Source: Saprolegnia diclina VS20
Lineage: Eukaryota > Oomycota > Saprolegniomycetes > Saprolegniales > Saprolegniaceae
Direction: 5' to 3'
DNA: 64,000 nt
NCBI RefSeq assembly: GCF_000281045.1
Contig: NW_008246086.1
Location: 427,793 to 491,792, forward strand
Part shown: positions 1 through 64,000 of the stretch, piece after piece
Layout: every line of letters starts with the position of its first letter
Position numbering within the stretch: position 1 is the first letter of the stretch
The notes under the pieces: model-generated
Told to the model about the DNA's origin: nothing
Database searches by the model: none
What the model saw: the letters and a program-made list of their open reading frames with translations, nothing else
Position numbers and translations under genes: made by a program

Positions 1-253
1 CCAGTGGCAGTAGTCCCAGGCCAGGTGCAATAATTCCTTTCTTTGTCGACTCTACCAAGGTCACTCGAGGTAGTGAGTCGGGGTCGACGGCTCGCTGCGT
101 CGAAAGCGGAGCCGTCTCTGGTGCATGCAACGACTCTCTGCGTAGAAGACACCTGTACGCTCTATCTCTTGTCGCGCCGTGATCCACCCCGGTGCAACGA
201 TGGAGACTCATCGATACATTGATACAAAGGGTTGGTTGTGTTATTAGCACTTG
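1..253. other. Intergenic, no gene seen
   Basis: This stretch lies downstream of the MscS gene. Short open frames here have no recognisable domain and no coding-like composition. Nothing else is seen. Confidence 0.5.
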
Positions 254-1769
254 CTACAACGACGACGCGCCGGTGAGAAGCCCAAACTCGGCGGCAAACG
301 GCACATGGTCGTCGAGCGTGTTGCCTTTGGCTGGCAACGAGGCAGTGCCAGAGGTCGGCGACTTCATGCGGATGCCGAGGTCGTCCATGATCTCCATGGC
401 CGCCAGCCACACCTCCGACTTGATGAGCGCGTGCTTCTTCGCATCGAGTTCGTCCGTGAACGTGTAGAGGCGGACGCGGTAGAGCTGTTCCATCGTCACA
501 AAGAAGAGCTGTTTGGTCTTCTCGTCGCCATTGTAGTCTTCATGCGACGTCAGACCCATATGACGGGACTGCAGCATGAGCTCGAGGTCCGTCATGAGGC
601 GCTGGAGAAGAGCCACGCTCGTGTGCGGATCAACGTCAATGTCCATCTGCAGCTGGCGCTTTGGGGCTTGCGAATAGTTGACCTAGTAACATCCATACGA
701 CAATATTGTACATCGTACAAGATTTGTACCATAGGTTTGTACAAAAAGTAGCTGTTGGGAATAAAGATCTTGGTGCTGTCGAGGCCAATGACGACCGTGT
801 ATCGCAGCGCAACGCGGCTCACGTGGCCTTTCACCGCGCCGATCTGGATGAATTGGTCGACTTTGAAGGGTGCGTTGAGCACGAGGTAGAGGCCGCCAAC
901 CGCATTGTGCGTCTACACTGCGCGCTCAGAATCCAGATCTGAAAATCGGACATTTGAAATGGGAGAGCCTACCGCGCCCACAAAGCCAAGCGCGATGGCA
1001 CCACCAATCATGCCCAGAAACGAGTACTTGAGCAGCGTCTGGTCTTGCCACATCTGGAGGTAAATGTACATGGCTGCAATGACCATCACGAGCAGGCGAA
1101 GGAGCTACACCAAACGTCTTCCGGCATCAAGACACGCGACGCTACGTCGTACCTTGATCGACTCGGAGATGACGACGTTCTTGGAGCTCTCACCTTTGCC
1201 GCCAAACTTGCGGACTGCAAACTAAAGGTCGATAACGAAGCTGCAAGAGACCTCTGGCATCGCTACCTTGTCGACAACCACAAAGACGTAGTAGAGCCAG
1301 AGGAGGAAGAAGAGGCCCCAAACGTAAATGTGGATCCGGCACAGAAACTGAGAGAGCTTGCTGACTGTGAGCGCGCCCCAAATGAGCGTGCTGCACAGTA
1401 AGTACGTCGTCGACCAAATGCAATGGGCCTCGTAGTCCTCAATGACCCTAGCACCGTCGTCGGCGCATGAGCTCACCTCGACGACATCGGTAGGTGGGCC
1501 TACTCGCGCAGAAATGGAAACTTCTTGAGGATGAAGATGACGAGCCGCAGCAGCACGCGCGGCAAGAAGGACGCAAGGAAGACGAGCGCGCCGGCGAGGA
1601 TGGCCAGCTCAATGTGGTTGTCCTTGAGGTCGATCCACCAGCCGCGGAGACACGTGAGCGACTTGCACGTCGACGACGCATTGCAGTCGGCTGGTGGGCT
1701 CGACGTCAGCGTCACTGCCGCCTGCGCGCCGACGGCGAGAAGCACGAGCAGCCGCATGGTCATGGTCAT
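254..1769 (-). CDS. MscS-family mechanosensitive ion channel
   Basis: Predicted small-conductance mechanosensitive channel that would release ions when membrane tension rises. The start at 1769 opens an N-terminal signal-like segment (MRLLVLLAVGAQAA). Several hydrophobic helices follow in later exons, including one near 1360-1290 and one near 1080-970. The MscS core is at about 890-740, with the typical run APFKVDQFIQIG followed by IPNSYF. A soluble C-terminal part of about 130 residues ends at the stop at 254. At least five exons are needed. Clear introns are at about 1491-1436 and about 750-690, the latter full of GTACAA runs. The product is roughly 430 residues. The channel family is clear from the core; exact exon edges were set by eye. 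It is divergent to TRAPPC11 and shares its 5' flank. Confidence 0.8.
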
Positions 1770-2051
1770 TCGTGTCTTGGCCCGTTGCCCGAGTTTGCCG
1801 AATAGATTCTCTTATTCAAGTACGCTGGCCTTTTTGTGCGAGTCGTGCCAGGGCCCAAGTTGCGTCGACAGGAACAGCGAGCGGGCAGTAGTCGATTCTA
1901 CAGTCTAACTACCTCGGCGGCTTGAGACAGAGAGCGCTGCCTTCTACCAAGCACGCTGCGTGGTGCTGGCTCCCGTTGAGGAAGCAGGTTGATGTACTCG
2001 GATAAGGTAATGCGATGCCCCAATCGCCCAATCCCAACGCGCGCTGGCATG

Positions 2052-2083
2052 TCCGGATACGAGGGCCGAGGCGGTGTATCCGG
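2052..2083. promoter_or_regulatory. TCCGGATA / TATCCGG inverted motif pair
   Basis: TCCGGATA at 2052-2059 and TATCCGG at 2077-2083 form an inverted pair 25-56 nt upstream of the TRAPPC11 start. The same motif recurs in other 5' flanks of this window. Its function is inferred from position only. Confidence 0.45.
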
Positions 2084-2107
2084 CGGCCAAGCTGACTTGT
2101 GATCGCC

Positions 2108-5100
2108 ATGGAAGCGTACCCGTCGGAGCTGCGCGAGGTCCCTTGCCCGCTCGTGGCTGCGCTCGGGCCCAAGGACATCCAGACGCGCATCCTCCCGGTG
2201 CTGCGCTCGGTCAATGACGAGTTCATTCCGCGCATTCACTTGACAAGCGCCAGCTACGAGCACCGCTTTGTGTTCCCGGCCAAGAAGGAAAAGACCGAGA
2301 TGGCCAAGGCGCCGGCCAAGACTGGTATCCTCAAGACGCGCTGGCTCAAGAAGCACCACGAGCTGCTGCCGTCGCTTGTCCTCCTCTTCTACGCGTTCGA
2401 GCCGCGCCTCGCGCAGCGCGACTGGGCGATCCAAGAAACCGTCATCCGCGACGAAGTCGAGGATCTTCGGCGCAACCTCGCGGGCCGCGACTGCAAGATC
2501 TTGCTAGTGCTCGTGCAGCTGCTCGACGATGGCCCGCCGTCGAACGGCGGCAACGCGGACGAGCGGCTCGCGAGCCTCCGGAAGCGCGCCGAGCTCGACT
2601 CGAAGAGCGTGTATCTGCTGAAAGAGGCAAGTCGCACGTCGCCCATGATCATCAAGCTCGAGCGCGCGATCCGCGAGCATGCGATCGAGTACTACAAGAC
2701 GCAGGCCAAGCGCGTCAAGAAGGCCAAGAAGCCGTCGCGCGCGATCGCGGTCCGCCATGGCTTCAAGGTCGGACACTACTACGAGTTCCGCCGCCATACC
2801 GCCAAGATGCTACAGCACTACGAAGGCGCGTACAAGGCACTGCTCGCGATGCCCATGACGAGCAACGACGCCGAGCCCGACGCGCACACGCAGATCAAGG
2901 CGGTCGCTGAGTTTCTCCACTTCAAGCTCGTGTACCACCACATCTTTTCGTCGCACAACCTCAAGCTCGCGATCGACCAGCTCCAGCGACACATGAAGGC
3001 CTTTAGCCGCGCAGTGGGCCCGCTCGACCGCGCGTACGAGCACTGGGCGTGGGTCTCGCGGCAGTACCACGTGTTTGGCCAGCTCCTCTTGGAGGCGCAG
3101 TCGCTCAAGCTTTCGTCGGCCGGCGTCGAGTCGGACCTGTACAAGGAACCGTACCTCTACTTTAGCGCGGCCGCCAAGTACGCGACGTGGCGCCGCAAGG
3201 CTGCGGCCAAGCTCGGCGTGAGCTTTGACCCGTCGGCGACTACCGACGGCGTCGTTGTGACCCCCTCCGCCTTTGTGGGCGGCGACCCGAGTTTGGCCAG
3301 CAGCGGTCCGACTTTGCCCGAGTGGCGCGCGCGGCTGGAAACGTGTGTACCGCAAGCTCACCTCGGGATCCGCCTCTTGGAGCTAGCGACGCAGTACCTC
3401 GTGCACTACCAGAGCAACCACATGCCTCGGCACCGGCTCAAGAACCGATTCTTGCTGCGGTTGGGCATCGAGCGGCTCGCGGCCAACGACTATCCGCAAG
3501 CACGCATCGATTTGAGCCGGGCTAAAGTCGCGTACAGCCAAGAGCGCTGGTGGGCGCAGGTCTCGCAGGTACTCAAGCAACTCCTCCTCTGCGCGTTCTA
3601 CCAGCGCGACACGCTCGCGTATCTCGACTGCACGCTGCAGCTGCTCTCGCCCAAAGTCGAAGAGTTTGTGCCGCACGCCGAGCGGCTCACGCTCCAAGAC
3701 GGGTTTGTCCACGCGTGGATGACGCCCAACGACGACGAGGTGCTACCCGAACCGTCCTACGAACTCGCGCTCGACCGGGCACGACCCGTCATCTACTGCG
3801 GCGTCGAATTTGCCAGCGCCGAGGCGTATGTCTGTGACAGTATGACGCTGACATTGACGCTCGAGTCGTCGTTGCCGGCACCGCTGACGATGACCAAGAT
3901 CGCGGTCGTCTTTAGCGACGATCGGTACGACCAGATGCTGGTCCACGGCGACCAATGCGACTTGACGCTGCCGTCCAAAGCGCCGACGACCTTGTCGCTC
4001 ACCATGACGCTCCTCCCGGACGGCGCGTCCATGCTGCAGTGCCACGAAGTACGTTTCGTGCTCGAGAACCCACGCGGCCAGAGCTTGATCTTGGTCGCGC
4101 GGACGTCGCGGCCGAACGTGCACATCCTCAAGCGCCGCAACAGCCTCGTCGCGTGGGACGGCGTCGTGCCCGGCATGGGCATGGGCGCCGGGTCGCCGAG
4201 CTTCCAGCGCTCGAAAGCCACCGAGTTGCTGTACGACGAGCCGGACGACGTTGGCGACGTCGGTAGTTTTGTGACGATTCTGCAGCCGCGCGCCCACGCG
4301 CGTCTCGATCTCGCACCCAACTCGCCGACGCACGTGCTCGTCGACGACCTTACGACGGTTGCGCTCATCTTGTCGTCGCTCGACGATGTCGTGGACACCG
4401 CGACGTACAAGATTGTGTGTGAACCATCGGTCGCCACGCTTCTCGATGCGCATTTGCTCTACGACGCGACGACCAAGGAGCCGCTGGCACTCGACGACGT
4501 TGGCCAGCCGACAAGTGTCTTGTCCCTTGCGTCGATGGCGCCGCAGACGACGCAGACGCTGCAAGTCGGGCTCAAGTGCGCCGTGCCGTGCTCGCTCCAA
4601 GTGCACATCACGGTCCAGTACACGACGGCGGTCGGCGTGACTGTGACGCTTGACGCGAGCTTTGCGTTCAACTGCAAGGCGCCACTGCAACTGACCGCGC
4701 TCGTGCACGCACCGTTTCCAACAACCGCGCGGCTGGCGCCGTCCGTCGCGACCGTCGGGCGGCCCGTGCACTTGTACGCGACCCTCTCGAGCGTGGCGCA
4801 GATGCCGCTCGAGATTCTCTCGGTCGACGCGTCGATGGCCGACGTCGTTGTTGTCGAAAGCCTTGTCGGTGGCGTCACGACCGGCTTTGAGCTTGGCGAC
4901 GGAGACCAGCACAGCCTTGTTTTGCGGCTCGTGCCCCGCGCGATGCTGGCGCAAACGAGCGTCGGGTGCGTCCGCGTCCGATGGCGTCGGGCAACCGGTG
5001 ACGTGGTCGTGTCGACGCTGCCGTTACCGCCAATGACGTTTGTCGTCGCGCCAGTGAGCGTCGACGTCGATGTCCCGTCGTTTGGCCGCGAAGGGCACCT

Positions 5101-5482
5101 GGCCCCGCTGCGTCTGCATACGACCAACCACACCACCGGCGTGCTCAAGGTCCAAGTGAAGCTCTCGAACGACTCGGACTTCCTCGTCTCGGGTACGAAT
5201 ATATGCGTTGGATACGAGATGCATGCAGTGGCTAGGTGTGACGGAGTGCTCGGAGGACGTCTTGCCGGGCGAAGTGCTCACATCCACTTTTGGCTTGATC
5301 CCGATGCAGTCGGGTACGAGGACTAGGGCCTTTTGCGGAGACTAATGCTCTCTGTAGGACATCTCAAGCTACCCAAGATGGAAGTGCTGCACGTCGATGC
5401 CAACGAGTGGATCGTGTCGGTGGACGAGCGCACCGAGCTCTACGTCGTACCCGCCAACTACACTGCCGAGATTACTGCCTAG
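2108..5482 (+). CDS. TRAPPC11: TRAPP complex subunit 11 (foie gras family)
   Basis: Subunit of the TRAPPIII tethering complex, which acts as a Rab exchange factor in ER-Golgi traffic and autophagy. Three exons (2108-5192, 5236-5313, 5358-5482) join in frame to 1095 residues, close to the 1133 of the human protein. The N-terminal half has the alpha-helical foie gras region, including VGHYYEFRRHTAKM near residue 223 and a repeat-like HLGIRLLELATQYL block near 420. The C-terminal half is beta-rich, as expected for the gryzun region. The introns are 43 and 44 nt; the second contains CTAAT, a plausible branch site. The open frame can be read from a GTG at 2099, but the first ATG is at 2108. The final exon ends TAEITA then TAG. 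Confidence 0.88.
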
Positions 5483-5754
5483 TGGAATGGATTCTGCAAG
5501 TATCTCGCCGTAATTATAAACGCGATATTGTCTGTGTACTTGTGGACACTCTTGTCGCAGATCCCAAAGCACCAAGCTCTAAAAGAGGGCTGAGAGCGTG
5601 CCACGTCATGTGGCTAAACCCACGCAACGCTCCGGCCGTGAAATGAGCACTTAGATAATGCTTGCTTTCTATCATATCTGGGATTGCCGTTGGGCGAGCA
5701 AGATGTTGATGCGGCCGACGTACGACGTGGCATGCTCCGCGAGGCTCATGGCCG

Positions 5755-8700
5755 ATGCCACCACTATGTAGGAGCACGCCCTCGGTGGATGGACCAGTTG
5801 TGCTTTGGCGCGGCTGGCTGCGCAAGCTCGGGCGCTTCAGGTATGCAGCTCCGCGTGGCAACGTGGTCGTGACGCAGCATGTAGCAAACGCTGGCAGCGT
5901 CGGTACTTTGTGTTTGTAAAGGGCACGGACGCCAAGGAGCTGCGCTACTACGGTCGTATCTCTGCCGTCATGCCATCGACGTGCTCATTGCATGATGCCT
6001 CGTAGACTCGTCCACGGCGACCCACCCGGAAGGTGTCATGTCCCTCGCCGACGCGACAGGCGTCTGCTACTTGGACGCTGTGCAGGTCTCTTGCCGTCAC
6101 TCACTGCAACTCGTTTCCAACTGCGTTCGACAGGCACGGTCATCGTCGCCTGGCGAGGCCTCGTCGTCCGACCACAAGTTTGCCATCTTGACGGCCGAGG
6201 TAGGACGACGTGACGAATATGTATGCACGCCTACCCTAGAACGTATGGCTCTTGGGCTTCAACGACCACGACGTTGAGTCGGCGCAAGAGGACGGTTTGG
6301 CGCTTCTCGGGGCGCTCTCAGCCTTCTATCCGCTTGTCGACGTGTTGCATGCCGGGTATCTCTCCAAGCGGCGCGAGCGCACGGTGCAGAGGTGCTTTCT
6401 ACTATCCAATCGATCCATGGATAGTGGTGGATACTATATGTTGTAATTTGTTAGTCCCAAGAGTATCATTGCCTACTGGAAGCGACACTTTTTTGTCTAC
6501 TTGGCGTCCGGGGACCTGCTCTACTTCAACGACGACAGTCTCTCGACGCTTCAAGGTACGTCGATGCCATATGCGATAATGTACAACTTCGTCATAATGT
6601 CGTAGGACGCGTCGATGTCAAGCATGCGCCGACTGTGCGCGTCACGGGCGAGCAGCAGTCGCTTCTTCGCGCCAAGAAGGAAGCCGGCTTTTTCAAACTC
6701 ACCAAGGCGCGCGCGTTGGAACACGGTAGCTGCCTCATTTGGATCGCGACGCCGCCGTCCAAAATGTACACTATTGTCTATAACTGCGTTGACGCTTGAG
6801 CGACGGGGTAGGTTTGTGCTGCAAGTTTACGACGAGAAGGATCGAGTCGCGGGTGTGTCGGCGAGTGCCAAGTACGCGCGCTGTTGTATCAACGTATCAA
6901 TGCATCGGTCTAGGAAATGGCTGTCGCTGCTCTTGCAAGGCCACGCCGAAACCAAGTACGTGCAGCTCGAGCAGTGCTTTACGTCCAACAACTACGACCA
7001 AACGACCGAGGTGGTCTCGGCGCTGCGCGTCGGCATCCCAGACGAGCTCCGGGGTGCGCTCTGGAAGGGCTTCTCGGGCGCGTACGACGCCCACGCATCC
7101 GCCACCGCGCGGTCGCCGATCAACGCCTACACGAACAGAGCCACGAACGCGGTGATCGAAGCCATGGTGCTCGACCGGCTCCAGGCGCTGTCAGTTCATG
7201 GCGCCAAGCACCCGACCCGTCGAGGCAGCGACACGGACGACGACGTGCCGACAAGCGACCGCGGTGGCAAAAAGCCGTCGGCGTATCCCAGCGACGCGGT
7301 CGTGCCCGAGTGGGAACTCGCAAGTCGCCGCCGCCTCCTCGTCGCACTGGCTCGCTACAAGTTGTTCTGTTGTTTAGCGATACCATGTACAACTCACGAC
7401 GGCTACGTAGACCGTACTGCCACCCGTGTCCATGGCGGGTCACGTGCCTCCTCTTGGCGTATCTCGACGAAGAGAGTGCGTTCTGGGTCGTCAATAGGTT
7501 GGGCGATCGACGTACGATCCCAAAGTATCAAAGTATCAACATCCGCCACTGTATAGCGTGATCGACCACATCTTGCCGGGGTACTTTCACGGGTATCGGC
7601 CAGCGCTCCTTGTCGACGGAGCGGTGTTTCGAGCGCTATTGCACGACCAAGCGCCGTCGCTCTGCTATCATTTGGAGACGCTTTGCTTTCCGCTCGATGC
7701 ACTCGTCCAGCGCTGGTTCGTCTCGGTGTTTACCGCCACACAGCTCCCTCTCTCGACGGTACGACGCAGCATGATCGACAACTTGATTGAGGAGCGCAGG
7801 TGCTTCGTATTTGGGACCTCGTCTTTGCCCAAGGCCTGCGCATTCTGTTTGGCATTGGTGTCGCGCTGCTTCTCAAGACCGAGCACCACCTCTTTGGCGC
7901 AGCGAACGTGTCGGAGGTGTGGGCGGCGCTGCATGCGTCCGAGCGGAGCACGGTCGACGCCGATGGGCTCTTTGCTCACGTCTTCAAGGACGATCTGCAC
8001 ATGCCATGTATACCGTGGATGATATTGTCTATCGTGCCATTGCATATGGGGTTAGGGCTCACGGACGAGTTGCTGGCGCGGCTACGACAGCACGAGCGCT
8101 CAACGCTCTTGGCGTCGATTGCGAGTCGGGTACGAAGATTCTGAGGAGCAACATATGCTGAAGAGCTCGCGCGTAGATTGCCAGCTGCCATGCCAAGCTG
8201 AGCGTGTTGAACCGCGCCCAAGAAACGTACCAGTCGCTGCTCCAAGCCGTCGACATCTACGACGAGCTGGGCAACCGTACGGATCTTGTGTCGTGATGGG
8301 GAATGACGGGAGTGGGTAGAGGAGGTCATGGGCACTCTTCGTCGCCAGCTCGGTGACGCGGACGCGAGTGCCATGGAGTTGGCGGTCGAGTTCAAAGAGT
8401 ACCAAGCGCGGTGGGTCGCCTTGTCCAGCCAGGTGGCTGCGTGTCCGCTGGGGCTCCACGGCCACGCATCGGACGTCCAGAGCTGGCTCGCGCAAGTCAA
8501 AGAAGGCAAGATCTCGGGGGCCGGGACCGACGCCGCCGCCAACCAAGCATTCGCGTGTCTCTTTCCGTCGGCCGCGCCGCTGCCCGACCCGTTTGAGCTC
8601 TCGATCGACACGATGGCAGGTGCGGCGCCAGTGGTGGCCGACACGAAACACCTCTCTCTGTCTCTAGAGCGCTTCTTGCTCGGGCTTGTCATGGTCGCCA

Positions 8701-9020
8701 AGAGCGCGTGCGCGGCGCGACTGCATTTTTTGGCCGCGCGCCAAGTCGCATGGTGGCATCGCGGGCAGTGGCTTGCGACCGTTTGCGTCGAGAAGAAGGC
8801 GTTGGTCTCGGACGCCAGCGGTGGCCTCGAGCCAAAAGACTATGGCGTCGCTGAAGGTCAATTCCTCGAGCGCGCCGAGCGTCTCCAAATGTGCCTGCAG
8901 CATTTTGCGACTGCCGACGGCGGACCGCTCCAAGCAACGGCCGAGGTCATGGCAGGGGACCTCAAGGAGAGCTTTTTGCGGGTCGAGTGTGCGATTCGAG
9001 GCCCGGCCTGGCTTCCGTAG
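5755..9020 (+). CDS. Double PH domain plus TBC domain protein
   Basis: A membrane-binding protein with a Rab-GAP type domain. The ATG at 5755 starts a first PH domain (VLWRGWLRKLGRF, then KRWQRRYFVFVKG across a 44-nt intron at 5841-5884). A second PH domain begins near 6345 (HAGYLSKRRERTVQ, then AYWKRHFFVYLASGDLLYF). The TBC domain starts near 7030 (GIPDELRGALWKGF), continues with LDEESAFWVV and YFHGYRPALLVDG, and ends near RIWDLVFAQGLRILFG at about 7800-7850. A helical C-terminal region follows to the stop at 9020. At least ten short introns are required, so intermediate exon edges are approximate. The arginine and glutamine finger motifs of active TBC domains are not seen clearly: the expected YCQ reads YCH in the best exon model. 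Confidence 0.8.
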
Positions 9021-9607
9021 TCTTTTCTTCCTTCTTCATTCAGTCAATGTACACAGATGCTGATGTCTTTGCTCTACTACGTCAAGCGGTCGGACAAGGG
9101 ATACGGTGATCGTTGCATAGCGCGACTTTTCACCTTTGGCGTTGCGTTGCGTGCTTAGGCAACGTCAGCAACTAGGGTTGGGGTCTCACGAAGCGTTTTG
9201 TAGCCGGTGCGGAGCAGGGACTTGACGCTCAGCTGCCCTTTGAACCGACGGCCGGACGAGGCCGACGATAAAACGTCGTATGTCGTGGGTCGGCGACGTG
9301 CTTGCGCGATAGCTCGGCATGTCGCATGCGCTGAATGTGACGCGATTCGAGCGCTCGGTTGCACGGACTGGCTACCAAGAGTGCCCTGTCAGCGCTTGAA
9401 TGCGTCATGTTCACTTGGGTTCGGTCGCTACCGAGGCGGCAGGCGATAGAAACAGTCGCCGCACGGGGCATCGTGCTACACTCCCACAGCTATACAAGAT
9501 ACGACCGGGAGCTACGTCGGGATACCTCAAAAAGCGAAGCTACTCGAGTCCCTTCAAAGCCGATGTGCGTTCGTAGACGGTGCTACGATGGACTACGACC
9601 GCTCAGC

Positions 9608-9661
9608 TAGCCTACAGTACGAGGAGGACTATGCGTAGCCTACAGTACGAGGAGGACTATG
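9608..9661. repeat. 26-bp tandem direct repeat, two copies
   Basis: The unit TAGCCTACAGTACGAGGAGG plus ACTATG occurs at 9608-9633 and again at 9636-9661 with no mismatch, separated by the two bases CG. It is a perfect recent duplication in non-coding DNA about 230 nt upstream of the carrier gene. Confidence 0.9.
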
Positions 9662-9768
9662 GACCCCCCACGTGGACGTGCAAGGCCACGAAATCGTCAG
9701 GTCATGACACGACAGGTTGTCCGCAGAGCAATCAAACGCAGCCGTTTTTTTCGCGTCCGATTGTCCCG

Positions 9769-9807
9769 TATCCGGCTGATGATGGCCATCGCATCCGGAT
9801 ACGGATA
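9769..9807. promoter_or_regulatory. TATCCGG ... TCCGGATACGGATA motif cluster
   Basis: TATCCGG at 9769-9775 and TCCGGATACGGATA at 9794-9807 lie 82-120 nt upstream of the carrier start at 9889. They match the motif recurring in other 5' flanks of the window. Confidence 0.45.
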
Positions 9808-9888
9808 TTTCTCCGCCAATCAGATCGGCGCCGCCAGCCACATCGACCATCTCGACACTTCCCAAGACGCCGCTGCGAGAGGATCGAG

Positions 9889-11071
9889 ATGCTCTCGCTG
9901 GAGAAGAACCGCCACGACATGATCGCGGGCGCAATCGCGGGCTCCGTCACGGCCAGCATGTGCTGCCCGCTGGACGTCGCCAAGACGCGCATCCAGGCCC
10001 AAGGTACATGGCGTCCCGTCTCCAATGGCTCATGTCGCGGCAGGCGGCGTCTTGGCGTTTAGCAAGTACAATGGCATCTTCCGCAGCGTGCACACGATCT
10101 ACGTCGAAGAGGGTGTCCGTGGCATGTACCGCGGCTACTCGGCGGCGATGCTGAGCTTCCCCGTGTACTTTTCGCTCTACTTTCCGACGTACGAGTGGGT
10201 CAAAGCGCAGTTCAACACGACCGCATTGAGCAACGTACGCAGCTTCACGACAGGCGCCTCCTCTCTCACGCGATTCTTTGAATAGAGCCCGCTCATCGTG
10301 CAAGCCGCGTCGGCGACGATCGCAGGCACGGCCATTGACACGGTCACGTACCCGCTCTGGTTCCTCCGCACGCGCATGCAGACGCAGCACATGCACCAGC
10401 TTGCGGCCTCGCACGGGCGTGACTCGTACTCGAGTAGCATGTGTCCTGGTCTCTCGAGGTACTCATAATGAGATGCAAACGTAGCGCTGCGGTCCACGAT
10501 CGTGTCGATCTACCGCACCGAAGGGCTCGGCGCATTCTACAAGGGTCTCTCCGCGTCGGCAGTTGGTATGTGAATATACGATTTTAGCGACTCGAGTGGC
10601 CACGTCATGACCACCTAGGTATCCTCAGCTACGGCATCCAGTTTCCAGTCTACGAATCCATGAAGGCGCGTATCGCTGCAGCCGAAGGTGTCGAGAACGA
10701 CAAGGTACTACCCTCTACTGCCTTCTCGCCGTGACGCCTGCGACGTGTAGCCATCGGCCTCCGGTGTCGTCCTCTCGGCGATCGTGTCCAAGACGATCGC
10801 GTCGTGCTTTGCGTACCCTGGCGACGTCGTTCGCGTGCGCATGCAGGACACTGTCGGGCGCCACAGCGAGTACAAGCACTTTCTCGATGCCATGGCCAAG
10901 ATCGCGCGCAAGGAAGGTGTGCGTGCGCTCTACGCTGGCTTCCACGTCAACACGCTGCGGATTCTGCCGCAGTGCGCCATCACGTTCTTCTGCTACGAGT
11001 ACATCAAGAGCGGGCTGGCGGCGGCCGACGCGCTCCCGCACTGCCTCCCGCACGAAAACGCACTGGCCTAA
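9889..11071 (+). CDS. Mitochondrial solute carrier (SLC25 family)
   Basis: Inner-membrane mitochondrial transporter. The three tandem carrier repeats are visible through their signatures: PLDVAKTRIQAQ in repeat 1 (about 9970), YPLWFLRTRMQTQ in repeat 2 (about 10350) and YPGDVVRVRMQ in repeat 3 (about 10815). Each is followed by an acidic-glycine part such as EEGVRGMYRG, TEGLGAFYKG and KEGVRALYAG. The LWFLRTRMQ form of repeat 2 resembles the folate, NAD and pyrimidine-nucleotide carrier branch, but the substrate cannot be fixed from sequence. The start at 9889 gives the short N-terminus usual for carriers. Introns begin at about 10002 (GTACATGG) and 10216 (GTACGCAG), with further ones near 10440-10485, 10566-10618 and 10705-10750. 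The stop is at 11071. Confidence 0.87.
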
Positions 11072-11419
11072 GCTCACACTTCGTTGCGATGGCGCCACGT
11101 CATCGGGCCATATAAATAGAGCGGGTAATAAAATAAACAGGCGCCCATTTAAATGAATTAAAGAACCGGGCGGGGGGTCGGACTTTTTTTTAAAGCACGT
11201 GCTTTGCCGTCGAGCGCATACAAACAGCAAGTGTATGTGGGGTTGAAGAACCGTCTTTTTTTAATACGGCCAGGGCCGGGTGGTCGGTATTTAATAGCCA
11301 AAGTTTAAATCTCTATACAAAATGCAAGATCGGGGTGCGCAATAGTATAAACGCAGCGGTCGGTCACTGGCTCTGTCATGTGCCACCACTCACATTTTTC
11401 GTTTGCCGCTACACGAAGC
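11072..11419. other. AT-rich intergenic region with PP1 promoter
   Basis: 348 nt, notably richer in A and T than its surroundings. It contains ATTTAAAT, TTTAAAGCAC and a polypyrimidine stretch. The PP1 core promoter element lies at its right end. No gene is seen. Confidence 0.5.
11386..11400 (+). promoter_or_regulatory. Inr+FPR-like core promoter of PP1
   Basis: CCACTCACATTTTTC resembles the oomycete initiator (YCAYTYY) followed by the flanking promoter region (MWTTTNC). It sits 20 nt upstream of the ATG, consistent with the very short leaders of oomycete genes. Confidence 0.5.
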
Positions 11420-12507
<1,088 letters not shown>

Positions 12508-12648
12508 CGACGAGACCACCAGTCGATGCTAGCTTCGCTTCTATGCCACTTATATATGCTGACTTGGATGACGCAGCGTGTGTCACGCTTCCATTGCAGA
12601 AAGGACAGGACGACCAGCGTCCATGTGCACTAGATTTATTTCATGGTT

Positions 12649-13353
12649 CATTGCTGGAGCAGCTCGGTCTTCCAGGCCTGGAGCAGCTGGCGCAGGCGCG
12701 GCTCCCACCGCTTGATGGCGTCGACGCCCTTCTTGCCAAGGTCCAAGCCGCCACTCGACGAGACGTGGATCTCGTAGTCTTCGCCGTTCGTGTCTTCAAA
12801 ATCGTGGAGCTTGACGTGCCCGCTGGCTGTGGCGCCATCGGCGTCGGTGCACGTCCAAGCAAACTTGACGTCGAGCTCGTACCCACAGCGCTTCTTGCCG
12901 CGGCTATAGACAATCTAGAAGAGCGATACAGGAGCATGTCACGTGGTATGATGCATCTACCTTGGTCTCGCCCGTGCACGTGACAATGTCTTTGGCAACG
13001 ACGCGGAGAGCATGGCTCGCGTCGTCAAATGCAAACCCGTCGAGGATGTGGCGCTTCAAGGCCTCGCGCGCCCACTCGGACTTGTCGACTTCTTCCCTAC
13101 GCAATGCGCCATTGAGCCAACGACTTATGGATGCAATAAGGCGGCGAACCACGTGCCACCGGCGTTCCATGCCGACCCGACGGCGTTGTCGACGACCGGC
13201 GTCGAGATGACCTTGGGCGTAAAATCCTAGCGCGGCCATGAGCCATGATGGTGCCAAGCGTGATGGCACTACCTCGCCCGTGCGAGCCACCGACTTGAAC
13301 CAGCCATGGTACCCGTCATGGAGCTTCCCCGGGCTCGCTTCGTCGTCGCTCAT
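12649..13353 (-). CDS. AHA1 N-domain Hsp90 co-chaperone (Hch1-like)
   Basis: Predicted activator of the Hsp90 ATPase. Four exons join to about 186 residues. The reading starts at 13353 (MSDDEASPGK), then DFTPKVISTP, then SAWNAGGTWEE rebuilt across the second intron, then WAREALKRHI. The last exon begins IVYSRGKKRCGYEL and ends at the TGA at 12649. The AWNAGGTWEE block and the following beta-rich part are typical of the AHA1 N-terminal domain. The C-terminal START-like domain of full AHA1 is absent, so the architecture is that of yeast Hch1. The N-terminal extension of about 35 residues is unusual. The gene is convergent to PP1. Confidence 0.82.
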
Positions 13354-13367
13354 CTTGCCAAATGAGC
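13354..13367 (-). promoter_or_regulatory. Inr-like element at AHA1 start
   Basis: On the minus strand GCTCATTTGGCAAG directly precedes the ATG and matches the GCTCATTYYNCA form of the oomycete initiator. This implies a leader of about ten bases if it is used. Confidence 0.35.
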
Positions 13368-13405
13368 GGCCGCGTCAAAGCGGAAATTTCTCGAATCGAG
13401 CGTTT

Positions 13406-13425
13406 TATCCGGAAGCATATCCGGA
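13406..13425. promoter_or_regulatory. Tandem TATCCGGA motif pair
   Basis: TATCCGGA occurs at 13406-13413 and again at 13418-13425, 53-72 nt upstream of the AHA1-like gene start. The two copies are in the same orientation, 12 nt apart. Confidence 0.45.
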
Positions 13426-14246
13426 AGATACGTAATTTCGGAGCTTTTGTCGTTTTGGGTTCGTACATTTCACGTTTGGGATGACGTGGCACGCCACGAC
13501 GCATGGGGCATTCCCGTTGTGCGATGGTTCCTGTCGCCTGCAACGACGTGTGGAGCTGCCACGTATCCGAGCTCCCTCCAATTCATCCCTGGCTCCCATG
13601 TCCGAGGTCGGCGCAAGTGCATCTCGTAGTGAGAAGGCCGTCGTAGCATCGTCCGAACAACCCTAAAGGACCGAGACGAACGTTGTTCCTGCGCCGCCCA
13701 GTTGCTGTCGAGACAGTGTCGATGGTGCTGGATGCGGTACCACCTACATCACTCCTGCTTCACACAACTTTTGTCCCGCGAGAGCCAAGCCTCTTGGCCT
13801 TGGCCGTGTACTATGCAGCAGCCGAGCCTGTTCTCGCCCACAACTCATCTTCCTCGAGACCGAACCTTCGTACCGACACGGCGTCCACTGCCGCCTTTCG
13901 TATCGCCGTTGCAGCTCTGCGTCGAGCTTCCTTCAACCTCCAACGACTCGTCATCTAGAAAAAGACAAACCCTGTAGCGCACTACGACCAAACGACACAG
14001 ACTCGAGCCATTCTCACCTACCCCTACTGCGATGCAGACCGAGTGCTCGTGTGGCGTTGCCGAGCGCAAGGCAGCGCATAAGGTCTGTGGCTCGACAGCC
14101 ACGATCAGCGACCCGTCGGGCGATGCGATCTCGGTTGGGCGACTCGCATCTGGCCTGCTCATACCAGCTCGGTCGCCAACGACATCGGCATTTGGACCGG
14201 CGAGCATACTCGACACCACATGTAGCATTAAATAATAACAGCTTTC
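13426..14246. other. Intergenic, no supported gene
   Basis: About 820 nt downstream of the receptor kinase. Open frames on both strands (for example 13683-13958 plus and 13845-14228 minus) lack recognisable domains and the third-position GC bias of the real genes nearby. Confidence 0.45.
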
Positions 14247-16151
14247 CTAGGCCAAGGCGTAGAAACTCGACTTGCCGCCGGACCGCCCCGTATTTGTCTC
14301 TTCCAGCAGCGGGATGTGCTTGAGATGGGAATTCGTGCTCGTGGCCGAGAGGAGGCTCACATCGCTGGCTGTGCGCTTGAAGTACAAGGTGCCCGGCGGC
14401 TCAATGTCGACCTCGCAGCGCGTGTTTTTCAAAATGTAGTCGCAGTCCATTTGCTGGAGGTTGCCGACAAACGGGAGGTTCTTGTGCAGAGCGTCCTTGA
14501 TGTCCTCTTTTGCGACGCGGTGCAGCGACCGAATGAGCTGCGCGATCGTCGGCCGCTGCGTCGGGTCGACTTGCCAACACATCGAGACGAGCACCTTCCA
14601 GCGCGGTGGGCACGAATTTGCGATGATCGTCGGCCGCTTGCCTTGGACAATCGCGGCTTCGATCTGGTGGTTCCACCGAATCTCGTCGTACGGCAGCTTC
14701 CGGCCGTCAATGAGCTCCCAGAGAATGACGCCCAGCGAATAAATATCAATCTTCTCCGTGTACTGCTTGTTGCCCTTGATGACCTCGGGCGCCATCCAGC
14801 GGGTCGTGCCGACAAGACCGGTCATTTCCGGTGAGACATGATGGTTCTGGCTCCGGACGATCTCGGCGAGGCGGAGCGTACCAAAGTCGGCAATCTTGGC
14901 GTGCCACGTCTCGTCGACAAGGATGTTGGGGCTCTTGAGGTCCCGATGGATCATCTGCGAGTTGTGTAGGTACTGCAGCCCGTACGCGAGGCCGAGCGCA
15001 AGCCGGATCTTCATGGGCCAAATGATGCTGCGGCCGTTGAGTGCATAGGCATTGGAGAGCACGTCGCGGAGCGACCCCCGCGCGCAGTACTCGGAGATGA
15101 TACAGATGGAGCCTTGGTAGAACCCAGCCTCCATGAAGAGCACAATGTTGGGGTGCGTGAGCCGCTTCATGACAATGGCCTCTTGCTGGATCTCGACGTT
15201 GCACTCGTGCAAGAACGCTGGGTCAAGCGCTTCGTGGTTGTTGTCGAGGAGGAGCATCTTCATCTTGACCGCGACGACCGCGCCACGCCACTTGCCGCGG
15301 TAGACAACTGCGAGGCCTTGGCCAATCTTCTCGCCAATCTCGAGCCCGTGCAGCTCTTGCGTCGGCGAGAGTGGCGGCGCGGCCTCGTCTGCCTTGAGCG
15401 TCGGCGGCCGGTAGCAGTTGACTTTGGATAAAAAGACGATGCAGTTGCCAGTCGGCCAGAGCGCAAACAAGATCGACGAGATGTTGGCAAACGCGTCGTC
15501 GGGCGTCGGCGTCGGCGCGCCGGTGGCAAAGAACCACACGTCGTTGGTGAGATTCGGCGTCACGAACGCTAGGAAGATGAGCATGTAGCCGAGGAGCTTG
15601 CCCATGACGACGCTTTGCCCTAGCTGGCCGGACCGAATCTTGTGTGCACGGAACGAGCAGAGCGCATAGAGGACGGTCACGAGCGCGATGAGCGCGAGCG
15701 TGTCCCAGACGACACGTGCAATCAGAGGCACCTGCTGGGAGCTGGACTCGAGCGCGTAAATCTCGAGGGCCGCGTAGAGCAGCGTGAGCGACCAGATCGC
15801 TGTGTGCGTAAAGATCATGGAGAAGTCGCCGCGCTGGTTCTGCCGAAACAAGATGTACAAGGCGAGCGCGATCGACCAGAGAAAGGACGATATCTCGAGG
15901 CTCCAGTGCGGCGCCTTGAGGAAGACGTCAATGGGCCACGACGGCGGCGCGTTGCGCAAGGCGAGGACGTTGGCAATCGCGCCCGTCAACGAGAAGCCGA
16001 CGTCGCTCAGCGCGCGGTAGAAGATGAGTTTGGTCGAGAGGGCCGTGGTGTGGCGGATGCGCAGGAGCATGTACGAGGCCGCGACCGTCGACACGACCTG
16101 GCAGATGAGCGTCGCCGTCGTGAACATGCGTCTCGTGTCGTCCGTGGGCAT
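14247..16151 (-). CDS. 7TM receptor fused to TKL protein kinase
   Basis: Single-exon gene of 634 residues. Residues 9-245 hold seven hydrophobic helices at about 9-31, 41-65, 84-103, 110-133, 143-165, 182-203 and 220-245, resembling a GPCR-like (cAMP-receptor type) bundle. A short linker leads to a kinase domain at about 272-545. It has IGQGLAVVYRGKW as nucleotide loop, AVKMKML with the ATP lysine, HRDLKSPNILVDE as catalytic loop, ADFGTLRLAE as metal site, and WMAPEVIKG. KSPN and the overall form place it in the tyrosine-kinase-like group. The third loop glycine is replaced, but all catalytic residues are present, so activity is expected. It probably links an extracellular signal directly to phosphorylation at the plasma membrane. 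Ligand and substrates are unknown. Confidence 0.9.
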   Translation of the reverse strand: MPTDDTRRMFTTATLICQVVSTVAASYMLLRIRHTTALSTKLIFYRALSDVGFSLTGAIANVLALRNAPPSWPIDVFLKAPHWSLEISSFLWSIALALYILFRQNQRGDFSMIFTHTAIWSLTLLYAALEIYALESSSQQVPLIARVVWDTLALIALVTVLYALCSFRAHKIRSGQLGQSVVMGKLLGYMLIFLAFVTPNLTNDVWFFATGAPTPTPDDAFANISSILFALWPTGNCIVFLSKVNCYRPPTLKADEAAPPLSPTQELHGLEIGEKIGQGLAVVYRGKWRGAVVAVKMKMLLLDNNHEALDPAFLHECNVEIQQEAIVMKRLTHPNIVLFMEAGFYQGSICIISEYCARGSLRDVLSNAYALNGRSIIWPMKIRLALGLAYGLQYLHNSQMIHRDLKSPNILVDETWHAKIADFGTLRLAEIVRSQNHHVSPEMTGLVGTTRWMAPEVIKGNKQYTEKIDIYSLGVILWELIDGRKLPYDEIRWNHQIEAAIVQGKRPTIIANSCPPRWKVLVSMCWQVDPTQRPTIAQLIRSLHRVAKEDIKDALHKNLPFVGNLQQMDCDYILKNTRCEVDIEPPGTLYFKRTASDVSLLSATSTNSHLKHIPLLEETNTGRSGGKSSFYALA

Positions 16152-16942
16152 CGCTTCGTCGGTCCTGCCTTTCTGCTGGCTCGCACGTATCGACTTTCAG
16201 AGGTTTCCCAAGCGCCAGGAGCGTTTCCGAAAACCAGCTGGCGTCGCCAGGCTTCTGCGCCGGCGCGTCACCAAGCACCACACACACACACGGACATTGC
16301 CCACCGACGAGCATCGGCCAACGACGACAGCCTCCTCTAAAAGGTACTATACTTGTATTTACTATGAAGATTACCAGCACTACAGTGTAGTACGGCGCAG
16401 GCAGTCGACCTGTGGACCCATCTCTCAATACCACGTCACGCGTTCTTGCTTGCCCAAACCTCTCAAACTTGATACTGAAAGACAGGCCGCATGACTCACT
16501 TGCCTTGCAGTCGCCGTCGTCGTCGCCATCGTCGCTGGGCACCGCATCGACTCGTCGACTTGTAGTCGCTTAGCTTGACTGGACACGTCTTCCTACGAGC
16601 CGCTGCATTTGCATTCGTCATTCTGTGGCCAAGCGTCTCGTGTGTTGCAGCGTTGAGTGATATCCTCGTAGCGTGAAGGATTACATATTGAGCGTTGGCT
16701 TATTGAAAGCTTAGAGCGATCGAACGAGTAGAAGGGACGGACGAACGGGCACGTCGTCATGTCTTGGCGCCACACGCGTGCGTAACTGCGACCTGCTGCG
16801 CGTCGAGAAGGGTCTTAGTAGAATTGTTTTAGTCGATGGCGCCGACTCGAGTCCTTCGAGCGTGGGTGCGAGCTTGAAGCAGCGCCGCCTCTACGTCGAC
16901 TAGCCTCAAAGACAGTTTTTATTTGCAACGTTGAAGGGCGCC
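16152..16942. other. Intergenic between divergent kinases
   Basis: About 790 nt between two divergently transcribed kinase genes. No domain or coding bias is seen in any short frame here. It should hold both promoters. Confidence 0.5.
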
Positions 16943-16979
16943 ATTTTTATTTGGTCCGGATACGGATGTTGTATCCGGA
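16943..16979 (+). promoter_or_regulatory. ATTTTTATT plus TCCGGATA/TATCCGGA inverted pair
   Basis: ATTTTTATT at 16943-16951, within CCATTTTTATTTGG that resembles an Inr+FPR element, is followed three bases later by TCCGGATA (16955-16962) and by TATCCGGA (16972-16979). The cluster ends 71 nt before the AGC kinase start. Confidence 0.5.
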
Positions 16980-17049
16980 GGCCGGCTGCCGGCTATTTCG
17001 AGCTGCCACAACGAATATCGGAGCGAGGGGCCAAGACGACGGGAGGAGC

Positions 17050-18850
17050 ATGGTCCGGTTCAACGCGATCGTGGGCCATGAGATTGTGAGCTCGGGCGGC
17101 TCCAAGCACACGGTGTACATCCTCGAAGTCCAGATCGACAACATGAGCTACGTCGTCAAGCACCGGTACCACGAGTTCAAGGAGCTCCACGACACGGTAT
17201 GGCTCGTCGCGCTCGAAAATGCCATTTAGCCGCTGCGTAGCTCGTCAAGGAAGGCTACAAGTGCACGGCCGTGCCGCCCAAGAAGTTTATTGGCAGCCTC
17301 AACCCCGAGTTTGTGCACAAGCGCCAGCTCGAGCTCAGCGTGTGGCTCCAGCAGCTCTGCGCGTGGGATCCGACGTCGCCGTACCCGAACCCGCACAACA
17401 GCGAAGCGCTCAAGGTCTTCCTCCTCGAGCACGTACGACCGCTCTCTTCTATCTCTATGGCGTCGCTCACTGCATGTGTAGAAGGAGCCGCGGACGACGC
17501 CGCCCTCGGACACGAGCGCCAACTGTGTGCCCAAGCCGCAGGCCGCGCCCAAGGTCGAGTACGTCTCAAAGGCGTCGTCCGAACTCGAAGACAGCGCCGA
17601 GTTTGACAAGGAGGCCAACATGGAGGACGAGATCACGCTGTACAACACGCCCAAGACGCGCCTCGACGATTTCGAGCTGCTCAAAGTCATTGGGAAGGGG
17701 TCGTACGGCAAGGTGACGCTCGTGCGGAAGAAGGACTCGAAGAAGCTGTACGCGATGAAGACGTTGAGCAAGCCCAACGTCAAGCGACGCAACCAGGTCG
17801 AGCACACGCGCACCGAGCGCCGCGTCCTCGGGCTCACCAAGCACCCGTACATTGGTACGTCCATGTCTCCTCTGCCATTTCTGATTCGACCGCATTAGTG
17901 CACTTGCATTACGCGTTCCAGACAGCGCAGAAGCTCTACTTTGTCATCGACTACTGCCCCGGCGGCGAGCTCTTCTTCCATCTCTCGCGCATGGAGCGCT
18001 TCTCCGAGAGCATGGCGAGCTTCTACGCGGCTGAGATTGTGCTCGCACTCGACCACCTCCACCAGCTCGGCGTCGTCTATCGGTAGCCCGTCGTATATCG
18101 CATTGGGCTCACCGAGGCGTAGGGACCTCAAGCCCGAAAACATCCTCTTTGACGCGACGGGCCATGTGCTCTTGGGTACGTTCCTTGTACTAGCTCGTGC
18201 GTCTCATGTCGACGGGCGTAGCCGACTTTGGCTTGGCGAAGGAAGGCATCACGGACGGCGCAGAGGGCACCAACTCGATGTGCGGCACGCCCGAGTACCT
18301 CCCACCGGAGATCCTCGACCGCGTCGGCCACGGCACGTCGGTCGACTGGTGGGCGCTCGGCATGGTCCTCTACGAGATGCTCACGGGCCTCCCGCCGTGG
18401 TACACGCGCAACCGCCAAAAGCTCTTTGAGCGCGTCCGGAACGCGCCGTTGACGTTCCCCGACTATGTATCGGCGCCGGCGCAGTCGTTGATTGCCGGTC
18501 TTTTGAATCGCAACCCGAACGAGCGCCTCGGCAACAAGAGCGCCAAGGACATTCAGGTCCACCCGTTCTTTGCGGCCATCAACTGGGACGCGCTCTACGC
18601 GCGGGAGCTGCCCCCGCCGTTCAACCCGTGCGCCAACATCAACCTCGAAGAGACCAAGAACTTTGAGGCCGAGTTTACAAAGATGCAGCTCAACTCGGTG
18701 CCGGACGCGACCGTCATGGGCGGCTCGTACAACCGGTCGTCCGACGTCCGCGGCTCGATCACGTTCCAAGGCTTCACGTACAACACGCCCAGCGACATGA
18801 ACAACATGGGCATCGAGTCGACGCGTGGCTCGACGCTGACGCAGTTTTAG
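17050..18850 (+). CDS. PX domain AGC-family protein kinase (SGK3-like)
   Basis: Phosphoinositide-binding kinase. The ATG at 17050 opens a PX domain: [15 protein letters not shown] with the lipid-contacting arginine, and PPKKF. The kinase domain begins near 17690 with [12 protein letters not shown] and the lysine in YAMKTL. Catalytic [10 protein letters not shown] and ADFGLAKEG are both rebuilt across short introns. The activation segment reads [15 protein letters not shown], with Ser where Akt and SGK have the PDK1-site Thr, and PPE in place of APE. The C-terminal hydrophobic motif is FQGFTY, a phosphorylatable TORC2-type site. Five short introns (the first 17197-17240) interrupt the gene. 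PX plus AGC is the SGK3 architecture; endosomal location is inferred from the PX domain. Confidence 0.88.
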
Positions 18851-20648
<1,798 letters not shown>

Positions 20649-21032
20649 TAAAGTATAGACGCGCAACTTCAACGAGGTATACGCTCGGCAATGCGTACAG
20701 CGCAAAGTATCCAGTGAAATGCATTCAACGACTTGCTGGCGAGAAGATAGTAGCATGTGGATAGTGAATCGCCTTTGGATAGTGGATGATGGATTGAACA
20801 ACGCATTGCGGCATCGTTGCGCTGACGACTGTCCCATTGTCATTTCTCAACAAGTGCAAAGTGGCGCCAAGTGCAAAGTGGCGTCGGACGTCTATCCATC
20901 CACTCCTCTTGACCGATCTCAAACAATCCAAGTCTCCAGGATAGGCCGGCGAGGTCCCATGCAAAATGGTATGGTACATTGGATTAATCCTAACTTGGTC
21001 TAAGTGTACTATTCGATCAAAGTAGTATCGAT
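20649..21032. other. Convergent intergenic region
   Basis: 384 nt between the convergent TGT and chitin synthase genes. It contains a short repetition of the phrase AAGTGCAAAGTGGCG around 20855-20884. No gene is seen. Confidence 0.5.
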
Positions 21033-24149
<3,117 letters not shown>

Positions 24150-24175
24150 TTATATACACTCGGCATCGCACGAGA

Positions 24176-24544
24176 TCACCGAGTTGTCGTCGTCGTCGCG
24201 ACGACGACCGCACCGGCGACGGCGACGAGCGAGAGAAGCAGCGTGAGCGCCGGGAGGTGCGACGCCAGTACCAACTGGGCACCGATCGAACCTGGTGGTG
24301 TGCGGTTGCTTGTTGTCATTGGGATCTCCGCTGCGTCGGTGTCGTCTGTCGCGGCGTCAATGTGATCGGCTGCCACGTGGCACACTGGCCTGAAGAAGAT
24401 CAAGCCGTCTTGGAATATTGAGGTTCGAGCGCCTTGCTGCAGAATGGCCAGCGTGAGCAGCAGCGACGCGCAGAGCACAGCCGCCACGATCATGGCGCTG
24501 AGGTCCTCTGGCAGTGCCGCCAGAAAGGGCCCGACCAGATTCAT
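24176..24544 (-). CDS. Small two-helix membrane protein, unknown function
   Basis: Open frame of 122 residues from the ATG at 24544. It has two hydrophobic segments, IVAAVLCASLLLTLAIL near residues 19-35 and LPALTLLLSLVAVAGAVVV near 98-116, separated by a polar acidic loop. The frame extends upstream without a stop, so an earlier exon or start is possible. No family was recognised. It could be a real small gene or a chance frame; the two clean helices argue for the former. Confidence 0.35.
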   Translation of the reverse strand: MNLVGPFLAALPEDLSAMIVAAVLCASLLLTLAILQQGARTSIFQDGLIFFRPVCHVAADHIDAATDDTDAAEIPMTTSNRTPPGSIGAQLVLASHLPALTLLLSLVAVAGAVVVATTTTTR

Positions 24545-25168
24545 CCGACCTCGTGTGCGTCGAACCAGACTCTTTCTGAGAGGCGTCGTCGCACCGCGAG
24601 GCTTCCAATCGAACTGTAGTACCTCAAGTTGGGACGGTTGGGCACAAGGGCGTGCACCAATGAACGAACGCGACGCCGGTGCCGTTGGGACACGCCTTGC
24701 CAACGGCCCCACCTCGGACGTCGAGCCTCAAGCCTTCGATGGCCGGTAGGTCGGACCCTGTGCACCCAGCGAGGAGTATACCACGAGGCTGAGAAAGTGG
24801 CTGGATAGCGCCTATCATACCCAGGCTACTGTGTACTACACTACTAGTGGAGGGCCACTGTGGCTCTGGACAGGGCGATAAATTTTGGACTGGCGGCTTC
24901 TTCTTGGGTGGCTTTTCCCGCCACCCCAGACAGCGCTCGTCCGGACGGATGCGGATGTAGGAGCTCCAGCCAAAGACATCGCAGGTCGAAGTAGAGATTG
25001 TGATTCTTGCAGTGCGCTGGGCAGCCGCGTATGCACCTTTGCGCAGTGTCGTGCACTGTACGTGGTGGAAGCCCATTAGCGATATGCACTCGTATGTGTG
25101 GAGCGCGATCGGGTCGACGAGCAAGTAAGCACGGGTCTGGCGCGTGTTGCGCATCGAAGCGGCTACCG
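24545..25168. other. Intergenic left of the assembly gap
   Basis: About 620 nt with no supported gene. Frames running into the gap are interrupted by unknown sequence. Confidence 0.4.
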
Positions 25169-25322
25169 NNNNNNNNNNNNNNNNNNNNNNNNNNNNNNNN
25201 NNNNNNNNNNNNNNNNNNNNNNNNNNNNNNNNNNNNNNNNNNNNNNNNNNNNNNNNNNNNNNNNNNNNNNNNNNNNNNNNNNNNNNNNNNNNNNNNNNNN
25301 NNNNNNNNNNNNNNNNNNNNNN
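25169..25322. other. Assembly gap (run of N)
   Basis: 154 undetermined bases. The true length may differ, since scaffold gaps are often estimates. Confidence 0.98.
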
Positions 25323-25378
25323 AACAGGTATCTTGAAGGGGTGTCGGTTGGATCCTGTGTGTCGGGATTCGAACCAAT

Positions 25379-25428
25379 TTATTGTACAATTATACAATTT
25401 ATTGTAAAAATGTACAAATATTGTACAC
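25379..25428. repeat. AT-rich TTGTAC-rich tract beside the gap
   Basis: This tract repeats ATTGTACAA-like palindromic units in an otherwise GC-rich region, just right of the gap. It may explain the assembly break. Confidence 0.5.
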
Positions 25429-27227
25429 ACCCTGCGTGGTGCTGTTCATGGGCTTGGTGAGTGGTAGTAGGTCCCTCCATTCGCGTCAGGCGTTCGTGCT
25501 GGCATCAGCAAGTCGCCCTCTAGCATCGCGAACCTAGGTTAGCCAGCGTGAAAGACCGTTGCTTTGACCAAAGAACATAAATGTACACTTATGTCCGTCG
25601 CTTTGATGGACATTTGGGGTTCTCGATGCGGTTTCGGGGTATCTTGTGCAGGACCTTCCCGCTTAGGAACTAGTCGCGTGGATGAGCTTGTCGTTGCAAT
25701 GGCCACTGCAGCCTGAAGGCGATCAGGAGGAAGCGGGACTGGGGCTCCCATCTCCATCGATGAGCGCCGTCTCTCCTGACAGCTTCCTAACTCTGGGTAA
25801 GTATCTCACTTGCATTCTGGCGTCTTGATTGAACCAGACTTGTTTGACCAGCATCGCTACTGATACTGGTATCGCTGCTCGAGTGCTTTCTAGTCGACAA
25901 AGGCCTAATCACCTATCGCCGCACGAGTGTATTGATGTCCCGCAAATAGTGTGTTTTGAGAAATCTACGACCCGATTGAGTTTCAACATTGAGATTCAGA
26001 GTGAAAAGGATCCAGTCGCGCATTCGGCCAGCAGCGATGTGCGGTCCCAAGCGCCCGGCCGTGGCGACGCGGACGGTCCTCGGCCACGTCCTCATGGCCA
26101 TCGTCCAGTGCTGCGCGTCATCCGGCGACGCCATGGTCTTCCTCTCTGCGCTGCCACGCCGCTCGCAGCGCTCCACGAACTCCTGCGCTGAGCTGTCAAT
26201 GCCGGTCTTGCGCCCTTGACACCACCGAGAACGGAGGCCCGTCCCAACGAACCACACGAGTCGCCAAGTGTCGATGAAGAGCGTCCACCAAGTCGAGGAC
26301 GATGCGCCCGTACCTCGTTCGCGCTGCAGTGTTGTCTAGCACAGAGGGCTTACACGCGACAGACAAGCTCCAGAAGACGTCCGAGAGAACATGAGTCGAC
26401 AAAGCGCGCGCCGTCAGCGTGCGATGAGCCCGATGAGTTGATCTTGGCGACGCGACTCCCATCCGAGGTGCACTCCGAAGCGAGCACAATCAAAACAAGG
26501 GTTGTAGACTTCTTTTCATCAAGATGCTTTAGGACCAGCTCTCCGCAGGAACTTGATCATGATCTTCACCTCTTGGTCCGATTCCCCAAGACAGCAAAGT
26601 GGCCTCCTACTACATGTCTCTTGCAGCTTTATGGCGACGGAATCCTGGTCGACAGACTCCTCTGCGGCCTTGCGCTCTAGGATCGTTCTAGATGGAGCGA
26701 GTGCGATGATCGGGATGACAACGATGATGCAACGCCATCGCGGTTAGCTGGTGCGCCATTAGCCGTGGCTCGTAGTAACTTCTACACCTGTACTGCGCGT
26801 GCTACTGCGAGTGCTGCGCTTGTCCAAGACGAAATCGCGCTGCCATGGAGTACCATGCACCATCTCGCAGACGCTCTTGCATGACCGCCGTAGCGGGAGA
26901 CGACGTAGACTACAGCAGTCGCCCGCCTCCAAACACCTCTGTCGCATGGCTCTGGCTCGGCGAGAAGGACAGTGTCGTGGGCGGTCGTTATCGGCTCGTT
27001 GAGCCTTTGACGCCCGTCTCGCACGATGGCACCGTCCCGCCGACACCCTTTCGCTGCACCTCGATGGCCGCGTGCTCAGACTACCTATAGGAGCATGGTC
27101 CTCGATGTGCTGCAGTATGGATGGCGATGCTTGCGCCAACATGGGCTGCTCCGCAGAGGCCACTGGCGCCGGCTTGGGTCCAGCGGCCGGTGTTGGGCGA
27201 TTGTCGGCTGGCAAGTCGGAATATTCG
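25429..27227. other. Gene-poor region, possible degenerate sequence
   Basis: About 1.8 kb with only short frames on both strands. One plus-strand frame at 26845-27090 includes VVGGRYRLVEPL, loosely like the start of a kinase domain, but nothing kinase-like follows. No complete gene can be supported; decayed coding sequence is possible. Confidence 0.35.
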
Positions 27228-27247
27228 GCTCATTTTTTTCAATTTTC
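27228..27247 (+). promoter_or_regulatory. Inr+FPR core promoter of presenilin
   Basis: GCTCATTTTTTTCAATTTTC is close to the oomycete consensus GCTCATTYYNCAWTTT, with one extra T. It lies 66-85 nt upstream of the presenilin ATG. Confidence 0.6.
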
Positions 27248-27312
27248 TCAAGTGTTTTCATACAAACGTCCAGTGTAGACGCGAGGTTCGAATCAGGATT
27301 CAGTTTGCTAAG

Positions 27313-29326
27313 ATGCCCCAGTACGGTGACGTCGTAACGGGCCCCTCGGGCGGCCGCGACAACGACCGCGCAGCCTTGATGGCCGAGGATGGCCGGGTCA
27401 TCGCCGTGACCGTGCCACCGACGTACGGCGAGGTTGCGACGCCGACGCCGCCGGAAGAGCAGGCGCGCCAGCGCGCCGAAGACGCTGCGACCCGCGAAGA
27501 GGCGGCCGGCGACCTCATGCATGGCGTCAACTCGTTCTGGGCCGTGCTCTGGCCTGTCTGTGTGACCATGGTCATCGCCAGGTACCATCGCTATGGCTCG
27601 CCCAGGCGCTCATGGCCATGACGTAGCGTTGCCGTCGTCAACTTTCGAAGCGCCGCGTTGCAGGCGTCGATGAGGTAGAGTTCTGGCTTGCTCGCTGGTT
27701 GCCATACCGACGGTCGTAGTACGTACCTCGTGTACAACGAAGTCCAAGGCGCCAAGACGGGCACGGTTGTCGGCCACTCGCTCGTGAACGCGCTTGTTGT
27801 CATTGGGTTTGTGACCGTGCTCACCTTTTGCATGGCGCTCCTCTACAAGTTCAACTGCATGAAGGTATGGTCTCGACGCCATGCAAGGTAGCGACGTATC
27901 CCTCGCATGCGTAGCTGCTCGTGGGCTACATTATGTTTTCGTCGTCGGCGATCCTCGGCTTTGAGGGCGGCCAGCTCGTCGACACAGTGTTCAACGACCG
28001 CCTTCACTGGCCGCTCGACTGGATCTCCTTTCTCTTTATCATGGTCAACTTTGCGTTCGTGGGCGTCGCCGCCATCTTCTACCAAAAGGTACAGGGTTCG
28101 ATCCGCGCTTGTTGCCGCTGACAACCGCGTTCTCCAGGGCATCCCAAAGCTCGTGCAGAACGCCTATCTCGTGCTCGTGAGTGTCATCCTCGCGTGGCAG
28201 TTCTCCATGTGGCCCGAGGTACCTTTGCTAAGCGTTCACCGGACTTGGCTCATATGGATGCTTCTGTAGTGGACAACGTGGATCTTTTGTTTTATGTTTG
28301 CCTGCTACGATCTCTGCGCGGTGCTGACCCCGTGCGGCCCCCTCAAAGTGCTTGTACGTCCATCTCAATCTCAAAAGTGTGAACTCAACGTGGAGTAGAT
28401 TGGCCTCATTGAGCAAAAGCAAGCGCCTATGCCGGGTTTGCTCTACGAAGCTCAGATCCGCGACGGTGTCGGCAACCGCCGCCAGCAGCAGCACCAACAA
28501 GAAGATGAGCAACAACAGCAGCAGCAGCAGCAACGACAACAACCACAACCACAGCAGCGTCCGCCGCAGCCACCGGCGCCCGTCAAGTCGACGCCCGCAC
28601 CACCCGCTGCACGCCAGCCTGCAGCCGAGCCCTCGACAGCGTCGTATACGATCGAGCTCTCGACGTCGCATGCCGACCATGTCGTCGACGACACGGTACG
28701 CTCGCGCTGCTTCGGACGTGTGCTTACGACGAGGTGAACGTAGCCATTCGAATCGTATCCGTGCGAGACGGAGGCCGAGTTTGAAGCGCTCCTCGGCGCC
28801 TTCTACCAGCGCTATAGCCCCAACGACGTGTGGAAGGTCGAGCAGGTCGCGGCCAAATTCTTCCTCAAGCAAGACCGCATGTGGCCGTCGATGTTTCACA
28901 AGTACCTCGTGTGCTCGTGCGGCACGGCCAGCACGCCCTGCGACGTCCAAATGGCCATCGACATTCGCAACGCGCGCCGTGAAGAGCGGGCGGCCGAAGC
29001 CGAAGACGACAATACGATCAAGCTCGGTCTCGGCGACTTTATCTTTTACTCGGTGCTCGTCGGGCGCGCGGCCATGTACGACTTTTCCACATTTGTCGTG
29101 TGCTTTCTCTGTATCCTCATGGTATCCAACGATCCATGTATCCTATCCTGATATCCCGGTACGATCGTAGGGGCTCGGCGGTACGCTCTTTCTTCTCTCG
29201 GTGCTGCACAAGGCGCTGCCGGCGCTCCCGATCTCGATCTTTCTCTCGGTTGCGTTTTACTTTTGGTCGCGCGCCACGTTTGTCGACTTCTGCAACTTTG
29301 TGACGGTCCTTCCGTCCGCGCTGTAG
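27313..29326 (+). CDS. Presenilin (gamma-secretase aspartyl protease)
   Basis: Intramembrane protease. The ATG at 27313 opens a hydrophilic head, then helix 1 (FWAVLWPVCVTMVIA). Later exons give YLVYNEVQGAKTG, KFNCMK, LGFEGGQLVD and helix 6 with the catalytic Asp in FACYDLCAVLTP. The second Asp is in KLGLGDFIFYSVLVG near 29030, and the PAL motif appears as LPALPIS near 29215. All three signatures are intact, so it should be catalytically competent. The loop between the two catalytic helices is enlarged by a glutamine-rich tract and by a further folded-looking segment of about 75 residues with CSCGT. About eight short introns are needed. The stop is at 29326. The partner subunits are not in this window. 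Confidence 0.92.
28482..28580 (+). repeat. CAG/CAA glutamine-rich low-complexity tract
   Basis: Mixed CAG and CAA codons encode a Gln-rich run, followed by Pro and Gln, inside the presenilin loop. The mixed codons suggest it is stable rather than a pure trinucleotide expansion. Confidence 0.85.
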
Positions 29327-29789
29327 CCCAAGGATCTCGTTGGCCCGTCAAATAAGAACTTATGACGACGAAGACGCCGTGTATGTATGATGTGGCGTTG
29401 ACCTGTTGTCCACAACCGCCACCGAGGAGAGAACCCGAGGAAGACTCTGCGCGGTGTCACTGTGCTGTCGCCTGCCCACGGCCGAGGGTGCAAGCGTCTC
29501 CGTGGCGTCCGAAGCATTCGCCCACCTTCACAAGCCCGTGCTGGCCAAGGTCCACCGGAGCTTGGCTTCCATGTCATGGAGCTTCTTGGGGAAAAAGCCG
29601 GGTGGAGGGCATCGAGTACTCGGCTAGCGCCACCGCGAGAGCTTGTGTCGATTGAGGTATCGCGATGCTGTGGCTCTGGCCGTAATTACACGATACACAG
29701 CGAACCTGCCTCGTGTTGATGCTACTTGCAGCATTCCGTAGCCAGCAAATGGACGCTGCTTGCCACGGAGTCGGGCTCTCGCCTCGCCG
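29327..29789. other. Intergenic, no gene seen
   Basis: 463 nt between presenilin and the uncertain small minus-strand gene. Nothing recognisable. Confidence 0.4.
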
Positions 29790-30292
29790 TCAAGTTGACC
29801 ACGGCTTCGTATATGCAAGCACTTGCATGCACAGGAAGTTGACCCATTTCGACCGCTCCACCTCTGTCGGACGAAGCGCGCTCGCATCTCGGTCGTCGCA
29901 GCCTTGGGTCATGGTACAGCTATGCACTGTCGCCACGACCATGTCCTGTGCATAGGCCTGTCGAATGCAGCATGCGCTTGCAGGGATTTGACCTCGCAAC
30001 ATCGTCGTCGGCCATCGGCGTCGTCCGCCGGCTTCTTCAATACGGATGGCGCCACCCAGTTCCCAAGCCGCCATCCGAGCTTCGACCGGTTTGTGTCCAC
30101 GGCCATGTCGCAAGATTGCACTTTGTAAAAACGTGCGGTGGGGACGGCGACGGCCACCGCATTGCACGTCGGTGTCGGTGTCGACGACGGTGTCGGTGTC
30201 GGTGTTGGCGCCATCTGCACCGGTGGCGCCACCATGCCGCCTGCGTCGGTCCGCGTCATCGGCGCGATGGTCCTCGAAGCGACCAATCGCAT
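29790..30292 (-). CDS. Uncertain small Pro/Thr-rich protein
   Basis: Tentative two-exon gene of about 155 residues. Exon 1 (30292-29993) begins MRLVASRTIAP, carries a Thr-Pro run (TPTPTPSSTPTPT) and then RFYKVQSCDMAVDTN. A 35-nt GT...AG intron (29992-29958) joins in frame to exon 2, which ends LAYTKPWST at 29790. Without the intron the frame stops at 29909. Support is limited to open frames in phase and to a TCCGGATA/TATCCGGA pair 85-102 nt upstream, the arrangement seen at other genes here. No family was recognised. Confidence 0.28.
30168..30212. repeat. GGTGTC short tandem repeat
   Basis: Hexamer-like GGTGTC units, with one GACGAC interruption, span about 45 nt. On the minus strand they encode the Thr-Pro run of the tentative gene. 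Confidence 0.7.
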
Positions 30293-30376
30293 TGCGCGGC
30301 GCCTAATGACTGGTCAAGAATCCTTCATGCGCCATTTGTCATCCTTGCCTGCGATTGGCTGCTTGTTGGAGCTTCG

Positions 30377-30394
30377 TATCCGGAAGTCCGGATA
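30377..30394. promoter_or_regulatory. TATCCGGA-AG-TCCGGATA palindrome
   Basis: TATCCGGA (30377-30384) and TCCGGATA (30387-30394) form a perfect inverted repeat with a two-base spacer. It lies between the tentative minus-strand gene and aconitase. Confidence 0.5.
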
Positions 30395-30443
30395 CAGGCG
30401 TTCGTGGGGTTGAACTGTAGCCGCTCGTGGGCAAATCGGGTGC

Positions 30444-30486
30444 ATTTTTATTCAATTTTGCAATAAAAATCATCGGTATTTTTATT
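30444..30486. promoter_or_regulatory. Triple ATTTTTATT element upstream of aconitase
   Basis: ATTTTTATT at 30444-30452, its perfect inverse AATAAAAAT at 30462-30470, and a third copy at 30478-30486. The first two can form a 9-bp stem with a 9-nt loop. The first copy, with the following CAATTTTGC, resembles an Inr+FPR element. The cluster is 186-228 nt upstream of the aconitase ATG. Confidence 0.45.
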
Positions 30487-30671
30487 CGGATCCGGACGAG
30501 GAAGATTTGAAATCACTGAGCGTTTGTATACATGGGACGCCCTGTTGACGAAACCGTCGGCGCAATGATCAGCGTGGAATTCCGCAAATTAATATCATTG
30601 GATCCCGCGGAATTAATTAAACGTGCGGCGAAGGCATTGTTCGTTTTCACGCCCAGAAGACAAGTAGCAAC

Positions 30672-33116
30672 ATGTTGTCCGCGTTGACGCGTTCGGCGCG
30701 CCGCCAGGTCGTGGTGCCCTCCTCGATGGCCACGGTACGCACTCATGGCCTATGCGCGCGGTCTTGACGTTGCCGTCAATGCAAACCGCGTGCAATTTGG
30801 ATCAGAATGGGTGGGCTAAATGCGATTTGTGTGTAGCGTGCGGCCTCTTCGACCCCGCTCTCGGTCTTGGACCCTGCCGGCAGCCCCACGATCGACGAGA
30901 CGTACGCCAAGATGGAGAAGAACATTGCCATCGTGCGCAAGACCATCAACAAGCCGTTGACGTTGGCCGAGAAGATCATTTACGGCCACTTGGACGACGC
31001 CAACTTTGGCGTGCCCAAGCGCGGTGAGACGTACCTCAAGCTCCGCCCCGATCGCGTGGCCATGCAGGACGCCACGGCTCAGATGGCGGTGCTCCAGTTC
31101 ATCTCGTCGGGTCTCCCCAAGACCGCCGTCCCGTCGACGATCCACTGCGACCACTTGATCACGGCCGAGAAGGGATCGGTTGAGGACTTGAACACGGCCA
31201 ACATCGTCAACAAGGAGGTCTACGATTTCCTCTCGTCGGCCGGTGCCAAGTTTGGCATTGGTTTCTGGCAGCCCGGCAGTGGTATCATTCACCAGATCGT
31301 CCTCGAGAACTACGCGTTCCCGGGTGGTCTCATGATTGGTACGGACTCGCACACGGTCAACGCCGGTGGTCTTGGCATGTGCGCCATCGGTGTCGGTGGT
31401 GCCGATGCCGTCGATGTCATGGCTGGTATGCCCTGGGAGCTCAAGGCCCCCAAGGTCATTGGTGTCCACTTGACGGGCAAGCTCTCGGGCTGGACGTCGC
31501 CCAAGGACGTCATCCTCAAGGTCGCCGACATCCTCACCGTCAAGGGTGGTACCGGCGCGATCGTCGAGTACTACGGCCCCGGTGTCGAGTCCATCTCGTG
31601 CACGGGCATGGGCACGATCTGTAACATGGGTGCTGAAATCGGTGCCACGTGCTCGACGTTCCCCTTCACGGAGCGCATGGCCGACTACCTCGTCGCCACG
31701 AACCGCTCGGGCATTGCCTCGGCCGCCCGCTCGTTCGCCGCCAACCTCCGCGCCGACGACGGTGCCCAGTACGACCAGATCATTGAGATCAACCTCGACG
31801 ACCTCAAGCCCCTCCTCAACGGCCCGTTCACCCCCGATCGCGCCAACGTTGCCGGTGCGCCGATGGCCGCGGCCTCGGCCGAGAACGGCTGGCCCACGGA
31901 GCTCAGCGCGGGTCTCATTGGTTCGTGCACCAACTCGTCGTACGAGGACTTGTCGCGCTGCGCCGACTTGACGCAGCAGGCCAAGGCCGCGGGCCTCAAG
32001 TTCAAGGTCCCGTACTTTGTCACGCCCGGCTCGGAGCAGGTCCGCGCCACGATCCAGCGCGACGGCATCTTGGATACCTTCAAGGAAGCCGGCGGTACCG
32101 TCCTCGCCAACGCCTGCGGCCCGTGCATTGGTCAGTGGAACCGCACGGACGTCCCGATGGGCGTCAAGAACTCGATTGTGACGTCGTACAACCGCAACTT
32201 TGCCAAGCGCGCCGACGGCAACCCCGAGACGCACGCCTTTGTGACCTCGCCCGAGATGGTCACGGTGTGCTCGATTGCCGGCACGACGACGTTCGACCCG
32301 GCCGTCGACTCGATCACGCTCCCCAACGGCAAGGAGTTCAAGTTTGACGCGCCCCACGGCAAGGAGCTCCCGCCCCGCGGCTTTGACGCTGGCGAGGACA
32401 CGTTCCAGGCGCCGCCCGCCGACGGCTCGAAGCTAACGGTCAAGGTCAGCCCGACCTCGGACCGCCTTGCGCTCCTCGAGCCCTTTGACGCGTGGAACGG
32501 CGAGGACATGCTCAACATGCCGGTGCTGATCAAGGCCAAGGGCAAGTGCACGACCGACCACATTTCGATGGCCGGCCCGTGGCTCAAGTACCGTGGCCAC
32601 CTCAACAACATCTCGAACAACATGTTGATCGGCGCTGTCAACGCTGAGAACGACAAGACGAACGAAATCGTCAACCAGCACACGGGCGTGTGGGGCAAGG
32701 TCCCGGACACGGCCCGCGACTACAAGGCTGCGGGTATCTCGTGGGTCGTGGTCGGTGACGAGAACTATGGCGAAGGCTCGTCGCGCGAGCACGCTGCGCT
32801 TGAGCCCCGCCACCTCGGCGGCCGCGCCGTCATTGTCAAGTCGTTTGCTCGTATTCACGAGACGAACCTCAAGAAGCAGGGCATGCTTCCGCTCACGTTT
32901 GCCAACCCGGCCGACTATGACAAGATTACGGGCAACGACAAGATCTCGATCGTCGGCCTCGACAAGTTTGCGCCGGGTTCGCCGTTGACGCTCCGTGTCA
33001 CGCCGGCGTCGGGCGCGGCCTTTGACATCACGGTCAACCACACGTTCAACGACGAGCAGATCGACTGGTTCAAGCACGGCTCGGCCCTCAACTTGATGAA
33101 GAAGCTCAACGCCTAA
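30672..33116 (+). CDS. ACO2: Aconitate hydratase, mitochondrial
   Basis: Isomerises citrate to isocitrate in the TCA cycle. Exon 1 (30672-30734) and exon 2 (30837-33116) join in phase 0 to 780 residues, the size of animal mitochondrial aconitase precursors. The N-terminus [18 protein letters not shown] is a good mitochondrial presequence. The 4Fe-4S ligands are seen as Cys in [10 protein letters not shown] and both Cys of ACGPCIGQW. Other signatures are [25 protein letters not shown], and [18 protein letters not shown] near the C-terminus. The single intron (102 nt) is the longest clear one in the window. Codon choice favours GGT and C-ending codons more than its neighbours, as expected for high expression. 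It is convergent to the TMEM107 gene, the stop codons being 68 nt apart. Confidence 0.97.
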
Positions 33117-33184
33117 GGTGATGGATGGACGTATAATTTTATAGTGCAATGCAGCTTGCTTCTTCCTCTGTAACCTACTTGTGG

Positions 33185-33771
33185 CTACCGCTTGCGCCAG
33201 TATGAGCAGCCGACCTCGAGCACGAGGCCCGGCACGTGCACGACAGCAACCATGTACCTAGGTCGTTGAGGATGCGAGCGCAAGCGACGTGGACGCACCA
33301 GAGGTAGACGTAGTGGAGCTCGTCACGGAGGAATCGCGACAGCATGAGACTCCCGACAAACTGCGCGACGATCTGCGTCGCATTGGCCTAGACCGATGGG
33401 CGCCATGAGATCGCAGGCGAAGAAAGCGTCGTCGTACGATGGAGCTGCAGCCCGACGCGCCTTGCACGAGGCCGCCGAGGCTCACGGCAAACCCCAGCAA
33501 TGCAAAGACCCACGCCGTCTACATGAAGGTCCATTAGCCGCCATGGCCGCGCTGCCGTTCCAGCAGACCTCGACCGAGGCTGTGGCCAGCGACGCCAAGT
33601 GGGACGTTGTCACGTTGGCCAGCGGCGGCAACGCGGCAAAGACGTTGCGCGCCTGAGACCACATGAGCCATGCTAGGATGCAGCATGTACCCGACTTCGC
33701 CATGCCATGCCCGTGAGCATGAGGTGGCCCATCGTAAGGACAAAGCGCGCAGGGACCAAGACGTCGTTCAT
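33185..33771 (-). CDS. TMEM107: TMEM107 homologue, ciliary transition zone protein
   Basis: Predicted MKS-module membrane protein of the flagellar transition zone. No long open frame exists, but five short exons (33771-33691, 33652-33569, 33518-33438, 33387-33299, 33257-33185) splice through GT...AG introns of 38, 50, 50 and 41 nt. They give an uninterrupted 135 residues, against 140 in human TMEM107. Matches by position are LVPARFVLTMGHL near the N-terminus, LASLATASVE, helix WVFALLGFAVSLGGLV, NATQIVAQFVGSLMLSRF, and HYVYLWYMVAVVHVPGL before the terminal WRKR. All four expected hydrophobic segments are present. A TCCGGATA motif lies 52-59 nt upstream of the start. The call rests on remembered family features, not on an alignment. 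Confidence 0.78.
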
Positions 33772-33822
33772 CGCCGACTGCTAAAAACACGCCATTTTCT
33801 CGTGGCGGTTTCGCCGCCGACG

Positions 33823-33830
33823 TCCGGATA
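33823..33830. promoter_or_regulatory. TCCGGATA motif upstream of TMEM107
   Basis: Single TCCGGATA, 52-59 nt upstream of the TMEM107 start codon on the minus strand. Confidence 0.45.
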
Positions 33831-34397
33831 CAAGCAGGTTCAAGGCCCCGCTCGTGCTAATCGCACCCAATTTGCCACATCTGAATCCACTCCGCTCGGC
33901 GTGGAGAGCGCTAGCGGGCTGACTCAGCTTGCTCTGCAGGCGATTGCAGTCTGGCACTTCTTGGCAGCTCACAACCACGCGCAAGAGCCCAACTTGAGCC
34001 CACAATCCCGACCAGATTCGAGCCGGGCGTATGTCTCAAAGGTTTCTGTATTCAATCAATTTGTTAAAAAGTATTTAAAGTTTCCTCTTTACAAAAACCC
34101 AGATATTTACAACCCTCAGGACGCTTCGGATTGGCCAAGGCGTCATTTTTATTTTATGTTGCGTGTCTAGATATAATTGGGGCATTTTTGAGAATGTGGA
34201 TGCAACTTGGGAAATAGCTGAGAAATACACAGCGCTCGTGCTTGGTCGACGTGCATGTCGCAGCTCTGATACCTCGATGTCTCTGGGTTTGTATGCCAGT
34301 TTGTATGCTTCGGAGCTTGATAAAGTATCAAGTGGGAGTATGAAATGTCAAGTGTCGGGACTGCGACACGGGGCGGGTTCGGCGCTGGCAGGTTGTT
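33831..34397. other. Intergenic, AT-rich right half
   Basis: About 570 nt. It includes ATTTTTATT at 34145-34153 and a generally AT-rich part from about 34040 to 34200. No gene is supported. Confidence 0.4.
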
Positions 34398-34416
34398 GCT
34401 CACTTCGCCATTTGCC
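34398..34416 (+). promoter_or_regulatory. Inr+FPR core promoter of small acidic gene
   Basis: GCTCACTTCGCCATTTGCC fits the oomycete initiator plus flanking region very well. It ends 7 nt before the ATG at 34424, which decides the start of that gene. Confidence 0.6.
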
Positions 34417-34423
34417 AACAAAG

Positions 34424-34804
34424 ATGCTTGACACCACACGCGCCTGCCCGACTCCCGACGCTGTCTGCGCCAAGCGCGCCTGCCCGATGGTCGACGCCGT
34501 CGACGCCAAGCGTCCGCGCGTAGCGGCGGACGACTGCGCGGACGACGACGCTGCCAGTGACGAGCTCGATGCTTCCCGCTGTCAGTACGCGACAGCGGCT
34601 CTGCGCTTTGGTGAATGCCATCCCACGCACGCCCGCTACCTGTACAAGTCCAAATTGGCCGACGTTGAGGCACAAGGCGAGACGCTGCGAGCTGCGGCGA
34701 TGCGCAGCTACTTGGACTGCAGCGACGAGGCCATCGACGGCGACACCGACACGAGCCTGCAATGGAGTGACGACGACGACGACGACGATGGCAAGAAGCC
34801 CTAG
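34424..34804 (+). CDS. Small acidic protein, unknown function
   Basis: Single exon of 126 residues. The N-terminus carries an imperfect internal repeat, RACPTPDAVCAKR then RACPMVDAVDAKR. A middle part with FGECHPTHARYLYKSKLADV follows, then an acidic tail of seven Asp ending GKKP. The frame stays open further upstream, but composition becomes GC-rich only from 34424 and a good core promoter sits just before it. The acidic tail and lysines hint at a nuclear or nucleic-acid-associated protein, which is only a guess. No family was recognised. Confidence 0.55.
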   Translation: MLDTTRACPTPDAVCAKRACPMVDAVDAKRPRVAADDCADDDAASDELDASRCQYATAALRFGECHPTHARYLYKSKLADVEAQGETLRAAAMRSYLDCSDEAIDGDTDTSLQWSDDDDDDDGKKP

Positions 34805-35019
34805 TCGTACCACCAATCCTATCTATCTGTACCTAGAATGCACTGTGTATTTATCGTCTCTGAAGCGCAAGGTTTTTGGTGCCAGAGAAAAACCTCGTCG
34901 CGGACATGGGCGTCTATTGAATGATGGAGAAATACCTATAAAACGCATGTGCACGACATGCATTTTGAGAGGGTTTCCATATTTTGGCACCTCTTGAAGA
35001 TCTGCAAGCCGGACGCAGG

Positions 35020-38000
35020 ATGGGCCCAAGCACGTGGGGCCTCGCAGCCGCGTCGATCGGCGCCGTGCTGAGCGCACTTGTCGACGCGCTCACGTCGACC
35101 GTGCGCTTCCAGCCCGTAGGCCGCATGCCATGCGCGATGACGACGGACGCTCATGCTGTTCTAGCTGCCACCTGGGACCTTTCTCTCGACCTTGGAAGAC
35201 ACACCGCTCAACATCACGAGCCTCGCACTCGCCGGTGTCGCCAGCGACGCGATCTTGCACGTGCTCGTACGCAGTCGCTGGCAATGATGACCACAAGATG
35301 ACCACGTGCACGTAGGTGGCCTGTACGCATGGCACACTCGGCAGCAACGACGCGAGCGCCTGGGTTAGCGCCCGGACCGTGTGCGCCAGCCCCACGTCCT
35401 TTGTCATTGAAACCACGCTCTCCAACGCCAATGCGATTATGAAAACCCTCGTTTACACGCCAAATGCCCACTACAACTTTGACTGGTCGTCGGGTCTATC
35501 GTCGCCGTGTGTGCACCGGGACCAGTCGCCCGAGACAGTGTACTTCTTCGCGGTCGAGGCTGCCGCGCCCACCAATGACGCACTGCTAGCGTCTTGTGGC
35601 GACCCTCTCTCGCCGTCGACGGTGCGCCACCTGGTCCATCGGTATCCGTCCAACTACGTGGCCATCCCCGTGTCGATTGTGGCGGTCAACAATCCTCCGA
35701 GCCTGGCTTTACCAACGGGTGTCGACATGGCACCGGCGTCGTGCACGTTTTTAGATATCGTAGCAACAGACTTAGACGTCGACGAAGTCGCCAACGGAGC
35801 GGGTATGCTCACGTTCTCGATGAGTGTGCCGGCGTCCAGCGCGCAATACCTTGCGTTTGCCTCGTCGAGCTTGGTGCGACATCAACTCCAAGCCCTCTCG
35901 ATGGCAACCTTGTCGTACAACAGCGTCAATACGACCGTCTCGGCCATCGTCGTCCAGGGACCGGTGGCGGGCGTGAACGCCTGGCTTCGAGATCTCTCCT
36001 TGTGTGTGCCGCCCCAAGTGACGTCGGCGTCCTGGACGCTAAGCATCGCTGACAGTGGCAACTGCGGCAGCTCGAGTAGTGCGACGGCAACGTACTCGAT
36101 CGCAGTGTCGATCACGCCGACGATGATGCCCACACCGGCACTGACCGTCACGACGCCGACGCCTACGCTGGTCATGACGGATCCTACGGTCGCTGTTCAC
36201 CTCGGGCTGCAAGGGACTGCAGGGCAGGCTACACACTCGTCCATTACGTTTGCTTCGCAGTTTGGATACATTGGTGTCCCCACCTTGCCGCCCGACGTAG
36301 CAATCGGCGACGACCGGTACATCACCGACGTCTCACTCCACTCGACCGGTATCGTGGCGCAGGAGCGCATCACCGTGTCCTCCACCTTTACAAAAGAAGT
36401 GCAGCTGCTCCGAACAACCGCGGACACCGGGAGTACTATCGTCGAAGCCGTCGTCGTTGTTAGTTTGACGTACCTTGGCACGACGACGTCTGCTGTCGTC
36501 GACCTCACCGACGAGTTTGGCTCGGCGACGGCGGTGGCCAAAGCGCTTCAATCCGAGCTGACCAATGCCGGCGACATCGCCGTATCGCGAAGCCCGCCGG
36601 ATGCCCAAGGGGGGTGCACGTGGAGCATCACGTTCACGTCCTTGTCTGGATCGACGATTCCGCTGTTGCAAGCCACAGTGCAGAGCTTTCCGGCGCCGTG
36701 GTCGGGCGTCGGCAGCCCCGTGACGATCGTACGTGCCACCGCCGGGTCGTTGATTCCCCCCGTCGTGGTGGTCACCATTCCGGATGCCACGGTGCAGAGC
36801 GGTACGTTTGAGCTTTCCGTCGGCGTCGACGCGGCCTGCAACGGCGCCACGTCGGCGTCGTTCGCGACCAATCCACTGCCGTTCAACGCCCTGGCGACGG
36901 ACGTTCAGGCGGCGCTTACCCAAGGTTTCATCGGCACCGTCGTCGTTTCCAAAGTCGCGTCGTTCACATGGCACATAACCTTTGTCGCCAACACGTATGT
37001 CGACTGCTTGGCAGGCGTCGTCGTCGTCCCGCAGTTCCGTGCTGGCACTGGCGCGCACTTGTGCAGTACGTGCCAAACCGGGATTCCGTCCATGACGGTG
37101 CAGACGCTTGCCGTCGGTAGCAAGGCCGTCTTGCCGACAGATACGTGGCAGTGGACGGCGCTGCTGAACCCGCCACGCAGCGTGTCCCTGCCGTTGCTCA
37201 CGAGCCCATACGCGGTCCAGCAAGCGCTTTATACGATCGGTGCGACAGCCGAGGTTTCGACGAGCGACTGCGTGGCACCGACGCTTCAATGCACGTGGAC
37301 GATAAGCTACAATGGAGCCCCGCTTGAAGTCTCACTTGGTCCGACGACAGGTGCGCTGCAACTGCAACACCGCGTGCTGAGCCAAGGTGCACTGCCGATT
37401 TGCAAGACGCCGTCATGAGTTGTCTGTCTGGGCTAGGGCGACAACCGCTCGCAACACCGTGGACGCTACTCACCAACACGAGCAGCCGTACCGGCATCTC
37501 TGTTCATATTTCGGACGCACGGCTCACGCAATTGGTGGCGTCTTTGGTCGATGACGCGACGGCAACAACGATGACGCTTGCGCGTGACGCGTACGATGTG
37601 ACGTGGCGGCTTTCGTCGGCACGATCAAAGCATGTTTCGGTGACGACCGAGTCGTTGGCCACTGTCGAGGTTCACACAACACCCGAGCTGCAAGCCGTGC
37701 AATCGGTGCCGGGGCAAGAGCACCACCTGGTTGTGCGACTTCGTAAGACACCGGCACTGGACAACGTCATCGAGCAGGTGGCGCTGCAGTGCAATGCGAT
37801 TGGCGGATCGTTTACGATGAAATTTCGCGGTGTCACGTCGGCACCGATACCGACGTCGAGTACGTTGGCGCAGCTTGCCGATGCGCTTTCGGCGATGCCG
37901 ACGCTGCCCAATGTGTTTGTGCCGTCGTCGTCGTCGGCAACGGCGTCCATCTGCGGCAATACCGTCGTACCCATCTGGTTGAGTACACCAACCATCGTGC

Positions 38001-41000
38001 AGTTGAGCGTCAGCGCCACGGTGCAGCCCGCCATCCAGACACTCCAGCTGACCGTACCGCTACCACCGACTGGCAGTGTGACGGTCTTTGCGCAATGGAC
38101 GTATGCGGGTGCGACAACGACCGCACCGCTGGTGCTCATACCGACGGCGACAACGTCGTCCGCATCGGCGCTGCAGCAGCAACTGACGGCGGCGTTTGCA
38201 ACCATCGGTGACGTGATCGTGACGCCGTCGGCATCGACGCACAACGTCCTTGGTCAGTTCACGTGGGACATCACGCATACGTCGCTGCATGGACCCGTGA
38301 TACCACTAGTCGTGCTCAACACTTCGGTCGTCGGGTCGACGGTATGCCTCCATGGTGTAGTGACACGGTACTCATCGATGGTTAGGCGACCGCGACACTG
38401 CTTCAGCCTGGAAACCGGAGCAATGCGGTCGCGACAGTCGTATCTCGCAACGATCAAGTACCATTCATGGGCACGTTCCGGCTTCAAATGACCAACGCCA
38501 TATCCTCCTGGACATCGACGCAGCTTGCATGGCAAGCCTCGGCCACCGATCTTCAGCTTGCACTTCGCAGCATCCCCGCGCTGGGCGCCGTGCGGGTGAC
38601 ATCGACCGCCGTCTCAACGACTGAAACCCACTGGCAAATCACGTTTTTAACGTCGGCGGCGGCGTGGACGGTGGCGGTGCTCTGGAACGACGGCCGGTCC
38701 GTGCAATCTTGCGCCGACTGTGTGACACCGACGTATCCGTACACGCTCACCGCAGATCCGCAGCTGCACGTCACGACGACGCCCCCCGATGCCGCGTTCG
38801 ACGGTGCCTTCTCAGTGTGCTACAACGGAGGCGCCACCGATCCCTTGCCGCTGCGGGCGTCAGCAACAACGGTTGAGAGTGCGCTCAATGCCCTCCTCTC
38901 GGGTGCACAGCAGGTGGTCGTGACGGCCTTGCCGACGACCAGTTACGCGCAGCAGTGGCTCGTTACGTTTCTCTCGCTCAACCCAACACCGCCACTCACA
39001 GTTGATACGACTAATGTCTCTGGCTCGGGCGTCCACGCATCGATAAACGTTGTTCAGAGCTCAAAATCCGGGGCCATCGGCAATGTACCGCCGCTCACGC
39101 TGGAGCGCTTGCCATCGCTGGTGTTTCCCGACCCCATCACGGCGGTGCTGCGCGTCGCTACGGTACAGAACGGGTCCCACGCTCTAGCCGCGCCGTACCA
39201 AGCGCTGCAACTATGTAGCACATGCCTGCTCCAGTCGGCTCAACAGACGCTACAGTTGACGAGTACGGTGCCTATGGGCGGCAACTACCAAGTCTCACTG
39301 CTTGGGGCATCCGTCATGATTCCAATCACCGCAAGTCAGAGCCAAGTGCTGCTGCTGCTCAACACACTCACTCGCGTCGTGTCGGTGGTCGTGACGGCAA
39401 CCGTCGGACTCAGCTACCAGTGCGTCGTCACCTTTGACCCGATTGCAGGCATCGTACCCAAACTGAGCGTCTCGGTGGCTGCCGTCACCGGTGCCAACGT
39501 CCAAGCGTCCGTCGTTGTCAACGCTGCCGGGAACGCTGTTGGCGGGACCTTTGCGGTGCGCGCAGGTGGTCGCACGACACATCCGGTGGCGGTCCATGCC
39601 GACGCGGAAGCTCTGCAGCGAACGCTTGGCGCTCTTCTCGGCAGCGAGACAACGGTATTTCGGTCGGCGAGTCCAACGATTCCGAACGGCTACTGCTGGG
39701 CGATCACGTTCTACCCCGACGTATCGATCGACGTCGATGTTGTTCGGGGATGTGATCCAACACCGATGGCCGCTTGCGGTCTCACTGGCGCCGGCGCGGA
39801 CATCCAGCGTATCGAGCTTCAACATTTGGAGCCGCCAGACAGTATTTCCTTTGCTGAAGGCGACCAGGCAACGACCAGGGTGCCCGTGGGCGCATCGGCA
39901 CTCGACGTGCAACGGGCGTTGCAGAGCTTACCGTCGTTTTCATCGACCGCCGTCGTCAAGGCGCCCAGCGTCCTTATGGACGAGTGGTACATAACAAACT
40001 ACTCGACGCCTGCCCATCTGCAAGTCGTCGGACATGGGCTCACGGCGACGTCCGTGTCGGTCGTCACGTTTTACCGCCCACCGCTCCGACTCACGGGACC
40101 GAGTTTGAGTCTTGCGGCTAGCGCAGCGCACCTTTGCTACCAGCCACATCTCGGGCTATACAACCATCGTGTCGATACAATCGTCATAACGACAGAGACG
40201 GGCACGACGTCATTGGACGTCATAGTTCCACCAGCGTCTACGGGCCACCTAGTTGCGAGCGATCTTCCTCACATGCTTCTTGTCCCGTTCACGGGCAGTT
40301 TGCGTGTGCCCAGTGTGGACCTTCGCTATGTGGCCTTCGACACGCTCTCGTCGGTGGTCACCGACGTGGCGTTGACAGACAATGTGTCTGTTTCGGTCCT
40401 TGTGACGTCTGGCGTTCAGCTGGACCTGCCATTCCACAGGAACGCCCACACGTGGACGTACAATGGGACGCTGGTTGCTGCTGCCGATGCGCTGCGCCGT
40501 CTCCAGCTGCAACGATCCTCGCCGACAGCCGATCCCGCCGTCATTTCATACCGCGAGAAGGTTGTGCTTGGCGTCTCGGCGGCGCTGACGACCAGCCCAC
40601 CCGTTGCGCTAACGGTGTCGGCTCCTCAAGGCGCAGTCTCTGGCACGATGGCCCTCCGCTTTGATGTCAACGATATAGTCGAGGCTTCATGGTGCACACC
40701 GCGGTCGCGCTGCCAGTGCTCAACCGACGCCATTGCGTATCCGTTTGAGGCGTCGGTCGTCGAAACCGCAATCGAAGCCATGACGACACGCTGCTCGCAA
40801 GTGCCGACGCAGCGGATTCAGACACTTCAGATGCGATTTCCAGCGCCGGTAGCGACCGTGCCGCCCGAGGCGAGTGCGTTCTCGCTGCAGTACGCCGGAC
40901 ACACGACCCAAGTGCTCTCGGGGCAGTCGACGCCCAGTGCCGTGCTAGCGGCGTTGTTGGCACTGCCGTCCATGGCCTCGATTGTTGGCAAACTGGTCGT

Positions 41001-44000
41001 GACGACGCGCACTCTGGACGCGTATACGCTGCAGTACATCTTTACGTTTGATGCGTCGCTCGCGTCCGTGGCCCCGTTGACCGTCGCGACGTCCATGTGG
41101 TTTCCGTCCAACAATACGCTGACGTTGCTGTGGGTACCACAGCCGTCGTTGCGCCTGCATTTCGCAGCTGCCGTCACGTGCACCGGCAACAGTTGTACGC
41201 TGCAGTTTCTCGCGGATCTCCCAGTTCTCTCGGTCGCGTCGAGCACGCTCACGACCACCGTGGGTCCACCACCGACCGTGACTGTCACCGGTGGGCGCGC
41301 AGCCCTCATGGATGTCTCGCTCCCGGCGTTTCTGCTCTTGGGCACGCCGTTTCCGTTGCCTACGACGGAAAGTAGAATGCAAGCGGCGCTTGCTGCCACA
41401 CTCGGTGACAGCGTCGTTGTCACAAAGAGCACCGATGCCGGCATCGTAAGCTGGCAGATCACCTACAGCGCAGTCGAAGACGCAGTCGATCCAACGCTCG
41501 GCTTTGTCGATCTCCAGCTGCCCCATGTCGCAGTGACAATGACCACCATCGACCCTGGAGTCGTCGTCGCCTGCAGCAACCTCACGATCGTTGCAGCCAC
41601 GACCTCCAACACCGTCGAGCGCTCGATGCTGCTTCGGTTGGACGTAGCACCCGTTGATTCCACGAGCAATGAGCTTGATACGTTGTCGCCACCTCCTGTC
41701 GTATGCTACATGACGGTGGCGTCCGGTGGCAGCCTCTTGACAACACTGCCAGGCACCTCGTTGGCCTTGTCGAGCCACATTCATCTCGTCTCCAGCACCG
41801 CCGACGCCGTCGTCCATCTCGCCGTCACGACACTGCACGGCATCGTGTGGGTTGACCCCCCGCACCGAGACCTTGTCGAATACATTGCTGGGTCTCCGTT
41901 TGGTGATCAAGCGCTGGAGCTACGTGCGACGGCTTCGTCCCTTGCGCTCGCTTTGTCGTCCCTCTTGTACAAGGCGCCGACGACGTATGCTGGGAATGAC
42001 TCGGTGACGATCGTCGTCGCTGGCAATACGACGGTACCGACGGTGCTCTCGGTCGTTGTGGCAGCCATGGACGCACCGCCAAGCCTTTCTTTGGAGCGTA
42101 CGTCACGAGCTATAGTAGATGCATTGGCGTGAACCCACAGAGTAGGCGTAACGTTGCGACTGTACGAAGATACTGCAGCATCGCTTCCAAGCTTTAGCAT
42201 TGCCCCATCGCCGTACACACGAGCGAGCTGCGCTACGAGCACCGTCTACAACGTCACGCTGTCAGTGGACCACGGGACACTAAGTTTCTATGGCTACGAA
42301 GCTAGCGCAACGCTGACGTTTCTAGCATCGGCGCAGAATGTATCGGCGATGGTAACGTCGACGGTGTATCGCCCGTTGCCCAACTACGCCGGTCTCGACG
42401 CCGTCACGATCGGCGTGCGTCCGATCTCGTGCTTGGCATCGACCTCAGGAATTGAAGCGAGTGCCGTCGTTGCTCTCATGGTCGAAGCCGTGCCCGACCC
42501 GATTCTACTGAGTCTTGCGGAACCGGCCAACAACACGACAGTAGTACATGGCGTCGAGGCGGTGCCACTGCCGACTGTGGTGATCACGGTCGTCGATGCC
42601 ACACCGTTGACCACCGATGTCTTTGTCCGTCTGCAGGTGACGACGCAAGTGGGGTCTGTGACGTTTGGTGCGACGCCCAGTGTGTACACCCCCGCCAGTG
42701 TCTACTGCCGTGTAGAGGTCGCTACGAGTCTCTTGGCGGCGCTCTTGTACCGAGGACCAGCAACTGGCAGCGGTAACGACTCGGTCACGATTCGGGTGTC
42801 TGGAGCCGCCGACGTCGACACCTCGGTGCTGGTGCTCCCCGTCATATACACGAATGCGCCACCACCGCTGACTCTGGAAAAGGCTGCCGTTGTCGTCGAC
42901 GAAGATGGCACCGTATCGCTCAAAAACATTCTGTCGGGTGGCGCCATGGATACTATCGTTGCTGTGCGCACTAGCGTAGGGTGGCTGCGACTGGGAACCA
43001 CCGAATCTTCCGAGTGGACCAAATCTCTGCGTGTACCAATGTCGCGGGTCGACGAGCTGCTCTACAAGTCCAATGCCCACTACAACGGGGACGACAGCGT
43101 CTCGTTCACGGACACGTCGGGCGTTGGGGTGACGCTGCCTGTCGCGGTCTTGGCGACAAATGACCCACCAACGCTGAACGGGAAGCTCCATGTGTCATCC
43201 ACGGGCGCACTCTGTGGTCTCCAGATCGACGACGTGGATGGCAACGACTACGCCAGCAACAGCTACGTGCTAACTCTGCAGTCGTCAAAGGGGTATTTTT
43301 CAAGCACCGATGCACCCGGCATTCGCCTCCGCCCGGTCGCCAACGGCATGTCGCTGCAAGGAACCCTCGAAGCAATGAACCGTGCCTTGCGCGACTGCGT
43401 CGTTCGCTTGACAACGCCGACACCTGCCAATGTCACAGTGTGCGTGAAAGAGTACGAAACACTCATGGCCGACCCGAGCCGACACAACTGCCTCCAAAGT
43501 ACGCTTGAGATTCCGCAACGTGCGCCGACGCCACCCGAGCTCACCGCGTCGGCGACACAGGTCACTGTGCTTGAAGATAGTGCGGTATCGATCACGCCGT
43601 TCTTCACTGTCTCCAACGTCGATGACGCTTTTGGTACTGTCACCGCGATGTTCACTGGCACAACTGGGACCTTTGATTTGAGCACAATGGCGCCATCCGG
43701 GTGTGCCACCGTGACTGGCAACAGTGTCACTGGCCGCCCGAGCTGCGTGGCGTCCGCGCTGGCAACGCAGCCGGTCCTGTACCGCCCGGCGGCCAACGTC
43801 CACGGTCCTGACGTCATCACGGTGGCGCTTGGTTCAACGTCCGTGACGCTCTCGGTTTGGATTCAAAGTGTAAACGACCCACCAGTGTGGCGCGTCAACA
43901 CGACGGCGTCGGTGTGGCGCGTCGATGCTGCCATCGTTGCCTCGCACATGCTATCCTCCTACGGCACGGTGCATCTCGACGACCGCAACGACTCGACGTC

Positions 44001-47000
44001 CGACGTCATGTCTTTGACACTGGCTGTGGACCATGGGACGCTCACATATACACTCGTACCGGGTACGTCGCTCCAGAAGTCGGTGTTGCCGCCACGGCTC
44101 GTCGTCCAGGGCACAGTCGCACGACTCAATGTGTTTGTGGCCAGTCTCGAGTACACTCCATCGCACAGCACCACCGATGTACTGTCGCTCTCGGTAGTCG
44201 ATGGCTCCGTGGTCGTAGCACTGGACATTGATATCCTCGTGGCGTGTTTACCACAGATCACCGTTGCCACCACTGACGTGGCGGTCACCGTCGGTGCCAC
44301 GACAGGAATCGACGGTCTCTCTCTTCCATTGGCATGCGGCTCACGGCTGCAATTGTGGACGCTCGAGCTTACAGCGCTGGCTGGCACGTTGTATGTGCCG
44401 GCGCAGCCGCGTGCGACTCCGTACATCAAGCTCACACAGTCGTTGCGGGATCTTGATGCTTTGCTTCGGCTTTTGCAGTACACGGCGCCCGCGCAGTCGA
44501 CGACCGATACCATTTCGCTTCAGCTCTCCTCCAACGACACGGCGTTGCCGACGACAAATATCGTGGTGCAGGTACAACCGCAGTATACACCACCGACCAT
44601 CGTCTGCGCCGCGCTTTCTGAGACAATTCTTGCCGACGCAGCCGCGACGCAAGCCTTTGGTGACACATTCCTGCTTCAAGGTGGCAGCGCCGCCACGTAC
44701 ACGGTAGCCGTTTCTGGACGGTCGCCCGTGTACCTGCAGTTGGACCCGACGTCCGCGTCCATCTCAGCGTCGACGTTTGCTCCGACGACAGAGGTTCACT
44801 TTTCGGGCTTGCTACCACACGTCCAAGCAGCACTGAGCAAGTTGGCGGTGCACAGCAACTATACCGGCGTGCTGCCAACCACGGTCAATCTAACCGTAAC
44901 CATTGCCAGTGTCGATCCTATGGCGCCTGCAATGAACGCGACGTGCAGCGTGGTGGCCGCGATTGCGCCGACCAACCATGCTCCAAGAATCCAAGCACAA
45001 CCCGGGCGACAGGCGCGGTGCGGCGTTCGCGTTGACGACATCGATGTGTCGTCGAAAGGCTGGGCGTCCTTGATGCGGTGCTCGATTGCAACATTGGTCG
45101 ACGGCGGCTTTGGCATCGTTGCACAGCTGCCACCGACCGTGCGATGGGTGAACGAGACGATGCTGGGACCCGGTCAATGGCGCGCCTTGACGTTCGAGGC
45201 TCCTCTGGAGCACGCCAACTTGCTTCTCGGATCGGTTCTTCTCAATGCGACGAGTGGAAGTATTGAGTATCGCGTCGACGATCTCGCCCACGGCACGCTA
45301 CTTCGCCCCCATATCGCGTACCGCACGATCGAGTGCCGAGGCCAGCGGGTTGGCCCTGTGTCGACGGTTGCCTATCTAGACAGTAGCAACCAATCGTGCG
45401 CGGCGGGCAACGATCCTTGCCTACTACAGGGTGTCGACGTGACACCGATGTCCACCGATGCAACGTCGGTGCAAGTGTCGGCAACGGCAGTAGTCGGCTT
45501 CACACCCTCCATTCAGGTGGTGCAGACAACCGTTGATGGCCATCAGGACCAAGTGTTTGATGTCGTCGTCGCGACCCCGGCAGCAGGCACCATCACGATG
45601 CGTGTGACGTGGCAAAGACCCGATGGGCTCCAAGGACAGACGGCGTTCACAGTGGATGCGACCGCTGTTGCAACGATGATGGAAGAGATCAGCGGGCTTT
45701 CTGCTGGCCAAGGACTTGGCGGTTCGATGCAGTCGCAAGTGAAGGCGGCACTTCCGACGCCAGCGCCGGCTCGCATCGAGGTCACGTACGGTCCATCAAG
45801 TCGACAGCACTGGAAGGTGGCCTTTGTGGTCGTTGCCACCGAGCTATGGACGTTTGACATGTCTCTGGTCGCCACGACGGGAAGCATCAGCGTGAGCGTT
45901 CAACCGAGTGCGCTCCTATCGCACATCGCGGGGTCGTTCGAGCTCCTGTTTCAAGGCATCCCGACAGCTCCGGTTGCTGCGTCGGCCTCTGCGCTCGACA
46001 TGCAGCTGGCGCTCGAAGCTCATCCGCTGCTGCACCGTGTTGCCGTCACACGAACGCGACGACCCGACACGAGCGGCGGGTTCGCGTGGACAATCACGTT
46101 TCTCGACGCTGCGTACGATCTCCCAGTGCTAAGTGCCAACACCGCACAGTTGCAACCGCAGCCTGCACCGCTTCTGGGCGCCGGCAATCGAATCTATGGC
46201 AGCGCGGCAACAGTGCATATAACGTCATTGCAAGACGGCTACGGAACCCCCGATGTATACGACGTGGTGCTGTCGGCGCAGCACGTCAACCCCGTGCTGC
46301 AGATCGCGGTCGTTTCCTCCGCGTCGCGTGTCACGGGCGACTTCTCTCTCCAAGTAGCGTTTCCCAACGGCACACTGCGAGCGTCGACACCGGTGCAGTA
46401 CAACGCCGTCGCGATGATCGCCGACGAAGGCATCGACACAAGCCTTGGTGGTCGCCCAGGGCAGTCGCTGCAGGCGGCACTCGCGACGATGCTGCCCGGT
46501 GTTGGCTGCCGCATTCAACGAACCGGCCCCGTGGCTAACGGCGGCTACACGTGGTCCATTACCCTCTACAATAGCCCCGCGTCGCTGCCTCCGTTGAGCG
46601 TCGTGTCGACCTCGGGCGGGCTACGGGTTGCTGACGTTGTCGTGTCGACGGTGACGGCGGCCAATGCGCTTGGTGGAACGTTCGTGCTGTCGTATCGCAA
46701 CGAGACATCGGCACCGATTCCATATGATGCGTCGTCCAGTACCGTGGCGTCTGCGCTTGGACAACTGCCGACCATCTCTTGCAACGGGCGGGGCCGCCTG
46801 CTTGTGCGAGACTCGGACGTCGGGCTAGAGTCTGGTCGAACATTCTCGGTCGTCTTCTTGGCTCGCTGCCACGAGTCACTCTTCGAGACAGACATAGCGC
46901 CGATTGTGGTCGATGGCACAGGTTTGACCGGCCTCGGAGCGTCGGCCGTTGTGCGTTCAACCGTCGCTGCAAGCTACGGCACACTGCGGCTCGCGTCAGA

Positions 47001-50000
47001 TACAAGTACGCAATCGCGTTCGGACACGGTGCTGCAGCGCCACGCTGGCCTCGACCTCATGCTCCAAGGACGACCTCGGTATTTGAACCCGATGCTCCGT
47101 CAACTGTTGTACACGCCGGACGCGACGTGGTTTGGGACGCTGGAGCTCTACTGGTCGACGTCCGATGGCGTGTCGAGCTTGTCGTGGACGTCGCCGGCGC
47201 CTCAAACAATCACAGTGCGACCGCCGACGCGCCGCCACATGATCGTTACGTTTCACGGCTGCCACGCGCTCGAGGATATGCCTCTGACGCTGCAAGCGTT
47301 GGCCTTGACGACGTGTCGACCGCCGTATTCGCTCGTCTCGCTGACACTGGCGACAAAAGTGGGTACACTGCGCTACCGTGACAGCGACGCGACGTCGCAA
47401 CTGAATGTGACGACGGCCGTTGCGCGCCTACCGTCCGTGATGTCCAACGTCGTCTACGCAGCGCCGATGCATTTCAACGGCGTCGAACAACTGACGGTGG
47501 CGCTCGACGACGCCCCACCCCAAGTGTTTCGCTTCGCCGTGTGGCCCGTCCCCGACGCTCCGTACATCCACATCAACGGCTCGGACGACGGTACATAATT
47601 CCTGTGAGAGTACGGGGCATGACGACGGTATGTAGGTGCGGTGGCAACCGGGGCCTTGCCGCCTGTCGCTTTGACAATGGACCAAGACACAATGCTCTTT
47701 CTTCCCGGCGCTTGGGTCGAAGACTACGACGACAGTGCGCAGTCGTGGATGTTTCAAATTGCAACGACGGTCGGCAGTGCCAAGTGCTTGAACTTGATGC
47801 AAACGATCGTCGTGACGTCGACACCGACGATGCTACTGTTTTTAGCGCCGATCGCCAACGGCAACCGCGCTTTGCAAGCCATGACCTACACGCCGCCCAA
47901 GGGGTACACCGGCGTCGCCACAGTAACGATCATCGTGCGCGGCACCACGAGCTTCCTCGAGCACGTGCGACGTTTGGCCATTACGGTCACACCGGTCGTG
48001 ACGCTGCCATCGCTCGCTGTTCGCTCCAGTGTCTACAAGGCGGTCGAAGATCGATCGCTGTCGCTACGGTACATTCAACTCGAGGTCGAATCGTGGACAC
48101 CGGCGCAGTACGCAACGACAGCCGCATCGACTCTGTTTCGAAGCGAAGTGCTGCGACCGGACACGGCCAGTGGTGCATGGGGCCAACGCGACGACTGGCG
48201 TTATAGCCAAGTACCCAGCTCTGGCAGTAACCCACAGTGGTTCTCAACACTTGGTAACATCCTCTACTACGCGGCCGACGACCCGGTGGCAGGACGCGAG
48301 CTGTTTGGCTCGGACGGTACCCGGTCCTGGCTCGTCGCGGACATTTATCCTGGCTACGAAAGTGCGACGCCGACGTCGCTGGCTACGTTCAACGGCCTCG
48401 TGCTCTTTGGTGCATCGGGTCTCGACCTCTCGTGGCAACTGCCGGTGACGACGTACGGCTGCAGCGCAGCGCGGTCCAGTCCGTCGTTCCCAAATGTGCT
48501 TTTCGTTGTCACCAAGACAACTGTGTGGTCGCCGGCGCGGGTGTACGACTGCCCCATCGGGTACACCTGGATGATGACGGCGGATGCGACCAGTGTCTTC
48601 AACACGTCGGCGGTTGCCGTCGACTATGTCTACTGGAACGAATGCGGCTGGGACGGCTATACGTTCCTGGGCGCAACGCGCAAGTCCTTTCGCTTTGCCG
48701 ACTCGAGCGCCACGGGCGGCATGAAGCATGCTGGCCGTCGGGTCGACTATCCAGTCGAGTACTCGACGGCAACAGCACAATTTGCTGGCATCGTGTGCAT
48801 GGCGTCACCGGCAACGACGCCACTGCCGTCGCAGTTGTGGCAAACCGACGGTACGACAACGCAAAAGGTCAACGCGGCGTTGACGCACCCCACCGCGCTG
48901 ACACCGATAAGCTCGCGGTTTCTGTTCTTCCAGGCGTCGACGCTTGCGTCCGGGTCGGAGCTCTATCGCTATGACGGCACGACCATCTACGACCAAGATC
49001 TCTCTCCTGGCATTGGTAGCTCGTTTCCCGACGGATTTACGAGCTTTGCGGGCCAAGTCTACTTTGCAGCGACGACGCCGACGACCGGCCGTGAGCTCTG
49101 GGTGACGTCGGTCTCGGGTGCGAGTCCATGGGCCACCAACGTCGCCGCCGACATTAACACCGGCGCGCTCTCGTCCCATCCAACGGGGTTGACAGCGTGC
49201 GGTTCGCAACTGTTTTTTGCGGCCGACGACGGCGTCCACGGACGAGAACTCTATACATTCAACGGCGTCCAGGCGGCGCTCGTGACCGATCTGCTTCCGG
49301 GCAGCACCGGCAGTGATCCAAAGTACGTGACATGCTACAAAGCCAAAGTCTATTTTCAAGCTCTTGGGAGTACGGCGACCGGTGTCGAGCTGTACGTGTC
49401 GGATGGCACAGCCGGCGGCACGATGCTGCTATTGGACATTGCCCCCGGTGTCACGAGTTCAAGTCCGTCATATCTCTCGGTGCAGACGCAGACGCGCGGG
49501 GGTGCGGCCATCTCAACGCTTGTGTTTTGCTCCACCACGGTGGCATCGACATGCCTCTGGTACGGCTCGGACGGCTCGGCGATTGGCACCAAACCGCTCT
49601 GGAGCACGACGACTGCACTGGCAATCAACCCAACGACGTTTCAAATCGGCAACCTCGGTAGTACGATGGTCTTTCCCCTAATCTCGACAACCACGTCGGT
49701 GGCACCGGCACCACCAACGGCACAGCCAGTGGTGCAACTGAGCCTCAATACGTCCATCGGGAGCGTCCGACTGCATGCCTCCGAGAACGTACAAGTACTG
49801 CACGACGGGTCGCTTGGGTTATCGGGCTATTGGGTGCTTCGAGGTGCCGTGTCCCATCTCAATACGGCACTTCAGACAATGGTGTACCGCGCGCCGCTCA
49901 ACTGGAACAGCAAAGCGCAGTTGACGGCATCGGCGCCGTGGCGTGACGCGCCGCCGCTCGCGATGTTAACGTTTACGTGGTCGGACATTGCAACTGCCCT

Positions 50001-53000
50001 GACCGACACGGCATCTGCGATCATATTTGTTCAGCCAACGCCCGACCCGCCCGTGCTACTTGTCGCCCAAGCCACAACTATACCAGGCACACACACGGCC
50101 GACAACCTCTCCCCGTTGCTGTCGACGGTACCGACTCTGATGGTGCCGGAAGACGTGCCACGCATCGTTTCCGGTCTCTCGATCCGGGCGGTCGACTGTC
50201 TTTGCATGGATGGCAGCTACTGCGAGGAGTGTACTGTACTCGTAGCGATCTCAGTTGCGCACGGCACCGTATCGCTGCCGCCGACAAGCGGTGTCGCCTG
50301 GGCAGCAGCGACGGCACCGAGCACGTGGCATCTCTCGGGCAATGTCCCCTCCGTCAACCGCGCGCTGTCCCAATTGTCGTACCAAGGCCAGAACAACTAT
50401 TACGGAACCGACGCGATGGTTCTTGTTGTCTCGGTTCTTCAACCGCTCGCGATTTCGGGGCTCGAGTCGACGGCCACCATGCCCGTCGTTGTCACACCGG
50501 TCAACGACGTCCCGTACATCGTCCTCGGTGCCGACTACTACGACACGATTGAAGACGAGGCGCTTTTACTTCCTGGGTTTTACGCCGTCGACGCGGACAA
50601 CGACAACGTCTCGGTCGCGCTCACCTTGGACGTCGGTGCGATCTCCGTGGCACACAACGCCACCATCGTCGCTGGCACCGGCAATGGCGACACGACGCTC
50701 GTGCTGAACGGGTCGCTCTCGATGGTCAACGCGGCGCTATCAACGCTCACGTACAACCCACTGCGTCACTGGAACAGCGCAGTGGGCGACAGCTACGACA
50801 CTCTGCATTTGCGCATCACCGACGTTGGCGGACTCGATTCGTACTGGCAAGTCACGATCTACGTGGCGCCGGCGCCTGACACGGTGCGCATCTCAATACC
50901 CACGGTAGCGTTTGGGACCGCGACACCGGCGGTCGCACCGTCGACACTGCTTTACACGATGGAAGGTGCCGTGTTGCCCATCGCCAATTTGTCGCTCTCG
51001 TGCGTCGACGCCGTTGCAACCAACGTCGTCACGGCGACGCTACGCGTCGCGCACGGTGGCTTGAGCGTCGGTGTCACCATCGGTGTCCAACGCACGTCGT
51101 CAACGCCGACGGTACTTCAACTCGTTGGCACGTACGCCCGAGTCAACGCAGCACTGGCAACGCTCGTGTATGCACCAGCGACGTACTACAACGGCGCCGA
51201 CCAGCTGACTGTGAGCGCGACAGCCTACGACGAGGCCATGCCGGGTGCATTCAGTCTCCCCGGGCAGCGTATCGTCGCCATCTCGGTGCTCCCCGTCAAC
51301 AATCCGCCGGTATGGAGCCTCTCGGAGCAAACGTTTGTGCTCGACAAGTCGGTACTGCAGCAAAGTGTAGCGCTCGACCACCTATCTTTCATCGATCCGG
51401 ATGCGCTCGACCAGGTACTCGAGCTGACACTGGAAGCCACCTTTGGGCAGTTGACGCTCAACCCGCATGCCTCGATTGCGCTTGTTGTCGGTGCCGCGGC
51501 CCAGAGTTCGTATATCGTTGTGCGGGGCACCCAGACGCAGCTCAACCTCGCGATGTCGTCGCTGCAGTTTGAACTCGACTTGGCGGCGTACACGGGGGCA
51601 GAGGTGGCGACGGTGCAACCGCGGGTCGTCGCGACGATCGACGACTTGGGCAATTCTGGCGCCGGCGGCCCCAACGTCGTTCAGACGCGACTCTTTGTGC
51701 GGGTCACGTCGATTCGAAACGCGGCGCCCGTCATTACGCTCCCGGCACTGAGTATTGCGATCGATGAAGACACACCGTACACGCTGCACGGCCTTGTGGT
51801 GACGGACGATGACGCTGCCGACACCTTTGGCAGTGAGGTGCAGGTGACCTTAGCGTGTGAGCATGGGCACTTTCAGCTTGACACGAGCACCGCCGGTCTC
51901 GACATTCTCGAGGAGGAGCCCGGCCTCTTGCACGTCCAAGGGCCGTTGGAGCTCATCAACTATGCGCTCCAGCGTGCCACGTACGTCGGTGCCCTCAACT
52001 ACTTTGGTCAAGACAGCATCGTGGTGACGGCAAATGATCTCGGCAACACGGGCACGGGCGGTCCGCAGCAAGCATCGGCGACGATGGCGGTTGTCATAAC
52101 GTCCGTGTGCGATCCTCCGACGTGGGCATCGACGCCGCCGGCGCTCTTTTCGACGCCCGAAGATACACCGTTGTTGCTTTCCGGCGCGTTGCGTCTTCAG
52201 GACGTCGACGCCAGTGTCATGGACGTCGATCGCGTCTTGACGCTGTCCATCTCGGTGGCGGTCGGCGGCGTCCTACTGGCGACGCACGCAGGCCTGCATG
52301 TGACAGCGTCATCGACAAACGACGGCGTCGGGCATCTCTATTACTCGACGGCGACGATCGCAGGCACGGTCGACGACCTGAATGCAGCACTGCGCGGCCT
52401 GATGTACCTTTCTCCTGCTGACTGGACCTCTGACAGTGGTGGCGGCATCACGTACGACCGCGTGACGCTCGCGATCCGCAGCAGTGCCTGTGCGTCATCG
52501 AGCAGCATCGTGCTACTGGTGAACGTGGCGTCCGTCAACGACGCCCCGCAGCTCGACCTGCCTTCCTGGGTCGCACCGGGTTTGCTGGACGCTGCTGTCG
52601 TCGTCGACGAGGATACCGTCGTCGCCTTGGGTCCCATCGGTGTGACCGATGTCGACGCAACGACATTGATCGTTTCGGTGCAGTGCTCGAGCGGCAGCGT
52701 CGCTATGCCTCTTGCGCCGCGCACCATGTGGTTTCACGCCACCGGCAGCGCGCTCCTCTCCTTTCAAGGCACGGTGGAGGACGTCAACATCGCACTCGCC
52801 GACGTGGCCTTTACGCCGGCGCCCTACTTTGTCGGACGGTCCCTCATCGTGCTCAACGTCTCGGACGGCACGACGCTTATGACGAGCGCGACGTTTACGG
52901 TGACGACGCAAGCCGTGGCGACGCCGGTGCAGATCCTTGTGCCGGACGAACCGCCGGTGGCGATGCGCAATGCGACGACGCGTCTCGGCAACGTCTACCT

Positions 53001-55111
53001 CCCGACGACCATCACTGCATTGCATCTCCCGCCGCCGTCGTTCACGCTCTTTCAAAGCTCCATGGTGCAGCCCGACACGAAAGCTAATGCTACCGACGTG
53101 AGCACGACGTGGCGGAGTGCCGAGGCGAGCGCAGAGGTTGTGTCCCCCACGCACTTTGCGACGTTCCAGGGGCGGCTTGTGTTTCAGGCGACGACGCCAG
53201 CCGCCGGCACCGAGCTCATGCAGACGTCGGGTGGGGTCACGACACTGCTCGCGGATCTCTACCCCGGGCCATTGAGCGGCAACCCCACCGAAATGGTCGT
53301 CTTCTCGGTCGACGGCAACCTCTACTTTGCCGCCGATGGCATCGACACGTCGTGGCGCCTGCCGCCGTCGCACACTGACACCTGCGGAGGCCTCCGTCGC
53401 AGCTCCGTGTCACCGACCGTTGCCTTTGTCGTCGCCGATGCCAACACGTGGCACCCCACCGCGGTACGCGCCAAATGCCAACATGTAACCGACTACAACC
53501 GGTGGGGAATAGGTGTACGACTGTCCAACCGGTTATGCGTGGGCGACCACAGCGCAAGGCCAAGCACTCTTCGTCGGCACGCAAGGTGCGAATGGATCGC
53601 TGGCCGAGCCATTGACGTACTATGACCAATGCGGCTGGGACGGGTACACCTACGGGGGTCGCACCCGCCACTGCTTTTGGTTTGCCGACTCGGGGGTACG
53701 CCCTACTGTTTTCTCGGTGAAGGAAATGATGCAAAATATCGTGATGTAGACCACGGGCGCCTGCAAGCACGCGGGCCAGCGCGACTCGTTCCGCATTGAA
53801 TTCGATGCGTCGACGACCAATTTTGCCGGAATAGTATGCGTAGCAACGCCGTCGACACCGACGCGTGGGCGCGAACTCTGGCGCACCGACGGTGTCGTGA
53901 CATCGCGCGTCACGGACATTGCGATCGGTTCGGACAGCGCCAACCCTACGTACCTCACCGAGTACAACGGTCAGCTCTACTTCCAGGCGTCGACGTCCGA
54001 CCTCGGCGCGGAGCTCTACACGTTTGACGGCACGCGAGCAACGATCGTATCTGATATCGTACGGGGGAGTCGCAGCAGCCACCCGCGGTGTCTCACCGTG
54101 TACGGCGGCGCCTTGTTCTTTACCGCCGACTCGGACGTCTTTGGCGCCGAATTGTGGACGTTTGACGGGACCAACGCGCTTCTTGTGCACGACATCTGCA
54201 CCGGCGTCTGCGCGTCATCACCGACGTCGCTTGTGGCGTTGCCCAACTGGCTTCTCTTCCAAGCCGACGACGGTGTTCACGGCCCCGAGCTTTGGAAAAC
54301 CAACGGCGTGAGCACGATGCTGCTGCTGGACATTTACTTGGGCCCGACCGGATCCCTGCCGTCGATGCTCACTCGTTTTGGCACTAGTGTCTATTTCGCA
54401 GCCAACGACGGTGTCCACGGCACCGAGCTCTGGGTCACGGACGGCAATAGCGCAAATATGCTCGTCGATCTCGTACCTGGGGCAACGTCGTCGTCGCCGC
54501 AGTACTTCACCGTGGCGTCGGCGGGCCTTCGCAACACGCTGTCGGTGTCGCCGGCTTTGTACTTTGCCGCCACCACCGCCGACGGTCAAAGGACGCTGTA
54601 TGCATCCGACGGTTCGATCGGCGGGACCAAATGGGTCACGGCACCGGTGGCGATCGACGACGCGGCGCTGCAAGCGATGCCGCGACCGGCATTTGGACTC
54701 GCGCAGTCGACGCTCTTTTACCCGGGGAGGAGTCCGCAACTGGCGTGGGCTTCCGTGTGGAACGGCAAGCAGCCATTTGTGCCGCTTGCCCGCTCGCAAT
54801 CCGTCTACCTCGTGGACGTCGACCAGTCGACAGCGCTGGCGACCGTGTCGATGTCGGTATCTTTTGGCCAAATTGTCATCGCCACGACCGCAACCCGTGT
54901 CACGTTTGTCGTCGGCTCCAACGGTGTGCCAAGCCAGATGCTGACGCTGCAAGGCGCGGTGCCGGACCTCAACCTTGCGCTTCGCGACATCTTGTATGTG
55001 GCCTCCGCCACGTCGACCGGTGACGACACGGTCGCTCTCTCGGTCGCACGGCAAGGCGATTGGTTGGCCCCGAGCACCGCGTCGTTTCCGGTGCGTCTTG
55101 TGTCAACCTAG
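35020..55111 (+). CDS. Giant secreted repeat protein, about 6567 residues
   Basis: Nine exons (35020-35115, 35165-35266, 35316-37386, 37437-38341, 38386-42097, 42146-47590, 47636-53463, 53513-53695, 53750-55111) splice in frame through introns of 44-54 nt. The ATG at 35020 opens a signal peptide (WGLAAASIGAVLSALVDA). No membrane helix or anchor is seen at the C-terminus. Three modules alternate. Cadherin-like beta domains, with EDTPL or DEDT starts, DHGTL strands and NDPP or NDAP linkers, occur at about residues 40-330, 2120-3370, 3900-4240, 4800-5900 and at the end. A beta repeat of about 100 residues (G-F-L...L..L....V.V...W.ITF) fills about 400-1600, 1800-2110 and 3400-3890. Two propeller cassettes lie near 4240-4720 and 5915-6415. 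A surface or adhesive role is inferred from the architecture; no function is established. Confidence 0.9.
36390..40060 (+). repeat. First block of ~100-residue beta repeats
   Basis: About ten degenerate protein repeats inside the giant gene. Each has a GTF-like start, an alternating hydrophobic strand, an A...ALQ..L helix-like stretch, a V.V strand and a WxITF strand. Examples are near 36600 (CTWSITFTS), 36960 (FTWHITFVA), 38260 (FTWDITHTS), 38630 (HWQITFLTS) and 39690 (YCWAITFYP). Related copies recur at 40620-41540 and 45450-46930. DNA identity between copies is low, so the expansion is old. Confidence 0.75.
48010..49690 (+). repeat. Propeller cassette A in giant gene
   Basis: Seven ELWxxDGT-type blades are readable: ELFGSDGT, QLWQTDGT, ELYRYDGT, ELWVTSVS, ELYTFNGV, ELYVSDGT and LWYGSDGS. 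Between blades 1 and 2 a Cys/Trp-rich module is inserted (VYDCPIGYTW, then NECGWDGYT, KHAG, and FAGIVC). No intron interrupts this copy. Confidence 0.8.
53040..54650 (+). repeat. Propeller cassette B in giant gene
   Basis: Second copy with the same order: ELMQTSGG, then the insert (VYDCPTGYAW, DQCGWDGYT, KHAG, FAGIVC), then ELWRTDGV, ELYTFDGT, ELWTFDGT, ELWKTNGV, ELWVTDGN and LYASDGS. Here two introns (53464-53512 and 53696-53749) cut out exon 8, which encodes exactly VYDCP to FADSG. Confidence 0.8.
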
Positions 55112-55566
55112 TCCCTACACACAAGATTATTTGCCCTTGTCAATGTGTCAATTCATACATAGTATACACGAAATTTGTGAAACAACGTGTTTTGTCGCCG
55201 AAGGTTGTCGAGTTGTTACGAAATTCGTACAAAAATAAACCACCAGCACTAGGCGCGTCACAATAACAGGTCCAAGTGGCTGCCATGCTCTTGATGTTCC
55301 GTGTGGGCCACTGCAAGATGAATTTACTTACGTCCACGGAGCTAACATGACGCGTCCTCGCCACATTGCACTTTGAGGTACTGGAGAATCGTGCCATGCA
55401 TTTAGTAGATCGTCGATGCGCACGGTAGTGTACATAGTAGCTCGTGTTTCCGCTGCTATAGAGCCGCAAGTCGACGGTACGCCGTGGGCAGAAGCCTGCA
55501 GTCAACGCTGCCCCGTCAGTTGTCGCAACATCCCAACCGAAAAGACCATAAATGATATGTAAACAC
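55112..55566. other. Convergent intergenic region
   Basis: 455 nt between the stops of the giant gene and the ankyrin-PDZ gene. The left part is AT-rich, as expected for 3' ends. No gene is seen. Confidence 0.5.
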
Positions 55567-57151
55567 TTAGACGGACGACACGGACGAGCGTTTCCGGTAG
55601 AGACTTCGAAACAGCCGGGGTCGGTCCTTGGACTCTTGGCGAAAGCGAAGCGTGAGTGGGCGCGTCGCGTCCGTGAGGGCCCACAGCGTGTGCTGCATGC
55701 CAGCGTACTCGACGTGTGTGTGGTTATTGATGCCGACGAGGCAGTCGCCGACGTTGACGCCTGGAAACGCCGACTGGAACGCCGGTGAGAGCGCGACAAC
55801 GACGATCTTGACGCGCTGGCCCTTGGCGTCAGCGACGCCTTCCAGAGACAAGCCAATTTGACCCGGCGTCGTCACCACAATGTCATACAACGACTCGGTC
55901 TTTCGCTGGGGCTTCGGCGGCTCAAGCCGGACAAGGCTCAATGTGGCCATGGCGGCAAACCGGTGGGCGCCTGTGGCCGCGACGACCGCCGGTGGCACGA
56001 CCTCGCTCGAGACCGAACTCGTCTCCCAGTCGTCGCTTGCCGACGAGCACGACTCGAGCGTGCTTAGCTCCAGCGCACGCGAGTCTTCGGTCGGGTCTTG
56101 GTTGTCCGAGACGGCTTGGTTGTTGCCTCTACATGTCACTTGGAATCAGTCGAATGCTTGGCGTCGGGCAGCGCACCGCTGGCGCAGGACGAGGTCATTG
56201 ACGCTCTTGACCGAGACTGTTTGGCCAGAGTCGAGGTCCTTGACGCACAGTGTGTCTTCCAGAGCGCGCATCGCTTCTGTCGACAAGGCCACCGGCGTCG
56301 GGCGGTACTGCTCGTAGTAGATACGGTACATCGATGGCACATCCAGCACTTCCGCGTCGAGCGTGATGCACCCGACGTGGCCTATCAAGGCGCTTGCAGC
56401 GGTACATACATCGTTGTCGTCGTTGTACCTGGCGGCACGGGGATCGTGCGCGACGTCTGTTCCCACACAGGCACGGACGACTGCAAGTCGACTACCCGGA
56501 TCCGGTCCAAATGGCTGTGGTCGGGAGGCGCGTGGAACATGACCTTGAGCGGCTTTTTGAACTCGTGCGTTGGCGCCGGGATCTCGAGCGTGTAGCCGCG
56601 GTCGGCCATGTGCTTATCGACGATGCCCCAGCAGACGCGGACGGCGGTCTCGTGCGACAACATCTCCGTGTGCTGGAGGAGAGAGCGCGCCTTTTGGACC
56701 CGCGGGAATGAAAGGTCGGAAGCGCCAAAGCCAAAGATGTTGTACTCGACGTGCACGCCTCGGCGGAGCAGTTCGTGCACGACGTCGATCGCGCCGCCGG
56801 CGCTACGCCATGCTGAGCCGCGAGATATGCAGACCGACGTACCAGGCGTAATGCAGGCAGCTCCAGCCGCGGGCGTCCGTGTGGTTGATGTCGCAGCCAG
56901 CGTCGGCGAGGATCACCGAGATGCGCAGGCGCGTGTCCGTGTCCTGCTTGATGGCCAGCCTACAGGCATACTTGGCATGAGAGACGTCGCATGCGCGCCG
57001 TGTACATGAGCAGGTTGCGTCCACGCTTGTCAATGTGCTTGAGGTTGACGCCCTTCTCGATGGCCAAGCGCACGCCCTCGACGTGGCCGTAGCGCAGCGA
57101 GTGCACGAGCATCTTGAGCAGCGCAACATGGAGGAGGCTCTGGACGCCCAT
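55567..57151 (-). CDS. Ankyrin repeat and PDZ domain protein
   Basis: Scaffold-type protein. The ATG at 57151 begins MGVQSLLHVALLKMLV, then an ankyrin unit with HVEGVRLAIEKGVNLKH. The next unit is rebuilt across a 46-nt intron as GRNLLMLAIKQDTD, followed by ILADAGCDINHTDARGW and CLHYA. A third partial unit (HELLRRGVHVEYN) opens the long middle exon, whose later part (SFPRVQKARSLLQH, VMFHAPPDHSHLD) is not recognised. After further exons comes a PDZ domain at about 55880-55630 (DIVVTTPGQIGLSLEGV, VNVGDCLVGINN). The gene ends KRSSVSSV at the TAA at 55567. The PDZ carboxylate loop reads IGLSL, an acceptable variant of GLGF. Role and partners are unknown. Confidence 0.75.
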
Positions 57152-57794
57152 CGTGATCTCCGCGACTGGCCCTCTCCCAAGCGAATAAAATTATTGAATA
57201 TTATTGCACCGCCGTTACACAGGATACGCCATTTTATATTACTCGCAGCGTCGAACGCCATCAGATTTCCGACGTGGCGGCCGGCGTCGTCGCGCTCGCA
57301 GGCAGACCTCGCCTGGTCATGGCCATGGCTATGGCCATGCCAGCGCCTTGGCAGCGACCGTATGAGCCTCATGAAAGGCTCCTCGCTCGCAGGCCAAGTG
57401 GCCATCGACGAATGGAACGACCAACGAACGTGGCTTTAGCCCGGCTCTTCAGGGCCGCGATCTTTGCACGGATCGCAGTGTACCTTGTGGCATGCGCGAC
57501 GTCTGGCGAGGACGAGCGAGCGCGCTCAGGAAGCGCCAGACGATCGGTGTGGTAGAGAGCTCCATTGCGCAGAGAGCGCGCCGTTGACGATGATGATCTC
57601 GGCACGACGAGCGAGCAGAAGTGATTCCGGCAACGCGGTGCGTCGGATGCTGGCGCAGCAGCATGCATGGTTCCATGGACGGTCAGCCACGAGCACAAGC
57701 ATGGAGGCAAAACAACGCTTGGTCATGTAGCTGCAAGGGAGGAGCGGTGGTATTCAATGGCATTACATATCAGCGATTGTGTCGGGACAAGCGC
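57152..57794. other. Intergenic, AT-rich promoter-like left part
   Basis: 643 nt between two minus-strand genes. The segment 57180-57245 is strongly AT-rich (AATAAAATTATTGAATATTA) just upstream of the ankyrin-PDZ start, and a copy of ATGGCC repeats is at about 57315-57338. No gene is seen. Confidence 0.45.
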
Positions 57795-59026
57795 CTAGTC
57801 TTCGTACATCCACTTGTTGCGGATGCGGTGGCGCTTGCGCTTCTTCTCCGCGTTGACCTTCTTCCAGTCGACGTTCTTCTTCTGGAGCGCTTCCTTCATG
57901 CGCTTGGCCTCCGCACGGTTGGCCTCAAAGGCCGTCATGTCGAAGAAGTTGCTCATTTGGCGCCCGGCCTTGTCGCTCGGTACGCCGGCCTTGGCCCAGT
58001 AGTCGTTGTCGAGGCCCGCGCTCGCAAACCGCCCGCTCACGAGGCTCATGCCGGCCGTCGACGAGTAGTCATACCCCACACGCGACGCAATCGACGCGTT
58101 CGCCGCCGCCGCTTGCGCATCCACCGGGACCCAGTCCGCGTTCTACAGCAAGCGTGTGAGTGCACATCATATGCGAACGTAATACCACATACGCCGGCCG
58201 CGATGCCGCCTTCGGTCGGGACCTCCCACTGCGTCGTGCCCGTCTCCGAGTCGTGGTAGTAGTAGCGCTGCGTGTTGGTATCGTAGTGCTGCTGCCAGCG
58301 CGCCGTGTTGCCCGACGCCCCGACGTTGCCAAGGATCGAGTTGAGGCGGTTGACCGGGTCGTTTGCACTCGCCACTGGCGCCGACGTCGTCGGTGCGGTT
58401 GCCGTCGCCGCCGACTGCGCCTTGGCCGCCGACGAGTTGGCAGCAGCGGCCGCTGCCTTGTTCATCCATTCTTGGTACTTGGCGCTGCCCGAGACGACCT
58501 CGGTGCTCGCAATCGCGGACCCGTCCTTGATCACACCGTCGACGGGCTCTTCCCACGTCGTTTCCTTGGTGTGCACGTTGAAGAAGTACGGCTTGTTGGA
58601 CGTCGCGTCGATGTACCGGTAGTAGTCGGGTGCCTTCTCATCAGCGACGGGCGTCGGCTTGGGCGCATCCGCGATCGCGCCAAAGGCGTACTCTTCCTCG
58701 ATGTTTTCGTCCTCTTCTTCGTCGTCGTCTTCGCCTTGGTCGGACGTGTAGAACGTCGGCGCCTCCCACTGCGTCTTGCCCGAGTTCATGTCCGAGTAGT
58801 ATGGCTTCTGGGTCGTCGGGTCAATGTACTTGACCCAGAGGCAGCCATCGTCGTCCTCGATGGCCTCGGCCTTGCGCTTCTTCCCGCTCTCGCCGTCGCC
58901 GCCAGCTTTCGCCGCAAAGTCCTTGGGCTCATCCCACGTCGTCTCGCCCGTCGTCTCGTTGAAGTAGTACGCCTTGTTCGAGTCTTCATCCACGTGGCGG
59001 ACCCATGCGCTCGTCGGCGGGCTCAT
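57795..59026 (-). CDS. Four-WW-domain protein, probably splicing-related
   Basis: Two exons (59026-58193 and 58142-57795, intron 50 nt) give 393 residues. Four WW domains are visible: AWVRHVDEDSNKAYYFN...TTWDEP (residues 7-37), LWVKYIDPTTQKPYYSD...TQWEAP (about 61-92), YYRYIDATSNKPYFFN...TTWEEP (about 137-168; first Trp replaced by Tyr) and RWQQHYDTNTQRYYYHD...TQWEVP (about 243-273). A stretch rich in Asp and Glu separates domains 2 and 3. The C-terminus is a basic helical tail (AKRMKEALQKKN, EKKRKRHRIRNKWMYED). WW arrays plus a basic tail resemble FBP21/WBP4-like spliceosome-associated proteins, so binding to Pro-rich splicing factors is inferred. The first true ATG is at 59026; the frame can be read further only from a GTG. 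Confidence 0.85.
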
Positions 59027-60267
59027 TCTGGACCGCGGAATCCTTCTTTCGGTCACTGGCTGTGGGTTTGGTGGATCCCGCTAAAGTGCGTCCTTCGACT
59101 TTTTTCACGCCTCCTTAGCCACCCGCCGACTGCAACCAGGTGGAACATGCAGACCTTGAAGGTGTATGATGTAAGCGCTGCGTCACTTGGGTCCATGCGT
59201 CTGTCTGCGCGCGGTGAATGCACGCACTTCTGCCTCTGTACAGCGCCGTCAGGCACGCGCGCTTCCTCACCGAACAAAAATTTGCACGCATAAAACAGGC
59301 AGCCCGATCGCGCAAGCAGCGCCATGAGGCATGTCTCCTTGTAGCGTCACCTCTCTACTGCACTCGCATTCAAGACCGTAGTGCATCGACAGTCCATGCC
59401 GCGGGACGTAGTGGACACTCGTGATGAGCTACTAATGCCTTGGGTATGCAGCCGCAAGTAGCAAGCACGCGCCATACGGCTGCGCCGTGGAGCATACCGG
59501 TAACAGTCGTCGTCGCTCCCACGAGGCATGTCATCGGTCGATAGGTTTTCCCAACGACGTGCACGACGTTGAAAAGGCTCGGGCATCGGGGGCCTTGATC
59601 GTGCGGGTAAAATGCCAGCTAAAGATGCGTGCGTTCAGCCATTCGAATAAAGACGCGGCGCCAACACACTTGAAGTTTGTATGCAACTGCAAAGTCCGGC
59701 GTGGCGCGTTTCTCTGTACAGTCTGTCAATGACACGACAGCTTGTGCAGATCATGGGTGCGCATGGCGGCGCGTCGCCGTCCCGTCCTACGCTCGTTCGC
59801 TGCGGCTTTGTCGATCTTGGGGCGTCATCATCATACTGCGTGGCGGTGCCCTGTACATGCTGGAAGTTGAACCGGCCAAGTCGTCGTCTCTGCGTCGTTC
59901 CCAAGTGGGCTACTCGAGCAGCACATCCTCAACAGCAGACGCAGTGGTGCAGGGAACGTTTGGTAAACAGCCCTCCCGCATCTCGCAACACATGTGCTCA
60001 AGAGTGGCATGATGCAATGTATATCGTCGTCGCCATTTCGTTCGGCTCTGGACGGGAAGCTCGGCGCGGGGGCTACCTCCTAGTACGTGTAGGGGTCTGC
60101 GCGAGGTCCATACACTGTCACCACATACACTCGAGCTTGAACTTGGTCGTTCATCTCCACCACGACCAACACAGTGCAGGAGACATGTCAGACGTGGGCA
60201 GGAATAAATTAGCAAACGTGGAGATCGAATAGAGCAAAAAGGGCACGGACAGCGACGACGACGACGG
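59027..60267. other. Long intergenic region, no supported gene
   Basis: 1241 nt between two minus-strand genes. Only short frames, no recognisable domain, no coding-like codon bias. A multi-exon gene of very small exons cannot be excluded. Confidence 0.4.
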
Positions 60268-60675
60268 CTAGTGGGAGGACCACGTACTCGGCGACCCGAG
60301 CATTTCAAACTCGGCCGAGTCTTCCGTGAGTTCCATGGACGTAAGGAGAATGTCAAAGTCGATCTGGGAGAGCGGTGGCAGCTCTTCCGTTGCGCCGTTC
60401 GCAGCAAAGGCTATGGGCTCGAGGTCGAGGCTCGCCGAGCGCTGGAGGACCTTGGCCTTCTCAATGAGCTCACAGTATGCCAGCACGTCTTTGGGCCGCG
60501 TCGACGGCGACCGCTGGTCGAGCGACTTGCGCTTGAGCACGTAGAGCTGTTGCATCGCGTTGGCCTTTTCGCGGTGGTATTCGCACAGGTTGTGCAGCGA
60601 CCCGTTCTTCTTGCTCGACCGCGCGTTCATGCACGGCTTGTTCGGGTACTTGCAGAGGCTCGGATTCGGCTCCAT
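60268..60675 (-). CDS. Small Cys/His-motif protein, unknown function
   Basis: Single exon of 135 residues from the ATG at 60675. The N-terminal 40 residues hold a Cys/His pattern: Cys in LCKYPNKPCMNAR, then NGSLHNLCEYHREKAN, giving C-x6-C-x15-C-x2-H, suggestive of a small zinc site. I recall similar CxYP...NG-LH-LC-xHR-xKAN stretches at the N-terminus of uncharacterised oomycete proteins, but cannot verify it here. The rest is polar and acidic, with LPPLSQIDFDILLTSM. A textbook Inr+FPR element ends four bases before the ATG, which supports both the gene and its start. Confidence 0.75.
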   Translation of the reverse strand: MEPNPSLCKYPNKPCMNARSSKKNGSLHNLCEYHREKANAMQQLYVLKRKSLDQRSPSTRPKDVLAYCELIEKAKVLQRSASLDLEPIAFAANGATEELPPLSQIDFDILLTSMELTEDSAEFEMLGSPSTWSSH

Positions 60676-60679
60676 TGCT

Positions 60680-60697
60680 GGAAAATTGAAAAGTGAC
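60680..60697 (-). promoter_or_regulatory. Inr+FPR core promoter of small Cys/His gene
   Basis: On the minus strand GTCACTTTTCAATTTTCC is a near-perfect oomycete initiator with flanking region. It predicts a leader of only about 20 nt. Confidence 0.65.
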
Positions 60698-61449
60698 AGC
60701 TGTACTACCCATTTTGTGTAGAGAGGAGGAGGAGCATCGTCGTCGTCGTCGTCGTCTCCCGGTGTACCTTGTGTTTTATTGCTACTCCAGCTGCTGAATC
60801 AGGCGCCGTCAATGAGCGCCAACCCAAACTGGTGTCCTTCTGTCCAACCTGCGCTGCGATTGGTGCAAATGGAATCACCGCACCTTGTGATTGGCTACTC
60901 GCGGCGCTCGCCGCAGGCACCAGGACGTGACAAGGGACTCATCATGCATGATGCGCAGGCGGTGACCGCGCCAGGCGCACTGCGTGGCTCTCCGCCACGT
61001 CTGCATCTCACCAAGTGCGATGGAGTAGGACGACGACGACATACTGAGCACTGGCGCGTCCCACACTTCAACATGACTGTGTAGACAGGCCACACCAGTG
61101 CGCTAGGCGCACGCACCTCAACGCCTCAAGTATGCATCGCTCCAAGCCCCGTGTGCACGCCTCGGTGGACGCTTGGCGGGGACACAGAGGTGGCCGGCTA
61201 TAAAGACGCGTGGGATTAGACAAGACGCGACTTGGGAGCGATGCAGTGTGGGACCGATCGCCGCGCACCTGCGCTGCCACGTGACACGGAGGAATTTGTG
61301 GCTGCAAACGCTCGTGACGAGCCGTGCGTCATCTTGAAGCGCGCTATGCACGAGCGCCATCTCTACCCGCACGAGTAGCTTTGCGCAAGAGAAGAGTACG
61401 CACGAGTTCAAAGTTGGATCTGGGTAGCTTGCATACCAGTGCTCTATAT
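60698..61449. other. Intergenic, no gene seen
   Basis: About 750 nt, including a CGTCGT trinucleotide run at about 60737-60754. No domain or convincing frame. Confidence 0.45.
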
Positions 61450-62604
61450 CTACAACCGCAGCTTCTTCTTGGTCGGCTTGGCTGCATCCGCTTGGTTGCG
61501 CTTCTTGCCCTTGTCCGACATGCGCTTGGCAAGGCTCGCCTTGCCTTCCTCCACCTTGTTCCAGTACTGCCCCGTCGTCGTGCGGAAGCTGGCCTTGGGC
61601 GCGCCCGTGTCCAACTCGACGAGCACCATACGGTTGCCAACCTGTACAACACGTGCACGTCAGCTGCGACCGATCACATGGCAGCAAAGGACTGCACCTT
61701 CATGCCACTCTTCTTCGTGGCGGCGACGGCTTCGGCTTCGGTCTCAAACTCAACGTACCCAAATCCCTTTGAATTTTTCGTGTGGTTCCACACGGGCAGA
61801 CGCACGCTAATGATCGTGCCGCAGGACCTATGGAGAAATGGTTTTTGAGTTGCGCGAGGCTAGCACGAAGTGTGTACTCGAAGGCCTCCTTGACTTCGGC
61901 GTCCGTGATCTCGTACGGCAGCTGCTTGACAAAGACCGTCCGGCAGCCCTTGATGGCCTTTGTCGACTTGGACTTGGTCATGACCGCTTCGAGCGTGCGA
62001 GGCGTCTCGGCGGGGCGGACGCTTAAGTAGCTACATGCACGCTGCATGAGTCCTCGACCGCCTTCGCATGCGAGTAGTACCGCTTCATCATGTACTGGCC
62101 GTCCATGGCCAGCGCCTTCTTGGCGGCCTTGTCCGAGTCGAAGACGATGTGCGCGTACCCACGCGGCTTGCCCGAGTCCTGATACCTAATGCATCTCCAT
62201 CAGCACTATAGGCGAAGAAGCGTGTGGCGTACCGGGGCATGCGCACTTCCTTGACTGCGCCGCAGGCCGAAAAGTGCGACACGAGCGCGCTCTCGTCGGC
62301 GTCGTACGAGATGCCCTCGACGTACACCGTTGCCTTGGTCTTCTCCTTGGCAGCTTGCTTGAGCTCGCTCGCATGGTCGTCCTGCGCAGCGCTACGGCGG
62401 CGTGAGCCACGATGGCGTAAAATGGAGGGACTACCTCTCAGTGTCCTGAACGGCGGTGGCATCCTCGTCGTCGTCGTCCGAGTCGCTGGCCTCCGAGTCT
62501 GATGCCGCTAGCACGGCCTCTTTGACCTGCTTGGGCTTGGGCTTGAAGAAGGCCTTCTCGGTCTCGTCGTCGCTGCTGCTGTAGTCGCTCTCGTCGCTCG
62601 ACAT
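61450..62604 (-). CDS. Two-RRM nucleolin-like RNA-binding protein
   Basis: Predicted nucleolar RNA-binding protein. The ATG at 62604 opens a Ser/Asp/Glu-rich acidic head (MSSDESDYSSSDDETEKAFF and a later SDSDDDED), as in nucleolin. RRM1 has RNP2 VYVEGISY and RNP1 RGYAHIVF, rebuilt across an intron with CTATAG-to-TTAG type ends. RRM2 has RNP2 VFVKQLPY and RNP1 KGFGYVEF. The C-terminus is basic, with TTTGQYWNKV, SDKGKKRNQAD and the terminal KPTKKKLRL, a nuclear or nucleolar signal. At least six exons; exons around 62030-62060 and 61640-61690 were placed by eye. The acidic head, RRM pair and basic tail together suggest a ribosome-biogenesis role. Confidence 0.82.

Positions 62605-64000
<1,396 letters not shown>

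Follow-up and report, generated by a model that had tools for sequence, protein, structure and literature searches.

A giant modular protein of Saprolegnia diclina with ELWxxDGT propellers, cadherin-like repeats and phage-type modules

SDRG_06940, a gene of the oomycete Saprolegnia diclina VS20, encodes a protein of 6567 residues whose modules can now be named: tandem-95/cadherin-like repeats (A), phage-type modules (B) and the blades of ELWxxDGT propellers (C). On sequence comparison it is a conserved oomycete gene, and about an even chance is given here to the reading that its product is an extracellular giant, a long strand with a multivalent adhesive or matrix function. What was an unnamed record can now be tested as an extracellular-type strand that is conserved and whose named modules keep a fixed order. 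The gene lies in a window (the whole stretch of DNA analysed) of 64,000 nucleotides, to which all positions refer (Table 1).

One spliced gene and its orthologues

The gene occupies 35020..55111 of the forward strand, the stop codon ending at 55111, and consists of nine exons (96, 102, 2071, 905, 3712, 5445, 5828, 183 and 1362 nt) separated by eight GT...AG introns (49, 49, 50, 44, 48, 45, 49 and 54 nt), five in phase 0 and three in phase 1 as judged from exon lengths. The spliced sequence of 19,704 nt comprises 6567 codons and a stop, with no internal stop. The first-pass annotation, made from the letters alone, had proposed such an oomycete gene, 20 kb long and coding for some 6567 residues in nine exons with an open frame and introns of 44-54 nt. 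All of this was borne out, with 0 differences in 6567 residues between the spliced model and the public SDRG_06940 record of S. diclina VS20. The short-intron model was placed by hand and compared with the record afterwards, and it equals that record; 5' junctions from a dynamic programming intron search with wide settings were dropped. Modules support three of the introns: an A module at residues 39-128 crosses intron 2 (i-E 2.6e-16), and introns 7 and 8 are supported because the second cysteine insert, joined over both, aligns with the first. The public label of the gene is hypothetical, and its UniRef name starts 'Cadherin domain-containing pr'.

Table 1. Positions of features of SDRG_06940 in the window
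Feature	Residues	Position	Strand	Basis or remark
Putative signal peptide	~1-24	35020..35091	+	exon 1; translation read by eye
Intron 1, 49 nt		35116..35164	+	with exon 1, sequence and public record alone
A modules 1-2	39-335	35183..36122	+	module profile
Intron 2, 49 nt		35267..35315	+	spliced model; A module crosses junction
B block 1, 11 phage-type modules	468-2094	36519..41493	+	B profile; PDB match
Intron 3, 50 nt		37387..37436	+	spliced model
Intron 4, 44 nt		38342..38385	+	spliced model
A block 2, 10 modules	2176-3344	41737..45291	+	module profile
Intron 5, 48 nt		42098..42145	+	spliced model
B block 2, 3 modules	3558-3890	45931..46929	+	B profile; Foldseek
A block 3, 3 modules	3881-4235	46900..48009	+	module profile
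Intron 6, 45 nt		47591..47635	+	spliced model
ELWxxDGT beta-propeller 1	4309-4770	48229..49614	+	TIGR04534 205.9 bits, exon 7; structure model
Four-cysteine insert 1	4386-4498	48460..48798	+	within propeller 1
A block 4, 8 modules	4799-5874	49699..52926	+	profile; exon 7 tandem-95/Cadherin_4 matches
Propeller 2, split by introns 7 and 8	5940-6430	53122..54697	+	TIGR04534 237.8 bits, exon 9
Four-cysteine insert 2	6027-6144	53383..53839	+	within propeller 2
Intron 7, 49 nt		53464..53512	+	within insert domain 2
Intron 8, 54 nt		53696..53749	+	within insert domain 2
A module 24, protein's end	6464-6565	54797..55102	+	module profile

A search for orthologues in other oomycetes, already named as a check in the first-pass annotation, found matches in Achlya hypogyna and Pythium insidiosum. 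The Achlya orthologue is colinear with SDRG_06940, with 50% identity over 6534 residues, while a Pythium protein of 33% identity shares with it a run of 19 modules; relatives at as little as 28-33% identity still have their modules in the same order. The known distribution is a lower bound, one search having omitted the Pythium protein that another found, and therefore the absence of Phytophthora, Aphanomyces and Albugo from the lists is uninformative.

That the long frame is functionless, or that several genes have been misjoined, is very improbable. Nothing was found in its favour. The records of S. parasitica and Achlya do start further in, near residues 772 and 93 of SDRG_06940, suggesting that gene models of this length are hard to predict. 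Against that idea of a spurious frame, the longest open runs in the region, measured from stop to stop, reach 1821 and 2000 codons, far above the longest forward runs (mean 304, maximum 567 codons) in 100 first-order Markov sequences matched to its length and make-up. The colinear Achlya orthologue also speaks against misjoining, as does a single Pythium protein that covers most of propeller 1 through propeller 2.

The protein has a mass of 686 kDa and a pI of 4.8, is rich in T, A, V, L and S, and carries 44 N-glycosylation-type motifs. Secretion without a membrane anchor, as first proposed, is plausible, the signal peptide having been read by eye and a Kyte-Doolittle scan giving no transmembrane segment. 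It has to be weighed whether this is instead a non-adhesive wall protein, structural in hyphae, oospores or sporangia, its modules merely joining wall layers. Such a role, which would suit the secreted appearance, composition and glycosylation-type motifs as well as a chitin synthase gene some 11-14 kb upstream (perhaps a coincidence), is rather unlikely, since known wall-binding domains are absent from the pieces scanned with Pfam.

Repeats, propellers and cysteine inserts

The 49 recognisable modules comprise 24 A, 14 B and 11 C blades in the order AA-B11-A10-B3-A3-propeller-A8-propeller-A; 2140 of the 6567 residues fall outside modules and propellers as delimited. Three module types had been recognised, without names, in the first-pass annotation and described as interleaved; the three types stand, but they are arranged in blocks and do not alternate one by one.

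The A modules are named tandem-95/cadherin-like repeats for the likeness of their sequence. Exons 6 and 7 score 30.0 and 45.7 bits with the tandem-95 model (NF012211), and a piece of 3772 residues scores 65.1 bits (E 4.4e-18); the curated cut-off of 90 bits applies to whole proteins. Cadherin_4 (PF17803) matched four stretches of exon 7 alone (28.4 bits, cut-off 25.1), but dropped out, even with E values up to 1 admitted, once that stretch formed part of a longer piece, and no weight is placed on it for this reason. Big_9 scored 20.9 bits, below its cut-off of 23.6. The match of the A profile to a solved glycosyltransferase (best E 0.0035) was judged to be chance, as were sub-cut-off matches from Pfam and NCBIfam scans to Cyanophycin_syn, COXG, PspD, DUF1412, SFXNs, PRK09290, MPH_3 and others (E 0.009-0.5).

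A classical cadherin identity was rejected. With E values up to 1 admitted, neither exons 2-9 taken singly nor a longer piece spanning exons 6-7 gave a PF00028 match, and the calcium motifs, defined as in PMC2926784, are missing: LDRE and DxNDN.P each occur 0 times in the protein, and DxND three times, scattered. The cadherins of Pythium ultimum described there are likewise oomycete proteins with repeated extracellular beta modules, but SDRG_06940 differs from them in lacking a PF00028 match and the LDRE and DxNDN.P motifs.

The C modules are 11 ELWxxDGT blades of 46-47 residues, which form two beta-propellers. Both exceed the curated cut-off of 65 bits for TIGR04534, which scores 207.7 bits in a longer piece. 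A beta-propeller is the fold expected for this family, and the predicted structure of propeller 1 adopts it. Structure prediction of the modules, another early proposal, thus succeeded for this propeller but gave only a weak model for B. Propeller 1 of the Pythium protein is about as near to propeller 2 (40.2%, 248 bits) of Saprolegnia as to propeller 1 (39.3%, 251 bits), so that only propeller 2 supports an early duplication.

Each propeller holds a four-cysteine insert of about 115 residues, a newly defined domain; the two inserts align at 46% over 110 columns. No convincing match to a Pfam family or solved structure was obtained, the best solved structure (PACAP receptor, E 0.7) being judged a chance match. 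The insert was confined to SDRG_06940 in one search, and by its propellers and inserts the gene is single in the S. diclina genome. In viral contigs, 37 pattern matches to the insert yielded 0 confirmed cases, and the exon 7 protein found no match. A propeller tree of 84 sequences lacked resolution and did not unite the 11 from the insert-bearing set, so that it speaks neither for nor against an origin by transfer from bacteria.

Bacterial ELWxxDGT repeat proteins (TIGR04534) share the same blade, often together with tandem-95/cadherin-like repeats. Of 125 further proteins retrieved, most of them unnamed or bacterial, C was matched in 95 and A in 61. In contrast to the bacterial proteins, SDRG_06940 is eukaryotic, spliced and 6567 residues long, with two propellers bearing four-cysteine inserts and with B modules besides.

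Kinship of the B modules with phage proteins

Profile comparison indicates that the B modules are related to structural proteins of mycobacteriophage Bxb1. Against 177,635 solved sequences, the B profile matched gp23 of the tail tip cage, the capsid and the tail tube of Bxb1 (PDB 9D93, 9D9W) at E 5.1e-21, 0.0068 and 0.39, respectively, and addition of copies from other genes gave E 2.3e-30, 1.7e-4 and 0.034. A reversed-sequence control of the profile gave no phage matches. Foldseek with a template-free B model placed Bxb1 at ranks 1-4 (top E 1.9e-4), although the model is weak (pLDDT 52.1, pTM 0.31) and the TM-scores at these ranks are 0.15 or less. The count of 14 B modules rather than 15 follows from discarding a match at residues 688-734 (i-E 0.0079), because a shuffled control reached 0.005. 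Unlike Bxb1, SDRG_06940 carries its 14 copies in a eukaryotic protein of secreted type, in which no phage core domain was seen.

When phage genomes were searched by tblastn with B, 4 of 50,697 records matched (E 4e-3), representing two phages each recorded twice, and a piece of another B-bearing giant gave no phage match at E 1e-4. The link is visible to profile methods and barely so to plain tblastn.

Ig-like domains of another phage have been shown to bind glycans on cell surfaces (PMC13033339). A glycan role for B is proposed by analogy, because no Douge chain was among the matches in the copy of the solved structures searched, which may or may not include Douge. If B modules do bind glycans, phage surface domains would be linked to coat building or attachment in water moulds, among which are fish pathogens.

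A possible surface strand and its relatives

The kinds of module present make a role as adhesin or matrix protein plausible; the wall-linked, hyphal and mating-surface roles floated in the first-pass annotation are neither favoured nor disfavoured by the findings. An N-terminal signal would direct secretion, and the A and B modules may build a rod, stiff or extensible, which would reach roughly 100-200 nm if each of them spans about 4 nm. The B modules, the propellers with their cysteine inserts, or both, might then bind glycans or partner proteins, and the rod could cross-link wall or cyst-coat material or attach the cell to surfaces.

Length and the supposed rod-like shape would also suit a building block of filaments at the cell surface, either the hooked hairs of Saprolegnia cysts, which PMC5771568 describes as forming within 30 s of encystment and as seemingly unique to the genus, or flagellar mastigonemes. 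This is improbable, the Achlya and Pythium orthologues speaking against a part restricted to Saprolegnia hairs. There is similarly little to commend a stored glycoprotein of zoospore peripheral vesicles, retained unsecreted inside the cyst. The model would be Phytophthora Lpv, an oomycete protein likened to SDRG_06940 by description alone: PnLpv exceeds 400 kDa and stays in vesicles at encystment (PMC3869178). Conserved propellers with inserts are, in our judgement, unexpected in a reserve protein.

For the adhesive or matrix strand, the stage of use would most likely be the cyst coat or matrix. This is proposed by analogy with the FN3-bearing giants of S. parasitica, whose expression peaks in cysts (PMC5771568); the S. 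parasitica orthologue, SPRG_09820, is not one of the five cyst candidates given there. Those giants are of secreted type and from the same genus, but FN3 is lacking in SDRG_06940: neither FN3, TIG nor PA14 matched in six exon pieces scanned, PF00041 was not matched, and 0 of the 74 FN3 matches found sit on its contig. Literature searches found no paper for either of the two locus tags or for ELWxxDGT, and no title on the gene was among the matches listed in oomycete, Saprolegnia and phage searches.

A wider reading is offered tentatively, as doubtful but possible: the giant strands of oomycetes would be multiplied phage and bacterial modules, in an order predating the split of Saprolegnia and Pythium, with B still adhesive in glue or coat. 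B would be of phage descent and the tandem-95/cadherin-like repeats of bacterial descent, while bacterial ELWxxDGT propellers would have acquired a cysteine insert made in eukaryotes.

B modules number 120 detected copies in the S. diclina genome, distributed over four giant loci. At least three of these are further to SDRG_06940 and carry 31-41 copies each, beside TIG or FN3/PA14/filamin, so that FN3 giants of S. diclina share B modules with SDRG_06940. Such B-rich loci offer a module-based route to listing the surface giants of oomycetes.

The gene and its relatives

The gene begins with an ATG at 35020 and its stop codon ends at 55111 of the window (G000:C19:427793-491792, within a 54-Mb assembly). 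Removal of eight GT...AG introns of 44-54 nt from between nine exons leaves a frame of 19,704 nt, encoding 6567 residues with 0 internal stops. The first-pass annotation had proposed such a single spliced frame with introns of this size, and it was right: in the public databases, SDRG_06940 from Saprolegnia diclina VS20 is identical over all 6567 residues, so the gene had already been deposited, as a record without a name labelled hypothetical or cadherin domain-containing. Two locus tags were sought in the literature searched, where no mention of them was found. What would be unexpected to a specialist is that one module type has phage kin and recurs in several giant loci, and that module order is conserved.

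The open frames of the gene reach 1821 and 2000 codons, while the longest run in 100 simulated sequences of the same dinucleotide make-up was at most 567 codons; a chance origin is thus excluded. G+C at third codon positions stays at 0.67-0.78 in each of the 14 segments of the reading frame. The SDRG_06940 gene has been shown to be both intact and conserved. Its orthologue in S. parasitica, SPRG_09820 (5656 aa), is 78% and 84% identical in two long pieces, and ACHHYP_16742 of Achlya hypogyna (6468 aa) aligns as a single colinear piece at 49.8% over 6534 columns. PINS_up013291 of Pythium insidiosum (2516 aa) gives 33% over 2387, and the metagenomic relative P0125 28% over 3101; two further metagenomic proteins, P0123 and P0034, were recovered. 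The public models start later than the SDRG_06940 protein, SPRG_09820 by about 771 and ACHHYP_16742 by about 92 residues, and the SPRG_09820 alignment leaves out residues 3254-3376 of that protein. These late starts and the gap are likely to be gene-model errors, which would hide the putative signal peptide.

Module content and order

The three module types of the first-pass annotation, left unnamed there, are borne out and can now be named: A, a tandem-95/cadherin-like repeat; B, a phage-type module; and C, an ELWxxDGT blade of two beta-propellers. Profiles were built from the SDRG_06940 protein plus relatives, and 20 shuffles and the reversed protein gave best false matches of 0.002 (A), 0.005 (B) and 0.068 (C). 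At i-E 1e-3 or better there are 24 A, 14 B and 11 C modules, with worst E-values of 6e-6, 3.5e-9 and 2e-15, which are partly circular because the profiles contain SDRG_06940's own copies.

By sequence, the A module is kin to the tandem-95 repeat (NF012211): a 3772-residue piece scores 65.1 bits, where the cut-off is 90. Cadherin_4 matches when exon 7 alone is scanned and is absent when a longer piece is used. A classical cadherin was ruled out by the tests made, and FN3 is absent from the gene in the scans made.

With numbers denoting consecutive modules, the order in SDRG_06940 is A2, B11, A10, B3, A3, C5, A8, C6, A1, and in Achlya A2, B13, A10, B3, A4, C5, A8, C6, A1. Pythium has C5, A8, C6, A2; P0125 has A5, B3, A3, C6, A8, C1; P0123 has A14, B6, A2, B1, A11, B3, A11, C7, A2; and P0034 has A4, C8, A2. 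The C-A8-C layout is retained at 28-33% identity, the strongest indication that the architecture is under selection. The second propeller of Pythium is 46% identical to Saprolegnia propeller 2 and 37% to propeller 1, but Pythium propeller 1 is about equally near both (39.3% and 40.2%). Because of these identities and the colinear Pythium alignment, a two-propeller layout predating the split of the Saprolegnia and Pythium lineages is favoured, short of proof.

Phage relatives of the B module

The pieces scanned with Pfam gave no match to B. Ten copies, of which SDRG_06940 supplied seven and Achlya, P0123 and P0125 one apiece, were combined into a profile (A3) and compared with 177,635 solved sequences. 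Three matches reached E 1 or better, and all three belong to mycobacteriophage Bxb1: gp23 of the tail tip cage (5.1e-21), the major capsid protein (0.0068) and the tail tube (0.39). A second profile (A6) was made from 12 of the 14 top-scoring B-profile matches listed, the twelve coming from two further giant loci. It has the same top three, at 2.3e-30, 1.7e-4 and 0.034, ahead of four additional chains (0.32 or higher) that include a phage connector protein. The letter-reversed A3 gave a single unrelated match at 0.78. The match to Bxb1 falls largely within the module's first 40-60 residues.

PHROG major tail protein matches occur in the SDRG_06940 gene (0.0013 and 0.002), and in a piece of the C1 giant the tail sheath family matches at 1.2e-18 and the major tail protein at 1.1e-14. 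Residues 3540-4110 were also modelled without a template; the model is weak as a whole (pLDDT 52.1, pTM 0.31), yet its first three structure matches are Bxb1 tail tip chains and the fourth is the capsid. Plain tblastn of B against 50,697 phage records found four records only, at E 4e-3, and B occurs in one of 125 other retrieved proteins, a set gathered with exon 7, which itself lacks B. Profile comparison shows B to be kin to phage structural modules, and C is likewise shown, by its sequence matches, to be kin to bacterial ones. Where these relatives occur suggests acquisition by transfer from bacteria or phages; the single tree tried gave no resolved placement.

Other giant loci, possible role and neighbouring genes

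B queries match at least three further giant loci in the S. diclina genome (table), bringing the detected copies, with the 14 in SDRG_06940, to 120. The C1 giant gene is even larger than SDRG_06940; the three pieces scanned contain 42 TIG stretches (18, 18, 6). The C4 frames, assumed to be one gene, carry 33, 6 and 2 B modules (41), and the piece scanned also has FN3, PA14 and filamin domains. The C86 frames, probably exons of one giant gene, an assumption here, carry 7, 5, 9, 12 and 1 (34). According to Table 1 of PMC5771568, three FN3 giants of S. parasitica (6547, 9440 and 5297 residues) peak in cysts; the C4 and C86 giants are plausible counterparts of some of these. Contig C57 holds two FN3 frame clusters, at about 269-282 kb (-) and 317-332 kb (+), most of whose FN3-bearing frames are about 600-1200 codons; they are candidate giant genes and candidate counterparts too. 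In the search with A block 4, the only other A-module matches fell in L034 (G000:C1:880244-882181, -), a frame of 646 codons that has three of these modules.

The SDRG_06940 protein would be exported through the secretory pathway, its A and B modules forming an extended rod with the two propellers as heads. Through multivalent contacts with glycans or matrix partners, the molecule might then cross-link or glue the cell coat. Glycan binding is suggested by analogy because appended Ig-like domains of phage Douge bound mycobacterial glycans (PMC13033339); no Douge chain is among the B-profile matches to solved sequences. Use at the cyst stage is proposed by analogy with the S. parasitica FN3 giants. 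That SDRG_06940 is a matrix or adhesive protein is about an even bet.

A chitin synthase gene lies about 11 kb upstream of SDRG_06940, and an MIT-like domain (27.2 bits, where the cut-off is 30) may precede the catalytic part of the enzyme.

Giant loci with B modules and neighbouring genes in the window
Feature	Position	Strand	Description
C1 giant	G000:C1:408634-434073	+	L023-L025; single open frame, 8480 codons, 31 B modules
C4 giant	G000:C4:706942-737101	-	L027-L030; frames of 8849, 732, 549 codons
C86 giant	G000:C86:152879-174998	+	L031-L033; cluster of long frames, FN3 domains
Foie-gras family protein	window 2096-5323	+	Pfam; TRAPPC11-type
Protein kinase	window 14250-16196	-	Pfam
Chitin synthase	window 21036-24149	-	
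Aconitase	window 30837-33113	+	Pfam
Protein with four WW stretches	window 58049-59080	-	Pfam
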